Source: Candidatus Thiodiazotropha endoloripes
GTDB taxonomy: Bacteria; Pseudomonadota; Gammaproteobacteria; Chromatiales; Chromatiaceae
DNA length: 64,000 nt
Assembly: GCA_001709035.1 (NCBI GenBank)
Contig: LVKA01000015.1
Coordinates: 62,001 to 126,000 of the forward strand
Direction of reading: 5' to 3'
Shown here piece after piece: positions 1-64,000 of this stretch. How positions within the stretch are numbered: position 1 is the first letter of the stretch; each line of letters begins with the position of its first letter. Under the pieces are notes generated by a model. That model was not told the DNA's origin and did no database searches. It saw only the letters and a list, made by a program, of their open reading frames with translations. The translations under genes were made by a program, and so were the position numbers.

Positions 1-862
1 GATAGAAAGTGCGACTATATTGTGCAATATCGAGCAGCTTGCTCGAGAAAATCATGGCGGTTATCACCACAACACCAACAAAGAAACTGGGTGCCATGTC
101 CTGCCACAAGGGAAACCCCGGCCAGATGAACTGAAAACCCAACCCTGTCAATGTGAAATTGAGTAATCCATAGAAGGTTAAGTACAGGGCATACCAGAAA
201 AAAAGCGGTGATTTAAGAAATAGCAAACCACCTATTGCTGATGCCACCAATAACACGATAGCACCAAAATAGAGCCCAAACCAAAGCTGTGACTGTGCAA
301 CATATTCGGCAAACGCAATCTGATTCCAGAGTCGAACTGGCAATTGAATTGAACCATTCGTCGTCAACCGCATATAGAGAGTCTTGATCTCACCCGGCAC
401 AAGATCAATGGTGAAGACATTCGTGCGAACCTGTACGTCACGTGCAGAGAATAAAAATGCATCTCCCCCAAGGCGCTTACTGAAACTTGTCTGACCATCG
501 GGCTCGTAGAGCTCGATTCGATCCATGAGTGGATAGTCAAGCTCGAGTAAAAAGGTCTGTGCGGAAGACAGATGGGAAGCCAGTGTGAAGCGCGTCCATA
601 CAGCAGCGTCGGTAAAACCGATTTTTCCGCCGTTAGACACATCCTGATATTGTGAATCTAGTGTTGCTGCACTGGCGCTATCGATATCCAGCTGGCGCTC
701 AGGATCGAGCAGAACCTGCATCACCCCAGTCAATGTGGCAAAACGGAAATCATCACCGACATCGGTCAAGTCAAGGTGTGTTTGTCCAAATACTGGAGGG
801 CTTAGAATAATCAAAAGCAGGAAGATCGCTGGAAAAACTCGCGGTACCCAGTGACTGAACAT
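1..862 (-). CDS. 7TMR-DISM sensor protein, N-terminal part (cut by window edge)
   Basis: Membrane sensor of the 7TMR-DISM class. It starts with a hydrophobic signal segment (MFSHWVPRVFPAIFLLLIIL). An extracellular beta-sandwich of the 7TMR-DISMED2 type follows at about residues 30-185, with the typical stretch WTRFTL...LELDYPLMDRIELY. The first helices of the 7TM bundle start near residue 200 (LWFGLYFGAIVLLVASAIGG). The reading frame stays open to the first base of the window, so the output domain is not visible; in this family it is often GGDEF, histidine kinase or adenylate cyclase. The ATG at 860-862 is the first good start after upstream stops. The gene faces away from the IS91 scar to its right. 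Family is clear; ligand and output are unknown. Confidence 0.8.
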   Translation of the reverse strand, partial: MFSHWVPRVFPAIFLLLIILSPPVFGQTHLDLTDVGDDFRFATLTGVMQVLLDPERQLDIDSASAATLDSQYQDVSNGGKIGFTDAAVWTRFTLASHLSSAQTFLLELDYPLMDRIELYEPDGQTSFSKRLGGDAFLFSARDVQVRTNVFTIDLVPGEIKTLYMRLTTNGSIQLPVRLWNQIAFAEYVAQSQLWFGLYFGAIVLLVASAIGGLLFLKSPLFFWYALYLTFYGLLNFTLTGLGFQFIWPGFPLWQDMAPSFFVGVVVITAMIFSSKLLDIAQYSRTFY

Positions 863-1217
863 CACCCACCCCAGGGTAAATCTGTGTAAATAGAATTCCT
901 GTCTCTCTAAATTGCCTCCCTTCGCTAAGCCGAGCCACTACAAATTAGTGCACACAGGCATATTATGTGCCTGTATCAGGATTTTTACTATGTCCATACA
1001 AGAATACACTTCTGCAACACTGTATATGAAACCCTCTGATCAACACTCCACGAGATTCACCAGTCTCTGGGACACTCATTAAATATTTCCGATATTTCAA
1101 AGAGTTAATCTCAAATATTCCCTTTAATCACTATTAAGTAGTAATAAGTCGGTAATTATTCAGTGCTGATCGCTGTCCTCTGTGCCAGATTTTTTTCTGG
1201 AGCTGGGCATATGCTAA
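863..1217. other. Intergenic, AT-rich; no gene seen
   Basis: This stretch lies between the start of the DISM sensor gene and the end of the transposase remnant. It is AT-rich and should carry the promoter of the sensor gene, but I see no convincing -35/-10 pair and no open frame worth calling. The terminus of the IS91 remnant may lie near 1170-1217, but I could not recognise a conserved IS end. Confidence 0.5.
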
Positions 1218-1595
1218 CTAGTCTGAATCGGGTGAGATCCGTGCTGCCGGCAGCAACTCGGAGGGGTGTTCTAAAATACCCTTGGCCTGTAAGTGATAAA
1301 GGCTCTTGTCGATGACCGCCTGATCCTCGATACTGGCGATTATCTTGGCTTCACCTCCGCACTTCTCGCAGATAGAGACGTCAATATTGAACACACGCTT
1401 CAGGCGTTGCGCCCAGGTCATCGCCTTGTACCGCTGTTGCGGAGTCTTATCATCACTCTCATGAGGCTTTGATCCTTTGCCACGTTTGGCGGACATTACA
1501 TCGACTCGGTATTTGCTGTTGGGCGCAAACACGCCATGAAACCGGGTCAGGTTCACCGTAGGCTTGGGTACCAGCGCCGCCAGCTTGGCGATAAA
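1218..1595 (-). pseudogene. IS91-family transposase, C-terminal remnant
   Basis: This encodes the C-terminal end of an IS91/ISCR-type rolling-circle transposase: KLAALVPKPTVNLTRFHGVF, then the basic linker, then MTWAQRLKRVFNIDV and the Cys pair CEKCGG of the terminal zinc-binding part. The homologous frame continues past the apparent GTG start at 1556 up to about 1595 (FIAKLAALVPKP), where it breaks off abruptly into EAL-domain sequence on the opposite strand. The HUH and tyrosine catalytic motifs are absent, so it cannot act alone. The N-terminal part of a similar transposase lies on the same strand at 3348-4255, so both pieces probably come from one element. Confidence 0.85.
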
Positions 1596-1808
1596 TTTGT
1601 GTCTGATATCCTACAGGATGAAAATGATGTAGCCATTGCCAAAGCCATAATCAGTATGGCTACAAACTTGTCACTGGATGTATTGGCGGAGGGTATCGAG
1701 ACCGAAGATCAGCTTAAGTTTCTGCTTCAGCAGGGTTGCAAATGTGGGCAGGGATTCTACTTTGCGCGACCGATGCCGGCCCCTGAGTTAGAAGCATTCA
1801 TGTCGTAG
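1590..1808 (+). pseudogene. EAL-domain protein, C-terminal stump
   Basis: From the junction base onward this reads as the last ~72 residues of an EAL phosphodiesterase domain: DKFVSDI, then NDVAIAKAIISMA, the conserved LAEGIET segment and the terminal GQGFYFARPMPAPE. It closely resembles the C-terminus of the PAS-GGDEF-EAL protein at 27271-29541, so it could derive from a paralogue. The E-A-L motif itself and most metal ligands are missing. Upstream in frame the sequence is antisense to the transposase remnant, so there is no genuine start. It is a truncated, non-functional relic whose 5' portion was replaced by IS91 sequence. Confidence 0.85.
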
Positions 1809-2068
1809 CGTACCTTAAAAGTCGAGTAATGCCGAAATCGGCAAGCAAACCAGCTCAGGCTTGCCTATCCATCGAACTACTGACCAGGTTGCTGTGATAC
1901 AGGAAGCCTTTCGATTCTTGACATTTCAAGCTGAAAATATCTTTAAAAATCTGGTATTTAACTGCAAAGCATCACGTGAGAAAAAGCCAACTAAAGATAT
2001 CGGTAAATTTTCCGATAAAAAGGCTATGTAAAACTATAATAAAAAACCACTCATAAGAGAAATCAATA

Positions 2069-3319
2069 GTGGCTAATTTAACGACACCCTCTGCAACAAC
2101 AATACAGCGTGTTTATCACCAACGCGTTCGTTTTCTCTACCAGGGAGGCGTGCGCGCTATCAGTTTTAACATCATCAATGCAGTTCTGCTTTGTTCTGTT
2201 TATTGGTTCACGCTACAGCCATCCTATTTAGTGACTTGGCTGATATTGATGACCCTGGTCTCAATAGCACGTATGACACACACCAGCCTGTCTCTGGAAA
2301 AAAGCTGGGAGTTCTCCACCGATAAAAGCAAATTGCTTCAATTTCGCCTTGGAGTCTTTGTAACAGGAGTAGTTTGGGGGACAGGATTTGCTATTTTCAG
2401 CCCCGAGTTGAACGACACCTACACCTTGCTCTTCCTGTTTACCCTCGCAGGCATGAGCGCTGGCGCATTTTCATCCATGGCCAGTGACAGATTCACCTAT
2501 CTACTCTACATCTTACCGATGCTGATTCCTGCCATATCCATTAGTGCATCGCAAGGGAATCTTCTAAGTCTGGTCATGACGATCATGCTCATACTTTTTA
2601 CCCTCATGCTTACAGTCTCTCATAAGCTTGCAGCTAAGACCTTTGCTGATGGATTTGAGTATCGCTTCGAGCACGAAGATCTTGTGAAAGAATTAGTAAA
2701 GAAAAATGATGACTTGAACTCCCTGAATCATGAGTTAGAGAAAACCCAGAAGGAGCTAAGCAGGATATCTCTTTCTGATGAGTTAACCCAGATACCTAAT
2801 CGACGGCATTTTATGCGAGTCCTGAAACTAGAAATAAAACGTGCTCGTCGGGAACATACGCCCCTGTCCGCCGTCATGATCGATGTTGATTACTTTAAGA
2901 AATTCAACGACACATATGGGCACTTAGAAGGTGACCAATGTTTACGCATGATTGCAACTGTCCTACGGGAAACTCTACAGCGATCAAGCGACTTCCTGGC
3001 CCGCTACGGAGGCGAGGAATTTGTCGCACTCTTACCGAACACCAACCAGGATAGTGCTTTAATTGTTGCTGAGCGGATGCGCATGGCTATCTTTGATGCT
3101 GACATAGAACATCGTGAATGCGCATTAGGCCGGGTAACGATAAGCGCCGGTATTGCATCTTGTTCTGCAGTCAATGGATGTAAAAATTGGCAAACACTTA
3201 TCGAGCTTGCTGATCGATCCCTGTACCAATCAAAGTCTGAAGGGCGAAATCGCGTATCTGCACACGACCAAAATGCCGTGGTAGTCCCAATAACGCCTGG
3301 CCATACTTCCCTGGATTAA
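2069..3319 (+). CDS. Membrane diguanylate cyclase (GGDEF)
   Basis: Predicted c-di-GMP synthase at the inner membrane. Residues ~30-195 form about six hydrophobic segments in three close pairs, an integral sensor region of unrecognised type. A short coiled coil follows at ~205-235 (KKNDDLNSLNHELEKTQKEL). The GGDEF domain then runs from DELTQIPNRRHF to the C-terminus. The active-site loop is GGEEF (RYGGEEFVALLP), an accepted active variant. The product-inhibition motif RxxD (RSSD) lies five residues upstream, so feedback inhibition is likely. Translation starts at GTG 2069 behind a weak AAGAGA. The intact gene is trapped between the two halves of a broken IS91 transposase, which suggests it arrived with or was moved by the element. 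Confidence 0.88.
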   Translation: MANLTTPSATTIQRVYHQRVRFLYQGGVRAISFNIINAVLLCSVYWFTLQPSYLVTWLILMTLVSIARMTHTSLSLEKSWEFSTDKSKLLQFRLGVFVTGVVWGTGFAIFSPELNDTYTLLFLFTLAGMSAGAFSSMASDRFTYLLYILPMLIPAISISASQGNLLSLVMTIMLILFTLMLTVSHKLAAKTFADGFEYRFEHEDLVKELVKKNDDLNSLNHELEKTQKELSRISLSDELTQIPNRRHFMRVLKLEIKRARREHTPLSAVMIDVDYFKKFNDTYGHLEGDQCLRMIATVLRETLQRSSDFLARYGGEEFVALLPNTNQDSALIVAERMRMAIFDADIEHRECALGRVTISAGIASCSAVNGCKNWQTLIELADRSLYQSKSEGRNRVSAHDQNAVVVPITPGHTSLD

Positions 3320-3347
3320 CCGCTTTGCGCATGGTTTCATTTTTGCT

Positions 3348-4255
3348 TCACCTGACTCTACCGCCCAGCCGGCGATTATGGGCCGGGTGACGGCGTCCGT
3401 TTGGGCTGACTTTGCGTCCCTGTTGGAGTCCGATGGCAACGCGGTAACTCACCGAGCAGCCCAATACCTGTTGCATCGGATCTTCGTCTTGATCTTCCAG
3501 ATTCAGGTAGCTGTTTTCCACATCGCGTTCCAGGATTCCCTCGCGCTCAAGAAACCCGGCAACCCGATGGCTGATCCTATGCACCAACTCCGTCAATTCC
3601 TGCTGAGCGGGTGCATGGGCACAATGAAATCAACTTTTACCCCAGGGCGTGGTGGTGTAAACACCGTCCAGAAACAGCATGTGAAATGCACGTTCAAATT
3701 GAGCGCACTGCCGAATCTTTGGAGCAGCGTCACCGCACCAGTCTGCGCGGTTTTTCGAGTGAATCCCGACTTCTTAATAAGATGGGACGAGATGGCCCTG
3801 TAAACGATCCCCAGCACCCGCCTCATCAGTTGCGGGCAGCTGGCAAACAGGAACCGCAATTGAAATGGGAAGCTCAGCACCCATTGTCGGATCGGTTGTT
3901 CTGGTAAAACCTCATCCACCAACAGTGCAGCACTTTCCGCCATACGTCTTGCGCCACAGCTGGGGCAAAATCCGCGCCGCTTACAGCTGAATGCTACCAG
4001 GTGTTCATGATGACATTCGCTGCATTGCACCCGCAGGAAGCCGTGTTCCAGGCGGCCACATTTGAGGTAATCCGCAAATTCCTGTGCCACATGCAAGGGC
4101 AAGGGCTTGCCCTGCATGGCCATCACATCCCTAAATTCCGGGTAATACCGCTCGATGAATTGATAGAGCAGCGTCTGTTCCGGCCAGTGACGTTTATAAG
4201 GTGGGCTGAGTGGCGATCGGTCCGTGATCGCTGCTTGAGACATAGCATGCTCCAT
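3348..4255 (-). pseudogene. IS91-family transposase, N-terminal part, frameshifted
   Basis: N-terminal and central part of an IS91-type HUH transposase. It has the zinc-ribbon CSECHHEH...CKRRGFCPSCGARRMAE and then the block WVLSFPFQLRFLFA. It is broken at least twice: one base is missing near 3686, just at the HUH motif (expected NVHFHMLFLDGVY), and an in-frame TGA lies at 3632-3630 (WGKS*FHCAHAPAQQ). The downstream frame ELTELVHRISHRVAGFLER runs to about VAIGLQQGRKV and then loses similarity. The tyrosine-containing region is missing; the C-terminus is found separately at 1218-1595. Dead element. Confidence 0.88.
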
Positions 4256-4356
4256 TCCATGCAGCTTTCAATATTCTCACAATGTTCTCTATGTAGCTAT
4301 ATGCTATTCTCGACTACATGGATGTCAGGTACTTATCGACACCCAGCAAGCCTCAT

Positions 4357-4386
4357 ACAGACCGGAGGCAAATCCCTCCGGTCTGT
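4357..4386 (-). terminator. Perfect 12-bp hairpin after acnB
   Basis: ACAGACCGGAGG and CCTCCGGTCTGT form a perfect 12-bp stem around a 6-base loop, just downstream of the acnB stop. There is no strong T-run after the stem on the minus strand, so it may act as a terminator with weak U-tract or as an mRNA 3'-end stabiliser. It also insulates acnB from the IS91 scar. Confidence 0.65.
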
Positions 4387-4394
4387 CTAGATCA

Positions 4395-6998
4395 TCAAGC
4401 GATCAGCTTAACCGCAATCTCCTGCCCCCGCTTCGCCGATGCCACATACTCATCCATCTTGTCGAAGTTGAGATACCTGTAGATCTCCGGCGCCATGGAG
4501 TCGATCTTGGTGGCGTAGGCCATGTACTCCTCCACCGTGGGTAGCTTGCCCATGACGGCGGCCACTGCGGCCAGCTCTGCTGATGACAGGAAGACATCGG
4601 CACCCTGCCCCAAGCGGTTGGGGAAGTTACGTGTGGAAGTGGAGACCGCTGTTGAACCCGCCGCAATACGCGCCTGGTTACCCATACAGAGTGAACAGCC
4701 GGGCATCTCGGTGCGGGCACCAGCACTGGCGTAGACGTTATAGACACCCTCCTCCATCAGCTGCTGCTCATCCATCTTGGTGGGCGGCGCCAGCCAGAGG
4801 CGGGTCGGGATAGACTCGCCGGAGGCCTCCAGCATCTTGGCGGTGGCACGGAAGTGACCGATGTTGGTCATACAGGAGCCGATGAAGACTTCGTCGATCT
4901 TGGTGCCGGCGATCTCCGACAGGGGCTTCACATCGTCCGGATCGTTGGGGCATGCCAGCAGAGGCTCTTTGATCTCGGACATGTTGATCTCGATGACTTC
5001 GGCATACTCCGCATCCGCATCGGCACGCATCAGGCTCGGATTCTCCAGCCACGCTTCCATCGCCCGGGCGCGACGCTCCAGGGTGCGGGCATCCTCGTAG
5101 CCGTTATCGATCATCCAACGCAGCATGGTGATGTTGGAGCGCAGGTATTCCGCCACCGACTCTTCGGAAAGCTCGATGGAGCAGCCACCGGCGGAGCGCT
5201 CGGCCGAGGCGTCAGAGAGTTCGAAGGCCTGCTCAACAGTCAGATCGGGCAGCCCCTGGATCTCCAGGATGCGACCGTTATAGATGTTCTTTTTGCCCTT
5301 CTTCTCCACGGTCAGCAGACCCCGCTGCAGAGCGGCGTAGGGAATGGCGTTGACCAGATCACGCAGGGTGATCCCGGGCTGCATCTCACCGCTGAATTTC
5401 ACCAGTACCGACTCGGGCATATCCAGCGGGATTACCCCCAGAGCCGCACCGAAGGCGACCAGACCGGAACCGGCCGGGAATGAGATGCCCAGCGGGAAAC
5501 GGGTGTGGGAGTCACCACCGGTACCCACCTGATCGGGCAGCAGCATACGGTTGAGCCAGGAGTGGATGATGCCGTCACCGGGACGCAGGGAGACACCGCC
5601 GCGATTCTGAATGAAATCGGGCAGAGTGTGCTGGGTGTTGATATCCACCGGCTTGGGATAGGCGGCGGTATGGCAGAAGGACTGCATCACCAGATCCGCA
5701 CTGAAACCAAGACAGGCCAACTCTTTCAGCTCGTCACGGGTCATCGGGCCGGTGGTATCCTGGGAACCGACCGTACTCATGCGTGGCTCACAGTAGGTGC
5801 CGGGACGGATACCCTCTACCCCACAGGCTTTGCCCACCATCTTCTGCGCCAGGGTAAAGCCCTTGCCGGAATCCTGCGGATCGACCGGACGACGAAACAG
5901 ATCCGTGGCGCCCAGGCCAAGCGCTTCACGTGCCCGTTCGGTGAGCGAGCGGCCGATGATCAGGGGAATACGACCGCCCGCCTTCGCCTCGTCGAGCAGT
6001 ACCTCGGTCTTCAGGCTGAACTCGGAGAGCAGTTCACCGGATTCCGTTTCGATCTTACCCTCATAGGGCTTGACCACGATCACGTCACCCATGGCGAGCT
6101 TCTCCACCGGGCACTCGATTGGCAGGGCGCCGGAATCCTCAACGGTATTGAAAAAGATCGGTGCGATCTTGCCGCCCAGTACCACACCACCCTGACGTTT
6201 GTTGGGTACGAAGGGGATGTCGTCACCCATGTGCCAGAGTACCGAATTGGTGGCTGACTTACGCGAGGAGCCGGTACCCACAACGTCGCCCACATAGGCC
6301 AGGGGCACTCCCTTCTCCTTGAGTGAATGGAGTTCGGAGATCGGGCCGATCTTACCCTGCTCATCCGGTTTGATGCCTTCACGCTCATTTTTCAGCATCG
6401 CCAGGGCATGCAGCGGAATATCGGGACGGGACCAGGCATCCTGGGCCGGTGACAGGTCGTCGGTGTTGGTCTCGCCGGTCACCTTGAATACCCTGAGCTT
6501 GATCTCTTCAGGCACATCGGGCTTGCGCTTGAACCACTCGGCCTCGGCCCAGGAGTTCATCACTGCCTTGGCGTTGGCATTTCCTGCATCCGCCTTCTCC
6601 TTCACATCGTGGAAGGCATCGAACATCAGCAGGGTGAACTTCAATTGCTCAGCGGCCAGCTCTCCCAGCTCTGCGTCATCCATCAGTTCGATCAGTGGTT
6701 GGATATTGTAGCCCCCCAGCATGGTGCCCAGCAGCTCTACTGCCTTGGCCTTATCCACCAGAGGGCTTGCCGCCTCACCCTTGGCCACGGCGGCCAGAAA
6801 ACCCGCTTTAACGTAAGCCGCATCGTCAACACCTGGCGGCACCCGGTTGGTCAGAAGTTCGAGCAGGGTCTCCTCCTCTCCCGCTGGCGGGCTCTTCAAC
6901 AGCTCAACCAGATCGGCGACCTGCTGTGCATTCAGGGGCAGTGGGGGGATACCTTGTTCGGCACGTTCTGCAACATGTTGACGATAGGCTTCGAGCAT
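4395..6998 (-). CDS. acnB: Aconitate hydratase B
   Basis: Bifunctional aconitase/2-methylisocitrate dehydratase of the TCA cycle, cytoplasmic, with a labile [4Fe-4S] cluster. The 867 residues from [15 protein letters not shown] match the family length. The N-terminal HEAT-like region (~1-160) is followed by the swivel domain ([29 protein letters not shown]) and the catalytic domains. Cluster cysteines are visible in [10 protein letters not shown] and [10 protein letters not shown] chose ATG 6998 because GAGGAGAG sits directly upstream; the frame stays open 25 codons further but without a ribosome site. It is divergent from a LysR gene, which may control it. AcnB can also act as an iron-responsive RNA-binding protein in gammaproteobacteria. 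Confidence 0.97.
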
Positions 6999-7279
6999 AA
7001 TCTCTCTCCTCGGTTCAGGGGACCAACGGCCAGTCATGCCCGTTGTCCGATGGTGATCGTTCCGGTTAAGCAACCGGATAATGGGGGCACGATATCAGAC
7101 CGTTTATCATACGTATAATTGATTGTTCGCATGTATTATATAAATATTTTGCATGCTATAATTCCGCCAGGCCCTCTTCATCCTAGGTTTTTGTGGTTCG
7201 AAATCCCTGCCCTCTCCCATAGGAGTGACCCCATGCAAGCTTTCTCATCCGATCATTATCTCGACTGGAGATAACCGCC
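6999..7279. promoter_or_regulatory. Divergent promoter region acnB / lysR-type gene
   Basis: Shared 280-base intergenic region. Around 7110-7165 it is very AT-rich and contains TATAAT at 7114-7119 and 7157-7162 on the plus strand and at 7140-7135 on the minus strand, usable as -10 elements in both directions. No confident -35 partner is visible. A LysR protein encoded on one side would typically bind here, but I could not single out one T-N11-A operator. Confidence 0.45.
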
Positions 7280-8161
7280 ATGGACCTGTTGTTGATGCGA
7301 TCTCTGCTTGCGATTGCCGATACCGGTTCGATCACTGAAGCGGCGGATCGGATCGGTCTCACCCAGCCTGCCCTCTCCCGCCGGTTGCAACAACTGGAGG
7401 ATTATTTTGGTGCCGAGTTGTTCTCCCGCGGTCGCAAGGGGGTGCAGTTGACTGAAATCGGTCGCCTGGTGGAGAGCGAGGCCCGCATCCTGATTGCCCG
7501 CTACGATCACCTACGGGACCAGGTCAGAGCGCATCAGGGTCTCGAAGGGGGCACAGTGAGAATCGGCGGCGGCGCCACCGCAGTCTCATTTCTTCTGCCG
7601 AAAGCAATCGCCTCCTTCCAGGGCAGCCATCCGGCCGTGAAGTTTCAGTTGAAAGAGGCCGGTAGTAATGAGGTGGCCGAGGACGTGATCAATGGCCGCC
7701 TGGAACTGGGATTGGTGACCATGCCGGTGAAAAACCGGGAACTCAAAGTCTGGCCACTGCTCACCGACCGGATCGTGCTGGTTGGACCCAATCAGCACCC
7801 ACTGGCGAAAAAGCGCCGCATCAGTGCCAGCGCATTGGATGGCATCTCCTTTGTCGGCTTTGAAGCGGATACTGCGGTTCGCCAGATCATCGATGCCACA
7901 CTGCGGGATGCGGGTGTAGAAATGAATGTGGTGATGGAGCTTCGTTCGATCCCCGCCATCCTTAGGATGGTGGCCACCACCGGCAATCTGGCCTTCGTCA
8001 GTCAGCTCGGAGTGGACAGCCTGGAGGATGTGGCTGAGATCGAGGTCAAGGATTTCAAGGTCGAGAGAGAGCTGGCGGTGATTGCCCGTCGCGGCAGCAC
8101 CCTCTCACCGGCAGCTCAGGCGTTTGCCGATCTGTTGCGGGAGGCAGTGGTTGAGGGGTAA
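7280..8161 (+). CDS. LysR-family transcriptional regulator
   Basis: DNA-binding regulator of 293 residues, standard LysR length. The N-terminal winged helix-turn-helix is clear (SITEAADRIGLTQPALSRRL, then LEDYFGAELFSR). From ~residue 88 follows the two-lobed periplasmic-binding-protein-like effector domain (VRIGGGATAVSFLLPKAI...). The gene is divergent from acnB and its 3' end converges on the guanidine operon, ending 30 bases from the end of atzF. LysR regulators usually control the divergent neighbour, which points to acnB; control of the guanidine genes is less likely because those carry a riboswitch. GGAG lies about nine bases before the ATG. The effector cannot be deduced. Confidence 0.93.
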   Translation: MDLLLMRSLLAIADTGSITEAADRIGLTQPALSRRLQQLEDYFGAELFSRGRKGVQLTEIGRLVESEARILIARYDHLRDQVRAHQGLEGGTVRIGGGATAVSFLLPKAIASFQGSHPAVKFQLKEAGSNEVAEDVINGRLELGLVTMPVKNRELKVWPLLTDRIVLVGPNQHPLAKKRRISASALDGISFVGFEADTAVRQIIDATLRDAGVEMNVVMELRSIPAILRMVATTGNLAFVSQLGVDSLEDVAEIEVKDFKVERELAVIARRGSTLSPAAQAFADLLREAVVEG

Positions 8162-8193
8162 CTGGATAACTTGCTTCACCCAATCGAACAGGA

Positions 8194-10005
8194 CTACCTG
8201 TTCAGATAAGTCTTCCAACCGCCATAACCGGTAATCTCTTCTGCGTTGGAAATCGCATAAGGTTCACAGATGAAACCGCTCGCCTCGGTACCATCGGCAA
8301 GTTGCAACTTACCAATACCGAGTGGCGATGGAATGGCTGCAACGAAACTACCGAACTGACTCTGTGGCATCGACCAGACTTCGACTTCGATCGCCTCACC
8401 CGCTGCTTCATCCAGTATCAATCCGGGTCTTGCGGGTGGTCCACCTGGCAAGGCATACATTCTGTAAATCGGGGCTGTTTCGGTTTTAGCTATAAGTGTG
8501 GCGCCACGTTCCGTTAACTGCCAGTTAAGCGGCAGGCCCTGCAGATGGGCGCCACACACCACAACGTCGATCTTATTGTAGTCACCCACTGATGGTTGAG
8601 CAGTTGATTGAAGTTCATACTGGGAGGCACCGATTTTCAACTCAAACTGTCGGTGAATCCGTTTCGCAATGGAGAGCAGGGCCCGGTCTGTAAAGGCATC
8701 GCCGACCAGGGTAATGCCGAAAGGCAGACCGGAAGCGGTCATCTGCGTCGGCACGGCCACTGAAGCCAGATCCAGCAGATTCATAAAGTTGGTGTAGTAA
8801 CCCAACTGACTGTTACGCAGAATAGGCTCTTGCAACATCTGCTCGATGGTAAAACAGGTGCCTGCGGTTGGTGTCAGCAGACAGTCGACCGCTGCCAGTT
8901 GTCGATCACAGATTGCCTTCAACCCGCTCAATCTGTATTGAGCTTCGAACAGGCTGCTGGCCTGTAATGCCTTACCGGGTTCGATAATCTCCTGCACGAC
9001 CGGAAACAGTGCTTCCGGGTTGTCATCGATCAAAGGCTGGGTTGCCAGATAACGCTCTGCCACCCAGGGCCCTTCATAGAGTAGTCTGGCTGCTTCGGCA
9101 AAGGGTTGATACTCAATCTCGACAAATTCGATCCCGTCTGTTTCAAGTTGCTTGAGGGTATCGCGATAGGCTTGTTGATAGGCCTGATCACCGAAGAAGT
9201 TCAACTGCTTCCCGGGGATGACACCGATCTTCAGCGGTCCTTGCCGCTCACCATAGTGCCGCTGCTGATTCTGAAACGGATTGTTGCGGCTGTATTCGTC
9301 ATCCGCATCATAGGCTTCAGCCACCGACAGCACCAGATTGGCATCGTCGGTGTCGCAGGCGAAGACGGTGATGCAATCCAGACTTCGGCAGGCTGGCACC
9401 AGGCCTTTGGTGGATAACAGACCCCGGCTTGGTTTCAATCCGACCAGGTTGTTGAAACAGGCTGGCACCCGGCCCGATCCGGCGGTATCTGTACCCAGAC
9501 TGAAGCAGGCCAATCCAAGAGCAACCGACACAGCGGAACCGGAACTGGATCCACCGCTGATATAGTCCGGCTTGAAAGCATTACTGCAGGCACCCCAGGG
9601 GGACCGGGTACCGTTCAGGCCGGTGGCGAACTGATCCAGATTGGCTTTACCCACCGGGATGGCACCGGCGGCAATCAATCGCTCAACCACGGTCGCGGAT
9701 GCCGTCGGGGTATAGGCAAACTCGATACAGGCCGCTGTGGTCGGGATCTCATTGAGATCGATATTATCTTTGATGGCAAAGGGAATGCCCCATAAGGGGA
9801 AGCGCGCCAGATCGAGCTGTTGCAATCGATCGAGATAGTGTGCCTGCTCTGCTTCACTGAGCAGATGGATCCAGATGTTGTAATCCTCATACTCCGAGGC
9901 ACGCTTACGGATCGTCTGCATCACCTGCTCAGGTGTCAGACTGCCGCTAAGATAGGCTCTGCGTAGTGCAGAGATGGTCATCTCATAGGGAAAGTCTGTT
10001 GTCAT
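8194..10005 (-). CDS. atzF: Allophanate hydrolase
   Basis: Amidase-signature enzyme that splits allophanate into ammonia and CO2, the last step of guanidine/urea carboxylase pathways. The Ser-cisSer-Lys triad is visible: Lys in FAIKDNID, the GGSSSGSAVS block and GTDTAGSGRVPA. The ~600-residue length includes the C-terminal domain seen in two-domain allophanate hydrolases, ending in the typical ITGYGGW segment. It follows the carboxylase gene with a three-base gap, so the two are translationally coupled and their products act in sequence. It is the last gene of the operon. Confidence 0.96.
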   Translation of the reverse strand: MTTDFPYEMTISALRRAYLSGSLTPEQVMQTIRKRASEYEDYNIWIHLLSEAEQAHYLDRLQQLDLARFPLWGIPFAIKDNIDLNEIPTTAACIEFAYTPTASATVVERLIAAGAIPVGKANLDQFATGLNGTRSPWGACSNAFKPDYISGGSSSGSAVSVALGLACFSLGTDTAGSGRVPACFNNLVGLKPSRGLLSTKGLVPACRSLDCITVFACDTDDANLVLSVAEAYDADDEYSRNNPFQNQQRHYGERQGPLKIGVIPGKQLNFFGDQAYQQAYRDTLKQLETDGIEFVEIEYQPFAEAARLLYEGPWVAERYLATQPLIDDNPEALFPVVQEIIEPGKALQASSLFEAQYRLSGLKAICDRQLAAVDCLLTPTAGTCFTIEQMLQEPILRNSQLGYYTNFMNLLDLASVAVPTQMTASGLPFGITLVGDAFTDRALLSIAKRIHRQFELKIGASQYELQSTAQPSVGDYNKIDVVVCGAHLQGLPLNWQLTERGATLIAKTETAPIYRMYALPGGPPARPGLILDEAAGEAIEVEVWSMPQSQFGSFVAAIPSPLGIGKLQLADGTEASGFICEPYAISNAEEITGYGGWKTYLNR

Positions 10006-10008
10006 GAG

Positions 10009-13000
10009 CTAACCCTCCTGCAGGACGACCAAGGCCTGCCCCGCTCCAACCCGCTGCCCATTTTCCAACAACACATGGGTAACCGTACTGTCGGCCGAGG
10101 CATAGACCGGAATCTCCATTTTCATCGACTCCAGAATCATCAGACACTCACCCGCTTTCACCTGTTGGCCGACACTGACCTCCGTCTGCCAGACACTGCC
10201 GCTGATCGGACTGTCGATCACCAGACTCTCTTCCGGCCAACTGCTATCTGTCTGCTCTTCGGTCTGCTCGTTCACTTCAAAGTTGAATTGTCCATCCGCA
10301 TGCCATTGGGCGAGCTCGGCTTCGAAGGCCTGCTGCCGGTGTTGACGGAATGCTTCGATCTCAGCTTGCTGTGAATGGATGAACGCCTGGTATTCAGTCA
10401 GACTGAAACGACTCTCCTCAATCTTTATCGGATAGCGACCCTGGGGAAAGTCTTTGCGAATGGTGACCAACTCATCCTGAGTGACTTCATAAAAACGTAT
10501 CTGATCAAAGAATCTCAACAGCCAGGGTTTTTCAAAGGCCGTTGTCTGTTTGTAACGGTTCCACATCTGCAGAGTGCGTCCGACGAACTGATATCCTCCC
10601 GGCCCTTCCATGCCATAGACACAGAGATAGGAGCCGCCGATACCCACTGAATTTTCTGCGGTCCAGGTTCTGGCTGGATTGTATTTGGTGGTCACCAACC
10701 GATGACGGGGATCCACCGGCGTGGCGACCGGTGCACCAAGATAGACATCACCCAATCCCATCACCAGGTAGGAGGCCTCAAACACAATCCGTTTCACATC
10801 ATCGATACTTTGAAGCCCATTGATGCGACGTATGAACTCCAGGTTACTGGGGCACCAGGGGGCGTTCTTGCGCACCGACTGATCATATTTTTCAACGGCT
10901 TTATGGCAGGCTTCGTCATCCCATGAGAGGGGTATATGCACAATCCTCGAGGGCACATGGAGCTGATCGATCTGACTCGCCAGTGCGTGCTCCGCCGTCT
11001 TCAGATGGAGCAGCAATTTGCGCTGACTGAGTCGTTGAGCATCGTAGTGAATCTGTAATGAGCGAATCCCCGGTGTCATTTCCTGCAGTCCATTGAGAGG
11101 ATGTTGCTGTAACCACTGCATCAATGCATGGGCACGAAATCGCAGTGAAATATCCAGTGCCTGTTCGCCATACTCCACCAACATGAAGTGATCGCCGGCG
11201 AGACGATAGACCACATCGACACCATATTCACTGCTTTCAAGCCGCCCCACGACAGGGGTGGTGATCTCAGTGGGCTGGTATTGATCGGTCAGCGGTCTCA
11301 TCTGCGCAACGGCCTTGATCTGATCCCGTTCCAGCCTGACGGCCGTTTCCAGATTCACCGGCACAAAGCTGACTTTATCTCCGGCACGCAGTTGCCCCAG
11401 CTTCCACAGATCGGCCTGGATCACGGTTGCCGGACAGACAAAACCGCCCAGTGAGGGACCATCCGGCCCGAGTATCACCGGCATGTCACCGGTAAAATCC
11501 ACTGTACCGAAGGCATAGGCGTTATCATGAATATTCGAGGGATGGAGTCCCGCTTCCCCGCCATCCTTACGCGCCCACTCGGGCTTGGGTCCGATCAGAC
11601 GGATTCCGGTACGGCTGGAGTTGTAGTGAACTTCCCACTGGTGTGAAAAGAATCGGTCGATATCCGGCTGAGTAAAAAAATCCGGGGCGCCGTGGGGACC
11701 ATAGATCACCCGCAACTGCCACTCATGGGTTATCTGTGGCCTGGCATTTTCAGCGATCGTTTTCAGGTCGGTTACGTTGTCGGATGAGGTGATCCTCAAC
11801 ACGTCACCAGCTCGCAGAGCCCGGCCGTTGTGGCCACCGAACTGTCCCAGGGTAAAGGTCGATTTGGAACCCAGATAGTCCGGGCAGTGAATGCCGCCGC
11901 TTACCGCCAGATAACTCCGCGCCCCCTGCTGTTTGATTCTGCCCAGGGTGAGTGTCTGCCCGGCATGAATCTCCACCGCGCTCCACATCGCCAAAGGTTC
12001 ACCATCGAGGTGTGCTTCGATCTCCGCACCGGTGAGTGCAATCCGGCTATCACAGCTGAACTTCAGGCTAGGCCCCTGGATGGTGATCTCCATGCCGGCC
12101 ACCCCGGCTGGATTGCCCAGCAGCCGGTTGGCCAGCTGAAAGGAGTAGTTGTCGAAAGGACCGGATGGAGGCACACCCACATCCCAGTAACCTGTTCTTG
12201 CGGGATAGTCCTGAATGGTGGTCTGGGTTCCTCCCTGCAGCACATCGATACGGCTCGGGGTATAGACAAAATCATTGAGATAGCGGGTCGTCACTTCACC
12301 CGCCAGTAGCAAAGGATCCCGACTCAACACCGACAGGTAGTCCAGATTGGTCTCACTGCCATAGAGTCGGATTGCTGCGAGTGTGGCCTGGAGTTTTGCA
12401 AATGCTGCCTTCCGCTCAGCAGCATGGACAATCACCTTCGCCAGCATGGGATCGAAATAGGCGGGTACTTCGACACCCGACTCGACCCAGTGGTCTATCC
12501 TCACTTCCTTGTCATCGGGAAAGAGCACCTCGGTCAACAGTCCGGGTGAGGGTTGAAAATCCCGATAGGGATCTTCCGCATAGAGTCTGACCTGGACCGC
12601 ATGGCCTTGTGGTGACAGGGTGGCACGCTCACGCTGCAGATCGACACGATCGCCTGCAGCCTGTCTGATCATCCACGCCACCAGATCGATCCCGTAGACC
12701 TCCTCCGTCACCCCGTGTTCCACCTGCAGACGGGTGTTGACTTCGAGGAAGTAGAACGCATCCGTATCCGCGTCGTAGATAAACTCAACCGTGCCCGCAT
12801 TCCGATAGTGGACACTGGAGAGCAGGGATTCGGCGGTGCGATAGAGTTGTTGGCGCATTTCGTCGGTGAGATTGGGCGCCGGACACTCCTCAACGACTTT
12901 CTGATTACGTCGCTGACTTGAACAGTCCCGTTCGCCGATCGCCAATGCGCCACCTTCACCATCCCCAAAAACCTGAACTTCGATATGTCTGGCCCTGGCG

Positions 13001-13605
13001 ATAAACTTTTCTATGAATACCCCGTCATTGGCGAAGTTGTTGGCCCCAAGGCGCTTGACCGAATCGAAGGCAGCAGTCACCTCTGCAGATGAGTGACACA
13101 ACTGCATACCGATGCCCCCACCTCCGGCGGTACTCTTCAGCATCACCGGATAGCCGATGGTCTCTGCTGCTGCCAGCGCGGACTGGAGATCCTGCAGCAG
13201 TTCGGTGCCCGGAGTCAGTGGCACATCCGCCTGTTGTGCCAGCTCCCTGGCTTTGTGTTTCAAACCGAACAGCTCCATCTGCTCCGGAGTCGGTCCGATG
13301 AAGACGATACCTTCTGCTTCGCAGCGTCTGACAAAGTCGGCATTCTCACTGAGAAAGCCGTAACCGGGGTGTATCGCATCGACACCATTCGCTTTGGCAA
13401 TGGCAATGATCTTATCCATATCCAGATAGGTATCGGCGGCCACACCATCGCCCAGGGAGAAGGCCTGGTCTGCATGGCGGACATGCAGACTATCCGCATC
13501 ACTCTCTGCGTAAATGGCCAGGGACGGGATGTGGAGTCTATGCAGGGTACGGATGATCCGTGTTGCGATGGCGCCACGGTTGGCGATCATTACTTTGGAA
13601 AACAT
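10009..13605 (-). CDS. uca: Urea/guanidine carboxylase, biotin-dependent
   Basis: Single-chain carboxylase of 1198 residues. Order: biotin carboxylase (KVMIANRGAIATRIIRTL, ATP loop STAGGGGIGMQLC), carboxyltransferase halves AHS2 (from about residue 460, PFDNYSFQLANRLLG) and AHS1 (about 790-1060), and a C-terminal biotinyl domain with ESMKMEI (biotin on about Lys1162). Family enzymes carboxylate urea to allophanate or guanidine to carboxyguanidine. Here a guanidine-I riboswitch leads the operon and two DUF1989 deiminase subunits lie directly upstream, so guanidine is the likelier substrate. An Asp/Asn difference in the carboxyltransferase site is reported to separate the two specificities; I could not place that position with certainty. 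Confidence 0.95.
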   Translation of the reverse strand: MFSKVMIANRGAIATRIIRTLHRLHIPSLAIYAESDADSLHVRHADQAFSLGDGVAADTYLDMDKIIAIAKANGVDAIHPGYGFLSENADFVRRCEAEGIVFIGPTPEQMELFGLKHKARELAQQADVPLTPGTELLQDLQSALAAAETIGYPVMLKSTAGGGGIGMQLCHSSAEVTAAFDSVKRLGANNFANDGVFIEKFIARARHIEVQVFGDGEGGALAIGERDCSSQRRNQKVVEECPAPNLTDEMRQQLYRTAESLLSSVHYRNAGTVEFIYDADTDAFYFLEVNTRLQVEHGVTEEVYGIDLVAWMIRQAAGDRVDLQRERATLSPQGHAVQVRLYAEDPYRDFQPSPGLLTEVLFPDDKEVRIDHWVESGVEVPAYFDPMLAKVIVHAAERKAAFAKLQATLAAIRLYGSETNLDYLSVLSRDPLLLAGEVTTRYLNDFVYTPSRIDVLQGGTQTTIQDYPARTGYWDVGVPPSGPFDNYSFQLANRLLGNPAGVAGMEITIQGPSLKFSCDSRIALTGAEIEAHLDGEPLAMWSAVEIHAGQTLTLGRIKQQGARSYLAVSGGIHCPDYLGSKSTFTLGQFGGHNGRALRAGDVLRITSSDNVTDLKTIAENARPQITHEWQLRVIYGPHGAPDFFTQPDIDRFFSHQWEVHYNSSRTGIRLIGPKPEWARKDGGEAGLHPSNIHDNAYAFGTVDFTGDMPVILGPDGPSLGGFVCPATVIQADLWKLGQLRAGDKVSFVPVNLETAVRLERDQIKAVAQMRPLTDQYQPTEITTPVVGRLESSEYGVDVVYRLAGDHFMLVEYGEQALDISLRFRAHALMQWLQQHPLNGLQEMTPGIRSLQIHYDAQRLSQRKLLLHLKTAEHALASQIDQLHVPSRIVHIPLSWDDEACHKAVEKYDQSVRKNAPWCPSNLEFIRRINGLQSIDDVKRIVFEASYLVMGLGDVYLGAPVATPVDPRHRLVTTKYNPARTWTAENSVGIGGSYLCVYGMEGPGGYQFVGRTLQMWNRYKQTTAFEKPWLLRFFDQIRFYEVTQDELVTIRKDFPQGRYPIKIEESRFSLTEYQAFIHSQQAEIEAFRQHRQQAFEAELAQWHADGQFNFEVNEQTEEQTDSSWPEESLVIDSPISGSVWQTEVSVGQQVKAGECLMILESMKMEIPVYASADSTVTHVLLENGQRVGAGQALVVLQEG

Positions 13606-13690
13606 GCTTACCTTGACCGGGTCGTCCCGGTTAAAAAAGCGTCATCAGTGGTCGTCCACTGATCTTTCGTTAATCAATGCGGCAAACTGT

Positions 13691-14338
13691 TCAGGCACTA
13701 CCCCAGATCAGACACTCGATCGGGGTTGGGTTGTAACCGTTACAGGGGTTGTTCAATTGAGGACAGTTTGAAAGCAACACAATCACATCCATCTCGGCCC
13801 TGAGCTCCACATACTTTCCCGGGGCGGAGATACCGTCTTCAAAGGTCAATCCCCCCACTGCGGTGACCGGCACATTCATAAAGAAGTTGATGTTATGAGT
13901 GATATCTCGTTTGCTGATGCCATACTCGGGGTGTTCCGCCACTGCCAGCATCCAGCTGTCACGACAAGCGTGCATGCAACGCTTCTCCAGATCGTAGCGC
14001 ACGGTATTACTTTCCGTGGCACAGGCACCACCAAGGGTATCGTGACGGCCACAGGTATCGGCCACCACTTCCAGCATCACGTTATTCTCATTCGAGCGGA
14101 GTTTCGAACCGGCAGTCAGATAGACGTTACCCTGCTCCCTGATGGTATCCATGGCACTGTAGCGCTCTGCCGGATCATCGGCTGAATAGAACAGGGTATC
14201 CGCCGCCTGGTTACCTTCCAGATCGAGGATGCGAATCGTCTCACCCGCTTTGACGATGCCGATGAAATAGTCACCTGCATCAACCCGGGTTCTTCGGCTT
14301 GCCTGCTGCGCCAACAGCTCTGACTCTTTGATCATCAT
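13691..14338 (-). CDS. DUF1989 carboxyguanidine deiminase subunit (UAAP2 type)
   Basis: A 215-residue protein of the urea carboxylase-associated family (DUF1989). Established work shows that paired DUF1989 proteins next to this carboxylase form a heteromeric carboxyguanidine deiminase (CgdAB) that converts carboxyguanidine to allophanate and ammonia. Visible hallmarks are [10 protein letters not shown] near residue 45, the Cys/His block [16 protein letters not shown] and the C-terminal [16 protein letters not shown], which probably supply metal ligands. Its ATG directly follows the stop of its partner gene. I do not assign A or B subunit identity. An 85-base gap separates it from the carboxylase. 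Confidence 0.93.
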
Positions 14339-15073
14339 CTACTCTCCAATGCCGATATGATAGAGGGCGTTATTCTGAAATCCCCGGGTATTTTCCGCCC
14401 TGAAGTGCATGCAGTAGTCATCCGCTTGCAGTGCCTCAGCCACCCCCAGTTCGATCTGCACTCTGCTTTGCGGATAGTCTGCCGACCGGTTCATCGGGTG
14501 TGGACAGGTGTGCATCATGACAAGCGTGTCCATCTCAAAGCGCAGAGTCACCTGATCACCCGCCTGGCTGTGATCAGCAGCCAGTTCAAGATTACCCTCA
14601 TCGTTAACCATCACTTTGCTGAACCAGTTGATGTTGGCGGCAAGGTCTGCCGCACTGAGGCCATACTTGGCCAGCTCCACCAGAAAAGCATCATGGCCGT
14701 TCTGTTTCCAATCGTTGCGATCGTGTTGATAATCCCTTGCCCCCCACAGGCTCTCAACATGTGAGGCATGGGAGTTTCCGGCAACTGTCTCATGCCAACC
14801 CAGGCTGTCTTCCACGATAGAAGCAAAGATTCTCCCCATATCCGAGTAGAGACAATTGCCTCTGGTCAACTTAAAGGTATGTTGGCATTTCAGGGTGTCC
14901 GGTGCGTTGTATCGCTCCAGAAGATTCTCCGGGTTATAGAAGAGCATTCCCAGATTGGCGGCACCTTTTATATCGCTCAGCCGCATGATGCTGCCTCGGC
15001 GCACACGTAGCGACCAATGGGCCCCGCCGGGCAGTTCCGTTGTATAGTCAATCGACTTGATCATATCGCTCAT
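14339..15073 (-). CDS. DUF1989 carboxyguanidine deiminase subunit (UAAP1 type)
   Basis: A 244-residue paralogue and presumed partner of the downstream DUF1989 protein. Family landmarks are GAANLGMLFYNPENLLERYNA near residue 40 (shown in part), LTRGNCLYSDMGRIF, and HTCPHPMNRSADYP near the C-terminus. The pair is expected to be cytoplasmic and to act between the carboxylase and allophanate hydrolase. The start may be ATG 15073 or the internal ATG three codons later (MIKSIDYTTELPGG). Spacing to the ATPase gene upstream is 13 bases, so all these genes should be cotranscribed. The older name, urea amidolyase-associated protein, implied urea; the riboswitch argues for guanidine. Confidence 0.93.
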   Translation of the reverse strand: MSDMIKSIDYTTELPGGAHWSLRVRRGSIMRLSDIKGAANLGMLFYNPENLLERYNAPDTLKCQHTFKLTRGNCLYSDMGRIFASIVEDSLGWHETVAGNSHASHVESLWGARDYQHDRNDWKQNGHDAFLVELAKYGLSAADLAANINWFSKVMVNDEGNLELAADHSQAGDQVTLRFEMDTLVMMHTCPHPMNRSADYPQSRVQIELGVAEALQADDYCMHFRAENTRGFQNNALYHIGIGE

Positions 15074-15086
15074 ATTGATCTCTCCA

Positions 15087-15893
15087 CTAACCTGCTTGAG
15101 CCGGTATCGGTCTCAAGTGGTCGTCGATCTGTTGATAGGTTGTTTGATCCATATGCCCCACCGGCAGATCATAGGTAATCACGGCACCGTACCTTTGTGG
15201 CGCCTGGGGATCATGTCTCAGCTTGTCGAACACCCACAACCGGGTGCCCAGATAGAAACCCTCTTTCAGGTCATGGGTGACCATGAAGACGGTCAGTTTG
15301 TGTTCACTCCAGAGGTTTAACACCAGGTCGTGCATATCCGATCGGATACCTGGATCGAGGGCACCGAAAGACTCATCCAGCAACAGTATCCGAGGCTTAC
15401 CCAGCAGGGCCTGGGCAAGCGCCAGACGCTGCCTCATACCACCGGAGAGTTCATGGGGATACTTCTTCAACGCCTGACTGAGACCGACCTGTTCGAGTAT
15501 CGACTCAGCCGCCTCACGGGCTGCGCTTCGCCCCGAACCGAACAGATAACCGGTAATGCCTGGACGTTGAAAGCCACAGGTCGCCATCACATTCTCCAAC
15601 ACGGTCATATGGGGAAATACCGAGTATTGCTGAAACACAATACCCCGATCCGATCCCGCTTCATTCGGGATCGGTTTACCGTCGAGCAGTATCTCGCCTT
15701 TGGAGGGCTGTTCGGTGCCCAGCAACATGTTCAAGAAGGTACTCTTACCGCAACCCGAGGCGCCAACCAGGGTGACGAATTCTCCCTCATCGACAGTTTT
15801 GTTGAGACGTTCCAATACGATGTTGTCGTCATACTGCTTCCATACCTGGTTCACCTGAATCATCGGTGTGGAATCTTGATCGGTTTCACTCAT
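15087..15893 (-). CDS. ABC transporter ATPase, guanidine/urea-carboxylase-linked
   Basis: Nucleotide-binding subunit (268 residues) of a nitrate/sulfonate/taurine-type importer. Walker A is GASGCGKST, the signature is LSGGMRQRLALAQALL, Walker B is RILLLDESFGALD and the switch His is in MVTHDLKEG. The N-terminus MSETDQDSTPMIQVNQVWKQY is normal for the family. Its start overlaps the permease stop (ATGA), so the two are translationally coupled. Together with the permease and periplasmic protein it should import the nitrogen substrate of the pathway, presumably guanidine, but the substrate is inferred from context only. Confidence 0.93.
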   Translation of the reverse strand: MSETDQDSTPMIQVNQVWKQYDDNIVLERLNKTVDEGEFVTLVGASGCGKSTFLNMLLGTEQPSKGEILLDGKPIPNEAGSDRGIVFQQYSVFPHMTVLENVMATCGFQRPGITGYLFGSGRSAAREAAESILEQVGLSQALKKYPHELSGGMRQRLALAQALLGKPRILLLDESFGALDPGIRSDMHDLVLNLWSEHKLTVFMVTHDLKEGFYLGTRLWVFDKLRHDPQAPQRYGAVITYDLPVGHMDQTTYQQIDDHLRPIPAQAG

Positions 15894-16711
15894 GACTTAC
15901 CTCCCTGCACATACCAAGGAAAGAGTTTGTTCGTCAGCTTCCGCAGAGTCACATCAATGAGAAATGCGAGGATGGTTATCCAGGCCACATAGGGAAGAAT
16001 CACATCCATCGCCATGTAACGCCTTACCAGGAAGATCCGATACCCCAGACCGTCTGTTGCAGCGACCGCTTCCGCCGCGATCAGAAACAGCCAGCCTGCA
16101 CCGAGCGACAAGCGCACCGCATCGAACAGTTTTGGCATGATCTGGGGCAGCAGCACCCGAATCATGATCTGCGAGGTATTGGCGCCCAGTGACTGGGCTT
16201 TTACCAACTGCTCGAAGGGAATCTCCTGAGTGCGTCGTTGAATGTCCCGGGCGATGAAGGGTGTGATGCCGAGGGCGATCAAAACCACTTTAGAGAGCTC
16301 GCCGAGACCGAAAACAATGAACAGAATCGGCAGAATCGCCAGCGGTGGTATCAGCGAGACCACAGTCAGCAATGGCGAAAGGGAGGCAGCGATCATCGGC
16401 AGTGCGCCGGTCACCAGACCGATCAGCAACCCAAGCATTGCCGCAATCAGGATTCCCAAACCGAGACGGGTCAGACTGCTGGCGGTATCCTGCCAGAACA
16501 GATACTCGCCGGATCGTTTGCTGGGCTCGAAGGCCATCCGTTCCAGACCATCGGCAATCTGACTCATGCTGGGTAACAGTTTGTCATTCGGATTCACTTC
16601 CAGACGGGCATCCGAACCCATCACATAGAGCAGGATCAAAAGCACAAAGGGTGCGATACCCAATAACAGCTTGAATGCCCTGCCCGGGTGTTGATTGATG
16701 AATTTCTTCAT
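15890..16711 (-). CDS. ABC transporter permease, guanidine/urea-carboxylase-linked
   Basis: Inner-membrane permease of the SsuC/TauC type. It has an N-terminal helix (LLLGIAPFVLLILLYVMG) and about five further helices. The cytoplasmic EAA-like loop lies around residues 165-200 (PFIARDIQRRTQEIPFEQLV...AQSLGA). I prefer ATG 16711 (MKKFINQHPGRAFK), because the 14 upstream codons add no recognisable membrane or family sequence; neither start has a strong ribosome site. A 220-base gap with a strong hairpin separates it from the binding-protein gene upstream. The N-terminus, with about 25 periplasmic residues after the first helix, resembles transporters linked to urea carboxylase. Confidence 0.9.
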   Translation of the reverse strand: MKKFINQHPGRAFKLLLGIAPFVLLILLYVMGSDARLEVNPNDKLLPSMSQIADGLERMAFEPSKRSGEYLFWQDTASSLTRLGLGILIAAMLGLLIGLVTGALPMIAASLSPLLTVVSLIPPLAILPILFIVFGLGELSKVVLIALGITPFIARDIQRRTQEIPFEQLVKAQSLGANTSQIMIRVLLPQIMPKLFDAVRLSLGAGWLFLIAAEAVAATDGLGYRIFLVRRYMAMDVILPYVAWITILAFLIDVTLRKLTNKLFPWYVQGGKS

Positions 16712-16845
16712 AGGGTTTCTCGAAACAAACTCCACCGGCCAGCCTGCATGCAAAGCTATGGCATTGAGCGTCCAATGGTAATTAAGGAGGATGAAATCTC
16801 CGCAACAATCGATCAGCTTCAGGCCGCAATGATTAATTCACTCAT

Positions 16846-16873
16846 CGACATCCCGGCCTTTGCCGGGATGTCG
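16846..16873 (-). other. Intra-operon 12-bp hairpin after the binding-protein gene
   Basis: CGACATCCCGGC and GCCGGGATGTCG pair perfectly over 12 bases around a 4-base loop, in the gap between the substrate-binding protein and the permease. There is no T-run, so it is more likely an mRNA-stabilising or partial-attenuation hairpin. Such structures often keep the binding protein more abundant than the membrane components. Confidence 0.6.
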
Positions 16874-16930
16874 AATCAAAATTGCATTGCCCGAGTCAAC
16901 TGATGGTCTGCTAAATCTAACAATATCCAG

Positions 16931-17971
16931 TTAGAGCTTGCCTTCCGCAGCCATGGTCATGTAGCTGGGGTCAAAGCGGAACTTGATATTGCCTTTATCA
17001 CCGAAGGTGCCGGCAGGCATCTCGATACCGATAAAACCCGCATCCGGCGCACCGTCACCCAACAGGCCATGATCGAAGGAGAAGTTGGCGACATGCTCCA
17101 TGGTGGCCAGCAGTTCTTTACTGTTGGTGAGCTCCAGAGCCGCCGCCGGAGTATAGAACATCTCGGTACTGGCCAGTTGTGCTTCATAGCCTGCCAGGTC
17201 GGTACCGGATGCGGTTGCCATATGGGTTTTCGCATCGACGCCAGCCTTATCGGAGCCACTCATGACAGACATGATTTCATACCAGGCACCCACCAGCGCC
17301 TTACCCAGTTTCGGGTTGGCCTTGAGTGTTTCGGTATTGATTACCAGCAGATCGATAATTTCGCCCGGAATCATCGAGGAATCGAACACCTTGGTGCTCT
17401 TTGGCATGGATGTGATCTCACTCAGCAGAGGATTCCAGGTAGCAACGGCAGTGACATCATCGGTGCCGTAGACGGCAACCATATCCGCATCGGAGGTATT
17501 CACCACAGTGAGATCCTTTTCACTCAAACCAACACTCTCCAGACCACGGGCCAGCAGATAGTGCGAGACACTCAACTCCACCAGGTTAACCTGCTGCCCT
17601 TTGATATCGGCCAGCTTGTCCTTGCCTTTCAGCACCACCCCGTCGTTACCGTTGGAGAAGTCACCCACCACCAGTGCGGTACTGTCCACACCACCGGCAG
17701 CTGGAATGGTCAGGGCATCCATGTTGGTCATGGTACAGGCGTCGAACTCACCCGCTGTGTATTGATTGATCGATTCAATATAGTCGTTGATCTGCACCAC
17801 TTCGATATCGATACCGTATTTATCAGCCCATTTATTGACAATGCCCTGCTCTGCCCCATAGGCCCAGGGCATCCAACCGACATAGATCGACCAGCATATT
17901 TTGAAACTGTCGGCGGCCTGAGCCACAGAGCTAAGAGAAAGTGCGAGAATTAATGCGGCAAAACGTTTCAT
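16931..17971 (-). CDS. Periplasmic substrate-binding protein, guanidine/urea-carboxylase-linked ABC transporter
   Basis: A 346-residue binding protein of the NMT1/TauA-like fold with a clear signal peptide (MKRFAALILALSLSSVAQA, cleavage before ADSF). The mature part starts with ICWSIYVGWMPWAYGAEQGI, rich in aromatic residues that could line a cation-binding pocket. It is the first gene after the guanidine-I riboswitch. Its Shine-Dalgarno GAGAGG sits six bases before the ATG and is exactly complementary to a segment inside the riboswitch region. Function as a guanidine-capturing protein is inferred from operon and riboswitch, not from sequence alone. Confidence 0.92.
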   Translation of the reverse strand: MKRFAALILALSLSSVAQAADSFKICWSIYVGWMPWAYGAEQGIVNKWADKYGIDIEVVQINDYIESINQYTAGEFDACTMTNMDALTIPAAGGVDSTALVVGDFSNGNDGVVLKGKDKLADIKGQQVNLVELSVSHYLLARGLESVGLSEKDLTVVNTSDADMVAVYGTDDVTAVATWNPLLSEITSMPKSTKVFDSSMIPGEIIDLLVINTETLKANPKLGKALVGAWYEIMSVMSGSDKAGVDAKTHMATASGTDLAGYEAQLASTEMFYTPAAALELTNSKELLATMEHVANFSFDHGLLGDGAPDAGFIGIEMPAGTFGDKGNIKFRFDPSYMTMAAEGKL

Positions 17972-17996
17972 GAAGAACCTCTCAGTTACATCTGTC

Positions 17997-18160
17997 TACA
18001 CGGAGCACCCTTGGCAGTCAGACCAAGCAAGTCTCCCGGGCTTTTATCCCGCCGTGTAACCCATACCCTGCACTGAGAGGGAGAGGTCGAACGCTCTTGG
18101 ACCAGTCATCGCAGCTCACCACCTTGTCTGGTATTGAGCCGGATCGGAACCCTAGCTTTC
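17997..18160 (-). promoter_or_regulatory. Guanidine-I riboswitch (ykkC class)
   Basis: Read on the minus strand, the region has the hallmark ykkC elements in order: CTAGGGTTCCG at 18155-18145, ACTGGTCCAAGAGCG near 18105-18091, ACACGG at 18057-18052 and GGGATAAAAGCCCGGGAGA at about 18050-18032. A downstream CCGTGT at 18004-17999 can pair with ACACGG. This class binds guanidinium and turns on detoxification or assimilation genes. The SD of the following gene at 17983-17978 lies in ACTGAGAGG, the exact complement of CCTCTCAGT at 18080-18072 within the RNA, which suggests an expression platform acting on translation start. No U-rich intrinsic terminator is visible. Confidence 0.95.
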
Positions 18161-18975
18161 TATTTCGGTTAAATTGTATTGTCCTGATAACAAGGGCACG
18201 GACGCAAACTACTTTGCAAAACCCAGGCCAATGAAATTAATTGACCAATATTCAATACTTTAACCAAAACAACATCTAATCCCCGATCGCTTCATCCTTG
18301 GAACACGAAGCAGAATGGTGCACGCTGGCAACCGCTTCGCACCAAAAACACGCAGCCGAAACAGTCGAGCGTCACAGCGTTCTCATTGATTTACGTTAAA
18401 ATGACAGATGGCAGACATCGGAATCTGTTACCGGACATCCAAGGAGCAATGACGGCTCATGAGGATATCTGTAACCTTATGTCACCCCGTCAATTCAAAT
18501 AGGTCCACTCACGATCAGGCTGACTCTATCCGTTACCTGATCGAGCACTATCCTGGTAACCATTAAGATCTTGCCTTTGGCGATGACGAATCGGTCTACC
18601 CCGGCAGCGGTGAGCGACAATCGAGAGTCTGGAGGCCGGATAGTATTGCAGACCCTGCCTGGTTCAGTTTGATCAATGATCATCCATACCGCTTTTTTGC
18701 TGGGCACAGAAACAGATCCAGCAAGGCGCATTAGATTCGTATTAGCAGGTCCTAAAATCGTAGCCCTCAAAGTTGCCGGGCGATTGTTGTTCAATAAGGA
18801 GATCGAAATTTAGTGGATCAAGCAGTGATTTGCCGCATATAAACACGAATCACCACGACTTTCGCGCCACTATAGCGAGAGGAGAAATATCTGTCAGACA
18901 AGTCTGGCCGAATGTGGGAACAACAGGGTTTACGCCTTATCAAACTACCAAACCTGTGGTAATTGATCACCCATC
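18161..18975. other. Long intergenic stretch; promoter of riboswitch operon, otherwise nothing firm
   Basis: About 800 bases without a recognisable gene. The left end should hold the promoter of the guanidine operon. A 17-codon frame at 18449-18502 (plus, MTAHEDICNLMSPRQFK) has a good AAGGAG six bases before its ATG but matches nothing I know; it may be the relic of a decayed gene. A 99-codon frame on the minus strand at 18495-18794 lacks family features and is not called. Confidence 0.5.
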
Positions 18976-19941
18976 ATGAATTTTACTCGAATCTCACAGC
19001 ATAAATTTAGAAACTTCCTGCAGACATTACTGTTGCTTGGCGGCATGTCTCTGTTGTTGGCGCTCTGTGTGGAACTGCTGTTTGGGCAGGAGTTATGGCT
19101 GTGGGTATTCATCGGCACTACTGTGATCATCTTTGTCCTGCCGGATATGTCTCCACGTTGGTTGTTGCATCTCTATCAGGCCAAACCGATCAGTCCTGAT
19201 CAGGCGCCACAACTCTGGATGATGATTGAAGAGTTAAGCCGTCGTGCCAGACTCAAATCGATCCCGGCCCTTTACTGGATACCCAGTAAAACCACCAATG
19301 CTTTCAGCGTGGGTCGTACAAATGATACAGCGATTGCGCTGACTGATGGGATTTTGGAACTGCTCTCAATGCGCGAGCTAGCTGCGGTACTGGCCCATGA
19401 AACCGCCCACCTTGCAAACGATGACATCCGACTGATGAGTATCGCCGATCTGATCAGCCGGCTGACTCATCTGATGTCCAGCTTGGGAATCATCTTACTA
19501 TTGATCACATTCCCGTTGCTGTTCCTTGGCTACACCCCCTTCTCCCTGTGGGGCATACTGCTGCTGATTGTATCCCCCTCTCTGAGTGCCGTGATGCAAC
19601 TCGGTCTCTCCAGAATTAGGGAATTCAATGCCGACCTGTTGGCCGCTGAATTGACAGGTGACCCGGCAGGATTGGCCAATGCCTTGAACAAAATTGCCTA
19701 CCCCCATGGCAGGTTCTGGCAAAAGCTGCTCATTCCGGGATATCGGAGGCCGGAGCCTTCTCTATTGCGCACACACCCTGAGCCTGAAGAACGCATCGAT
19801 CGACTGCTCGATTTAGGAGACAGATCAGACCGCTACACCAGCCCAATGAAAGATCTCCCAGATCAGTCTGTGGACCTGCCGACCGGCTACACAACCAGGC
19901 TTTCGCCAAGACACCGAACCATATTCCGTATCTGGCGCTAA
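18976..19941 (+). CDS. M48-family membrane metalloprotease (HtpX-like)
   Basis: Zinc protease of 321 residues. It has two N-terminal transmembrane helices (~18-60), the catalytic motif HETAH (in LAHETAHLANDD) and a third ligand Glu in EFNADLLAAELTGDP. Two more hydrophobic helices lie between them (~170-205). This is the arrangement of HtpX/Ste24-like proteases that degrade or process membrane proteins at the cytoplasmic face. The C-terminal part carries the HPEPEERI motif typical of the family. The gene stands alone with long spacers on both sides. It differs from canonical HtpX in order and length of loops, so I leave the symbol blank. Confidence 0.88.
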   Translation: MNFTRISQHKFRNFLQTLLLLGGMSLLLALCVELLFGQELWLWVFIGTTVIIFVLPDMSPRWLLHLYQAKPISPDQAPQLWMMIEELSRRARLKSIPALYWIPSKTTNAFSVGRTNDTAIALTDGILELLSMRELAAVLAHETAHLANDDIRLMSIADLISRLTHLMSSLGIILLLITFPLLFLGYTPFSLWGILLLIVSPSLSAVMQLGLSRIREFNADLLAAELTGDPAGLANALNKIAYPHGRFWQKLLIPGYRRPEPSLLRTHPEPEERIDRLLDLGDRSDRYTSPMKDLPDQSVDLPTGYTTRLSPRHRTIFRIWR

Positions 19942-20311
19942 AATCGGCCAGCCACCCTATCATCATCGTGAAATTTCTGACATTATCTTGGCAGTTCGGT
20001 CCATATGCCCTGTTATCAGGCACTAGACCGATCGCATCAAGAAGCTTGGATTACTGCTGAAAATGGACGAACCGGCTGTTTGAGCCAGACAAGGTCCGGA
20101 ACAGGGATTATTAATTGATACAGGATCAGGGCACTGTTTCACCATGCCACAGATTGGGTACCATCCAGCTACTCAGCAAGCTGGAAATCTTTATGGTACA
20201 GAATCCATTGGGGTGGTAGACCAGAAGTGAGCGGTTCATCTGCCCGGTAGGAAACAAATCGCCAACACTCAGCGAACAGTTACTGAGTATAAAAACAAAG
20301 CAACTCTAAAG
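19942..20311. other. Intergenic; no gene seen
   Basis: A 370-base spacer between the M48 protease and the next plus-strand gene. It presumably holds the promoter of the GGDEF-EAL gene. No convincing promoter, terminator or open frame was recognised. Confidence 0.5.
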
Positions 20312-22288
20312 ATGACCGAATACACCGACCCGTCACTCAGCGAACCACCCGATTTTGCAGCCCGTCTCAGGGAGAACCAGGTAGAGCTGTCTTTTACCGG
20401 ATTGCCCGCCTCGCTGAGTGCGATCATGATCAACACCAGCGTAATCGTGGTTGCCCAGTGGTCTGTGATTCAGTGGCAGATTCTAGTTGGCTGGTTCTCC
20501 GGTATGCTCGGTTTAAGCCTCTACCGATATTACACCTACCGTGTCTATCAAGCCCGAAAATCCACAGAGGGCTCCCTGAAGATCTGGCGAAAACGGGCTG
20601 TTGCCGGCACGCTGGCTTCAGGCGCCATCTGGGGGTCCGCTGCATTTCTACTGGTGCCACTGGGAGAACAGTCTTTCCATCAGACCATAATCATAGCCAG
20701 CCTGATCGGTATGGCCGCAGGCGGGGTGATAACTCAAGCGGCCCTGTTACCCGCCTCTCTGGGTTACATGTTACTGGTCATCATCCCATTGATCATCAGA
20801 CTCTTCACGCTCGGTGGACCGGCCAATATCGGCCTGGGCTTCATGCTTTGTATCTATGTGATCGTGATGGCTTCAGGTGCGATCAGTATCAATCGGAATT
20901 TATCCGAATCCCTGGCGATGAACATCAGGCAACGCCATTCCCGCAAGATCATCGAACACCTCGCCTACCATGATGAGCTCACCAATCTGCCCAATCGACG
21001 TCTGCTTACCGAACGCCTGAGCAAGGATATTGCACGCTCGATCCACCATTCCCATATCGGCGCTTTGATCTATCTGGATCTGGATAATTTCAAAACCCTC
21101 AATGATTCCATGGGTCACCAGCAAGGCGATGAACTACTCAAGCAGTTGGCACTCCGATTGAACGGCTGTCTGAGTGATGAGATTACAGCCACCCGTCTTG
21201 GCGGAGATGAATTCGTGTTGCTGATGCCGGAACTGGCAGACCAGGAGAGTGAAGCTCTCAGGCTGGCCAAACTGACGATCAAGAAGGTTCAGGACACCCT
21301 CGCACGCCCTTTTATGCTTGGCGACAGGGAGATCCACATGTCGGTAAGTATCGGGATTGCTCTGTTTCCACTGCATGGGGATAACGCCGATGACCTGCTG
21401 AAACGGGCGGATTTCGCCATGTACCGGGCCAAAGCCATCGGCCGCAATACAATGAGCCTCTACAATCCCGAAATGCAGGAGCAGGCACATCTGCTGATGA
21501 CCCTGGAGCAGGGTCTACGCAATGCCCTGAAAAATGATGATCTGGTTATCCATTATCAGCCTTTGATCAGTATCGATGGAGAGGTGATCGGCGCTGAAGC
21601 CCTGGTCCGCTGGCACCACCCGCAGGATGGCCTGGTGGCACCTGACAACTTTATCGAGCATGCCGAGCAGAGCGGCCTGATCATCGAACTGGGCAGACAG
21701 GTGCTGGAACAGGTCTGCCAACACCTCAACAGACTGGCCGATTCAGGCCTGTTGACGGACCAATTTAAAATCTCAATCAATGTCAGTCCACTGCAGTTTG
21801 CCGATCATAGTTTTGTCACGGATATCCAGGCCACCATACGCCGTTACGGTATTGAAGCGAAACATCTGTTACTTGAAATCACAGAAAACGCGTTGCTGCC
21901 TGACTGGGGAGAGACAATCAGTAAACTGCAACAACTGCGCGAGGCGAATTTCACCCTGGCAATCGATGATTTCGGCAGCGGTCAATCCTCACTCGCCTAT
22001 ATCAAAAAACTGCCGATCGATCTGATCAAGATCGATCGGATACTGGTCAAGGACATCACCCGGGAAAAGACCGATGCCGTGATTGTTGAAGGCACCATCG
22101 ATATGGCTAGAAAACTCGGCCTGAAAGTGGTTGCAGAGGGTGTTGAAGAGCAGTCGACCTTTGAGCTGCTGAAGCGCTATGCCTGCAATATCGTACAAGG
22201 CGATATGATTGCCAAACCGATGGATCTCGACAGATTTATCGACTTTTGCCAGCAACCAGACATAAACGTTGCTGATACCCCAAGCTGA
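20312..22288 (+). CDS. Membrane GGDEF-EAL c-di-GMP turnover protein
   Basis: A 658-residue hybrid protein. Residues ~25-195 contain about five to six hydrophobic segments forming an uncharacterised membrane sensor. The GGDEF domain starts at HDELTNLPNRRLL and has an intact RLGGDEF, but lacks an RxxD inhibition site. The EAL domain follows with EALVRW, VSPLQF, the metal loop IDDFGSGQSSLAYI and AEGVEE all present, so both synthesis and hydrolysis look chemically possible. No immediate partner gene. The membrane part resembles in layout that of the diguanylate cyclase at 2069 (paired helices, GxxxGA-type segments). Confidence 0.93.
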   Translation: MTEYTDPSLSEPPDFAARLRENQVELSFTGLPASLSAIMINTSVIVVAQWSVIQWQILVGWFSGMLGLSLYRYYTYRVYQARKSTEGSLKIWRKRAVAGTLASGAIWGSAAFLLVPLGEQSFHQTIIIASLIGMAAGGVITQAALLPASLGYMLLVIIPLIIRLFTLGGPANIGLGFMLCIYVIVMASGAISINRNLSESLAMNIRQRHSRKIIEHLAYHDELTNLPNRRLLTERLSKDIARSIHHSHIGALIYLDLDNFKTLNDSMGHQQGDELLKQLALRLNGCLSDEITATRLGGDEFVLLMPELADQESEALRLAKLTIKKVQDTLARPFMLGDREIHMSVSIGIALFPLHGDNADDLLKRADFAMYRAKAIGRNTMSLYNPEMQEQAHLLMTLEQGLRNALKNDDLVIHYQPLISIDGEVIGAEALVRWHHPQDGLVAPDNFIEHAEQSGLIIELGRQVLEQVCQHLNRLADSGLLTDQFKISINVSPLQFADHSFVTDIQATIRRYGIEAKHLLLEITENALLPDWGETISKLQQLREANFTLAIDDFGSGQSSLAYIKKLPIDLIKIDRILVKDITREKTDAVIVEGTIDMARKLGLKVVAEGVEEQSTFELLKRYACNIVQGDMIAKPMDLDRFIDFCQQPDINVADTPS

Positions 22289-22393
22289 GACTGCAGGCAG
22301 AGACGGAGAGTTAAAATCCAGTAATCAGCCATATTGCACTGCGAAAAAGTGTTAGACTGTGGCCGGTCAGCACGGTAGCGAAGCGGAGAAACG

Positions 22394-23791
22394 ATGAGTG
22401 CAAAGCATTTTGATGTGGTTGTAATTGGTAGTGGCCCCGGTGGTGAAGGGGCTGCCATGAAACTGGTCAAGAGCGGTAAACGCGTTGCCGTGATTGAAGC
22501 GCACGATATGGTTGGAGGAGGTTGTACCCACTGGGGCACCATCCCATCCAAAGCACTCAGACACAATATTCAACTGTTAAGGGATTATCGGCGCAATCCC
22601 CTATTCCAACACACACACGACCAGGTTCAGGTTGAGTATTCCGATCTGCTGAAGGCGGCTGGCAAGGTAATTAACCAGCAGGTGCGCAGTCGTCTGCGTC
22701 ACTATGCCAGAAATCGGATTGACGTGATCCATGGCCGGGCAGGATTCATCGATACGCACCGAATCGAAATTGTTCAGTCGAGTGGTGTCAGCGAAGAGAT
22801 TACGGCGGAACACTTTGTAATCGCCACAGGATCCCGCCCATATCGACCAGAAGACATCGACTTCAACCACCCCAGGATTCTCGATAGTGATTCGGTACTG
22901 CGGCTCGATACCACACCAGACTCGATTACCATCTATGGAGCAGGTGTTATCGGCTGTGAGTATGCTTCAATCTTTTGCAATCTTGATGTCAAAGTGAATC
23001 TGGTCAATACCCGGGACCGCCTGCTCTCTTTTCTTGACGATGAAATCACTGATGCTCTTAGTTATCACCTGCGCAATCAGGGCACTGTGATCCGCCATGA
23101 TGAGGTTTATGAACAGGTCGAGGCGGTGGATGACGGTGTGGTGCTCCACTGTAAATCGGGTAAGAAATTCAAGACAGACTATCTGTTGTGGGCCAATGGA
23201 CGTAGCGGTAATACGGAAAACATGGGACTGGATGAGATCGGGGTAGCGGTCAATCACCGGGGTCAGATCGAGATCGACAAAACCTATGCCACCTCTCTAC
23301 CCCACATCTATGCGGTCGGTGATGTGGTCGGCCCCCCTGCACTGGCCAGCGCCAGTTACGACCAGGGACGCTTTGTCGGTGCCCAGATCGCTACCGGCAG
23401 TGCTGACTGGCAGTTGATCGATGACTTTCCCACTGGCATCTACACACTGCCTGAAATCAGCTCGATCGGTCGGACTGAACGGGAGCTGACCGCCAGCAAA
23501 GTCCCCTACGAGGTGGGACAGGCAAGTTTCAGAACCATCGCCCGCGCCCAGATCACCGACCATGAAGTCGGCATGCTGAAGCTGTTGTTTCACCGTGAGA
23601 CACTGGAGATTCTCGGCATCCACTGTTTTGGTGAGCAGGCCTCCGAGATCGTCCACATCGGCCAGGCCATCATGGCCCAACAGGGCGAGGCCAACAGCCT
23701 GCTCTATTTCGCAGAGACCACTTTCAACTATCCAACGATGGCTGAAGCCTATCGTGTTGCAGCACTGAATGGCCTCAATCGCATCTTCTGA
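22394..23791 (+). CDS. sthA: Soluble pyridine nucleotide transhydrogenase
   Basis: FAD enzyme that balances NADPH and NADH in the cytoplasm. The 465 residues have the N-terminal FAD loop [13 protein letters not shown] and the family-specific [17 protein letters not shown]. The second redox cysteine of the disulfide reductase family is replaced by Thr, as expected for SthA. The NAD-binding glycine loop is [14 protein letters not shown], and the dimerisation domain is C-terminal (~345-465). GGAG lies about seven bases before the ATG. The gene stands alone downstream of the GGDEF-EAL gene. Confidence 0.97.
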
Positions 23792-23942
23792 GTTATATCC
23801 ATCTCTCTGAAGTGACAGATTCATAGAAGTTCAACCCTATTCTAGGAATTTAGTTTTAAGTTGGGAACCGCACTTCAAATCGATGGTTTGTTCAAGATGT
23901 GCTTGCCTTACCCTACAAATCCTGACCAACAAGCAACAGGAT

Positions 23943-24254
23943 TCAGGCCAGCTTCAATCCTATGATTGACATAATCAGTGTTGCCATAAAAAAGAGTCTT
24001 AGACCAGTTACTGGTTCTGAAAAAAGTAAGATCCCAAGCAACGCCACACCTGCGGTACCGATACCTGTCCATACAGCATAAGCTGTACCGATCGGAATCG
24101 CCTGCATTGCCTTGGACAAACAGTAGAGCGACAACCCAGCCGCAATTGCAAAAAGCACTGTAAACATTGGTTTGCTGAATCCATCAGACAGCTTTAGGAA
24201 CACGGCAAAAAAGACTTCCAGAACACCGGCTGCTAATAACCATACCCAGGCCAT
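23943..24254 (-). CDS. sugE: SMR-family exporter of the SugE/Gdx type
   Basis: Small multidrug resistance-fold protein, 103 residues and four transmembrane helices, acting as an antiparallel dimer. The essential Glu13 lies in the first helix (GVLEVFF). The block GTAYAVWTGIGTAGVALLGI and LFSEP match the Gdx subfamily (formerly SugE), whose characterised members export guanidinium. A Trp usually found three residues after Glu13 is Phe here. No guanidine riboswitch precedes it, unlike many gdx genes. It lies about 6 kb from the guanidine degradation operon. A functional link is possible but unproven. Confidence 0.85.
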   Translation of the reverse strand: MAWVWLLAAGVLEVFFAVFLKLSDGFSKPMFTVLFAIAAGLSLYCLSKAMQAIPIGTAYAVWTGIGTAGVALLGILLFSEPVTGLRLFFMATLIMSIIGLKLA

Positions 24255-24628
24255 TGATCACTCCACGATTTGCAAAATATCCAACTACTCAACAACCAGC
24301 GTTTCATATCGGTGTATGATTTACAACCATCATCCAAGAACATTTTTTCGTAAGGCATCATATTGGTGCGTTTTCCTCTGTCAGCAAAAAATCAGGTTTG
24401 GAAATGCATTCAAATAGCGCATGAAAACAGAACAAAAACGGCACTTATATCAAGTCAGGCATCAATATGGTGCAATGCATAATTAACTGTTCATTGTCTC
24501 CTTTTTTTACGTATGATGGGTCATGTCCTAACACACTATTGATACTGTTGCGTGACAAATATTTGGTTTTTTTCTGATTTTAAATCCAGCAAATCAATCT
24601 TTTTTTAACTGACCCAGTGGAGCACATC
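24255..24628. other. Intergenic, AT-rich; presumed promoters of sugE and fesII
   Basis: A 370-base divergent spacer. I looked for sigma-54, NifA and guanidine riboswitch elements and found none that match. It is AT-rich around 24480-24615 and must carry the FeSII promoter. GGAG lies just before the fesII ATG. Confidence 0.5.
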
Positions 24629-24997
24629 ATGGCCACAATCTACTTCTCATCTCCAATCATGAGCAAAAACAAAAAAGTTTCTGCCGTCGTAGGCAAACGG
24701 GATACCCTGCTTGCCGTTGCCAAGGAAAACAATGTAAAAATCCCATTCGAGTGCCAGGATGGGGAGTGCGGCTCATGCCTTATTAAAGTCACTCATCTCG
24801 ATGGTGACCATATCAAAGGCGTCACGCTAACCGACAAGGAGAGAGAGGTACTCAAGTCAATCGGCAAGCTCTCCAAGCATGAAGAAGAGCGGGCTAATGT
24901 AAAAGATCTTCCACCAAGCTTCCGCCTTGCCTGCCAGACCGTTGTCACAGATGAAGACCTGCTTGTACAGTTTACCGGTGAACCTGGCGGCGCTTAA
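24629..24997 (+). CDS. fesII: Shethna-type FeSII protein, [2Fe-2S] ferredoxin
   Basis: A 122-residue plant-type ferredoxin very similar in memory to Azotobacter Shethna protein II: start [11 protein letters not shown], loop CQDGECGSC, distal Cys in RLACQT, C-terminus QFTGEPGGA, and the extra lysine-rich helix [16 protein letters not shown]. In Azotobacter this protein binds both nitrogenase components under O2 stress and locks them in a protected complex. Its presence implies a diazotroph, although no nitrogenase genes lie in the window. I chose ATG 24629 with GGAG before it; an in-frame GTG four codons upstream is less likely. Monocistronic, closed by a strong terminator. Confidence 0.92.
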
Positions 24998-25038
24998 ACG
25001 TGTTAACAGGATCTAAGGCCTGTTACTGACAACAAAAA

Positions 25039-25078
25039 ACCACACTGTAGAATTGAATCTTCAGTGTGGTCTTTTTTA
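25039..25078 (+). terminator. Rho-independent terminator after fesII
   Basis: ACCACACTG and CAGTGTGGT form a 9-bp stem with a 14-base loop, followed at once by CTTTTTT. Classical intrinsic terminator for the plus-strand FeSII gene. Confidence 0.9.
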
Positions 25079-25251
25079 TGCTGGGGGATTTACGCGGGAC
25101 CGGAAAACCTATAAATCTTTGGAAGAGCGTCCTGATCCACAGGCGAACTCAGTATATTGTCTTTAACCGAAGGGTGTTCAGAGTGATTATTTTCTCAACG
25201 GTAGAAATCCAATCCCTAGTAATTATCAAATGGAATCGTAACGAGCACAGA

Positions 25252-25782
25252 CTACATCGCCTCATCAAATTCATCCCGATATCTTGCTACACCACCATGC
25301 TTCGGTAACACCTCCCGATCGAACACCGCTATCATGAAGGCATCATCCGGCACACCCTCCCATTGACTGTGAATTTGATATTTTGACGCGAGCTCGAATC
25401 CAAAACGCGGATAGTAGTCTGGGTGACCCAAAACAATAACAAATGGGCAGCCTGTCTCGCGCAAGTAATCAAGGCCGTAACGGACAAGACGGGATCCAAT
25501 ACCCTCTCCCTGATGTGAAGGCAATACCGCCATTGGGGCCAACCCCATACCATCGACGGAGTTATCGTCCATGTTAGCCGGAGTAAATAAGATATGACCG
25601 ATTACAGAGCCATCTTCAACGGCGACAAATGATAAATAGTCCTTGCATGAAATTCGAAGTTTATCAACAAGCGCGGCTTCCGGGCCGTTGTCGAATGCGA
25701 TTGTATTCAGCTGGTGAATGGCATCTCGGTCTTCGGCTTGTTCTTTGCGAATTTCTATCATAACTGTGTCGTTCTCGTTCAT
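25252..25782 (-). CDS. GNAT-family N-acetyltransferase
   Basis: A 176-residue acetyl-CoA-dependent transferase resembling YhbS. The acetyl-CoA loop is visible as HQGEGIGSRLVRYGLDYL, preceded by the beta strand GLAPMAVLP and followed by VLGHPDYYPRFGFE, which is typical of this subgroup. The ATG seven codons inside (MIEIRKEQAEDRDAIHQLN) is an equally good start. The substrate cannot be predicted. It is followed by an oppositely spaced methyltransferase gene on the same strand, 57 bases upstream, possibly cotranscribed. Confidence 0.88.
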   Translation of the reverse strand: MNENDTVMIEIRKEQAEDRDAIHQLNTIAFDNGPEAALVDKLRISCKDYLSFVAVEDGSVIGHILFTPANMDDNSVDGMGLAPMAVLPSHQGEGIGSRLVRYGLDYLRETGCPFVIVLGHPDYYPRFGFELASKYQIHSQWEGVPDDAFMIAVFDREVLPKHGGVARYRDEFDEAM

Positions 25783-25839
25783 CGAGTGGACCTCAGAACG
25801 TGGAGATGTCAGCCGTCAGCCAACACCTCCACATGAGGT

Positions 25840-26667
25840 TTAGCATGGAGTCGCGATGATTCCCATCAGATCGCTATTTTCAACCAATGGTTTACCAGTA
25901 AGATCCCCTGCCAGCTCTGTAATTGCAAACCCGGAATTCCGCAGTTCCGTTTCTATCATCTCCGGCGTGTAGTGTTGAAACCAATTGTAGATCTGCCAGC
26001 TTTCATCAGGTTCGACAATAATGTAACGGTCCAGTGCCAAATGCTGTTCATCGTATAGATAAGATTTCTGAATCCCAACATAGTCACCTGCAGCCCAGAA
26101 TCCACCCATCAATCGATCCTCAATGAGAGTAACTTCTTGCCGGCCATCCAACAGGCCCATCCCGGCAACATCGAGCACGATTTTACCACCAGGATTCAAC
26201 ATGCCACGCATCTTGCGTAACAGTATCGATCTCTGCTCAGGTGATAACACGCAGAGATCCGTATAGATCAGGGTGATGAGATCAAATCCTGAGGGTAATT
26301 GATCGACAACATAATCTGCTTGTAGATAGTCAACCACCCCACCCGAATTTGATTTGGCGTAGTTCAGAGAATATTCGGAGAAATCTATCCCCGTTACTTG
26401 TGCACCATGCTCAGAAAAACGTTTGGTGTAGAGCCCGGGCCCACAACCCAGATCGCATAATGTCTTGCCGGACAGTTCGATTTGCCCATTAATCCAGGTT
26501 ACAACACGATCGATAACCTCGACACGCCTGGATGCAAGATCCGTTTCCTGGCTTAGATGATATTCGAGCATCTGTTCTGCAAGATGCTGTTTCGTCCAGA
26601 GTTGCTTCGCTGTATAGCGAGAAAATGGGCTGGGATGCAGCGCAATGTCATGAATAAATTCGTACAT
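25840..26667 (-). CDS. Class I SAM-dependent methyltransferase
   Basis: A 275-residue methyltransferase with a clear SAM-binding motif I (LCDLGCGPGLYTKRF), acidic loop II (VTGIDFSEYSL) and the post-motif region LITLIYTDLCVLSPEQR. The N-terminal ~60 residues form a family-specific helical region. ATG 26667 (MYEFIHDIALHPSPF) has AAGGA eight bases upstream; the longer TTG-started version has no ribosome site. The substrate is unknown. No neighbouring biosynthetic cluster indicates a role. Confidence 0.87.
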   Translation of the reverse strand: MYEFIHDIALHPSPFSRYTAKQLWTKQHLAEQMLEYHLSQETDLASRRVEVIDRVVTWINGQIELSGKTLCDLGCGPGLYTKRFSEHGAQVTGIDFSEYSLNYAKSNSGGVVDYLQADYVVDQLPSGFDLITLIYTDLCVLSPEQRSILLRKMRGMLNPGGKIVLDVAGMGLLDGRQEVTLIEDRLMGGFWAAGDYVGIQKSYLYDEQHLALDRYIIVEPDESWQIYNWFQHYTPEMIETELRNSGFAITELAGDLTGKPLVENSDLMGIIATPC

Positions 26668-27044
26668 AATAAAATCCTTCGAAGCCAATTGGCTTCATAA
26701 TTCTTAGTTGGATATTTTGGATTCCGAGGGAAATGAATAGACGGCAGCGGGCAACTTTTGCTCAGCAAAAGCAGCTGCTCTTCCCCCGCATATGTAGATT
26801 AGGCATTCATAATGAGCGCATTCTATGCCAGAACAGACCATTAGTAAATACTAATATTATCTGGGTTTGCACTCGATGCTATCACAGCAGACTTTACTCG
26901 CAGGAATATCAACTTGATAAGCCCGAATCGAGCTTCTACCAAATTCTCTCCACTCTTTCTGTATTACATCGCATTCATACTGGATTGCACTATCTGGGTG
27001 GTTTTCGGAATGGATAGCAGGCAAACAGACCATAGGATTTCTGC
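26668..27044. other. Intergenic; no gene seen
   Basis: About 375 bases upstream of the methyltransferase gene. Overlapping frames here have no family features and conflict with each other. It borders the hydrogenase relic at 27045, so it may be further decayed sequence from the same event. Confidence 0.45.
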
Positions 27045-27235
27045 TACATGTACAGACCATACAGGGGCGAACGACCGCACTATATGCTGTATGGACACGG
27101 GTTCTCGACCCCCTTGCCTCAGTACAACACATTGCATCTGCAGAGCTGGGTAGTGCGAAATATCAACAGACTGTGGGGTTACTTGCCCGCCATCACTCTT
27201 CTCAGGTTCGTACGCAGAGTGTGTAAATCGTGAAT
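27045..27235 (-). pseudogene. Relic of a HupV-type hydrogenase large subunit
   Basis: Two short pieces match the intact hupV gene at nucleotide level. 27050-27122 parallels 32943-33020, which encodes the C-terminus: DPCMVCT there, RPCMVCT here. 27168-27232 parallels the internal region near 33888-33955: MAGKWPHSL there, MAGK*PHSL here with a TAA stop. The ~870 bases that separate these regions in hupV are lost and replaced by ~45 unrelated bases. No usable reading frame remains. It is a decayed second copy of a sensory hydrogenase large subunit, about 5.7 kb from the live one and in the same orientation. Confidence 0.78.
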
Positions 27236-27270
27236 CCCAAGTGCAAAGGGAAATCGTTTAGCAAGCCAGA

Positions 27271-29541
27271 TCAGCCCTGTCGCTTTTGTTCAATAAAGGA
27301 TTCAAAATGATCCGATGGCATGGGCCGGGCAAATAGATACCCCTGACCCACCCGGCAGCCCTGCTGAATCAGGAATTGATGTTGTTCACCGGTTTCAATA
27401 CCTTCTGCCAAGACATCCAGCAACAGATTGTTGGCCATGGCAATGATCGCTTTTGAAATGGCCACATCATTCAAGTCATCAGGGATATCAGAAATGAATG
27501 TCTTGTCGATCTTAAGGCGTGTAATCGGTAATTGTTTTAGATAATTCAATGACGAATATCCGGTTCCGAAATCATCGATAGCAACTTTGACACCAAGCTT
27601 GCGCAATTTTCTCAGGGTTTCACTGGTTACCCTTGTCGAACGCATCATGGTGGTTTCAGTGATTTCCAGTTCCAGGCAACTGGGCACAAGACCGGTGGCT
27701 GTGAGAATCTGTTCTATCTCTTCAAGCAGATTGTTATGATCAAACTGCTTTCCGGACAAATTCACACTGATCGTCATGTCACTTCTCAGAATACCTGAAT
27801 CCTGCCAGGCTTTCATTTGTTGGCAGGCTTCTTTCATGATCCACGCACCCATTTCGTCGATGACTTCCGACTCTTCGGCCAACGGAATGAATTTATCGGG
27901 GGACAACAGTCCCAGATCCCGGTTTTGCCATCTCACCAATGCTTCAACGCCACAAATTTCTTTTGTAATCAGCTCAAATTGAGGCTGATAGTAGAGTATG
28001 AGTTCATTCTGCGATATCGCATTATGTAGACTGGAAGCCAGGAATACCCGCTCGAACGCTTTAGCCGTCAACTCGAGTGTGTAGTATTGAAAGGTATTCC
28101 GGCCCTCCTCCTTGGCCCGGTACATTGCCGTGTCCGCATTTCGAACCAGTTCATCAACCGAGTTCCCGTGGTCGGGATAGAGACTGATCCCGATACTGGC
28201 GCTCAGGTACAACTTATGATTTTGGATGGTAAAGGGCTTTTTGAATAAATTCAGCAGCTTTTTGGCAACCAATGCCGCGTTAGAGTCTTTCTTGATGTGG
28301 GTAAGAATCACCGTAAACTCATCACCACCCATGCGTGCAATGGTGTCATCCTCTCTGAACAAGGATTGAAATCGCTCTGCAACCTCTTTCAGCACAGCAT
28401 CACCGGTTGCGTGGTTGAAGCTGTCGTTGACCTCTTTGAACCTGTCAAGATCGATAAACAATACGGCAAGCATCGACTCGTTTCTGTGCGCCACATGAAT
28501 CGCCTGACTCAGGCGATCAGCAAACAGCAAACGATTGGGCAGCCCTGTGAGCGCATCATGTTGCGCCAGATGGGCATAGCTGAGTTGCCGTTCTTTCAGC
28601 TCATCCAGCAATTCAAGATGATCAGTGATGTCATGGGATGACTCAATGACACCCATAATTTCACCATCATCATCAAACAGCGGGCTGACTGAAACCTCAT
28701 ACTTCCGTTGTGTGCCAAACTCCGAAACATGATTGTGTACTACTTTGGTCGGCAAGCGGGTTTGCAGTACAATTTTAAGTGGGCAAGGGTAATCATCGCT
28801 ATCACAAGGCCGATCCACCTGGTGGGAAATCTGATAACAGCAGGCGTGCTCCGGATCGATCTGCTGCATAGTGGCAATACGCTTGGCGGCTTCATTCATC
28901 CTGAGCAATTTGTAGTCGAGGCTGATCACCATAATCGGATTTTCCACGCCGTCGATCACATGTTGCAGAAAAGTCCGCTCATCGATCACCGCCTGTTCTG
29001 CTCGTCGCCGCTCGGTGGTGTCGATCAGATTCATCAGACAGTAAGCCTGATTCTCAATGTCCGCATGTACGATGGTATCGGCTCTCACATATCGGGTAAT
29101 GCCATTCGATGTCGTCTTGAGGGCAAGGTCAGCCGTGACTTTCTGATCTGATGAGAATGCCTGACGCAGGTGATCGAACAACAAACGTCCCATCCCCGGG
29201 GCCAATTGCGTTGATAAGGGTTTACCCACGATTCGGGAGCGTTCCGCTCCGAACATAGCCGCTGCAGTTATGTTTAGGTTATTAATAATGCCGTTCTTAT
29301 CGAGCGTCAAATAACCCACGGGAGCAAAATCATAGAGTTCAGCATATTGATCCCGTATATTTTCCAATTCCTTCTGGGATTCCATCAAGCCCCGATTCTG
29401 AATCTCAAGTTCAATTTTATGCAGCTGTAGATTGTGCAGCAGATAATCTGTATCTGTATCTTTTTCGGCACGCAGTAACCTTTCAGATTCACTGAGCATT
29501 CTTTCAAGATCGCTGTGGCTGAGGTTACTGTATCGACTCAT
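27271..29541 (-). CDS. PAS-PAS-GGDEF-EAL protein
   Basis: Cytoplasmic c-di-GMP protein of 756 residues without membrane helices. It has an N-terminal coiled coil (~10-70), PAS 1 (~70-180, FAPVGYLTLDKNGIINN), PAS 2 (~195-310) and GGDEF (ARMGGDEFTVIL, RxxD as REDD). The EAL domain (EALVRW, VNLSGKQF, IDDFGTGYSSLNYL, AEGIET) looks intact. PAS 2 has clustered cysteines (EHACCYQIS and RPCDSDDYPC), which could bind a metal or cluster. Both output domains look catalytically competent. Its C-terminus resembles the EAL stump at 1590. Next to a CheB-CheR fusion on the same strand with a 24-base gap, so probably cotranscribed. Confidence 0.94.
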   Translation of the reverse strand: MSRYSNLSHSDLERMLSESERLLRAEKDTDTDYLLHNLQLHKIELEIQNRGLMESQKELENIRDQYAELYDFAPVGYLTLDKNGIINNLNITAAAMFGAERSRIVGKPLSTQLAPGMGRLLFDHLRQAFSSDQKVTADLALKTTSNGITRYVRADTIVHADIENQAYCLMNLIDTTERRRAEQAVIDERTFLQHVIDGVENPIMVISLDYKLLRMNEAAKRIATMQQIDPEHACCYQISHQVDRPCDSDDYPCPLKIVLQTRLPTKVVHNHVSEFGTQRKYEVSVSPLFDDDGEIMGVIESSHDITDHLELLDELKERQLSYAHLAQHDALTGLPNRLLFADRLSQAIHVAHRNESMLAVLFIDLDRFKEVNDSFNHATGDAVLKEVAERFQSLFREDDTIARMGGDEFTVILTHIKKDSNAALVAKKLLNLFKKPFTIQNHKLYLSASIGISLYPDHGNSVDELVRNADTAMYRAKEEGRNTFQYYTLELTAKAFERVFLASSLHNAISQNELILYYQPQFELITKEICGVEALVRWQNRDLGLLSPDKFIPLAEESEVIDEMGAWIMKEACQQMKAWQDSGILRSDMTISVNLSGKQFDHNNLLEEIEQILTATGLVPSCLELEITETTMMRSTRVTSETLRKLRKLGVKVAIDDFGTGYSSLNYLKQLPITRLKIDKTFISDIPDDLNDVAISKAIIAMANNLLLDVLAEGIETGEQHQFLIQQGCRVGQGYLFARPMPSDHFESFIEQKRQG

Positions 29542-29565
29542 CTGGCTGAAATACCTCGCTGATGA

Positions 29566-32559
29566 TCAGTGGGCGACTCGCTCAATGGTTGATAGGGCAT
29601 TCGGTTTTCCTTCATCATCCATGAGAGCCGTGGCAATCAGCCAAATCTGAACCACTTCCCCTGACTTGGTTATTCGTTCGAGTTGCATTGGTCGAAATTT
29701 TTCGCCCTCGCTAATATCCTCCAACATACTGATTAGATCTGACTGACCAGTATCCGGAACGAGCTGCTTGATATTCAGATCAAGGGCCTCTTGTTCTGTA
29801 TAGCCGTAGAGACGCTCAGCTGCAGGGTTCCAGGCCTGTATATTGCCATGCAGATCCTGAACCGTAATGGCGTCATTCGAGTCCCTGACAACGGTGGCCA
29901 AACGTCTCTCCCTGGCAAGGGCCTGTTTGATCTGATCGAAATCCTTTATCGCACTGATATCGATGAAAATGATCACTGCGCCATCGATGCGGTTGTCCAG
30001 TGTCTTATAGGGGCGAATGCTGATTGCATACCAGACACCCGAATCATCCTGAACTTCAATTGACTTCGTGGCCATGGAATCAATCACATTCAGAACTACG
30101 GACTCCAGATCCGGTATATCGATATTCGGTTTGATATTGCCGATCGGCCTACCCAGATCCGCATCGATGAGATTGAGCAGCTTCTCCGCCGTCTGGGTGA
30201 ATTGACGTATGCGCAGATCGGCACCGAGCATCAGGATCGGCAGATTGACACTGGCCAACAGATTGGTCAGATCATCATTGGTGCGGGCCAGTTCATCATT
30301 GCGATTCTCCAGCTCTTCGTTAACCGTGGACAACTCTTCGTTAGCGGATTGTAACTCTTCCTTGGCGGTCTCCATCTCTTCATTGGTGCTCTGCAGTTCT
30401 TCATTGGTTGATTGAATCTCTTCATTGGCTGAGCGCAACTCTTCGTTGGTGCCTTCCTGCTCTTCGACGATCGACTGCATGTATTCCCGGGTAGTAACCA
30501 CTTCACGCTCAAGCTCGCTGTTGCGAGCAACCAGAACTTCAAGGTTTTCTTTCTGTTCGCCTTCGGCTTCGTTCCTGACAATCTGTTCTTCTGATGACAC
30601 AGGCGCCGGCTCAAACATTACCAGCAGATTTTCCTCACTGCGTATCGCACCACCCAAGGACAACACTTGTATATTCACCCGTTGGGCCTCACCACAGACC
30701 TTCAGTCGAACATGCTCCTTGCGCACCTTGCCGCCCTCTTTGCTGATACTGTGAATGGCTGCACGCAATTCGACAATAAGGTCGGGATGGGCAATCTTGT
30801 ACAGATTGAGGGAGGCAGCACCATCCGAAGGCTCGATATAGGGCCAGGTACGTCCAAGGAAACGGATCACCATTTGATCGGAATTGACAATGACACCAGG
30901 AGGCACGTAGGTGTCCAGCAGTAACCGGTCGGTCTCTCGTTCAAGATCATAGACCAAAGCGGGATCTTCAGCATGCTGAGGTACCTCAACGGCTACCGGA
31001 TTATGATTCTCACGAAACACAAAATCATTATTCAGATGTGTGGCGACCGATTTCTTCTGATAGAGTTTCGCCTTTTTTTCCTGCAGAGCAAACAGATCCG
31101 CCTGGCTGCCAATGGTTTCAGATGTGCCGAGCAACAGAAACCCCCCGGGTTGTAAAGCATAGTGAAACACCTGCAGGACTTTCTTTTGCAGCGTAGCGCC
31201 AAGATAGATCAGTAGATTTCGACAACTGATCAGATCGATGCGCGAGAATGGCGGATCCTTGATCACGTTGTGGACGGCAAACACACACATTTCACGCAAC
31301 TGTTTGTTCACCTGATAGCCTCCACTGACCTTGTGGAAGTAGCGTTGCAGACGCACCTGGGTGACCTCATCTTCGATACTCTCAGGATAGATGCCACTGC
31401 GGGCTTTTTCGACGGCACTTTCATCAATGTCACTGCCAAATATCTGGATTGGATAGTCAGCGGCTGAGTCACCAAGATACTCAAGCAGTGTCATTGCGAT
31501 GGAATAGGCTTCCTGACCCATTGAACAGCCAGGCACCCAGATGCGGATCGACGCATCCAACGGGCGGTTTTCCTGCAGTTTAGGATAGACCCTTGTTTTC
31601 AATGCATCGAAGCTTTCGGGATCACGCAAAAAGGCGGTGACATTGATCAATATATCCTGGAACAGGGCATCGATCTCTTGCGGATCCTGTTGCATCAACA
31701 AAATATACTCAGAAATCCGCTCTAACTTGTGCAATAGCATGCGCCGGTTGATACGACGTTTGACGGTAGTGGCCTTATAGTATGAAAAGTCGTTGCCAGT
31801 GCGTGCCCTTAGCAGAATGAATATTTTGTTCAGTTGTTCCTGGGTCGCTGTCAGCGTCTCCTCGGACTTGAGAAAGGTCTGACTGGAACGCAGGGCTGTG
31901 TGACTGACAATCCGCGCCAATTCATGGGCGATATCAACCGGATTCAAAACAAAATCGATGCAGCCAGCAGACACGGCGCTTGCCGGCATGCCATCGTATT
32001 CCGCACTGTCACTGTCCTGAGCAAAGGTGATTCCACCCGCCTCTTTGATGGCACGGCAACCCAGCGTGCCATCGGAAGCGGTTCCCGACAGCACCACACC
32101 AATGGCACTTGAACCGCGATCATCCGCCATGCTCTGAAAAAACAGGTCTGCCGGATTGTAGAGTCTTTTATCTTTGGGTATTGGCATTAAACTGAGGCTG
32201 TTGTGCAGCAGAGTCAATTGCATTCCCGGCGGTATCACATAAACATGATCCGGCTCGATGTTCATGCCGTCGGTAATCTCGAGCACAGGTAAGGGACAAT
32301 CTTTGCCCAGTAATACAGAAAGGATGGATTTGTGGTTGGGATCCAGATGCTGAATGAGTACGAAACCCATACCCATTTCGCCAGATAAGTTTGAGAGCAG
32401 AGCTTTGAAGGCCTTCAGACCACCCGCCGATCCGGCAATGCCTACAACAGGCACATCCTCTTGGTGTTCTTTGGTTTTACCAACCTTCGGCTTGCTCGGC
32501 GCCTTTTTTTTCCGAGCAGTGGTTGATGCGCCACGCTTTGATTGCTTGCTACTGGTCAT
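29566..32559 (-). CDS. CheB-CheR-PAS chemotaxis-type fusion protein
   Basis: A 997-residue fusion. A basic N-terminal tail is followed by a CheB methylesterase domain (~30-225) with Ser in GIAGSAGG, His in QHLDPNH and Asp in GTASDGTLG. Next comes a CheR methyltransferase (~250-500; RRINRRML, NVTAFLRD, SAM loop VPGCSMGQEAYS, SCRNLLIYL). After a linker, a coiled coil of tandem NEELxSx heptads (~690-760) leads to two PAS domains (~765-995). No receiver domain and no kinase domain remain, although many relatives continue into a histidine kinase. It probably modifies receptors or signals through PAS sensing. The neighbour is a c-di-GMP protein rather than classical che genes. Confidence 0.94.
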   Translation of the reverse strand: MTSSKQSKRGASTTARKKKAPSKPKVGKTKEHQEDVPVVGIAGSAGGLKAFKALLSNLSGEMGMGFVLIQHLDPNHKSILSVLLGKDCPLPVLEITDGMNIEPDHVYVIPPGMQLTLLHNSLSLMPIPKDKRLYNPADLFFQSMADDRGSSAIGVVLSGTASDGTLGCRAIKEAGGITFAQDSDSAEYDGMPASAVSAGCIDFVLNPVDIAHELARIVSHTALRSSQTFLKSEETLTATQEQLNKIFILLRARTGNDFSYYKATTVKRRINRRMLLHKLERISEYILLMQQDPQEIDALFQDILINVTAFLRDPESFDALKTRVYPKLQENRPLDASIRIWVPGCSMGQEAYSIAMTLLEYLGDSAADYPIQIFGSDIDESAVEKARSGIYPESIEDEVTQVRLQRYFHKVSGGYQVNKQLREMCVFAVHNVIKDPPFSRIDLISCRNLLIYLGATLQKKVLQVFHYALQPGGFLLLGTSETIGSQADLFALQEKKAKLYQKKSVATHLNNDFVFRENHNPVAVEVPQHAEDPALVYDLERETDRLLLDTYVPPGVIVNSDQMVIRFLGRTWPYIEPSDGAASLNLYKIAHPDLIVELRAAIHSISKEGGKVRKEHVRLKVCGEAQRVNIQVLSLGGAIRSEENLLVMFEPAPVSSEEQIVRNEAEGEQKENLEVLVARNSELEREVVTTREYMQSIVEEQEGTNEELRSANEEIQSTNEELQSTNEEMETAKEELQSANEELSTVNEELENRNDELARTNDDLTNLLASVNLPILMLGADLRIRQFTQTAEKLLNLIDADLGRPIGNIKPNIDIPDLESVVLNVIDSMATKSIEVQDDSGVWYAISIRPYKTLDNRIDGAVIIFIDISAIKDFDQIKQALARERRLATVVRDSNDAITVQDLHGNIQAWNPAAERLYGYTEQEALDLNIKQLVPDTGQSDLISMLEDISEGEKFRPMQLERITKSGEVVQIWLIATALMDDEGKPNALSTIERVAH
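30303..30460 (-). repeat. In-gene 21-bp tandem repeats (heptad coil)
   Basis: About seven consecutive 21-base units of the form (A/T)CTCTTC(A/G)TTGG..., read on the plus strand, encode seven-residue repeats such as NEELRSA, NEEIQST, NEELQST and NEELSTV in the CheB-CheR fusion. The exact 21-base period matches one coiled-coil heptad per unit. The region could expand or contract by slippage. Confidence 0.85.
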
Positions 32560-32935
32560 TTATGGCTATCCCTTGAATACCGTTAAATGCATCAACGGCC
32601 TAATCTACCAGATATAAACATCCAGGTATCGGATAGGGTTACACCACAAAACCCACATAAACACTAATTAATATGCTGATATACCCCATGTTTTAATATT
32701 AGATAACACAACATAACCTGTCCATTAGGCCTGTATCCAGATCTATCAAACCGTCTAGACAAACAGCTGGCCTGAATAACACTCATCACTACAAACATCA
32801 CCTAACTCACTGAGCAACGAAGGATTAACTCATGAAGGATTGGTTTGATACAAACATTTGCCGGAAGGATTTATCAAACTAAAAGTGACAATTGAAGTAA
32901 AGTACCAGCGCTTGTTTACACTAACCCAATCGGCC
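32560..32935. other. Intergenic after hupV; no gene seen
   Basis: A 375-base AT-rich spacer between the end of the hydrogenase locus and the CheB-CheR fusion gene. It should carry the promoter of the fusion gene and the end of the hup-hyp transcript. I saw no intrinsic terminator with a stable stem and T-run here. Confidence 0.5.
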
Positions 32936-34384
32936 CTAGTGAACTGTGCAGACCATACAGGGATCGAATGATCGAACAATATGCTGTACCGATACCGGCT
33001 CCTGCTCCCCTACCCTGAGCTTGGCGCCCTGCAAGGCCAGCTCAAGCGCACCGGGTTGACCTTTTGCGTCCCGGGGTGAGAAATTCCAGGTAGTCGGCGC
33101 AACAATCTGATAGTTGAGAATGCGTCCATTGCGGATTTTTATCCAGTGTCCCAGACTGCCCCGTGCTGCTTCCACCAGACCAGCCCCCTGCGCCTCCTTT
33201 GGCATTGCCGCATGATCACAGAAGGGCTGCTTTGGCTGGATCTCTCTGACCCAGGACTCCATCAGTAACGTCACCCGGGCAATCTCCAACAATCTGGCAA
33301 TTACCCGGTTCCTCACATTACCACCGCTTTGACTTACCAGATCTCTGATCAAGGGATGCCCGTCCACCTGCTGACGGGCCAGGGCACCAACCTCCACAAC
33401 CTTGCCATCCAGCCTTGGGGCCTTACACCAGCTGTAGGCCTGTTCAATCTCTGCATCCGGCAGTGTGACGCCTTCAAAGGGGTGCTTGGGCGCTGTCTGA
33501 TAGCCCATCCAACTGTGGCTGATATCTTCGGTGATCAGCTTGCTATCAAGGGGTTCGAGCTCTGTTTCCCAGACCCCCTGTGCAAAGCTGTTACGGCCAT
33601 TGAGTTGATAGGCGCCGTAACTCATAAAGCGGTCTTCAGCCTGTCCCAGTTGATCCAACTCAAGCTGCCTGGCCACTTCAAGAAAGGCGCTGAAATCACT
33701 CCGATCCAGCGGATGCTCGACAGACCAGGCCTGCAGAGCATCGGCACTATCCAGTGAGACGATATTTTCCAGGCTGTCGCCGAACAGCTGGGATTCCAGA
33801 AACCGGCGGAAGCCGAACAGGATCGCCTGCAGCCTCGCCTTCTCCTGCATCTCGATCGAGCGACTTACCCCACCAGGCTGAATGGCCAGACTGTGGGGCC
33901 ATTTGCCCGCCATCAGTCCCATCAGATGCATGAACTGGGCGCGTGCTGCCAGCATCTCTCTGGCCGCACTACCGGTCTGCGCACGGAAGCGGTTGGCGAT
34001 CAACTCATACCAAGGCTCATCGCGGTAAGTCTGCCGAGCAAAGTCGGGCATGAAAAAGAGATAGAAGTGAGTCAGGTGGTCCGCCACGTTTTCGTTGGCC
34101 AGAATCAGATTGATGGCCAGGTCGCCGTTTGTCGGCATCGTGACGCCACTCAACTGGGCCAGAGCCCGCGCCGCCGCAACCGATTGGGATACCGAACAGA
34201 TGCCGCATATTCTCGGTGTGTAGACCAGCGCATCAGCAGGCTCTTTACCCTGCAGGATCTGTTCGAAGCCACGGTAGAGTGAAGAGGAGACCTGGGCGGA
34301 AACCACCTGACCGGATTCAATCTCCAGCTCAACCTCCAGATCCCCCTCTACCCGATTGAACGGGCCCATGATGCGTCGAGTCAC
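32936..34384 (-). CDS. hupV: Regulatory (H2-sensing) [NiFe] hydrogenase large subunit
   Basis: Large subunit of the cytoplasmic H2 sensor (HupV/HoxC), 482 residues. NiFe-site cysteines are in RICGICSVSQSV and DPCMVCTVH. The protein ends exactly at that final His, without the C-terminal extension that a maturation protease removes from catalytic enzymes; this is a hallmark of sensory hydrogenases. It starts at GTG overlapping the hupU stop (GTGA). With HupU it controls kinase HupT in response to H2. A decayed copy lies at 27045-27235. Last gene of the hup-hyp transcript. Confidence 0.95.
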   Translation of the reverse strand: MTRRIMGPFNRVEGDLEVELEIESGQVVSAQVSSSLYRGFEQILQGKEPADALVYTPRICGICSVSQSVAAARALAQLSGVTMPTNGDLAINLILANENVADHLTHFYLFFMPDFARQTYRDEPWYELIANRFRAQTGSAAREMLAARAQFMHLMGLMAGKWPHSLAIQPGGVSRSIEMQEKARLQAILFGFRRFLESQLFGDSLENIVSLDSADALQAWSVEHPLDRSDFSAFLEVARQLELDQLGQAEDRFMSYGAYQLNGRNSFAQGVWETELEPLDSKLITEDISHSWMGYQTAPKHPFEGVTLPDAEIEQAYSWCKAPRLDGKVVEVGALARQQVDGHPLIRDLVSQSGGNVRNRVIARLLEIARVTLLMESWVREIQPKQPFCDHAAMPKEAQGAGLVEAARGSLGHWIKIRNGRILNYQIVAPTTWNFSPRDAKGQPGALELALQGAKLRVGEQEPVSVQHIVRSFDPCMVCTVH

Positions 34385-35394
34385 GTTTTCTCACCTGGCT
34401 TGCGGCTTGGTGGCACGCGGATATGATCGGCCACCGCATTCTCCTTCAGACGTTTCGGGGTGGCCGCTTTCGCCAGCGAGGCCAGCGCGACAAACCAGGC
34501 CTTGGGCATGTCGGTGGGCAGACCAACCGGTATCCCGGCGATCTTGGGCGTTTCGGTAAACGGGTGACCCGGCTCTTCGAAACCCGGTGCGGTGCAGTTG
34601 ATGCAGGCATACCCGCCGCGCAGACAGGAACCCTCACCATTCCACAGGCGGGTATTGCAGTCCGCATGAGCCTGAGTACCGAGACAGCCCATATGCTCCA
34701 TCATGCAACCCAGATCGGACGACTTCTCCGCACTCGCCTTGTATTCATAAAACTCATTGCGTGGACAACCGTGATGGACCAGGTGATCCGCATAGCTTCG
34801 TGGCCGTCCCACATGATCCAGGTGTTGCTGTTGCAGCTCCCCACAGGCCAGTTGCACCAGGGTTTCGCTGACCCAGTTGGGATGTACCGGGCAACCGGCG
34901 ATGTTGATCACCGGCAGACCCGACTCGTCACTGAAGCTATGACCCAGCAATCCCCCCTTCTCATGTTCATCGTACTGCAGACCACAGGACTCACTGGGAT
35001 TGTTACCGGCAGCGGTAATACCACCATAGGCGGCACAACTGCCCACCGCGATCACATGCCCGGCAAGCTTGGCCAACCGCTCTATCCACTGCATCATCGG
35101 CTGGCCGGTTCCGGCAAAGCGATGAAATTTCCCACTGCCGTTGGGACCGCAAACCACAGAGCCTTCCAGACAGAGCAGATCCAGCCTGACCTCTCCATCG
35201 AGAATGTTCTGCAGCAACTCCATCAGTTCACTGCCACTGGCTTCACTCAGAGAGGGGTGCCAAAGCAGATTGATGCCGGCACTCTCCAGCAGGGTGAACA
35301 GATCCGGCCCCTCGGCACACAATAGAGAGAGGGTGCATCCACCACAGCCGCCGGATTGCAGCCAGAGCAGATTGAGTGACGGCTGATCACTCAT
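34381..35394 (-). CDS. hupU: Regulatory [NiFe] hydrogenase small subunit
   Basis: Small FeS subunit of the H2 sensor (HupU/HoxB), about 337 residues. It lacks a Tat signal and starts directly with SLNLLWLQSGGCGGCTLSLL, which carries the first cluster cysteines; further ligands are in GSCAAYGG, GCPVHPNW, HHGCPRNEFYE and CINCTAPGF. Absence of a twin-arginine leader fits a cytoplasmic sensor. Start: ATG 35394 overlaps the hupT stop (ATGAGTGA); an in-frame ATG at 35406 is an alternative. The C-terminal tail after TDMPKAWFVALA is basic and short, without a membrane anchor. Confidence 0.94.
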   Translation of the reverse strand: MSDQPSLNLLWLQSGGCGGCTLSLLCAEGPDLFTLLESAGINLLWHPSLSEASGSELMELLQNILDGEVRLDLLCLEGSVVCGPNGSGKFHRFAGTGQPMMQWIERLAKLAGHVIAVGSCAAYGGITAAGNNPSESCGLQYDEHEKGGLLGHSFSDESGLPVINIAGCPVHPNWVSETLVQLACGELQQQHLDHVGRPRSYADHLVHHGCPRNEFYEYKASAEKSSDLGCMMEHMGCLGTQAHADCNTRLWNGEGSCLRGGYACINCTAPGFEEPGHPFTETPKIAGIPVGLPTDMPKAWFVALASLAKAATPKRLKENAVADHIRVPPSRKPGEKT

Positions 35395-36757
35395 CGTCCA
35401 CTCCATTCAACGGCAGCTGCAGGGTAAAGATGGCTCCCCCTTGCGGGTGGTTGTCCGCTTGCAGATCCCCACCCATATCCCGTGCCAGGCCATAACTGAT
35501 ATAGAGCCCCAGACCGGTACCCTTGCCTACCGCTTTGGTGGTGAAAAACGGATCGAATATCTTTTTCAGATCCGCTTGCGGAATCCCCGGCCCGGCATCC
35601 CTGACAGTGACTGAAACCCGGGATTGGACTTTGCTGCAGCCGATAACCAGCTTGGGATCCTGCTGCCCCTCCATCACATCGATGGCGTTTTGCAGCAGAT
35701 TGATGAGGATCTGATGAACCTGTCCCTGGCGTCCGACGATCTGCAGATCATCGGGCAGATCACAGACGATATCCAGCTTCTCTCTGGCTGCCTTCACCAC
35801 CCAGTGAACAGCGGTCTGGATGACCTGACCGAGATCGAAACGTTCCGGCTTCTCCTTCTGCACTCCGGAGTAGCGACGCAGATCGAGTACGATGTTGCTG
35901 ATGCGCTCAGCCCCCTCCATGGTGCCATCGATCAACGGCCCCATATCGGACTCGATGCGATCGATACGAAAATCCTCCCGCAATTTCTGATTCAGTTCGG
36001 CAGGCAGTTGATCACCCACCGCCGACAGATAGCCATTGATCCGTTCACCATAACGTTTCAAGGCGTGCATGTTGCCGAACACCACACTGATCGGATTATT
36101 CAACTCATGGGCCACCCCGGCCACCAGACGCCCCAAAGAGGCCATCTTCTCCGAGTGGACCAACTGCTCCTGAGTCTGTTTCAGATCCCCATGGGCCTTA
36201 TTGAGTTTCTCATAGGCTCGGCGCAACTCACCGACCGGTCTGCCGATCAACACCATCCCCATCAGACGCCCTTTTACGTCATAGCGGGATGAGCAGTTCA
36301 TCGCCAGGGGCATCGAGCCTCCCTCCAGGGTTTGCAGATTGACTTCACAATCCATAATCGCATCACTGCCCAGTTTCTCGGCAAACTCACCTGCCAGGGG
36401 TTGCGACTCTTCACCGAACAGCTCGACAAAAGACCGATGCAACCATTCCACTTCCGGCTTACCGGTAAGATCCTCGAGCGCCTGATTGACCTGCAGAATA
36501 CGACCCTGCACATCACACACAACCAGCACCTCGGTCATCGACTCGAGTACGCTGCGAATAAACTGCTGGGCCTCTTCCAGTTCCGCGTTCTTCTGTTCCA
36601 ACTCCACCTGGTAGTGGACCAGATCCGCATACACCTTATCCATTTTCTGGATCACATCGATCCAGGCGCTCTCCGTGGACTCGGAGAACTCGATCGGGGT
36701 GTCCATGCCGACCTTGTCGATCAGGCTGGGACTTGGAGATTCCTTGGTCTCTGTCAT
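35387..36757 (-). CDS. hupT: Hydrogenase-regulating sensor histidine kinase
   Basis: HupT/HoxJ-type soluble kinase, 456 residues. An N-terminal coiled coil (~30-65) precedes a PAS domain (~65-185; [19 protein letters not shown]). A second coil leads to the H-box [15 protein letters not shown], typical of this family, then N-box ([11 protein letters not shown]), G1 (VRDAGPGIP) and G2 ([11 protein letters not shown]). In studied systems HupT phosphorylates HupR and thereby inactivates it; H2 bound to HupUV blocks the kinase. Gene order hupR-hupT-hupU-hupV on one transcript fits. A 117-base gap precedes it after hupR. Confidence 0.95.
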
Positions 36758-36874
36758 AACTGCTCCCTGTCAACCGATTACATCAGTCAGACCCTTGGTT
36801 GCTTCGGTATGGCTCTGCATCTTGATCGTTTATGCCTCAAATTACTCTGTTTTTTAGTCTTCTACGGTTGGCTA

Positions 36875-38353
36875 TTACCCCACCATATCTTCATCATCGC
36901 GCAGCTGTTCGATCTTCTCCAGACCGTAACGCTCCAGTTTGCTGCGCAAACCGACTCTGGAGAGTCCCAGCTCTTTCGCCGCCTGACTCTTATTCCAGCG
37001 GTTACGGATCAGACACTCTTTGAGGATCCGCGCCTCCAGGGATTCGACCCGCTCCTTGAGGGTGCCGTTCAATCCATCCACCAGTTCGATATCCCCATCA
37101 TCCGCTTCAGGGGTCGCTCTCAGCACCCGGGGTGAGAGCAGATCGGCACCGAGCAACTTACCCTCCCCCATCACCAGCATATGACGGATCTCATTCTGCA
37201 GCTCCCGAACATTGCCGGGCCAATGGTAGGCCTGCATACAGGCCAGGGTCTCATTGGTAAATCCTTCCACCCGTTTGCCCAGCTGCTTCATGGAGGATTC
37301 CAGAATACTGCTGGCGATCAGTGGAATATCCATCTTGCGATCACGCAAAGCGGGCAGCTGAATGGTCACGGTCGCCAACCGATAGTATAGATCCTCCCGA
37401 AAACGTCCCTCCCGGACCTCCTTCTCCAGATCCCGGTTGGTGGCCGCAATGATGCGTACATCGACCTGCCGGGTCTGACTGCTGCCGAGGGGACGGATCT
37501 CACCCTCCTGTAGCACCCGCAACAGTTTCACCTGAAAAGCCGCAGAGACCTCACCCACTTCATCGAGAAACACCGTGCCGCGGCTGGCCCGCTCAAACAG
37601 CCCGGCCCGATCCTCGACGGCACCGGTAAAGGCGCCCCGTTTGTACCCGAACAGCTCGCTCTCCAGCAGTTCATCGGGGAGCGCACCACAGTTCTCCACT
37701 ACGAAGGGTTGCTGCCAACGGTTGCTGTTGTAGTGCAGCGCTCTGGCCGCCAACTCCTTACCGGTACCCGACTCACCGGTCAGTAGTACCGAGATATCGT
37801 AGGGGGATACCCGGCGGATCTTTTCACACACCTGGTTCATGCAACTCTGCGGACTGCGTACGATCTGATCGTCACAACTGTAGTCGTCCCGCAGTCGCTG
37901 ACTCTTCTCATCCGCCATGGTCTGCAGCCGGCTGGGCGACATCTTCAGCTCTATGCTGAGGATCTCGTTCTTACGCTGCAGCTCAAACAGCTCGGCGGCA
38001 TTTTTCAACAGCAGTATCAAACTGTCCGGATGCCAGGGTTTGGTGACGAACTGATAGATGCCCGCCTCATTCACCGCGCTGATGATATCCTCGGAATCGG
38101 TATAACCGGAGATGATCATGCGGATCACTTCGGGCCACTGTTCACGCACCTGCTTGAGAAACTCCACCCCGGTGATATCCGGCATGCGTTGATCACAGAG
38201 GATGATCTGTACCCACTGGCTCTGCAGAATGGCTCTTGCCTGCTCCACATTCTCTGCGGTCTGAATATCGAACTCATCCTCCAGAATCCGCTCCAGGGTC
38301 TCCAGGCTGCGGACTTCATCGTCCACAATCAAAACGGTTGGACGACTGCTCAT
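36875..38353 (-). CDS. hupR: Sigma-54-dependent response regulator of hydrogenase genes
   Basis: NtrC-family activator (HupR/HoxA), 492 residues from [14 protein letters not shown]. Receiver domain: acidic pocket VDDE, phosphoacceptor Asp in [15 protein letters not shown]+ domain: Walker [15 protein letters not shown] loop intact (contacts sigma-54), Walker [11 protein letters not shown]. The C-terminal Fis-type helix-turn-helix is [23 protein letters not shown] 38353 overlaps the hypX stop (ATGA); I prefer it to the ATG five codons upstream. HupR homologues activate hupSL in the unphosphorylated state. Sigma-54 elements before hupS and hupD in this locus are the expected targets. Confidence 0.96.
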
Positions 38354-40056
38354 GAGGCACACTTCCATTGGTTGTCGGTACGACGATGACGGGCAATCGT
38401 CAACGGAGTACGGGATTTGGCAATCTTGTGTACAAAGTTGTAACGGGCGATATGGTAGCTTGGATCAAAGCCGTAGAAATTACGTTTCATCTGCTCCAGT
38501 TCCTCCTCCCTGTATTGCGACAGGGCTTTTTGCAGCTCGTCCGCTGTGCGGCGGGCACGCTTATAATGTAGACGCTTGACAAACGCCGGGGCGGCGATCA
38601 TCGCCTCAGCCAGTTTTCTGACCTGTGCCAGATAGGCGTCGCCACGCTGATCAATCACCCGATCCACCAACTGCAGTTCCGCTGCTTGGGCTGCGCCCAT
38701 GGGCAGCCGGTTATGAATGATGGTCTGGGCATGCTCCTCACCCACATAGCGGGGTAACAGATAGCTCCAGTACTCCGATCCATAGAGATTGCCCATATCC
38801 TTGTAATGAGGATTGAGGATCACACCGTTCCGGGCCCAGACCTCATCAGCGGCTCGGGCGAGAAACACCCCACCGGCACCCGCATTGCCCTGCAGTGCCG
38901 CTATGGTCAGATGGGATTCTGTATTGATGATCTCCAAAGCCAGATCATCGATGGCGTTGATATTCTCCCAGGAGGCATCCGCCGCACTCTCGGCGGCCTC
39001 GATCAGATTGAGATGCATACCGTTCGACCAGTAGTCCGGACCACCGAGTAACACGATGGCCTGAGTATCACACTGTTTTGCCTCCCGGTAGGCTTCAAGC
39101 AGGGTACGGCACTGACCGCTGCTCATGGCACCGTTGTAAAAAGGAAAGTGGAGATAGCCAACCCCATCGGCCTCTTCATACCATACCTCCCGATAACCAC
39201 TCTCTGCGGTTGGCCTGACTTCCGGCAGTTGCGTCAGCTGACCTGCCAGCAGTGTGCTGGCCGGCAGTTTGAAAGGGATCTCGCCGTCACTGAGCTTGAG
39301 GTGTCCGATCCAGACCGCCCCATCGATGGTGGCAATACAGATCGCAGGTCCGGATTTGGCGATCACCTCACCCGGTCTACCCTTCAGCTCGCGCTCAACT
39401 CTGGCATCGTAGAGATAACATGGGTGATCAAACAGAGAGTCTTTGACTCCGGGCACGCCATCACCGCTCTGCAGTTTACGCATTACCAGTTCTGTAGTGT
39501 CCTGTTGCCAATCGATCTGGCGCTGCTGCTGTGTCATCAACGGTTGCCACTGGCCAGAATCGGACTGTTTGAGTTGATCCTGGGGCAGCGGCTGGTAGTC
39601 GTCGGCTTGAAACCGCGCCACCGCAAGCAGCACCGCTTTCACCGCCGCCTCGGTGACTTCATTGCGATAGAGGCTCCCTTTGCTCGCCTGGCGCATGACA
39701 AATTCGCAACTGGCCCAGATATCGCCCCCGTCCATCTCACCATTGGCCTGGAGTACCGTGACACCCCAACGGGATCGACCCTGCAGAATGGCCCAATCCA
39801 GTGAAGATGGCCCCCGGTCTCCGGGAATCCCTGGATGAACCACCAGACAGGTATGCTGTTGCCAGATCGATTCAGGGATCGCCCGTTTCAGAAAGGGTGC
39901 AATGATCAAGTCGGGCGTGGCGAGCAGCACCGCCTCCCTGGCCACGCTGTCGTTGATATCGAACTCGACCGAGACCTGGTGACCCAGGGCCTCCAGTTCG
40001 ACAAACAGCCGTTGAGTGAGGCTGTTGAAGGCGTGACTTAAAAACAGGATTCGCAT
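38350..40056 (-). CDS. hypX: HypX/HoxX, hydrogenase CO-ligand synthesis
   Basis: A 568-residue enzyme with an N-terminal formyltransferase-like half and a C-terminal enoyl-CoA-hydratase/isomerase-like half. The hallmark HPGIPGDRGPSSLDWA is present at ~75-90. The second half starts near residue 300 (YLHFPFYNGAMS) and shows the crotonase oxyanion region LQGNAGAGGVFLA. In aerobic H2 oxidisers HypX makes the active-site CO ligand from formyl-tetrahydrofolate, via formyl-CoA. Its presence implies hydrogenase maturation in oxic or microoxic conditions. It lies between hypE and hupR. Confidence 0.95.
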   Translation of the reverse strand: MRILFLSHAFNSLTQRLFVELEALGHQVSVEFDINDSVAREAVLLATPDLIIAPFLKRAIPESIWQQHTCLVVHPGIPGDRGPSSLDWAILQGRSRWGVTVLQANGEMDGGDIWASCEFVMRQASKGSLYRNEVTEAAVKAVLLAVARFQADDYQPLPQDQLKQSDSGQWQPLMTQQQRQIDWQQDTTELVMRKLQSGDGVPGVKDSLFDHPCYLYDARVERELKGRPGEVIAKSGPAICIATIDGAVWIGHLKLSDGEIPFKLPASTLLAGQLTQLPEVRPTAESGYREVWYEEADGVGYLHFPFYNGAMSSGQCRTLLEAYREAKQCDTQAIVLLGGPDYWSNGMHLNLIEAAESAADASWENINAIDDLALEIINTESHLTIAALQGNAGAGGVFLARAADEVWARNGVILNPHYKDMGNLYGSEYWSYLLPRYVGEEHAQTIIHNRLPMGAAQAAELQLVDRVIDQRGDAYLAQVRKLAEAMIAAPAFVKRLHYKRARRTADELQKALSQYREEELEQMKRNFYGFDPSYHIARYNFVHKIAKSRTPLTIARHRRTDNQWKCAS

Positions 40057-40068
40057 ATCAGGGCCTTT

Positions 40069-41118
40069 TTAGCAGATTCTGGGGAGCTGCTCGCCGCTAA
40101 GCCAATCGACCACCCGGCTGCCGCCGAACAGTGTCTCCATCTGCACAAAGTGATGGGGATCTTCAATCACCCGTCCGATAACGGCACTCTCCCCACCCAG
40201 TGGATGAGCCCGCATCACCGGCAGCAGACGCTCAGCATCCGCCTCGGAACAGATACAGATCAGTTTGCCCTCATTGGCCACATAGAGGGGATCCAGACCC
40301 AACAGCTCGCAGGCCGAGGCGACAGCGGGCTTGACCGGTATCTCGGCCTCGCTCAACTGCATGCCCACTTGTGATTGCTGGGCCAGCTCATTCAGCGTGG
40401 TGGCCAGACCACCCCGGGTTGGGTCGCGCAGAGAGTGGATATCCGGCGCCACCGCCACCATCTGTTCAACCAGGGTGTGGAGTGCGGCTGAGTCGGAGGT
40501 AATGGAGGTTTCAAACTCCAGGTTCTCCCGGCTCGACATGATGGTGACCCCATGATCACCCATACTGCCGCTAACGATGATCAAATCCCCCGGCACGGCC
40601 CGGTCACCGGAGATATCGATCCCCTGGGGCACCACCCCGATACCGGTGGTGGTGATGAATACACCATCCCCTTTGCCCTTCTCCACCACCTTGGTGTCGC
40701 CGGTCACAACCGGCACACCCGCTTCATTGGCGGCTCGACTCATGCTGATCACGATCCGTTCCAGATCGGCGAGGGGGAACCCCTCTTCCAGTATGAAACC
40801 GGCGGAGAGATAGGTGGGACGGGCACCGGACATGGCCACATCATTGATGGTGCCATGCACAGCCAGTGAGCCGATATCACCACCGGGAAAAAACAGCGGG
40901 GAGATCACATGACCATCCACACTCATCACCATGCGACCCGCGTGCACATCGAAGCTGGCCTGATCGTTGGCCTGGCGCAGCAGTTCATTATCGAAATGCT
41001 TCAGAAACAGCTCCTGAATCAACTGAGCCATTGCCCGACCACCACTGCCATGGGTCATATCAACTTTCCCCTTGCGGGTGTCGAGTCGTAGAGTAAAAGG
41101 TTTCACCTGGGCATTCAT
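40069..41118 (-). CDS. hypE: HypE, hydrogenase cyanide-ligand maturation
   Basis: HypE (349 residues) dehydrates the carbamoyl group placed on its C-terminal cysteine by HypF into a cyanide ligand. The C-terminus is the conserved PRIC, with the acceptor Cys last. The N-terminal ATP-binding loop MTHGSGGRAM and the PurM-like fold blocks (SVDGHVISPLFFPGGDIG, GTINDVAMSGA) are present. I chose ATG 41118 (MNAQVKPF) with GAGGTGG before it; an ATG six codons upstream overlaps the hypD stop. HypF itself is not encoded in the locus. Confidence 0.96.
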   Translation of the reverse strand: MNAQVKPFTLRLDTRKGKVDMTHGSGGRAMAQLIQELFLKHFDNELLRQANDQASFDVHAGRMVMSVDGHVISPLFFPGGDIGSLAVHGTINDVAMSGARPTYLSAGFILEEGFPLADLERIVISMSRAANEAGVPVVTGDTKVVEKGKGDGVFITTTGIGVVPQGIDISGDRAVPGDLIIVSGSMGDHGVTIMSSRENLEFETSITSDSAALHTLVEQMVAVAPDIHSLRDPTRGGLATTLNELAQQSQVGMQLSEAEIPVKPAVASACELLGLDPLYVANEGKLICICSEADAERLLPVMRAHPLGGESAVIGRVIEDPHHFVQMETLFGGSRVVDWLSGEQLPRIC

Positions 41119-41132
41119 ATCGCCACCTCTGT

Positions 41133-42272
41133 TCATGCGCTCTTTGCTTCTGGTTGACGGAATCGGCCATAACTCCAGTAGGCGGCACAGGCCCCCTCCG
41201 ACGAGACCATGCAGGAACCCATTGGATTGTCAGGGGTACAGACCACCCCGAACAGTTTGCAGTCGGTAGGACGCTTCGCCCCACGCAGGATCGCCGGACA
41301 CTCGCACCCTTTGACCTCCTTTGCCGGACTGACCGGGATCTGAAATCGCTGCTCCGCATCGTACTCCTGGTAGTCCGCTTTGATTTTCAGTGCGCTGTAG
41401 GGCACCAGCCCCAAACCCCGCCACTCAAAACTGCGACGTAACTCGAACACTTCCGCAACCAGTCGCTGAGCTTTTTGATTCCCCTCACGGGTCACCACCC
41501 GGGTATATTCGTTCTCCACCTCATAGCGCCCTTGATTCAGTTGTCGGATCAGCATCAGCACCGACTGCATCACATCCAGTGGTTCGAATCCGGCGATCAC
41601 CACCGGCCGTTGAAACTCTTCGGCAAAGAACTCATAGGGGCGACTGCCGATCACCGAGCTGACATGGGAGGGTCCGAAGAAGCCATGAATGGCCACCGAA
41701 CCGATCTCTCTGACTTCGGGGGACTCCAGGATGTTCTGGATGGCGGCCGGTGTCAGCACATGATTACAGAACAGACTGAAGTTCTTCAGTCCTTCCTGCC
41801 TGGCCTGCTGCAGCGCTACCGCACTTGGGGGAGTGGTGGTCTCAAAGCCGATCGCCAGAAACACCACCTGCCGAGCGGGATTCTCCCGGGCGATGTTCAA
41901 CGCATCCTGGGTGGAGTAGACCATCCTCACATCGCCACCGGCCGCCTTCACCTTGATCAGACTGTTGCGACCGCTTGCCGGTACCCGCAGCAGATCCCCA
42001 TAGGTGCAGAGAATCACATCCTCCGCTTCAACCAGATGGATGGCATTGTCGATGCGCCCGACCGGCAGCACACACACCGGACAGCCGGGACCGTGGATAA
42101 AACGCACATTGCCCGGCATCAGGTCCTGCACCCCATAACGGAAAATTGCATGGGTATGACCACCGCAGAACTCCATCAGATGGTAGCTTCTGCCTGTATC
42201 AACCTCATCCCGGATGGCTGCTGCCAGCTGCTTGGCCAGCTTGTACTGGCGAAACTCGTCGACATATTTCAT
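41133..42272 (-). CDS. hypD: HypD, Fe(CN)2CO assembly scaffold
   Basis: HypD (379 residues) carries a [4Fe-4S] cluster and, with HypC, assembles the Fe(CN)2CO unit. Conserved signatures: MEFCGGHTHAIFRYG, HGPGCPVCVLP, GFETTTPP and the C-terminal Cys-rich region (GCECPAILRG, TDCKLFG, CTPDNPMGSCMVS, GACAAYW). Start overlaps the hypC stop (ATGA), so HypC and HypD synthesis is coupled. Length and motifs are those of a functional protein. Confidence 0.97.
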   Translation of the reverse strand: MKYVDEFRQYKLAKQLAAAIRDEVDTGRSYHLMEFCGGHTHAIFRYGVQDLMPGNVRFIHGPGCPVCVLPVGRIDNAIHLVEAEDVILCTYGDLLRVPASGRNSLIKVKAAGGDVRMVYSTQDALNIARENPARQVVFLAIGFETTTPPSAVALQQARQEGLKNFSLFCNHVLTPAAIQNILESPEVREIGSVAIHGFFGPSHVSSVIGSRPYEFFAEEFQRPVVIAGFEPLDVMQSVLMLIRQLNQGRYEVENEYTRVVTREGNQKAQRLVAEVFELRRSFEWRGLGLVPYSALKIKADYQEYDAEQRFQIPVSPAKEVKGCECPAILRGAKRPTDCKLFGVVCTPDNPMGSCMVSSEGACAAYWSYGRFRQPEAKSA

Positions 42273-42493
42273 GGGGTCACTCCGGCTTGTGCAAACAGTT
42301 CAAGGGTTCGCTGGGCCTCCTCCTCACTCACCTTGTTGAGGGCATAACCGACATGAATCAGTACGAAGTCACCCACCGTCACATCCTCCACCAGCGCCAG
42401 TGAAACCGCTTTCCTGACTTCACCCAGTTCCACCGTGGCGTTATCAGCCTGCTCATCGATGGCGATAACTTTTGCCGGTATGGCCAGACACAT
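42269..42493 (-). CDS. hypC: HypC, hydrogenase maturation chaperone
   Basis: Small chaperone of 74 residues that starts with the diagnostic MCLAIPAKV. Cys2 binds the iron complex and docks onto HypD and the large-subunit precursor. The OB-like core (ATVELGEVRKAVSLAL...VGDFVLIHVGYAL) is complete. A second member of the same family, HupF, is encoded at 47112-47414, as usual in loci with O2-tolerant or aerobic maturation. Confidence 0.96.
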   Translation of the reverse strand: MCLAIPAKVIAIDEQADNATVELGEVRKAVSLALVEDVTVGDFVLIHVGYALNKVSEEEAQRTLELFAQAGVTP

Positions 42494-42540
42494 GTTTGTT
42501 CACTCCGTCTTTTAAGTGATACGAAAGAACCGCAACCGGA

Positions 42541-43374
42541 CTACTTGGCGCGCTTTTTCGGATGACCGATCAGCGCTGTCTGCCGGGTGGAGAGCAGCCA
42601 CTGATACCACTCGTCCATGCCTTCACCGGTTTTGGCGGAGAGCTCCAGCACTCGAATCCGCGGATTGACCTGTTGGGCGTAGGCGATGCATTGCGCCACA
42701 TCGAAATCCAGGTAGGGCAGCAGATCGATTTTGTTCAACAGCATCAGGTCGGCGGCATGAAACATATCCGGATACTTGATCGGTTTGTCCTCACCTTCGG
42801 TGACAGAGAGAATGGCTACTTTATGAGCCTCACCCAGATCGAAGGCAGCGGGACAGACCAGATTACCCACATTCTCGATGAACAGCAGACTGCCATCCTG
42901 CGGTTGCAGACTCTCCACCGCGTGCCCCACCATATGGCCATCCAGATGACAGCCTTTGCCGGTGTTGATCTGAATCGCCTTGGCGCCGGTGCTGCGAATG
43001 CGTTCCGCATCATTGGCGGTCTGCTGATCCCCTTCGATCACCGCAACACTGAATTCAGCCTGCATATCTTCAATGGTTCGGGAGAGCAGACTGGTTTTAC
43101 CTGAGCCAGGGCTGGAGACCAGATTCAATACATGAATCCCATGCTCACTGAAGTATTGTCGGTTGGCCGCCGCATATTGATTGTTCTTGCCCAGGATATC
43201 CTGTTCGATCTGCACCATACGCGCCTGACTCATCCCCGGCGCATGGGCGTGTGCCGGTCCTTTTCCATAATCATGAGTATGCTCGTGGCCATGTTCATGA
43301 CTAGGCTCGTGGTGATGATGCTGATGATCATCAATCGTTGTTTCACCTTCACCGCAACCGCAGACTGTGCACAT
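42541..43374 (-). CDS. hypB: HypB, nickel-inserting GTPase with His-rich tail
   Basis: GTPase (277 residues) that delivers Ni to the large subunit together with HypA. The N-terminus has the high-affinity Ni motif CTVCGCG, then a histidine-rich stretch ([16 protein letters not shown]) that can store nickel. The GTPase core has P-loop [11 protein letters not shown], switch region [11 protein letters not shown], the inter-subunit metal site with GKGCHLD, and NKIDLLPY. The His-rich segment suggests Ni buffering, as in other hydrogen oxidisers. Separated from hypA by 73 bases. Confidence 0.96.
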
Positions 43375-43447
43375 GGCTCTTATCCTCTAAACATTAACTG
43401 CATTCACTGATGTCTGTTCCGACATCGCTTTGTTCATTGTGGATCGG

Positions 43448-43789
43448 TTATTCCACTTCCAGCTCTTTGACACGCATCTCATCCCCCCCGGTGACCTGCA
43501 ACTGATAACTGCCGCAATCGGGGCAGGCATCGAATCTGGCTGCCACCTTCACCTGCTTTGAGCATGGCATGCACCAGGCCTCGCCGGGCACATCGATGAT
43601 CTCCAGTTTGGCCCCATCCGCCAGGGTCTCTTTCATCACCACATCGAAGCCGAAGCGCATCGCCTCTTTCTCCACACCGGAGAGTTCACCGATCTCCAGC
43701 CAGACACGCTTAACCCTGCTGAAACCCTGACTGGCCGAACTCTCCTCGAGTATCTGCAACACCCCTTCACAGAGTGACATCTCATGCAT
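43448..43789 (-). CDS. hypA: HypA, hydrogenase nickel chaperone
   Basis: A 113-residue Ni chaperone starting with the diagnostic MHEMSLCEG; His2 and Glu3 bind nickel. The zinc site is formed by CMPC and CPDC. The start is fixed by this motif, although the open frame extends 47 codons upstream into hupK. The ATG overlaps the hupK stop by one base (TGATG), so translation is coupled. Works with HypB encoded just downstream. Confidence 0.95.
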   Translation of the reverse strand: MHEMSLCEGVLQILEESSASQGFSRVKRVWLEIGELSGVEKEAMRFGFDVVMKETLADGAKLEIIDVPGEAWCMPCSKQVKVAARFDACPDCGSYQLQVTGGDEMRVKELEVE

Positions 43790-44970
43790 CAGCGCAACTC
43801 CAGTTGAAAACCGACACAGGGGTCGACCGCACCGATCAGCAGTTGCGCCCGCTGCATCAGCTGCTTTTGATGTTTGGCCGAGAGGCTTTTCAGACCCTGA
43901 CAGACCACACCACGGGGATGAAAATTCCACTCTGTGGGCGCCACGATCTGATATTGGCGGATCACACCATCCTGCTGCACGGCGCGATGGAAGAGACGTC
44001 CTCTGGCGGCTTCAACTTCACCCAATCCCTGCTGAGATAGTTCTGATTCATGCTGGCGTTCAATGGAATCCGATGTGCCTTTCAACCGACTTAGCTGCCG
44101 GGTCAGTTTTGCCGGTATGGATGCCAGCTCAAGCAGCCTGGCAACCAGACGTGGTATGACACCCTGCCCATACGGCCGCATCAACTGTTCGATCAATGGG
44201 TGACTCAACTGCCTGGTCAATGGCCCGGTCTCATAAATCTGCCCCTGCCAGTCGGGCGCTGCGATAAAGTCATCCGCATCAGTTTCCGACAAGCGTCGAC
44301 ATACTTTGCGGTGATCCAATGAAGGGAGCGGCTCAACTCCCCAGTCGCCCGAATCACTCTGTGTCTGATCGCGTAGATCTCTGAGTAGTGCAGCGGCAAG
44401 GGTGTCGCACTTATCGAGCCAACGATTAAACGCCTGTTGATCCTCAAGCTGATACCACTCTGCCGGTGAGACAGCGAATATCTTCTCATGGCAGAGCTGG
44501 TCGATACGCTGAATGATCGACTCGATGGCTGCTGCATCGAAACTGATCGACGGCTGCAGGGTAAAGCTGTCACCCTGTTGAAAACAGGCCTGTCTCGCAT
44601 CGCTCATCAGGGTTGCAAGGGTTGCCAGGTGATCACGACTCAAGGCTGTCTCTGAATGGCTGGACCAGTCGCTCATGATGCGCCACAGATGCTCCCTGGC
44701 GGTCTCCACATTGACCAGCATCTGCTCCAACAGTTGTATCCGCCAATCTGTCGTCATCCCGGTTGCCTGACGACAGGCCTTGACCGCGGCTGACGATTGG
44801 GCGGTTGCACAGATGCTGTAGAGCATGGGTATCATGGTCAACAACTCATCGACCGCTTTGCCATGAAATATTTTAGGCAGATTGAGTGGTCTGGTTGAGT
44901 TGATCACAACCTGATTTACCCGGTCATCCTGACACTGCAGCTCGATCCTGATTTCACCCTCGATACTCAC
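43789..44970 (-). CDS. hupK: HupK/HoxV, large-subunit-like maturation scaffold
   Basis: A 393-residue protein that resembles a hydrogenase large subunit but is not catalytic. Where the enzyme has CxxC pairs, this protein keeps only the first cysteine of each: SICATAQSS replaces the CGIC-type motif near residue 52, and DPCVGFQLE replaces DPCxxC near the end. Other shared blocks are EAARGRLFHRA and QYQIVAPTEWNFHPR. HupK/HoxV homologues are thought to hold the Fe(CN)2CO unit for transfer to the true large subunit. Starts at GTG overlapping the hupJ stop (GTGA). Confidence 0.9.
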   Translation of the reverse strand: MSIEGEIRIELQCQDDRVNQVVINSTRPLNLPKIFHGKAVDELLTMIPMLYSICATAQSSAAVKACRQATGMTTDWRIQLLEQMLVNVETAREHLWRIMSDWSSHSETALSRDHLATLATLMSDARQACFQQGDSFTLQPSISFDAAAIESIIQRIDQLCHEKIFAVSPAEWYQLEDQQAFNRWLDKCDTLAAALLRDLRDQTQSDSGDWGVEPLPSLDHRKVCRRLSETDADDFIAAPDWQGQIYETGPLTRQLSHPLIEQLMRPYGQGVIPRLVARLLELASIPAKLTRQLSRLKGTSDSIERQHESELSQQGLGEVEAARGRLFHRAVQQDGVIRQYQIVAPTEWNFHPRGVVCQGLKSLSAKHQKQLMQRAQLLIGAVDPCVGFQLELR

Positions 44971-45557
44971 TGCTCGCCATCCTGATGAATGGCGCCACGC
45001 AACAGATCACGACGACTCACGGGCTGCTGCAGACGTTCACTGATGGCGACTGAACGATCCGGTTCGGAACTTTCATCGGTTGTCGTTTCATCTTCTTCCG
45101 CTTCACCATGCCAACGACGATTGATCTCACTCTCACAAGTGGAGAGTCCATCCTGATTCTCCTCATTCATGATCGCCAGCATCACCTGTGTGGCGGTGGT
45201 GACTGCTGTCTGTTGATCACTGAACTCAAACATGGGGGAAAACAGTGAGCACATCTGATAGCGGCCTATACCCTCCTCTTCCCCCAGGATGAACTCATAG
45301 GGTCCGGAAGGAAACAGATGGGTCTGCTTGTCGCCGATCCGCTTCTCACGCCAGCTGTCCCCTTCATGGGGAATCAACATCAGGTTCATGAACCAGGGGG
45401 TGATCAATACCCCAAGACAGAGATCCTGCCATTGGCGAAATCCAACCGCTTCAACCTGCAAGGCGGGATTCAACAGCGGCAGACCCTGCATACGCTGCTG
45501 CTCAATATTACGAAACTGTACTTCCAGTCCTTCGATGATGTAGTCGGGGCAGATCAT
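44967..45557 (-). CDS. hupJ: HupJ, HybE-family hydrogenase assembly chaperone
   Basis: A 196-residue protein with the HybE/HupJ core: LCLGVLITPWFMNLMLIP and GDKQTHLFPSGPYEFI, followed by YQMCSLFSPMFEF. Family members assist FeS small-subunit maturation or Tat proofreading. The last ~60 residues are acidic and low-complexity (EAEEDETTTDE) and end in RRDLLRGA, a twin-arginine-like piece that is probably chance. Start overlaps the hupI stop (ATGA). Complete relative to the family, with a variable tail. Confidence 0.92.
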   Translation of the reverse strand: MICPDYIIEGLEVQFRNIEQQRMQGLPLLNPALQVEAVGFRQWQDLCLGVLITPWFMNLMLIPHEGDSWREKRIGDKQTHLFPSGPYEFILGEEEGIGRYQMCSLFSPMFEFSDQQTAVTTATQVMLAIMNEENQDGLSTCESEINRRWHGEAEEDETTTDESSEPDRSVAISERLQQPVSRRDLLRGAIHQDGEQ

Positions 45558-45781
45558 GCATCCTCCTGCAGCACCATGAACTCCCGCTTCTTACCATCGC
45601 AATTGGGACAGCTCCAGTGATCCGGCAGTTGCGAGAAGGGTGTACCCGGAGGTATCTGCCAATAGTCATCACCCTCAACGGGATCGTAGACATACCAGCA
45701 GATCTTACACTCCAGACGACTCCCATCCTGCAACTTCTCATTGTCACCGCCATAGGAACCGGCAAAGAAGTCCCTGTTCAC
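45554..45781 (-). CDS. hupI: HupI, rubredoxin of hydrogenase maturation
   Basis: Rubredoxin of 75 residues with the Fe(Cys)4 site formed by CKICWYVYDP and CPNCDG and the typical PPGTPFSQLPDHW between them. HupI/HoxR is needed for correct FeS cluster assembly of the small subunit under oxygen. Start is GTG overlapping the hupH stop (GTGA). A short N-terminal extension (NRDFFAGSYGG) precedes the core. Confidence 0.95.
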   Translation of the reverse strand: MNRDFFAGSYGGDNEKLQDGSRLECKICWYVYDPVEGDDYWQIPPGTPFSQLPDHWSCPNCDGKKREFMVLQEDA

Positions 45782-46647
45782 AGATAGGCCTCCAATATCT
45801 CACTCAGTCGCTCTGCACTGTCCTGTATATCTTCATGGGCCGCTGCGGCCACCGCCGGTATTGCACCGATTTCGATGGTATTGAGAATATTCTTATCCTG
45901 TGAGTTGAAGTACTGCACCCACCAGACATTCTGCACCGCTGTACTGGTGATCCGGCAGTTACCATAACCCCGGGAGAGTATGGTGAGTGGCCCTTTGCCC
46001 AACACGCTGGTGAGAAACTCAATATCCGCTTCGGTTTGCGGCAGCAGGGTCAGGTTGATGATATGGTTTTCAGTTCCCGGTCTGTATTCAGCAACCTTGT
46101 CATTGATCTCTGCCAGCAAGGGAGGCGCATTGATCACCCCCTGCGGGATTGAGTCCCGTTGCTGCTCTACCCGATGAGCCGCCTGTTTGAAAACATGCCG
46201 CAGACTTAACCTCGGTACGTAGGCCACTTCCACGGTATCTGCGGTCACTTCATCAGCATCATTGTAGTAGCGCACCCGCCAGAGACCGGCCATGACCGAC
46301 TCCTGAATCTGCGCATGGGTATCCGTCGAATGGTAGACCATACTGACTTCACCCTCACCCAGCACCTGATCGATTAGCTGCTTGTTTGCTTTGTCCAGGT
46401 GATCGATATCGATGTATTCCGGTTTCACCTGCCTGGCCTTGGCCTGCTGTTTCAACGTCACATCCAGCTGTTTCAGGAGCGCCATGCCATCCTGCAGTTT
46501 GCTCATATCCTCCACATTCTGCAGGCTAGGCATACTGAAGGTGGACATCTCATCAGGCAGTTGCAGGATCTCCAGATCCGTCCCATCCTCTTCCGCGGGT
46601 TGTGAGCCGGGACCGCTGACTGTCACAGGACTATTGATTTCGTTCAT
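45778..46647 (-). CDS. hupH: HupH/HoxQ hydrogenase maturation protein
   Basis: A 289-residue protein of the HupH/HyaF family. It contains an internal duplication: VLGEGEVSMV...ESVMAGLWRVRYYN near residue 95-135 and VLGKGPLTIL...TAVQNVWWVQYFN near 220-260. Homologues prevent premature association or help small-subunit cluster assembly in O2. The N-terminal acidic part mentions no known motif. It sits between hupG and hupI in the conserved order. Confidence 0.93.
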   Translation of the reverse strand: MNEINSPVTVSGPGSQPAEEDGTDLEILQLPDEMSTFSMPSLQNVEDMSKLQDGMALLKQLDVTLKQQAKARQVKPEYIDIDHLDKANKQLIDQVLGEGEVSMVYHSTDTHAQIQESVMAGLWRVRYYNDADEVTADTVEVAYVPRLSLRHVFKQAAHRVEQQRDSIPQGVINAPPLLAEINDKVAEYRPGTENHIINLTLLPQTEADIEFLTSVLGKGPLTILSRGYGNCRITSTAVQNVWWVQYFNSQDKNILNTIEIGAIPAVAAAAHEDIQDSAERLSEILEAYL

Positions 46648-46662
46648 ACTGGCTACCCCGGT

Positions 46663-47094
46663 TTAGTGGCAGTGGGAATCCGCACTGACCACGGGAATAT
46701 TGATCGGCTTGACTGTGGCAGGTTGGGCATTGAGAAGCCGTTCTATCTCTGCCAGATAGACATCCCAATCCTGCATCTTTGAAATCGCTCCCACATAGGC
46801 ACCATCCTTGAGCATCACCAAGGATGGCCAACCATCGAAGGGAAAACGGGCGTGCAGTTGATGTTCGGCGGCACGATCCACAATGGCGACCTGAAAGCGT
46901 TCAGCGAAAGCATCCATCAACAGGGGTATCACCACCGCCACATCATTACTCTCGGGAAACTGCTGCGGGTTTTCAGTGAAAAACAGCAGTGTATGGCTCT
47001 GCTTAGCGGCAAAGCTTTCGAGCGAGTGCTCATCGACCAGAGGAACAGCCCGCTGTTCCATAAGTGCATTGATTAAAGCTGATGACATCGCCAT
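46663..47094 (-). CDS. hupG: HupG/HoxO, Tat-chaperone-like maturation protein
   Basis: A 143-residue member of the HupG/HoxO/HyaE family with a thioredoxin-like fold lacking a CxxC. The core shows TLLFFTENPQQFPESNDVAV and FPFDGWPSLVMLKDGAYVG. It binds the small-subunit precursor and checks it before Tat export. It ends in a short His-containing tail (VVSADSHCH). Gap of 15 bases to hupH, 17 to hupF. Confidence 0.92.
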   Translation of the reverse strand: MAMSSALINALMEQRAVPLVDEHSLESFAAKQSHTLLFFTENPQQFPESNDVAVVIPLLMDAFAERFQVAIVDRAAEHQLHARFPFDGWPSLVMLKDGAYVGAISKMQDWDVYLAEIERLLNAQPATVKPINIPVVSADSHCH

Positions 47095-47111
47095 CTCCTG
47101 TTATGTGTTAT

Positions 47112-47414
47112 CTACGGCTTTGGCCTGAGATGTTCAGGCAGTTGTGGTGTTCTGTCGACCAGATCCGCAAACAGATGGTCGAGCTCTGATTCACCGCTCA
47201 ATGCCAGGTCGAGTGCCTGCAGTGCCTGGCTGATCTGTTCAGCGCGTTGCTCGCTCAGCACCTCTCTGGCACTGTTGAGAAACACCAGCAACCAACTGCC
47301 TACCGGCTGATCACCCACCAGCAGGGTATCGACTCTGCGACTTTCACCCATCCCCCGACAGAGGGCTGTGGTGCCTTCTGTTGAGACCACCTGCATGGGA
47401 ATCCCGATACACAC
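47112..47414 (-). CDS. hupF: HupF/HoxL, HypC-family chaperone
   Basis: A 100-residue HypC paralogue specific to the uptake hydrogenase. It starts with MCIGIPMQV, whose Cys2 is the functional residue, followed by the OB core and a longer C-terminal helix. Homologues protect the large subunit or its metal unit from O2. It starts at GTG sharing one base with the hupD stop (TAGTG). Confidence 0.95.
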   Translation of the reverse strand: MCIGIPMQVVSTEGTTALCRGMGESRRVDTLLVGDQPVGSWLLVFLNSAREVLSEQRAEQISQALQALDLALSGESELDHLFADLVDRTPQLPEHLRPKP

Positions 47415-48133
47415 TAGTCGCTCTCTCCCTGACGATACTTATCGAGATGGGCATCCACGTCGACGCTCACCGCACTGCCTTGTATATCGATCGGTCGATA
47501 GGCCACTTCAAAGGCATCCGATTGCAGCACCCTGGCGTCTCCCGCCCGGCAGGCCGTTTCGTTTGAAGGACGTTCCGCTTCATAGGTCTGCATATCGGAT
47601 ATCGCGCCCTGCACCAGCGTGTCGGGCATCATCGGCTGATCCCGAAGTTCGGCCTGAATGCCAAAATCCGCCAGATAGTTCAGAACAAGTTCAATGGCCG
47701 GCCCAATCTGTTCACGGACCTTCGGTCTCAAACTGCCACCGAAATCCTCCAACTCCTCGGGCTGAACCCCGACCAGCAGCAGATGCTGTGGGTAGTCGCC
47801 CAGCATCTCCGCCATCGCCAGCACCTCCTGAAAACCGGTCTGATGCAGACTGACCTTCTTCGCACCAAGGAACTTCGGTACCTGATCCCCTTCAACCCGC
47901 TTCAGGCTTCCACCCGGCAGGCCGTAATCCACCGCATCGAACACCACCAGCACCTCCGCCTCGCGGATGTGCTGTACCAGGTAGATACCCTGAGTACCCC
48001 CATCCATCAATCGCACATTGGCTGGAAACCGGTAGTTTCGCTGCAGGCTCTCCAGGGCGCGCACACCGAATCCCTCATCGGCCCAAAGTAGATTGCCGAT
48101 ACCGAGAATCAAGACTGAAGGTGTTTCGCTCAT
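47414..48133 (-). CDS. hupD: HupD/HoxM, hydrogenase maturation endopeptidase
   Basis: Nickel-dependent endopeptidase that removes the C-terminal extension of HupL. Motifs: GIGNLLWADEGFGVR with the metal-binding Glu, LMDGGTQG and VFDAVDYG. The core (~1-165) is normal, and a C-terminal extension to 239 residues makes it somewhat longer than usual. It is the first gene of the second hup-hyp transcript and lies 31 bases downstream of the region of a sigma-54 element. HupV needs no cleavage; HupL does. Confidence 0.95.
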   Translation of the reverse strand: MSETPSVLILGIGNLLWADEGFGVRALESLQRNYRFPANVRLMDGGTQGIYLVQHIREAEVLVVFDAVDYGLPGGSLKRVEGDQVPKFLGAKKVSLHQTGFQEVLAMAEMLGDYPQHLLLVGVQPEELEDFGGSLRPKVREQIGPAIELVLNYLADFGIQAELRDQPMMPDTLVQGAISDMQTYEAERPSNETACRAGDARVLQSDAFEVAYRPIDIQGSAVSVDVDAHLDKYRQGESD

Positions 48134-48477
48134 AGGTGGATCCTGTGATTGCGATTAGCGTTGTCTGCACTGTTTGCAAGCCACGCGCCAATCCCTGCCA
48201 GGCTTATTTAGTTATTGTTTTTATTGGTTTTTATTGAAGAGCCTTCAAGCCACAGCAAAACCAAACCGGTCATCTGGTTATCACTTCTGCTCAATTTTGG
48301 AAACATACTTTTCATTTTTGACACAGGATCGGTTGATTACAGCAGTTTTCAACAGGGGACCCGAAGGCAGAGTGGAAACTTGATAATCACCCCAATTTCT
48401 CTACGGGTTATCGGTTTTCATCCGACCTGACCCCCACAGAGATGTCAGGCGTGATACCCATCCCCATCAATCGTCAC
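48134..48477. other. Promoter-bearing spacer before hupD
   Basis: About 345 bases between the terminator after hupC and hupD. It contains the sigma-54 element at 48175-48190 and an AT-rich tract at 48200-48240 that could bend DNA or bind IHF, although no exact IHF consensus was found. No gene is seen. Confidence 0.6.
48175..48190 (-). promoter_or_regulatory. Sigma-54 (-24/-12) promoter before hupD
   Basis: TGGCGCGTGGCTTGCA on the minus strand matches the consensus TGGCAC-N5-TTGCA except for one base in the -24 box. The GG and GC doublets are correctly separated by ten bases. Transcription would start near 48164, about 30 bases before hupD. HupR or another enhancer-binding protein would activate it. 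Confidence 0.75.
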
Positions 48478-48506
48478 TGAAAAAAAAAGCGCGGGGTCCG
48501 CGCTTT
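48478..48506 (-). terminator. Rho-independent terminator after hupC
   Basis: On the minus strand AAAGCGCGG, a three-base loop and CCGCGCTTT form a 9-bp stem that continues directly into a run of T. It ends the hupSL-small protein-hupC transcript and separates it from the hupD-led maturation operon. Confidence 0.92.
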
Positions 48507-48560
48507 GCAAACGGCGTTGTTGAACCATCCCTGGTTATGCCGGAGGGTTTTCAAGAAAAA

Positions 48561-49244
48561 TCAGGGGCGATCATCCTTGAACATGCGCCAGCCGCTGATC
48601 ATGGTACTGATCAGACTCTGACGGGAGACGATATCCTCCCGGATTGCCACATAGACATGAACAATGACGAATACCACGATGATCCACATTCCCCAGTGGT
48701 GCCACAGACGCACATCCTGGCTCTGCCCTACCAGGGGAATCAGCCAGCCAAACAGCTGGTCCTGCCAACTGCCCAATCCGGTCTGCTCTGCATAGAGTGA
48801 AAAACCGGTCAATACCATGGCAATTCCGCCCACTGTGATGATCGCCACCATGGTGATGTGGGCTAGAGGATTGTGGCCTTCATACTTCTTCGGTTCCTTT
48901 TCCAGAAAGGCGTACCAGCGTACCTCATGTATCAGCTCTTTCCAGAATGAGAGCCGATAGAAAGGCAGATGAAAGAGTTCACGGGAGTGCTCATTTCCGA
49001 CAATCGCCCAATATATTCTGCCGATGAATCCGACAGTAAAAATATAAGCCGCCGCAAAATGGGCAAATCGCATATAGCCCATCAGAAAATGGTCACTCGC
49101 TTCGCCCGGTAAGGTGGGTAGAGGATTGGCGATAAAATAGCCGGTAACCGCAAGCACCAAAATCGCCAGCGCATTGATCCAATGCCATAACCTGACAGGG
49201 GCTTCATAGACATAGACAGCAGTGCGTTTAATGGTCGTTTGCAT
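48561..49244 (-). CDS. hupC: HupC/HoxZ, hydrogenase cytochrome b subunit
   Basis: Diheme cytochrome b of 227 residues that anchors HupSL and passes electrons to quinone. Four transmembrane helices carry the heme ligands: RLWHWINALAIL, FAHFAAAYIF, NPLAHITMV and LWHHWGMW...VHVYVA. Length and motifs are standard for HupC/HyaC. Located after hupL and a small membrane protein gene. Confidence 0.96.
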   Translation of the reverse strand: MQTTIKRTAVYVYEAPVRLWHWINALAILVLAVTGYFIANPLPTLPGEASDHFLMGYMRFAHFAAAYIFTVGFIGRIYWAIVGNEHSRELFHLPFYRLSFWKELIHEVRWYAFLEKEPKKYEGHNPLAHITMVAIITVGGIAMVLTGFSLYAEQTGLGSWQDQLFGWLIPLVGQSQDVRLWHHWGMWIIVVFVIVHVYVAIREDIVSRQSLISTMISGWRMFKDDRP

Positions 49245-49346
49245 TGGCCTCTCTCCTGAATCGATTTATTATGATCGTCTGTTCACTACCGGTTGTTTCC
49301 ATTAGTGTGGCCGGGCCGCACCCTACCTCCCGCCACACCCGGAAAT

Positions 49347-49538
49347 TCACTGATTTTTTTGTAGCCGGGCAAAGGCAATAACCCCCAGTACCCCGGCTAG
49401 CAGCATCAACGGCAGTGGATGTTCAGCGATCAGATGCAGAATGACCGAAAAGAGTGTTGCATCACTGTGCTCACCAACGTGGGCCAGCAGAGGGCTGCTT
49501 GCCAACAAACCACCTAAACCAATCATTAGCTTTTTCAT
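49347..49538 (-). CDS. Small membrane protein between hupL and hupC
   Basis: A 63-residue protein not normally named. It has a signal-like N-terminus (MKKLMIGLGGLLASSPLLA), a His-containing segment HVGEHSD and a second hydrophobic helix (PLPLMLLAGVLGVIAFA). AGGAG lies about six bases before its ATG, so it is very likely translated. The leader followed by H-x-G-x-H vaguely recalls the start of HupE/UreJ nickel permeases, but the multi-helix body is absent. It could be an accessory peptide of the HupSLC complex or a HupE relic. No known function. Confidence 0.7.
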   Translation of the reverse strand: MKKLMIGLGGLLASSPLLAHVGEHSDATLFSVILHLIAEHPLPLMLLAGVLGVIAFARLQKNQ

Positions 49539-49587
49539 CTCAACTCCTAATACAACTTAATACGATTAATCAAACAGAACCGGTGAG

Positions 49588-51384
49588 TTAACGCACCTTC
49601 ACCTTTGCCAACTCCTTACCCTCTTCACTCATCACATGAGTCGAGCAGGCCAGACAGGGATCGAAACTGTGCAGAGTGCGGAGTATTTCCACCGGCTCTT
49701 CAGCCCTGGCTACCTTGGTATTCATCAATGAGGCCTCGAAGGCACCGATATTGCCTTCGCTGTCCCGGGGTGAACCGTTCCAGGTGGTGGGCACTACACA
49801 CTGGTAGTTATCAATGCGGGTATCCTTGATCTTGATCCAGTGTCCCAGGGCACCGCGCGGAGCCTCACTGAAACCTACCCCTTTCGCCTCCCTCGGCCAG
49901 GCCTCAGGATCCCAGTTATCCACATTCGCAGTGGACGAATCGCCCGCCTTGATGTTGGCAATCAGCTTATCCATGAAGTAGCGCATCTTGTCGGCGGCCC
50001 AATCCGCCTCCAGACCGCGCGCCGCCGTGCGACCCAGGGTGGAGAAGAGAGCGGTGACCGGCACATCCAGCGTCTTGAGGACGAAGTTGATCTGCTCGGT
50101 AATCTCTTCATGACCACTGGCATAACCGACGATATAGCGAGCCAGAGGACCAACCTCCATGGGGTGGCCACGCCAGCGGGGCGCTTTGATCCAGGAGTAT
50201 TTGGCATTCTCATCGATCTGCTCGATGTTGGTCTTGGTGCCTTTGGCGTTGGGACCCAGCTCATAGTTGGGCTCGGTCACCCCATCCCAGGGGTGCAGAC
50301 CTTTGACCCCATTCGGATAGTTGTACCAGGAGTGCGGTACATACTCCTGAATCTCTTCCGGATTGCGCAGATCGACTTCATGCACCTCTTTCAGGTTACC
50401 ATTGATGATGGCGCCTCTGGGCATCATCAGATTGGCTGTGGTGTAGTCGTTGGCCCGATCGGGAATATCGCCGTAGGAGAGTACATTGGTGCTCGCCAGA
50501 CCACCGCCATACAACCACCCTTTGTAGAATTGAGCCACTGCCAGCAGGTCTGGAATATAGACATTCTTGATGAACTCCCGGGAGCTGTCGATGATGTGGG
50601 AGATCTGATTCAGGTTGACCATATTGAGTGCACCGACAGAGCCGACCCCATCCAGATTGATCGGACAGGGCACACCACCCACCAACCAGTTCGGGTGGGG
50701 ATCCTTTCCACCGAGAATGGTGCGGATCTTCATGATCTCCTTCTGAAAATCGAGGGCCTCCAGATAGTGAGTCACCGCCATCAGATCCGCTTCCGGTGGC
50801 AACAGGTAGGCGGGATTGTCCCAGTATCCGTTTTTAAACGGACCAAGCTGGCCACTCTCGACAAACTTCTTCAGTCGGTTCTGGATATCGCGGAAATAGC
50901 CCGGCGAGGATTTGGCATGTTTCGGCGAGACCTTCTGCTGCAACTCGGAAGTGGCCCTGGGGTCCGCCTTCAGCGCATTCACCGGATTGACCCAGTCGAG
51001 GGCGTGCAGATGGTAGAAGTGCACCAGATGGTCATGCACCTGCAAGGTCAACTGCATGATGTTGCGAATCGAGTTGGCGTTATCCGGAATCTCAATTTTC
51101 AGTGCATCTTCCACAGCACGCACCGAGGTCAAGGCATGAGTACCGGTACAGACACCGCAGATCCGCTGGGTAAAGGCCCAGGCATCACGGGGATCCCGAC
51201 CCTTGAGGATCACCTCAAGGCCGCGCCACATGGTGCCGGTTGAGACCGCATTGCGGATCACATTCTCTTCGTCCAGATTCACTTCACAACGCATATGCCC
51301 TTCGATACGGGTCACCGGATCGACCACCACACGCTGACCTGAATCATCCAGCTTGAAACCGTTGGGAGTAGTCTTGGTGCTCAT
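49588..51384 (-). CDS. hupL: Uptake [NiFe] hydrogenase large subunit
   Basis: Catalytic large subunit of group 1 membrane-bound H2-uptake hydrogenase, 598 residues. Ni-Fe cysteines are in [12 protein letters not shown] and DPCLACSTH. After that His follows a cleavable extension ([15 protein letters not shown]), removed by HupD. Conserved RxEGH block: [12 protein letters not shown]. The start overlaps the hupS stop (ATGA), so subunits are made together. H2 electrons go through HupS and HupC to quinone. Confidence 0.98.
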
Positions 51385-52463
51385 TGATCACGGTCTCCTT
51401 TCTTTTGCGCGTTTTTGATGGCTGTGACGGCCGCATGGGCAGCGGCGGTTGCGCCGACAATACCGGCCGCCGCCAGACCGACCTTATCCGCATTCGCCTC
51501 GACGCCGAACTGATGGGTATCGGTGACATGCTGATAGAACGAGCCTTTGTCCCAGAAACCATCTTCCGAACAACCGATACAGCCATGGCCGGCCTGGATC
51601 GGAAAGGAGAGCCCACCGTTCCAGCGGATGGTTGAGCAGGCGTTATAAGTGGTCGGCCCTTTACACCCCATCTTGTAGAGGCAGTAACCCTTACGCGCAG
51701 AGTCATCATCCCAGGCCTCGACGAATTGCCCCGCATCGAAGTGTGGACGTCGATAACACTTATCGTGGATGCGTTGACTGTAGAACATCTTCGGCCGTCC
51801 CTGCCGATCGAGTTCAGGAAACTTTTCAAAGGTCAGGATGTAGGTCACCACCGCCGTCATCACTTCGGCGATGGGTGGACAACCGGGCACCTTGATGATC
51901 GGCTTGTTGGCCAACCCAGGTACCTTATGGACCGGTGTGGCCCGGGTGGGATTGGGCCGTGCTGCCTGCACACAACCCCAGGAGGCACAGGAGCCCCAGG
52001 AGATGATCGCTTTGCAGTGTTCCGCCGCCATTCTCAACTGTTCAACGAAGGGCTTGCCACCGATGATGCAGTACATGCCATCCTCATCCAACGGAGGATT
52101 GCCCTCCACCGCCAGGATGAAGTTGCCATCGTACTTTTCAATGGTCTCTTCGATGATCGCTTCCGCCTGATGCCCGGCAGCGGCCATGATGGTGTCGTCA
52201 TAATCGAGGGAGATCATCGACAGCACCACATCCTTCGCCAGCGGGTGTGCGGAGCGGATAAAGGATTCGGAACAGCAGGTACACTCGAGGCCGTGCAGCC
52301 AGATCACAGGAATACGGGGTTTGGTCTCCATGGCCTCGGCAATACGAGGCACCACAGCCGGACCCAACCCCAGGGCGGAAGCCGTCAAACTGCAGAACTT
52401 CAGAAAACTGCGACGGGTAATCCCCTGCCGTCGCATGACTTGGTAAAAGGTTTCGGTCATCAC
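51381..52463 (-). CDS. hupS: Uptake [NiFe] hydrogenase small subunit
   Basis: FeS small subunit, 360 residues, with a Tat signal ([14 protein letters not shown], hydrophobic core to ~45). Cluster ligands: [16 protein letters not shown] for the proximal cluster, [15 protein letters not shown], and CxxH-type medial/distal ligands ([27 protein letters not shown]). A supernumerary-Cys test: the proximal motif shows ECTCCSES, the CTCC pair that in O2-tolerant enzymes carries two extra cysteines. A C-terminal helix ([18 protein letters not shown]) anchors it. First gene of the operon. Confidence 0.97.
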
Positions 52464-52531
52464 CCTGCTCCTCCAGGTCGTTTGAATGGGCTGTGCGGTC
52501 TTATTCTTCTTTCCGCACTTTGCCCTACTGG

Positions 52532-52547
52532 AGCAACAGTTATGCCA
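52532..52547 (-). promoter_or_regulatory. Sigma-54 (-24/-12) promoter of hupSL
   Basis: TGGCATAACTGTTGCT on the minus strand matches TGGCAC-N5-TTGCW, with GG and GC ten bases apart. Predicted start of transcription is near 52520, giving a leader of about 57 bases before hupS. This fits activation by the NtrC-type regulator HupR encoded in the same locus. Confidence 0.88.
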
Positions 52548-52566
52548 TATTAACTAAATTAATTTA

Positions 52567-52579
52567 TATCAATGGGTTA
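52567..52579 (+). promoter_or_regulatory. IHF consensus site upstream of hupSL promoter
   Basis: TATCAATGGGTTA fits the IHF consensus WATCAANNNNTTR at every defined base. It lies about 46-58 bases upstream of the predicted start, between the sigma-54 core and the palindrome further upstream, the usual place for IHF-assisted looping. Confidence 0.75.
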
Positions 52580-52632
52580 GCATTCTAAGTAAGCGAAATA
52601 CAAAAACTGAAGTGTACGCTAATCTTTCGTGA

Positions 52633-52647
52633 CCACTCAGTGAGTGG
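52633..52647. promoter_or_regulatory. Palindrome upstream of hupSL, possible HupR enhancer
   Basis: CCACTCAGTGAGTGG is a perfect 7-bp inverted repeat around one base, centred about 120 bases before the predicted hupS start. Distance and symmetry suit an enhancer for HupR, but the sequence does not match the TTG-N5-CAA pattern reported for Rhodobacter HupR, so the binder is uncertain. Confidence 0.5.
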
Positions 52648-52723
52648 CAAGCTACTTTCCAGTCATTTCTCTGATCTGCTCAGCGGTAGTTTTTGTAAAA
52701 CCACTTTACTGACACCGGCTCAT

Positions 52724-52972
52724 TCAATGTTCACATTTATCCAGATTTTCCTTTGCACCAGGTAAAACTGTGAGTAGAAATGTGGCAATTAGAATCAATG
52801 GAGCAAACAAAAGAAGTATCAATCCTGCAAACATCACAATCTGCTGCATGTACAGAATGTCCGGTACGATTCTGCTCCCGGCCAGAATCATCAGGATACC
52901 TGCAATAAAAAATATGGAGGAGACAACGACCCCCTCTCGCATCGATTTACAGCCGATTTTCAATAGACCCAT
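52724..52972 (-). CDS. Two-helix membrane protein after NapC-like cytochrome
   Basis: An 82-residue protein with two long hydrophobic helices (about 17-38, VVVSSIFFIAGILMILAG, and 44-72, QQIVMFAGLILLLFAPLILI). GAGGAT lies six bases before ATG 52972, and the gene follows the NapC-like gene by 35 bases, so it belongs to that operon. No family recognised and no heme motif. It could stabilise the membrane cytochrome complex or act in quinol access; this is a guess from context. Confidence 0.75.
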   Translation of the reverse strand: MGLLKIGCKSMREGVVVSSIFFIAGILMILAGSRIVPDILYMQQIVMFAGLILLLFAPLILIATFLLTVLPGAKENLDKCEH

Positions 52973-53007
52973 CGGTTATCCTCGTTTTTTCAGCCGAGTA
53001 AACATAA

Positions 53008-53637
53008 TCACTCCCCACCAAGCAGTATATCTGCCTCACCCGGCGACAAACCAAACTCCTCTTCAATCATCCGGTTCCACTTATCCCTTTTGAAAACAGC
53101 TTTATCCGGTACAGCTCTGTGTACCAGATTGTAATGACATTCGATGCAGCTCTTCTCTTTTGCATCCTCGGTATGGATCAGAACCGTATCCGGTCGGGTG
53201 CCATAGATTGCCTCTTTGACATGGCATCGCTTACAGGTAGCAGAGTCCCGCTGCTTGAACCAATCCCTGGCGGCAAATGCAGCGTCAGGCAGATGCAGCG
53301 CATTAATCACCGGATCATCGTACTCCGGGCCGAAAATCTGATTGAACAGATCCTTGCCCCCAATAAAGTGATCCCAGGTTGCGGCAAATACACCTTCGGA
53401 TACATGGCAGTCTCCACAACTTGCGCGTACACCCGAAGCGGGTCTGTAGTGGGAGGATTGCCGATAGGGTTCGGCAACCAGTTCCATTGAATGGCAGGTT
53501 GTACAAAAGGTTTCCGTGCTGGTGAGGTGATCGAATTCAGTCAAAAAAAGTACAAACCCGATACCGGCGAATCCGCCAATCAACAGTGCAAACACGACAT
53601 GGCGAGTAATGAACAGTGGCAGTCTCAGCTTACTCAT
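53008..53637 (-). CDS. NapC/NrfH-like tetraheme cytochrome c
   Basis: Membrane-anchored quinol dehydrogenase of ~209 residues. One N-terminal helix (ITRHVVFALLIGGFAGIGFVLFL) leads to a periplasmic domain with four CXXCH sites: CTTCH, CGDCH, CKRCH and CIECH. The first heme block TFCTTCHSME and the following SSHYRPASGVRASCGDCH are typical of NapC/NirT/NrfH. ATG 53637 overlaps the end of the octaheme gene upstream, so the two proteins are made together. By analogy with HaoC or NrfH it should exchange electrons between the quinol pool and its octaheme partner. Confidence 0.93.
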   Translation of the reverse strand: MSKLRLPLFITRHVVFALLIGGFAGIGFVLFLTEFDHLTSTETFCTTCHSMELVAEPYRQSSHYRPASGVRASCGDCHVSEGVFAATWDHFIGGKDLFNQIFGPEYDDPVINALHLPDAAFAARDWFKQRDSATCKRCHVKEAIYGTRPDTVLIHTEDAKEKSCIECHYNLVHRAVPDKAVFKRDKWNRMIEEEFGLSPGEADILLGGE

Positions 53638-55099
53638 GGCTCTCTTTCCCAATGCCGTAACCGAGAATCGGATTCGGTTTTCCCGGATTGTTCAGCCAGC
53701 TGTGCTGATCCAGGCTGGTGACATGCATTTCAATCAACTCATTGGCAGTCTCTTCTCCGGCGAGCTGACGAAGCTGGGGCAGAAACTCACCATAAAAATT
53801 CTGCCCTACCTTGTGCATCCCCTCCCATGAGGCATAGTTGGGACTCATCATCGCCGCACCATGACGCGCTGCCGTACCCTCATCGTGCCAGAGCCGCCAG
53901 AAGCTGAACTCGATCGGCTCATCAAACGGCGCAGGGGTTAGCAATTTCTTCTCATAGAGTGCCGACATAATTGCCTGAGCCGGTTTGCCGAACTTCTCGT
54001 TGTAGAGCTTGACCACATTGTCAAACTGTTTCATGTAGCTGTTTACGAAGTTCTTGCCGTGACACTCAAGACAGACTTTAGTCATGACCTGCCGACGCCG
54101 TTTCGGACTGGCAACCGCCTTAACCTTACCCATAGTGCCATCCAGTTTACTCAGCTCTGACCCTCGCCTTGGGGCTGGCTGGGAATCGGGCAATTCCCTT
54201 CGATCCCCATCTTCGAAGATGACCAGATACTGTTGCTCGGATATCGGACGATTGAGGCTCCAGGCATCCCGCATCCCCACATCGTGACTTCCTTTCACGC
54301 CCGGAGTGGAGCCCATATGGCAAGTGACACAGGTTGGTGCGGCACTATAGTCCTTGCCAAGCACCCACTGATCAGCCTCCAGATTCATTTTCGATCTATT
54401 GGCTTCATAGAGCATGCCATGCTTCGAGCTTGCGTAGACTTCATCGTCCGGGGAGTCAGGACCGGTATGACACCAGGTGCAGGCACTCGGATCCCTGGCC
54501 TGCGCCTTGGAAAAACTGTGACGCCCATGGCAGGCGGAACATGAGCCGAGGGAACCGTCCGGATTAATCCGCCCGATACCGGTATTGGGCCAGGTTTCTG
54601 GCGTCAGGGTACCATCACCACGCACTTCCACTTTGGAACCATGACACTGGGCACAGCCTGCGGCAACCATCTCTTTGCCGCTCAGATTATCTGCCAGAGC
54701 AGGTAAGCGATTCTTGATCATACTCAGTGCTTTTGCATGGACCGACCCCTCAGTCTCCTTGAACTCCTTGTCATGACAACGGCCACAATCCTTCGGGGTG
54801 ACAATGGTGGCGATGATTGCACCTTCATGCTCTATTGCATCGTTATCGACCTGGTCAGCCAGATGGCAATCAAGGCAATTAACCCCAGCCTCGGCATGGG
54901 CACTGTTCTGCCATTCATGGGTTAAAGCCGCTGAAGATTTTTTATGACAGGAGACACACTCCTTACCCTCTTCCAGACCCCAGTTGCTTGGATCCAGTTT
55001 TACCTTTTCAGCCATGGCCGAAGAAGCCAGACCAAACCATATCAAAAGCGCAAGCAGCGCCCACTGACCAGTGCGTCCCAATGATTGCAGATCGAGCAT
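53630..55099 (-). CDS. Octaheme cytochrome c of the hydroxylamine oxidoreductase family
   Basis: Periplasmic protein of 489 residues with signal peptide (to ...SSAMA-EKVK). It has eight CXXCH sites: CVSCH, CLDCH, CGRCH, CAQCH, CSACH, CTWCH, CVTCH and CLECH. The block CVTCHMGSTPGVKGSHDVG and the following DAWSLNRPIS strongly recall HAO. I could not identify the Tyr that crosslinks heme P460 in ammonia oxidisers. With a NapC-like partner it resembles the nitrite- or hydroxylamine-reducing HaoA/HaoC pairs of Campylobacterota. Direction of catalysis and substrate are therefore open. I chose ATG 55099; a TTG start five codons earlier is less likely. Confidence 0.9.
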   Translation of the reverse strand: MLDLQSLGRTGQWALLALLIWFGLASSAMAEKVKLDPSNWGLEEGKECVSCHKKSSAALTHEWQNSAHAEAGVNCLDCHLADQVDNDAIEHEGAIIATIVTPKDCGRCHDKEFKETEGSVHAKALSMIKNRLPALADNLSGKEMVAAGCAQCHGSKVEVRGDGTLTPETWPNTGIGRINPDGSLGSCSACHGRHSFSKAQARDPSACTWCHTGPDSPDDEVYASSKHGMLYEANRSKMNLEADQWVLGKDYSAAPTCVTCHMGSTPGVKGSHDVGMRDAWSLNRPISEQQYLVIFEDGDRRELPDSQPAPRRGSELSKLDGTMGKVKAVASPKRRRQVMTKVCLECHGKNFVNSYMKQFDNVVKLYNEKFGKPAQAIMSALYEKKLLTPAPFDEPIEFSFWRLWHDEGTAARHGAAMMSPNYASWEGMHKVGQNFYGEFLPQLRQLAGEETANELIEMHVTSLDQHSWLNNPGKPNPILGYGIGKESHE

Positions 55100-55489
55100 G
55101 CCTCCCCCTTGCAAAGTGCGTTCTTGAATTGTTATCTACCGCGTTCTCAAAGATAAACTCAGGACACGTTCACTCTGCTCTCAGTTACAGATTACTTATT
55201 AGTTTGGTAGGAAATAGTTTCCGGCGCAGATACCAACTTGCTTATCATTTTTTGTTTAAGACTAGACCTGAAAATACCCTAACACTATGCAATTTTTATA
55301 ATTGATGATCAATACGTCTTGCTGTAAACCGCTTTTTTTCTGATTACTCAAAAGTATATTAGCTTTTTATAAATGAGTATTTTCCCTAATTGATGAGATG
55401 CCATTAAAAGTGTGATTATTGAGCGGGTAAAAATTCGCAAACATGAGGGTCATGGAATTGCGAAGTTAATAAAAAAACGGAGGAAGTAG
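55100..55489. promoter_or_regulatory. Divergent promoter region of the two multiheme operons
   Basis: A 390-base AT-rich spacer shared by the HAO-like and pentaheme/OTR units. At 55301-55313 lies ATTGATGATCAAT, a perfect 6-bp inverted repeat around one base. It contains TTGAT and ATCAA half-sites like FNR, but the spacing (one base rather than four) does not fit FNR. GGAGG lies seven bases before the pentaheme ATG. No sigma-54 element found. Confidence 0.55.
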
Positions 55490-56770
55490 ATGGATAATAA
55501 CAAAGGGCTTACCCTGCTGTTCGCAATAATCGGATGGTTTGGTATACACACTCTCGCATTGGCTGAACCCCTTCATCAAATCTCATCGGAAACCTGCAAG
55601 ACCTGCCACAAAGAGATCTACAAGCAGTGGAAAGGATCGATGCATGGAAACAGTTCAGCACTCAACGATCCGATTCACGCCACCTTCTACAAAAAGGTAG
55701 TGGGTGACCCTACCAAGGAAGGGGTTAAACACAAGGCATCAGGCAAGTATCCCATCTGTCTGCAGTGCCATGCACCCAATGCGGCAAAGGATAAAACCAC
55801 CAAACTCGACGCCAAACCGGCCTACTCCGAAGGGGTCAACTGTGTGGTTTGCCATACCCTGAAAAAGTACAACGGCATTCAGGCGCCGAATGGCAAATTG
55901 CAGCTCGGCCTGAAGGCCTATGACTACTCCAAAGATGCGATACAGGGACCGGGAAGACACTCCAATGTCGGCTTGCAGAAACTGTCTGCCGCAGGTGACG
56001 CCTTCGGTGGCAGCGCCATGAGCGACGACAGTAAGCCCAATCCACATTTAGGCGAAGCGGTAACCGTTGACGGCAAAGAGATTCCCTCCATTCCTATGGA
56101 GAGCAATCCCAAACTGATGAAAACCTCAGATGCCTGCATGGGTTGTCATGACCAGCGTAACAACCCACACGGTGTTCCTCTCTGTCAGACCGGTAACGAG
56201 TACTCCATCAGCCACTCTCAGGTAAACTGTCTCTCCTGTCATATGCCGATCAATGACGGGCTGGCGGATCACTCCATGGGTGGTGGACACGACAGCGGCA
56301 TTCTGCAGCGTTCTGTGGTGTTTGATGTCTCTACCGAATCTGTTGGGGATGTCATCCGGGCAACTGCCTATCTGAAAAACCCTCAACCTCACAGCCTGCC
56401 AACCGGGGCGCCTTTCCGTAATATCTACATGAAGCTGACTGCCTATGATGGCGAGGGTAATGTGGTCTGGGAAAATGCCAAGGGTCATCCGAAGGATGGG
56501 GATTCCAAAGCCTACTTCGTCTATGCCTTGGCTGACAGCGAAGGTAAACCAGCCATGCCGCCTACCGCAACAGCACTGGGTAAGGATTCACGTCTTAAGC
56601 CTCACGAAGAGCGGACCCTGGTCTACGATATACCGTCGAAAGGGGTAAAACTGGTGCGCGGTGAACTCTACTACAATCTGCTTTGGCCGGTACTGGTAGA
56701 GAAGTTCAAGCACCTGCCGGAAGATTTGACCGCACCTACACTGATAGCAACTGCGGAAAGCACACTTTAA
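55490..56770 (+). CDS. Pentaheme cytochrome c with C-terminal beta domain
   Basis: Secreted protein of 426 residues with signal peptide (to ...THTLALA) and five CXXCH sites: CKTCH, CLQCH, CVVCH, CMGCH and CLSCH, all within residues ~34-255. This part resembles cytochrome c554-type electron carriers. From ~270 on, a heme-free domain (VFDVSTESVGDVIRATAYLK, NPQPHSLPTGAPFRNIYMKL) looks like a beta-sandwich of the kind found after multiheme domains in such proteins. Preceded by a strong GGAGG. A hairpin follows before the OTR gene. It probably shuttles electrons to the OTR-type protein or to the HAO-like protein; the true role is unknown. Confidence 0.85.
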   Translation: MDNNKGLTLLFAIIGWFGIHTLALAEPLHQISSETCKTCHKEIYKQWKGSMHGNSSALNDPIHATFYKKVVGDPTKEGVKHKASGKYPICLQCHAPNAAKDKTTKLDAKPAYSEGVNCVVCHTLKKYNGIQAPNGKLQLGLKAYDYSKDAIQGPGRHSNVGLQKLSAAGDAFGGSAMSDDSKPNPHLGEAVTVDGKEIPSIPMESNPKLMKTSDACMGCHDQRNNPHGVPLCQTGNEYSISHSQVNCLSCHMPINDGLADHSMGGGHDSGILQRSVVFDVSTESVGDVIRATAYLKNPQPHSLPTGAPFRNIYMKLTAYDGEGNVVWENAKGHPKDGDSKAYFVYALADSEGKPAMPPTATALGKDSRLKPHEERTLVYDIPSKGVKLVRGELYYNLLWPVLVEKFKHLPEDLTAPTLIATAESTL

Positions 56771-56783
56771 CTGATAACAAACA

Positions 56784-56809
56784 GGCTTGGCATCAGCGGA
56801 TGCCAAGCC
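56784..56809 (+). other. 11-bp hairpin between pentaheme and OTR genes
   Basis: GGCTTGGCATC and GATGCCAAGCC pair perfectly around a 4-base loop, right after the pentaheme stop. No T-run follows. It may protect the upstream mRNA or reduce read-through into the OTR gene. Confidence 0.65.
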
Positions 56810-56946
56810 GCACAAACCTCACTTTCAGAGGTTGGATTTATCCTCTGAGCAGTATCGAAAAATCCCGTTGTATTTGCAGGACGCATAAGTAGTTGTACTT
56901 GGCGAACCATGTCGGTTTGTCCCTAATATTGACTATAGGTGGCGTG

Positions 56947-58569
56947 ATGCTTCGTATTGCCCGATGCTTGAAAAACAGCAACCCTGGTCTGTTGTCTCTA
57001 GTCTGTTTTCTACTGGTTTGTCTGCCTCTAGCTTCAGCAACTGCCGCAGTTGAAAAGCAGAGCAACTCTACAGCTGATCACACGAAATTCGAAGAGCTCC
57101 AACAGGAGTTTGATTCCGCTCCCGAGGTGACCAAGGCCTGCCTGGGTTGCCATACCGAGGCCAGTAAACAGATCCATAAAACCACCCATTGGAATTGGAA
57201 ATTCACCCATCCGGCAACCAATCAGGAATTAGGTAAAAAGAAGGTGGTCAACAGCTTTTGCGGCTCTATTATCACCAACTATGCCCGCTGCACCAGTTGT
57301 CATATCGGTTATGGCTGGAAGGACGACAGCTTCGATTTTGCCTCAGAAGTGAATGTCGACTGCCTGGCCTGCCACGACACCACCGATACCTATCGAAAAT
57401 TTCCCACGGATGCCGGTCATCCCGCTTATGTGGATAAGCCCTTCCCGCCGAAAAAGGGCAAAATATGGAAGGCGCCGGATCTTACACATGTGGCACAAAA
57501 TGTCGGCAAGACCCGCCGGCAGAACTGTGGCAACTGCCATTTCCTTGGTGGCGGTGGCGACGGGGTAAAACATGGCGACCTCGACTCCTCCATGTACAAC
57601 CCGTCAAAAGAGCTGGATGTGCATATGGGTGTGGATGGACTCAATTTCGTCTGCACCGAATGTCATACCACCGATGGGCATGATGTTAAGGGCAGCCGAT
57701 ATACCACAGTGGCCAAGGATACCCACGGTATCGACATACCAGGCCGGGATGATGAAAGCCGAGCCACCTGTGAGTCCTGCCACGGCCTCAAGCCCCATAC
57801 TGAAACCATCAACAACAAGATCAACGACCATACGGACAAGGTGGCCTGTCAAACCTGCCATATCCCCTACTATGCCAAGGGAGGCATACCGTCAAAAACC
57901 TGGTGGGATTGGTCAACCGCAGGACGAATGGATGCGGATGGTAAACATATCAAGAAAAAGGATGAAAATGGTTATGTCACTTATGTAACCAAAAAAGGCA
58001 GTTTTGAGTGGGGTGAAAACCTGATTCCGGAATATGACTGGCTCTCCGGCGATATCCGTTATCAGGAACTTGATCAAAAACTCGATCCGAATGCCATCGT
58101 CCCCATCAATACCTTCAATGGCAGTTACGATGATCCTGACGCCAGAATCTGGCCTTTCAAGATCATGCGGGGGAAGCAACCCTACGACAAGGGCAATAAT
58201 ACCCTGGTCATCACCCATCTTTTCGGCAAGGACAGTGAGGCCTATTGGAAATCCTTCGACTGGAATCGGGCCATCAAGGCTGCCATGGATGCTGCCGGTG
58301 CAGACTATAGCGGTGAATATGGTTTTATCGAGACCACCTACCACTGGCCTCTGTCCCATATGGTGGCGCCTAAGGCAGAAGCCCTTGGTTGTGACAGTTG
58401 TCACAGCCGGGATGGTCGCCTGGCCAATCTGACTGGATTCTACATGCCGGGCAGAGACCGGAATGAGCTCCTCGATATCATCGGCTGGCTGGCGGTTTTA
58501 GGTACCCTGGGTGGCGTTTCACTTCACGGCTTGGCCCGGATAGCAATGCGCGGCAGGAGGAAAGATTGA
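56947..58569 (+). CDS. otr: Octaheme tetrathionate reductase-type cytochrome c
   Basis: OTR-family protein of 540 residues with eight CXXCH sites: CLGCH, CTSCH, CLACH, CGNCH, CTECH, CESCH, CQTCH and CDSCH. The family hallmark GGGGDGVKHGDLDSSMYNPS follows the fourth heme. A signal segment (LLSLVCFLLVCLPLASATAA) precedes the mature protein, and a C-terminal helix (IIGWLAVLGTLGGVSLHGLA) anchors it in the membrane. Shewanella OTR reduces tetrathionate, nitrite and hydroxylamine in vitro; its physiological substrate is not settled. ATG 56947 has AGGTGG upstream and is preferred to an earlier in-frame start. Its stop overlaps the cytochrome b start. Confidence 0.93.
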   Translation: MLRIARCLKNSNPGLLSLVCFLLVCLPLASATAAVEKQSNSTADHTKFEELQQEFDSAPEVTKACLGCHTEASKQIHKTTHWNWKFTHPATNQELGKKKVVNSFCGSIITNYARCTSCHIGYGWKDDSFDFASEVNVDCLACHDTTDTYRKFPTDAGHPAYVDKPFPPKKGKIWKAPDLTHVAQNVGKTRRQNCGNCHFLGGGGDGVKHGDLDSSMYNPSKELDVHMGVDGLNFVCTECHTTDGHDVKGSRYTTVAKDTHGIDIPGRDDESRATCESCHGLKPHTETINNKINDHTDKVACQTCHIPYYAKGGIPSKTWWDWSTAGRMDADGKHIKKKDENGYVTYVTKKGSFEWGENLIPEYDWLSGDIRYQELDQKLDPNAIVPINTFNGSYDDPDARIWPFKIMRGKQPYDKGNNTLVITHLFGKDSEAYWKSFDWNRAIKAAMDAAGADYSGEYGFIETTYHWPLSHMVAPKAEALGCDSCHSRDGRLANLTGFYMPGRDRNELLDIIGWLAVLGTLGGVSLHGLARIAMRGRRKD

Positions 58570-59165
58570 TGGCAAAAGTAATGATGTACAAACGCTTTGA
58601 GCGTTTATGGCATTGGTCTCAGGCTTTCCTGATCATATCGATGCTGATTACCGGCTTCGAAATTCATGGCACCCTCACCCTTTTCGGCTTTGAACAGGCG
58701 GTGGACCTGCATATCACCTTTGCCTGGACACTGATCGGTCTGTGGATATTTGCCATCTTCTGGCATCTGACCACCGGGGAGTGGAAGCAGTACATCCCCT
58801 CCAGCGCCAACAAGCTGATGGCGATGGCCAAATACTACGGGGTCGACATCTTTCTCGGTGGGGGCCACCCGTTCCACAAAACCAGGGAGCACAAGCTCAA
58901 TCCGCTGCAGCGCATGGCCTACCTTTCTCTTCATGTGCTGATCTCCCCGGCGGTCTGGCTCAGCGGCCTGCTCTATCTTTTCTATACCTCCTGGGATGCC
59001 TGGGGTCTGGGGTGGCTGAGCCTGGGTGCCATAGCCCTGATCCATACAGCAGCCGCCTTTGCCATGCTGACCTTTCTGGTGGCCCATCTCTACCTGGCGA
59101 TTACCACCAGCAAGGAGCCCTTTGGCTATGTGAAGGCGATGATCACCGGTTACGAGGAAGAGTAG
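58569..59165 (+). CDS. Cytochrome b561-type membrane subunit
   Basis: A 198-residue b-type cytochrome with four transmembrane helices. Candidate heme ligands: RLWHWSQAFLI, DLHITFAW, LSLHVLISPAVW and FLVAHLYLAI. The family is that of thiosulfate reductase/formate dehydrogenase/Ni-Fe cytochrome b subunits. The ATG overlaps the OTR stop (TGATG), so OTR and this protein should form a complex that links the quinone pool to the octaheme protein. The segment HKTREHKLNPLQRMAY marks the OTR-associated subgroup in my reading. Confidence 0.92.
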   Translation: MAKVMMYKRFERLWHWSQAFLIISMLITGFEIHGTLTLFGFEQAVDLHITFAWTLIGLWIFAIFWHLTTGEWKQYIPSSANKLMAMAKYYGVDIFLGGGHPFHKTREHKLNPLQRMAYLSLHVLISPAVWLSGLLYLFYTSWDAWGLGWLSLGAIALIHTAAAFAMLTFLVAHLYLAITTSKEPFGYVKAMITGYEEE

Positions 59166-59261
59166 AGCCGCTACGGGCCTGAATTCCGGTCGGACGATCT
59201 ATTTCTCATCTGGGATTGACAAAGGACCAAGATATCTTCAGAATTCGCGTTCCACAAAAAC

Positions 59262-59338
59262 GCGCCCGTAGCTCAGCTGGATAGAGTACCTGGCTACGAA
59301 CCAGGTGGTCGGAGGTTCGAATCCTTCCGGGCGCGCCA
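59262..59338 (+). tRNA. tRNA-Arg (ACG)
   Basis: A complete cloverleaf: acceptor GCGCCCG/CGGGCGC, D-loop AGCTCAGCTGGATAGAG, anticodon stem CCTGG/CCAGG with loop CTACGAA (anticodon ACG), T-loop GGTTCGAATCC, discriminator G and encoded CCA. The ACG anticodon is normally deaminated to ICG and reads CGN codons. It is followed by a tandem repeat of its own 3' end. Confidence 0.98.
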
Positions 59339-59608
59339 TTTTAAGCTGGGTGCTTACCCGCCAGCCAAGCTGGAACCTCCCAACGTGAACTTGAGATAAT
59401 TCGAACCTCCGAATCAAAACAGCCGGTTCGACCAGGCACGCCAGTGCCGCAGAGCAGCTAATAGCTGTTAATCCTTCCGGGCGCACCATTTTAGGCTTAT
59501 ACACCAGCCAAGTTGTAACCTCCCAACATGAATCTAAGATAATTCGAACCTCTGAATCAAAACGGTCGGGTCGACCAGGCACGCCAGTATCGAAGAGCAG
59601 TTAGAATC
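59321..59608 (+). repeat. Tandem ~150-bp repeat carrying the tRNA 3' end
   Basis: Unit 1 starts inside the tRNA at ATCCTTCCGGGCGCGCCATT; unit 2 starts at 59471 with ATCCTTCCGGGCGCACCATT. Both continue with near-identical sequence containing CCAGCCAAG, AACCTCCCAAC, AGATAATTCGAACCTC, GAATCAAAAC and GACCAGGCACGCCAGT. Unit 2 differs by scattered substitutions and a small deletion. Such copies of tRNA 3' ends are left by integrative elements, but simple tandem duplication is equally possible because no integrase gene is present. Confidence 0.85.
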
Positions 59609-59865
59609 TTTTTATCCTTTTCCCAGCGCTTGCACAACTAGCTAAAACGCACTCCACACCATAAATAACTCCTTATAATCATAATGTTAGGAATCTGACA
59701 ACCAAAACCCTTGTAAAACATCTATTCCTCTATAATTGCTTTTGAAGAGCATTGGGTTACTTAAATCAGATTTCTCAAAAAGACCATATGTTATAATTAC
59801 ACCGTTCAATTTTTTGTATTTGTTCCTCCAGGAACCTGAATGAACAGGATTACGGGATTTCTCAG
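59609..59865. other. Upstream region of the CHASE-GGDEF gene
   Basis: AT-rich spacer. A nine-codon frame at 59840-59869 (ATG ... TGA, MNRITGFLS) has AGGA six bases upstream. Its stop overlaps the TTG start of the next gene, which could couple translation, or the true start lies here and a one-base frameshift separates them. Confidence 0.5.
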
Positions 59866-61275
59866 TTGAATCTTGATCTGCACAAATTCAAAGGAAAACG
59901 TTCCCTTGCCATAGTTTCAGGGCTTCTCTTCTTCCTCGTGGTGGCCGCCACGGCGGAAGTGATTGCCTATCTGCTGGAGGCAAAAAATCAGGAGCATGAG
60001 CGTTCCAGCGTGGTGAAAAAAGTCTCCACTCTTAGAGCCAGGCTGGAGGGGGAACTCAATTCCACACTCCACCTTACCCGTGGCTTGATTGCCTATGTGG
60101 CAACTCATCCAGATATCCAAGAGCCTAATTTTTCTCAGCTGGTCAGCGAAATCCTGACTCAGGGACGAAACATCCGAAACATCGGTTTGGCCCGAAACAA
60201 TATCATTACCCATATTTTTCCATTAGCGGGAAATGAATCGGCACTGGGACTGGAGTATGAGAAAAACAGTAAACAGTGGCCTGCTGTAAAACAGGCGATG
60301 GATGCCAAAGGTACCGTTGTCGCAGGACCGGTAAACCTGGTACAGGGTGGTCAGGCGTTTATCGCCCGAACCCCGATATTTACCCGCAAAGGCATCACCG
60401 GTCTGTTGAGTGAACATAAACCCAGCTATTGGGGTATGGCTTCCATCGTGATCGATATACCGAGTCTGTTTCAGAGTGCAGGGATCTCGGAACAGACCGA
60501 TGGACTCGCACTGGCACTCAGGGGTAAAGATAGCCAGGGCGCACAGGGTGAAATGATCTTCGGCGATGAGGCACTTTTTCAAAGGTCACCGGTTGTTCAA
60601 TCCATTGTACTTCCCAATGGCAATTGGCAAATCGCCGCAATCCCTATTGCAGGATGGGGCTCAGGCCTGACCCCGGTCTGGCTATTACGCACCAGTGGCT
60701 GGTTGTTGGCACTGCTGATTGGCGCTTTGATTGCGGCCTTGGTCGAGACCCGGGCCACCAACCTGGAATTGGCCCTGCACGATCCGCTAACCGCTCTACC
60801 CAACAGGCGACTGCTGGAAGACCGCATGCAGCAGTTACTTGAACATCATAAAAGGAACAATACCGGCTTTGGGGTACTCAGTATCGACCTGGATGGTTTC
60901 AAAGCAGTCAATGATCAGTATGGGCATCGTGTTGGTGACAAACTGCTGCAAATCGCCGCATTCCGCATGCAGTCGAGCATCCGTGCCACAGATACTGTCT
61001 GTCGAAGCGGCGGTGACGAATTCATCATTCTGATTGATGATGTACACACCCGTAGTGATCTGGAAAAGGCACAACAGCAGGTTATCAATAAACTCATTGG
61101 TAACGCGCTTGTGGAAAACCGAACCATCCAACTCCAAGCCAGTTCGGGTATAGCCTACTACCCTGAAGATGGAGAGTCCCTGGACAGTCTGCTCAAAACC
61201 AGTGATCGAAAAATGTATAGTAATAAACGTGGAGGACAGGTGATTGATATCGAATCAGCCAGCCAGTTAAACTGA
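59866..61275 (+). CDS. CHASE-domain diguanylate cyclase
   Basis: Membrane receptor of 469 residues. Helix 1 (~12-35) is followed by a periplasmic CHASE domain (~40-250) with the typical GPVNLVQGGQAFIARTPIF, helix 2 (~272-295, WLLALLIGALIAALVE) and a GGDEF domain (DPLTALPNRRLLEDRM, RSGGDEFIIL). RxxD is present as RATD. CHASE domains sense small organic molecules; the ligand is unknown. The only in-frame start near the N-terminus is TTG 59866, unusual and without its own ribosome site; a tiny upstream frame overlaps it. Confidence 0.9.
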   Translation: MNLDLHKFKGKRSLAIVSGLLFFLVVAATAEVIAYLLEAKNQEHERSSVVKKVSTLRARLEGELNSTLHLTRGLIAYVATHPDIQEPNFSQLVSEILTQGRNIRNIGLARNNIITHIFPLAGNESALGLEYEKNSKQWPAVKQAMDAKGTVVAGPVNLVQGGQAFIARTPIFTRKGITGLLSEHKPSYWGMASIVIDIPSLFQSAGISEQTDGLALALRGKDSQGAQGEMIFGDEALFQRSPVVQSIVLPNGNWQIAAIPIAGWGSGLTPVWLLRTSGWLLALLIGALIAALVETRATNLELALHDPLTALPNRRLLEDRMQQLLEHHKRNNTGFGVLSIDLDGFKAVNDQYGHRVGDKLLQIAAFRMQSSIRATDTVCRSGGDEFIILIDDVHTRSDLEKAQQQVINKLIGNALVENRTIQLQASSGIAYYPEDGESLDSLLKTSDRKMYSNKRGGQVIDIESASQLN

Positions 61276-61529
61276 AATTTGATCAATCCGGGCCTGGCAA
61301 TCACAAACCAAACTGAATTTTCAACCACAACCATCTCGATGAGAACACACATCTACTGATGCGCAAGTTGTGGTGCAGCGACGACCCGATCTCGATACTT
61401 TTTATCCCCCCGCTCTTTTGTGCCACTTACCACGAACTCACGGGATTCGTTTGTAGGATTAGCAACAATCATCCTCGCTGAGTTCTCCTTTCTTCTCATA
61501 TTTCAGGTAAATACCCCAGTTTCTTTCAG

Positions 61530-61919
61530 ATGGAACAGTTTTTGCCACTACCTGATCAGGTAATTTGTGTACAGGTTTCGGGGGATGGTATGGGTTATTC
61601 AGATATTGAGGCTTCGAAGATCGAGACTCTGCTATCGACGGCCGATCCACTGATCCTTGATAGGCGCGACCAGCCGAGTCAAAAACGTGGAAGACTGCCC
61701 AGCGCCCTGCCCGTTTCAGATGAGACCATTGGACAACTGATCCGCCGCCGACGCAGTAATCCAGCAGTACTGGTCTACTGCTATCACGGGAATCAAAGCC
61801 GTGGTCTTTGCAGTTTTCTAAGCCAAATGGGATTGAAAAATGTACACAACCTGGCCGGAGGCTGGGAGGCCTGGGAACGTTTTAAAGCATCTAATGATGA
61901 AACAGGAAAAGAGGCATGA
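61530..61919 (+). CDS. Rhodanese-domain protein, nif-cluster type (RhdN-like)
   Basis: A 129-residue sulfurtransferase. Its active loop VYCYHGNQSRGLCSFL has the catalytic Cys followed by a six-residue loop, and the C-terminal LAGGWEAWERF motif is typical of GlpE/PspE-type rhodaneses. The N-terminal ~55 residues before DRRDQPSQKRGRLPSAL are less conserved. It overlaps the glutaredoxin gene by four bases (ATGA). A rhodanese and a CGFS glutaredoxin also adjoin in nif clusters of Azotobacter-like bacteria (rhdN, grx5nif). This supports, but does not prove, a role in FeS or nitrogenase-cofactor sulfur supply. Confidence 0.85.
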   Translation: MEQFLPLPDQVICVQVSGDGMGYSDIEASKIETLLSTADPLILDRRDQPSQKRGRLPSALPVSDETIGQLIRRRRSNPAVLVYCYHGNQSRGLCSFLSQMGLKNVHNLAGGWEAWERFKASNDETGKEA

Positions 61920-62233
61920 AAACCACAGACAAGATCCGCAAACAGTTGAGTGACCACCCGGTAATTCTCTACATGAAAGGCACCCCTGAAGAGCCCCGCT
62001 GTGGTTTCTCAGCCAAGGCGGCGGCGGTAATGAAAGCAACTCAGGTGGGTTTTGCACATGTGGATGTGCTCAGCTCGCCACTGATCATGCAGGCACTGCC
62101 CGAGGTCTCGGAGTTCCCTACCTTTCCACAGCTGTTCATTAATGGCGAGATCATCGGTGGCAGCGATATTGTCGAGGCGATGTATCAGAGCGGCGAACTG
62201 GTTCCCATGCTCAAAGCAGCCACGGCGCATTAG
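61916..62233 (+). CDS. grxD: CGFS monothiol glutaredoxin (Grx4/Grx5 type)
   Basis: A 105-residue glutaredoxin with the CGFS active site (EEPRCGFSAKAAAVM), the WP-like FPTFPQLFINGEIIGGSDI block and glutathione-binding TFPQ. Such proteins carry a labile [2Fe-2S] cluster with two glutathiones and pass it to apoproteins or to BolA partners. The following gene encodes a BolA protein nine bases away, so a Grx-BolA heterodimer is likely. Length is slightly shorter than GrxD of E. coli. Confidence 0.94.
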   Translation: MKTTDKIRKQLSDHPVILYMKGTPEEPRCGFSAKAAAVMKATQVGFAHVDVLSSPLIMQALPEVSEFPTFPQLFINGEIIGGSDIVEAMYQSGELVPMLKAATAH

Positions 62234-62242
62234 GAGTCACCC

Positions 62243-62509
62243 ATGAATGAGGAAGAGATACTCAACCGTGTGCGTACACTGCATCCGCAAGCGATCATCG
62301 ATGTAGCCGGTGAGGATTGCAGCTTTGAACTCTATGTGGTCAGTAAAGCCTTTGCCGGAGTCTCCATTCTGAAACGTCAGCAACCGATCCTGGCGCTGTT
62401 CAAAGAGGAGATCAGCAACGGTACTCTGCACGCCTTGACGATCAAGGCGAAGACACCGGCTGAACTATCGTCACAGGGCGGATTGGTACAGATACAACCA
62501 CTTACCTGA
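62243..62509 (+). CDS. BolA-family protein (IbaG-like)
   Basis: An 88-residue BolA-fold protein. The core is FELYVVSKAFAGVSILKRQQ, and the C-terminal TLHALTIKAKTPAEL matches the family signature. An Asp-Cys rather than the usual Ser-His is present in the loop before FELYV (GEDCSFEL), which may replace a cluster ligand. The conserved His of the C-terminal motif (LHALTIKA) is present and can bind a shared [2Fe-2S] cluster with the glutaredoxin encoded just upstream. Confidence 0.9.
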   Translation: MNEEEILNRVRTLHPQAIIDVAGEDCSFELYVVSKAFAGVSILKRQQPILALFKEEISNGTLHALTIKAKTPAELSSQGGLVQIQPLT

Positions 62510-62587
62510 ACCGTGCAGACGGCGTAATTGCCCTACCCAAGGCACAATCAAAAATTCTCCAATCAACCGTAACAGACAGGAAACACC

Positions 62588-63136
62588 ATGCATAAGATCG
62601 GTATCTTCTTCGGCACAGAATCGGGTACGACCCGACTGATTGCAAAAAAGATCACCCGCAAAATCAACGCCCGGTATGAGGACCAACCGGCGGCCAAACC
62701 GATCAACATCAACCGGGTGGAGTTGGATCAGTTGCTGGCCTATGACAAGCTCATACTCGGCACACCAACCTATGGTGAAGGCCGGCTGCCAGGAAAGGCG
62801 GCGGGTAACGAGGAGATCAGTTGGGAGGAGTTCCTGCCGCAACTGAAATCCACCGATTTAAGCGGTAAACAGATTGCCCTCTATGGTCTGGGAGATCAGG
62901 AGAGTTATCCCGACCGGTTCGTCGATGGCATGATGCGTCTGCATCGACCTCTGCAAGATGCCGGTGCTGAGTTGATTGGTGGCTGTGCGGTTGAAGGGTT
63001 CGAGTTCAACCACTCAAAGTCGATTGTGGATGGGCGATTTGTCGGTCTGGTTCTGGATCAACATCTGCAGCACTTGCTGACAGAGCAACGCATCGACAGC
63101 TGGCTGGATGAGATTCTACCGTTGATGCTCGTCTGA
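62588..63136 (+). CDS. Long-chain flavodoxin, NifF-like
   Basis: A 182-residue FMN protein. The phosphate loop is FGTESGTTRLIAKKI, the isoalloxazine-flanking loops are GTPTYGEGRLPG and LGDQESYPDRFVDGM, and a ~20-residue insertion (EFNHSKSIVDGRFVGLVLD) marks the long-chain class. The pattern is close to NifF of Azotobacter, the electron donor to nitrogenase. With FeSII, the rhodanese and the glutaredoxin it forms the nif-associated set of this window. FldA of general metabolism is the alternative. Confidence 0.9.
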   Translation: MHKIGIFFGTESGTTRLIAKKITRKINARYEDQPAAKPININRVELDQLLAYDKLILGTPTYGEGRLPGKAAGNEEISWEEFLPQLKSTDLSGKQIALYGLGDQESYPDRFVDGMMRLHRPLQDAGAELIGGCAVEGFEFNHSKSIVDGRFVGLVLDQHLQHLLTEQRIDSWLDEILPLMLV

Positions 63137-63215
63137 ATCTTACTCAGGCTTATTGAGCCGACTGCTCATCCCTTTGTTTGTCCAGCCCCCCCCTAAAAAA
63201 TCACTCTGGGGGCGC

Positions 63216-63299
63216 CTGAAAAAGCACCACTCGGCGTTGCTCGTCACTCATTTGGAACACCAAACGACGTTCCTCGCGCCTTGCTTGGCGCTTTTTCAG
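63216..63299. repeat. 84-bp imperfect inverted repeat
   Basis: CTGAAAAAGC at the left and GCTTTTTCAG at the right end are perfect complements. The interior keeps pairing blocks (CGGCG with CGCCG-like runs, CTCGTC with ACGACG-like runs). It probably folds into a long cruciform. Two direct variants of GCGTTGCTCGTC/CGACGTTCCTCGCGCC style suggest an intergenic repeat family. It follows the flavodoxin gene and may also work as a bidirectional transcription end. Confidence 0.65.
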
Positions 63300-63415
63300 A
63301 CACAACAGGGCGTATTGGATTCGTGTTAACAGGCTCTAGCAAAACGAATGTACAACTGTTTTCTTGTGTATCCCGTATCTCTTCGAATCGGAGTGAATGT
63401 GCTTATATGGCATCT

Positions 63416-63895
63416 TTATTTTCTTAGCAGCAAGTCATTCTCTATTGCCACATATTTTGATGTGGATTGGATTAGTGAAGCCGCTGTTAAACCTGGAACG
63501 CCGTAAACTTCCGTTTTGACACCGAAATCCTTTTCCAGCTTTTTCATGAGTAAATCAAAGTCACCATCCCCGCTAACCAAAACCACCACATCTGAATCTC
63601 TTGCAGATTCAATTGCATCAATCGTTATTCCAACATCCCAGTCGCATTTCGAAGAGCCATCGGACCGCTGAATATACGGCTTCAACTTCACTTCAAAACC
63701 AATTGCCCTGAGAATATTTTGGAATTGTTGCTGCTTCGAATCGCCTCGATCACTGGAGTAGGCAATGGCTCGGATGACCTCTCTATTAGATGCAGCCATC
63801 TGCCAAAATCTGTTGTAGTCAAAGCCACAACTGTAAGCCTGCTTCGTCGTGTAGTAGACATTCTGAGCATCAACAAGAATTGTTACTTTATCCAT
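63416..63895 (-). CDS. NYN/LabA-like PIN-fold protein
   Basis: A 159-residue protein of the NYN domain, LabA/DUF88 group, a predicted Mg-dependent ribonuclease fold. Acidic site residues lie in ILVDAQNVYY, CDWDVGITIDAIESAR and VSGDGDFDLLMKKLEKDFG. It is a single-domain protein without added RNA-binding domain. It stands on the opposite strand after the 84-bp repeat, near the window end. Biological target unknown. Confidence 0.9.
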   Translation of the reverse strand: MDKVTILVDAQNVYYTTKQAYSCGFDYNRFWQMAASNREVIRAIAYSSDRGDSKQQQFQNILRAIGFEVKLKPYIQRSDGSSKCDWDVGITIDAIESARDSDVVVLVSGDGDFDLLMKKLEKDFGVKTEVYGVPGLTAASLIQSTSKYVAIENDLLLRK

Positions 63896-64000
63896 ATCTG
63901 CACATATGTGTAGTTAGTTAACTTGCGAATCATCCGCACACTCATATGCATTGGCAGAATGAGTCTGGTCAACAGTCAATTGTTTTATCCTATTGCTGTT

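Follow-up and report, generated by a model that had tools for sequence, protein, structure and literature searches.

Genomic context of the guanidine-I leader

The window (the whole 64,000-nucleotide stretch of the Candidatus Thiodiazotropha endoloripes contig that was analysed) harbours a guanidine-I riboswitch aptamer of family RF00442, which heads a set of guanidine transport and degradation genes (i.e. those for an ABC importer, UAAP1 and UAAP2, urea/guanidine carboxylase and allophanate hydrolase; Table 1). Read along the minus strand (18230-17971), the leader comprises a sigma-54-like promoter, the aptamer, a linker of approximately 60 nt, the Shine-Dalgarno (SD) sequence GAGAGG, which ends 6 nt upstream of the start codon, and the ATG itself. 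The operon layout matches the known guanidine-assimilation arrangement (PMC12508155, PMC12186494; these papers, like the others cited here by accession, were available as excerpts). Because a guanidine-II riboswitch sits between UAAP2 and the carboxylase gene, the importer and the carboxylase have separate guanidine switches, as is likewise described for V. boliviensis (PMC12508155, excerpt).

Table 1. Features of the guanidine operon and its leader (positions within the window).
Feature	Position	Strand	Basis
Substrate-binding protein of ABC importer (first gene under control)	16931..17971	-	TIGR03427, 564.1 bits (cut-off 333.9)
Importer ATG	17971-17969	-	sequence
Permease	15890-16753	-	operon
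ATPase	15087-15893	-	operon
UAAP1	14339-15073	-	operon
UAAP2	13691-14338	-	operon
Urea/guanidine carboxylase	10009-13605	-	operon
Allophanate hydrolase	8194-10005	-	operon (remainder downstream of the first gene: 8194..16753)
Guanidine-II riboswitch	13617..13663	-	RF01068, 41.7 bits (gathering 32)
Guanidine-I riboswitch aptamer	18031..18166	-	RF00442, 70.7 bits (gathering 63), model 1-107 of 107
Anti-SD arm CCTCTCAGT: loop and inner 5' strand of aptamer hairpin P2	18072..18080	-	sequence; fold
ACTGAGAGG: SD plus adjoining 5' bases	17978..17986	-	sequence; P2 coevolution in relatives
Sigma-54-like promoter TGGCCTGGGTTTTGCA (-24/-12)	18215..18230	-	pattern match; predicted transcript start near 18204
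TTACAC in the conserved core of the aptamer, covering the 3' end of P2 and the junction to P3; base-paired in the predicted OFF fold	18054..18059	-	fold; complement enriched in relatives' linkers
Anti-core arm GTGTAG	17996..18001	-	fold: 6 bp with 18059-18054
Linker hairpin: GGAG 18036-18033/CTCC 18005-18002, CTTGGT 18027-18022/GCCAAG 18015-18010; no T-run after	18002..18036	-	fold; terminator scan

The sigma-54 pattern has two matches in the window against 1.05 expected, which is weak evidence taken alone; the site ahead of the aptamer is kept in all five congeneric leaders, and 44 of 107 importer leaders have TGGY-N7-TTGC no more than 200 nt ahead of the aptamer, where shuffles would give 1.2. 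These sequence patterns suggest that the guanidine switch is fronted by a nitrogen-limitation promoter.

Two further reading frames were recorded outside the operon. Approximately 6 kb away lies a gene for a SugE-like small multidrug resistance transporter (24254-23943, minus strand), whose best NCBIfam match, SugE, scores 90.8 bits (under the cut-off of 126); it is possibly a guanidinium exporter, and the riboswitch model scan gave no match ahead of it. The reading frame at 3593-4255 (minus strand) resembles, by eye, a truncated transposase with a zinc-binding N-terminus.

Complementarity between the aptamer and the ribosome-binding site

An earlier note on this DNA had pointed to a nine-base complement between the riboswitch and the ribosome-binding site, and the two arms (Table 1) are indeed perfect reverse complements. 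When the aptamer was dinucleotide-shuffled 3,000 times, 29 of the shuffles matched the 21 nt preceding the ATG over at least 9 nt, as did 22 of 3,000 for aptamer plus linker; as about 1% of shuffled aptamers reach this length, the complement is weak evidence on its own. The 9-mer is intact in four of the five congeneric leaders, and in L018 position eight carries T instead of G, an uncompensated change that leaves seven contiguous pairs; apart from L018 the arms are nearly invariant, and no covariation could be read among these five leaders. In the window's genus, CCTCTC also stands in tandem in the 5' strand of P2 (18085-18075, minus strand), so that two SD registers are possible, while L104 has a single copy.

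The aptamer occurs in 19 of 210 genomes from the order (within the same genus, in 5 of 22 listed genomes), in 29 of 369 genomes drawn from the class, and in at least 119 stretches of named contigs, these last being retrieved with a pattern biased toward proteobacterial-type aptamers. From 179 aptamer records we obtained 111 leaders ahead of importer-type genes, which fell into 56 clusters; the remaining 68 records comprised 36 that were used as leaders of other genes (some importer-type genes missed earlier among them) and 32 that were dropped because they had no usable start or P2. Start codons were picked by SD score, independently of P2.

Coevolution of P2 with the Shine-Dalgarno region

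Across the 56 clusters, P2 pairs more stably with the 25-nt SD window of its own leader (mean -18.22 kcal/mol) than with those of other leaders (-15.17 kcal/mol after swapping; z -7.6, 0 of 20,000 permutations, with kinship handled by clustering only and not by a species tree). The covariation between the two segments that the earlier note had proposed as a check is thus present in the homologues, is centred on the SD and persists after regression on GC content (z -6.8). Looser clustering (38, 28 and 8 clusters) gave z values of -5.8, -4.5 and -2.4, respectively. When the window was slid along the transcript the signal was highest over the stretch from -25 to -1 ahead of the start codon and absent from 0 to +19, with a background of z -3.4 at +35..+54. 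Uninterrupted Watson-Crick runs of at least seven pairs were present in 17 of the 56 matched pairs, compared with 10.1% of the swapped ones.

Subjected to the same swap test, P3 gave z -1.7, hairpin P1b z 0.0 and the linker z 0.2, and on these grounds both P1b as SD partner and a linker-local anti-SD as a general mechanism were rejected. By eye, leader L010 resembles a linker-local anti-SD leader. The P2 signal was small for linkers longer than 80 nt (z -2.0, 508 of 20,000; 22 representatives), amounted to z -3.7 (3 of 10,000; 32 representatives) for the leaders of other genes (a set that still contains some importer genes missed earlier), and was z -1.4 (1,760 of 20,000) for the terminator-type leaders, which were intended as a negative control and number only eight.

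These figures bear on the simplest alternative, namely that C/U-rich P2 5' strands and A/G-rich SDs are complementary through composition alone. Consistent with it, nine matched nucleotides are reached by about one shuffle in a hundred, and swapped pairs are already fairly complementary; yet the swap test preserves composition and none of its permutations reach the observed mean, and the GC-corrected score stays strongly negative, so we regard a chance origin as scarcely credible.

At the level of single base pairs, the SD GAG was set on the conserved P2 CTC/CTT in an anchored alignment of 70 unique rows (representing 94 of the 111 leaders, as 17 without the P2 ACC anchor or a correctly spaced GAG were dropped). 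Standard pairs made up 62.3% of the anchored positions, versus 55.7% with shuffled SDs (0 of 5,000) and 38-48% when the strands were slid by 1-3. The conserved pairs of this helix are uninformative, and the excess pairing lies at the loop-side P2 positions 6-9 (each z 3.5 to 4.6), where it involves several pair types. In Pseudomonas-type rows, a loop T/SD A combination is swapped for loop A/SD T. Individual relatives show clear complementarity: 9 bp in L028, an 11-bp run with one G-U in L104 (which contains the window's 9-mer), 12 bp in L066 and, as the longest found, a 17-bp run with one G-U in L033, where the 3' side of P2 plus the core opposes the SD region. In L104, L066, L033 and L009 the complementarity runs beyond the loop and takes in part of one P2 strand, 5' or 3', an extension that strand invasion demands.

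A second predicted helix involves the conserved core. Linker stretches of at least 6 nt complementary to the core GGTTACACGG occur in 22 of 56 linkers, compared with 4.6 in shuffles. In L094 the core reads GGTCACACGG and the linker TGTGAC, a matched change; the core is also GGTCAC in L007 and L045, and their linkers hold no match.

Predicted folding of the leader

The folding energies reported here are thermodynamic predictions that include neither ligand nor tertiary contacts. In the ligand-free ensemble of the window leader the two nine-base arms pair with each other at a predicted probability of about 1, and the unpaired probability of GAGAGG is near 0; hence the proposal of the earlier note that the SD is hidden without ligand agrees with the prediction, which buries it in exactly this P2-segment helix. 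The minimum-energy fold extends the 9 bp by three more (18071-18069 with 17990-17988), while P3 and the linker hairpin remain in place. In folds of the growing transcript, the anti-core helix is predicted to be present by the time position 17995 is reached; the SD helix follows at 17978, with loss of P2. Forcing the aptamer pairs raises the ensemble energy from -77.0 to -68.8 kcal/mol; since the free fold is better by these 8.2 kcal/mol, the ligand would have to act during transcription. The predicted cost of opening the SD falls from 8.3 to 3.9 kcal/mol upon forcing the aptamer, and the SD is then still predicted to pair weakly and locally with the early codons.

P2 is the predicted main partner of the SD in 27 of the 56 representatives. 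Over all 56 the fold-based effect is modest: the mean unpaired probability of the SD is 0.22 versus 0.31 for the downstream part alone, and the opening costs are 6.3 versus 5.5 kcal/mol (with 9 of 56 opposite by more than 1 kcal/mol). A sharp separation of ON and OFF states by folding was not obtained across all leaders.

The covarying positions 6-9 lie at or near the P2 loop, as would be anticipated if the loop formed a pseudoknot with the bases 5' of the SD in a ligand-bound or docked state that leaves P2 intact. Such an arrangement accounts poorly for complementarity that enters the 5' or 3' strand of P2 and for a predicted fold in which P2 is fully replaced; furthermore, it would imply that ligand binding hides the SD, whereas guanidine riboswitches are reported to behave as ON switches (PMC12508155, excerpt). 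We consider it very improbable.

Transcription termination as an alternative output

The statement in the earlier note that no T-run terminator is visible holds for the leader: neither the terminator scan nor the T-run count revealed an intrinsic terminator hairpin with a U-run between the aptamer and the start codon. The two terminator-like sites in 17900-18500 both fall outside the stretch from aptamer to ATG, and the longest T-run from aptamer to SD is 2. Among the relatives, a T-run of at least five is present in only 12 of 111 importer-leader linkers (the representatives in the T-run count number 57, since the L050 locus holds two leaders), and a classic terminator, the 3' arm of which complements the 3' end of the aptamer, in 8 of 147 leaders. 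The stretch L146 contains two guanidine-I leaders; in one of them CTCCCGGGC and the Ts after it make up a classic terminator, and the other lacks that pattern.

In a minority of leaders the same aptamer carries a classic terminator, some importer leaders have the T-run of at least five, and the available excerpts describe guanidine-I as usually a transcriptional ON switch (PMC12186494), as presumably destabilising the intrinsic terminator of the V. boliviensis operon (PMC12508155) and as acting on transcription in comammox bacteria (PMC11410670). Accordingly, the main output here might be transcriptional, with a linker hairpin or Rho stopping the polymerase when guanidine is lacking and the SD pairing being secondary or serving to expose the RNA to Rho; the length of the operon fits this, given that an SD switch directly reaches the first gene only. 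Considering that the window linker has no T-run and that termination alone would not predict the coevolution of P2 with the SD, we judge this alternative to be unlikely. Hiding of the SD could additionally lower the mRNA level via Rho-dependent termination, and such loss of untranslated mRNA is compatible with SD hiding because it may follow from it.

Proposed mechanism and its implications

We reason that the leader is a guanidine-I ON switch that sequesters the SD through invasion of P2 by the SD segment and presumably controls translation (a reading to which we assign a probability of roughly 0.8). The translational switch put forward in the earlier note is thereby supported by the P2-SD covariation and by the predicted ligand-free fold, and is refined in two respects, in that the SD segment appears to displace P2 and linker bases to pair with part of the conserved core. 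Without guanidine, the SD region ACUGAGAGG and the preceding UGU would pair with CCUCUCAGUGCA, which makes up the P2 loop and inner 5' strand, and the linker GUGUAG would take UUACAC of the core, so that P2 and part of the ligand site would be taken apart and the SD concealed. With guanidine present, the aptamer would retain its own strands, the anti-SD would stay occupied and ribosomes could load on the importer gene. The SD segment would thus mimic one strand of P2 and reach into its loop, which covaries with the nucleotides immediately 5' of the SD and is probably the toehold for the invasion. That guanidine drives the structural change, and that exposure of the SD raises translation, we infer from reports that the class behaves as an ON switch (PMC12186494, excerpt); the order of these events during transcription is likewise an inference.

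On a broader scale, most gammaproteobacterial importer guanidine-I leaders, instead of being plain terminators, may share one SD-switch design, with an SD region that mimics a P2 strand and a lineage-specific P2-loop toehold that stays complementary to the bases 5' of the SD; together with the sigma-54-like promoters they would act as a gate with two inputs, nitrogen need and guanidine, a generalization whose chances we see as evenly balanced. If the SD mechanism is true, a large set of gammaproteobacterial guanidine-I riboswitches uses a second expression platform with the same aptamer, offering a clear case of one aptamer serving two outputs through a change of the competing strand only, and matching between loop and SD becomes a sharp prediction. 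The mechanism also bears on the balance between importer and carboxylase, as the operon has a separate guanidine-II switch ahead of the carboxylase gene.

Relative to transcriptional guanidine-I, the SD-sequestering output appears new, with the reservation that literature coverage is partial. The titles, abstract openings and excerpts searched (including PMC10907184, PMC7266159, PMC7736828, PMC9788540, PMC8390497 and PMC6031431) contain no description of a translational guanidine-I, and those of PMC9561414 yielded no passage mentioning guanidine-I; the primary guanidine-I papers (Nelson 2017, Meyer 2011, Reiss 2017) were outside the search and may hold an earlier mention.

Comparison with known riboswitches

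The leader shares its aptamer family (RF00442) with the guanidine-I (ykkC subtype 1) riboswitches that employ an intrinsic terminator, and differs from them in having none, as the SD instead of a terminator arm competes for the strands of the aptamer. The placement of guanidine-I at the start and guanidine-II inside the operon resembles that of the V. boliviensis and Raoultella-type operons (PMC12508155, PMC12186494, excerpts), and the guanidine-I relative of V. boliviensis is reported to bind guanidinium at approximately 44 µM (PMC12508155, excerpt). With guanidine-II and guanidine-III, which are described as translational, it has in common the proposed release of the SD by guanidine (PMC12186494, excerpt). 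Their aptamers, in contrast, are unrelated, and the anti-SD is here the P2 hairpin of guanidine-I. Pairing of the SD alternately with an aptamer strand, by means of mutually exclusive helices, is a general design of SD-sequestering riboswitches; what sets the present leader apart is that a variable hairpin loop together with its stem serves as the partner and covaries with the SD of each lineage.

Follow-up and report, generated by a model that had tools for sequence, protein, structure and literature searches.

Proteins of the NapC/NrfH family usually oxidize quinol and hand the electrons on to reductases in the periplasm. One such arrangement is the epsilon-Hao system HaoCA of Campylobacterota, reportedly described by Haase et al. 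in 2017, in which an HAO-like octaheme cytochrome lacking the cross-link tyrosine is said to be paired with a tetraheme of the NapC/NrfH family and to be linked to the formation of ammonium from nitrite or hydroxylamine. We know of no pentaheme c552 partner of HaoCA and, to our knowledge, the c552 structure of Thermochromatium tepidum (5ze8) has so far had no known physiological partner. This type of pentaheme has been linked structurally to the ExtKL-like pentahemes of cable bacteria and to the archaeal cytochrome nanowire AvECN (PMC11976967). In orange Beggiatoaceae, the HAO-like octaheme BOGUAY_0691 is encoded beside napAB and is a weak nitrite reductase, and the OTR relative BOGUAY_2386 was active with tetrathionate (up to 93 micromol per minute and mg) and nitrite (1.3 micromol per minute and mg) (PMC6449678). 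More generally, a missing cross-link tyrosine is regarded as a mark of reductive HAO-like enzymes (PMC12758564).

Here, we analyzed a multiheme locus of Candidatus Thiodiazotropha endoloripes, whose genome (4.87 Mb) is nearly complete. The window, i.e., the whole stretch of DNA that was analyzed, spans 64,000 nucleotides (contig LVKA01000015.1, positions 62,001 to 126,000). A preliminary description had claimed six genes and 25 CXXCH sites for this locus, and all six genes were found where it had placed them. A recount likewise gave 25 sites (8 in the HAO-like protein, 4 in the NrfH-like protein, 5 in the pentaheme, and 8 in the OTR protein), and the predicted C-terminal helix of OTR and the two helices of the 82-aa protein were both visible in a hydropathy scan. 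The features, numbered from the first letter of the window, are as follows.

52724..52972, minus strand: 82-aa two-helix membrane protein (hydropathy scan)
53008..53637, minus strand: NapC/NrfH-type tetraheme quinol dehydrogenase with an N-terminal membrane anchor (PF03264, 118 bits; 15-orthologue alignment)
53630..55099, minus strand: HAO-like octaheme cytochrome (clade A, see below) with a signal peptide and eight CXXCH; core of the triad
55115..55489, no strand: divergent intergenic region between both units
55490..56770, plus strand: pentaheme cytochrome of the same type as T. tepidum c552 (5ze8); completes the triad
56784..56809, plus strand: intercistronic hairpin with an 11-bp stem, 3' of the pentaheme gene
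56893..58569, plus strand: OTR family octaheme with a C-terminal membrane helix; optional module (TIGR04315, 635 bits)
58566..59165, plus strand: cytochrome b561-type membrane subunit; optional module (PF01292, 73.6 bits)

The HAO-like reading frame starts with an ATG at 55099 and is open to 55114. The ATG of the NrfH-like gene overlaps the stop codon of the HAO-like gene, and on the other strand the start of cytochrome b overlaps the stop codon of OTR.

A close relative of the HAO-like protein (at least 59% identity) was found in 64 of the 147 genomes of the host's order, and the same octaheme is present in the symbionts of Lamellibrachia tubeworms as well as many purple sulfur bacteria (Thiocapsa, Allochromatium, Thiohalocapsa, and Halochromatium). 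The pentaheme gene adjoins the HAO-like gene in 63 of these 64 genomes, with divergent orientation in 57 of the 63, while the one remaining match is located at the end of a contig; an adjacency this constant indicates that the arrangement is not due to chance. When the open reading frames of 62 named loci were clustered all against all, the HAO-like and NrfH-like genes were present, and adjacent to each other, in all 62, the pentaheme in 57, OTR in 19, and cytochrome b in 21. No other real gene recurred widely in these loci: the remaining wide clusters were shadow frames, and the small clusters corresponded to local synteny of single genera. One distant relative (L159) carries the HAO-like and NrfH-like genes without the pentaheme, and the hydrogenase adjoins the triad only in the closest relatives. 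The conserved unit is a triad of the HAO-like, NrfH-like, and pentaheme genes; OTR and cytochrome b are a separable add-on, and the hydrogenase lies outside the conserved unit. The triad is common to sulfur oxidizers, including clam and tubeworm symbionts and purple sulfur bacteria. No description of it as a set was found in the literature searched, in agreement with the preliminary description, which knew of no described system with the combination seen at this locus.

The HAO-like protein matches PF13447/PF13435, and its eight CXXCH motifs in HAO order, together with an HAO-like fold, place it in the HAO superfamily. By both sequence and structure, its closest relatives in the PDB are IhOCC (4qo5), followed by HAO and reducing-HAO entries. 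The AlphaFold model was of moderate quality (pLDDT 69, TM 0.4) and was used only to confirm the superfamily, with all five fold matches at E < 0.001 being octaheme HAO-superfamily entries. None of the locus proteins contains the CXXCK that marks the active-site heme of TvNiR/ONR. In a maximum-likelihood tree, the triad octahemes formed a clade (clade A) separate from clades B, C, and D and from HAO with 100/100 support, although long branches leave the deeper branching order unsure; the alignment row A_L068 proved to hold a paralogue of clade C from that locus and was left out of the tree.

Residue numbering was fixed via the true HAO of an ammonia oxidizer, which was obtained from a phylum search and aligned end to end to 1fgj. 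At the position of the heme 4 cross-link tyrosine (Tyr467), for which the preliminary description had proposed an alignment to the HAO structure, the window protein has Ser429. Nearly all of clade A has Trp in this column, as against Trp or His in the other HAO-like clades and Tyr in HAO. Within the catalytic pair Asp267-His268, Asp is kept across nearly all of clade A (Glu in one), while the His position is occupied by Ser in every member. HAO and all other HAO-like clades in the alignment have His there, and IhOCC has Val. Given the loss of the P460 tyrosine and the His268-to-Ser replacement across clade A, the HAO-like protein is not an HAO and is probably reductive. The replacement of His268 by Ser throughout the clade also makes a different substrate possible.

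As for the partners of the octaheme, the NrfH-like protein fits the general NapC/NirT Pfam model (PF03264) and reaches 51.8 bits against the NrfH model TIGR03153, below its cutoff of 134.2. Downstream of its gene, the 82-aa protein is kept in part of the relatives (40 to 93% identity), and profile searches placed it in no family above cutoff. The pentaheme aligned with T. tepidum c552 (5ze8) over its whole length (E 1e-176, 591 bits over 401 residues) and has the five CXXCH of this family, and it is probably the electron carrier of the triad. No genetic tie between c552 of T. tepidum and an octaheme/NrfH pair was found in the literature searched. The position of the selenocysteine of MccSep is Ala in the aligned pentaheme.

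Across 47 divergent intergenic regions, no general FNR, CRP, NsrR, or sigma-54 site was detected; those of two Lamellibrachia symbionts were the only ones with exact FNR sites, and that of the window had none. The hairpin 3' of the pentaheme gene has no T-run on the plus strand. Hairpins of other sequence were seen at this position in 14 of the 19 loci with OTR and 12 of the 39 other loci, whereas mononucleotide-shuffled sequence gave 0.8 of 58 on average. The hairpin may control how much pentaheme is made relative to OTR, and some of the hairpins at loci without OTR may be terminators.

The OTR protein scored well above the cutoff of TIGR04315 (635 against 375 bits), and the equivalents of Cys64, Asp150, and Lys153 of 1sp3, which include the active-site lysine ligand and cysteine, are kept in the alignment. 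OTR lies within 6 kb of the triad in 23 of the 64 genomes and is absent at the other 41 loci. In four close relatives, whose octahemes are 90 to 94% identical, OTR and the front of cytochrome b have been deleted with two kinds of junction, leaving a remnant of cytochrome b and an intact triad. All 30 occurrences of OTR of the window subtype (at least 57% identity) were in triad genomes, so any dependence would run from OTR to the triad. By analogy with the rates reported for BOGUAY_2386, the OTR of the window is most likely an accessory tetrathionate/nitrite reductase fed by its own cytochrome b. One OTR relative has a DsrJ-like domain. In one genome (G047), the OTR gene has a TGA at a heme cysteine; selenocysteine was considered and rejected, as the genome is a draft and its second OTR copy is frameshifted, making decay or assembly error likelier.

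With regard to the substrate, napA has another HAO-like paralogue (about 50% identical) as its immediate neighbor in six of the order's genomes, and clade A never adjoins nap genes in the loci read. NrfA above the family cutoff was found in none of the 147 genomes, a threshold that a divergent NrfA could escape. The triad was weakly associated with NapA (odds ratio 2.4, p 0.016, without correction for phylogeny). Of the 64 triad genomes, 15 lack both NapA and NarG, so nitrite cannot generally come from the cell's own nitrate respiration. In these 15 genomes, external nitrite, hydroxylamine, NO, or something else might be the substrate. Nitrite and hydroxylamine are favored by the NapC/NrfH partner, the napA-adjacent paralogues, the activity of BOGUAY_0691, and the lack of an above-cutoff NrfA in the order. 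Our main reading, to which we give a probability of about 0.55, is that the triad is a quinol-fed reductase of a small nitrogen substrate with the pentaheme c552 as carrier, and that OTR and cytochrome b are separate; the direction of electron flow, the substrate, and the role of the pentaheme are what we infer here. The NrfH-like tetraheme would oxidize quinol at the membrane and pass the electrons into the periplasmic octaheme, which would most likely reduce nitrite and/or hydroxylamine (or NO) to ammonium. As a dedicated carrier, the pentaheme would link the octaheme to other periplasmic donors or acceptors, and OTR with cytochrome b would be an optional quinol-fed tetrathionate/nitrite reductase in the same neighborhood, perhaps using the same carrier.

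It could alternatively be hypothesized that the triad reduces another substrate, such as a sulfur oxyanion or another small oxidized compound, and that the exchanges of His268 for Ser and Tyr467 for Trp mark this shift. The Ser at the catalytic His position is invariant in clade A only, the triad occurs in purple sulfur bacteria and in the 15 genomes without nitrate reductase, and its frequent partner OTR belongs to the tetrathionate reductase family; one OTR relative, as noted, has a DsrJ-like domain. However, no sulfur gene is kept beside the triad in the 62 named loci, and the nearest relatives of measured activity use nitrogen compounds. Octaheme sulfite reductases (MccA/SirA) have an atypical heme motif, which is absent here, where all eight sites are CXXCH. 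Overall, we regard another substrate as unlikely. We would put still less trust in an electron conduit, in which quinol electrons pass through the octaheme to the nanowire-related pentaheme for delivery within the periplasm or outside. The pentaheme is the most constant partner of the octaheme, and its c552 type is the one linked structurally to the ExtKL-like pentahemes and AvECN, but 5ze8 is reportedly a soluble protein, no outer-membrane porin or other component of extracellular electron transfer recurs in the 62 loci, and nearly all octahemes keep the equivalent of Asp267, which is what an enzyme would be expected to do. More broadly, clade A, with both HAO catalytic landmarks lost and an obligatory nanowire-related pentaheme partner, may be a functionally distinct octaheme enzyme, i.e., a new reductase or conduit driven by quinol in sulfur oxidizers, with a substrate new to the superfamily, an idea that we consider unlikely.

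The preliminary description had instead proposed one reversible, H2-fed unit of HAO-like protein and OTR, with opposite quinone couplings. A respiratory, quinone-linked multiheme module, and N- or S-oxyanions as likely substrates, agree with our results. Both octaheme types are indeed together in 23 of the 64 loci, but not in the rest, and the neighboring uptake hydrogenase, present in the window, recurs elsewhere only in the closest relatives. An integrated unit fits the adjacency of all genes in the window and the confinement of the OTR subtype to triad genomes, but OTR is missing at 41 of 64 loci and was deleted from four relatives that keep the triad, and the hydrogenase is not conserved beside it. 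On distribution and deletions we rejected a single HAO and OTR system, as well as H2 feeding on the position of the hydrogenase, and the integrated unit is very improbable. That the two operons co-occur in only about a third of relatives was an outcome that the preliminary description itself had taken to speak against the proposal; the other, a HAO-like protein grouping in a clade of defined function, was not observed among the clades sampled. Reversibility finds no footing, as the protein lacks the cross-link tyrosine characteristic of oxidative HAOs. Nor does anything point to opposite couplings, since cytochrome b561-type reductase subunits, like NapC/NrfH, normally oxidize quinol. An oxidative hydroxylamine oxidoreductase feeding electrons into quinone would be compatible with the HAO superfamily and with a NapC-family protein that could in principle reduce quinone. 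However, the cross-link tyrosine and His268 are both missing, and no haoB, c554, or cM-type neighbors recur in the 62 loci; on the Tyr467/His268 substitutions we rejected this candidate, which we consider scarcely credible.

With the triad, a widespread multiheme system of ecologically important sulfur oxidizers can be clearly defined by three genes, and their conserved linkage supplies a physiological partner for c552 of T. tepidum. In tubeworm symbionts, the fate of the nitrite from nitrate respiration has been called dubious (PMC7787665), and the relatives of the locus in these symbionts are candidate nitrite reductases in an order without NrfA at the family cutoff. The active-site substitutions also allow an incisive test of what sets direction and substrate in HAO-type enzymes.

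Compared to known systems, the triad shares with HaoCA, likened here by description only, a tyrosine-less HAO-like octaheme and a NapC/NrfH tetraheme partner. Among PDB entries, IhOCC of Ignicoccus hospitalis (4qo5) comes closest in sequence and fold and has also replaced His268 (Val in IhOCC, Ser in the window), but it is archaeal, membrane-associated, and has other gene partners, and the similarity is only distant. BOGUAY_0691, encoded beside napAB, is likewise an HAO-like octaheme of a sulfur oxidizer and weakly reduces nitrite; it was compared by description, and in the tree a sequence from Thiomargarita grouped with clade B and not with clade A. The OTR of the window has a C-terminal membrane helix, unlike the soluble periplasmic Shewanella enzyme (1sp3), and shares with BOGUAY_2386 an adjacent cytochrome b gene. 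With NrfHA, the triad has in common the logic of a tetraheme quinol dehydrogenase and a multiheme reductase, while its catalytic subunit is an HAO-type octaheme in place of the pentaheme NrfA. Among systems of the HaoCA/NrfHA kind, the triad is a variant to which OTR is optionally added.

An intercistronic hairpin (56784-56809) lies 3' of the pentaheme cytochrome gene in the window, and many relatives carry a hairpin at the equivalent place after this gene, but with differing sequences.

Elsewhere in the same genome, a second HAO-like octaheme, 48% identical and located near a diheme cytochrome and an SQR-like gene, and a second OTR/cytochrome b pair were found at loci L037 and L038 (contigs C21 and C7). 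Contig C7 also encodes a 10-heme OTR-like protein of 888 aa that is distant from OTR (L039:6358-9024).

In genome G142 (L177:5995-7896), a DsrJ-like triheme domain is found at the N-terminus of OTR, giving 11 CXXCH within a single protein, and a cytochrome b gene comes after it. In the OTR of G047 (L172:1941-3533), an in-frame TGA takes the place of the first Cys codon of one CXXCH; this is a draft genome, and its other OTR copy is frameshifted.

The window also contains two guanidine riboswitches:

13617-13663, minus strand, guanidine-II riboswitch
18031-18166, minus strand, guanidine-I riboswitch

Both precede genes for urea carboxylase/allophanate hydrolase and for the binding protein of a "urea" ABC transporter (8194-18166, minus strand). 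In this symbiont-related genome, the region is an island for the use of guanidine.

Among the clade-C octahemes, which are separate from that of the window in the tree, those at L163, L164, and L169 adjoin 9-heme proteins of 638-675 aa, the second half of the L169 protein being cytochrome-b-like. Finally, napA immediately adjoins HAO-like octaheme genes outside the triad in six genomes (G082:C116, G079:C219, G044:C83, G080:C50, G098:C91, and G005:C3), and the two likely form a nitrate-to-ammonium pair.
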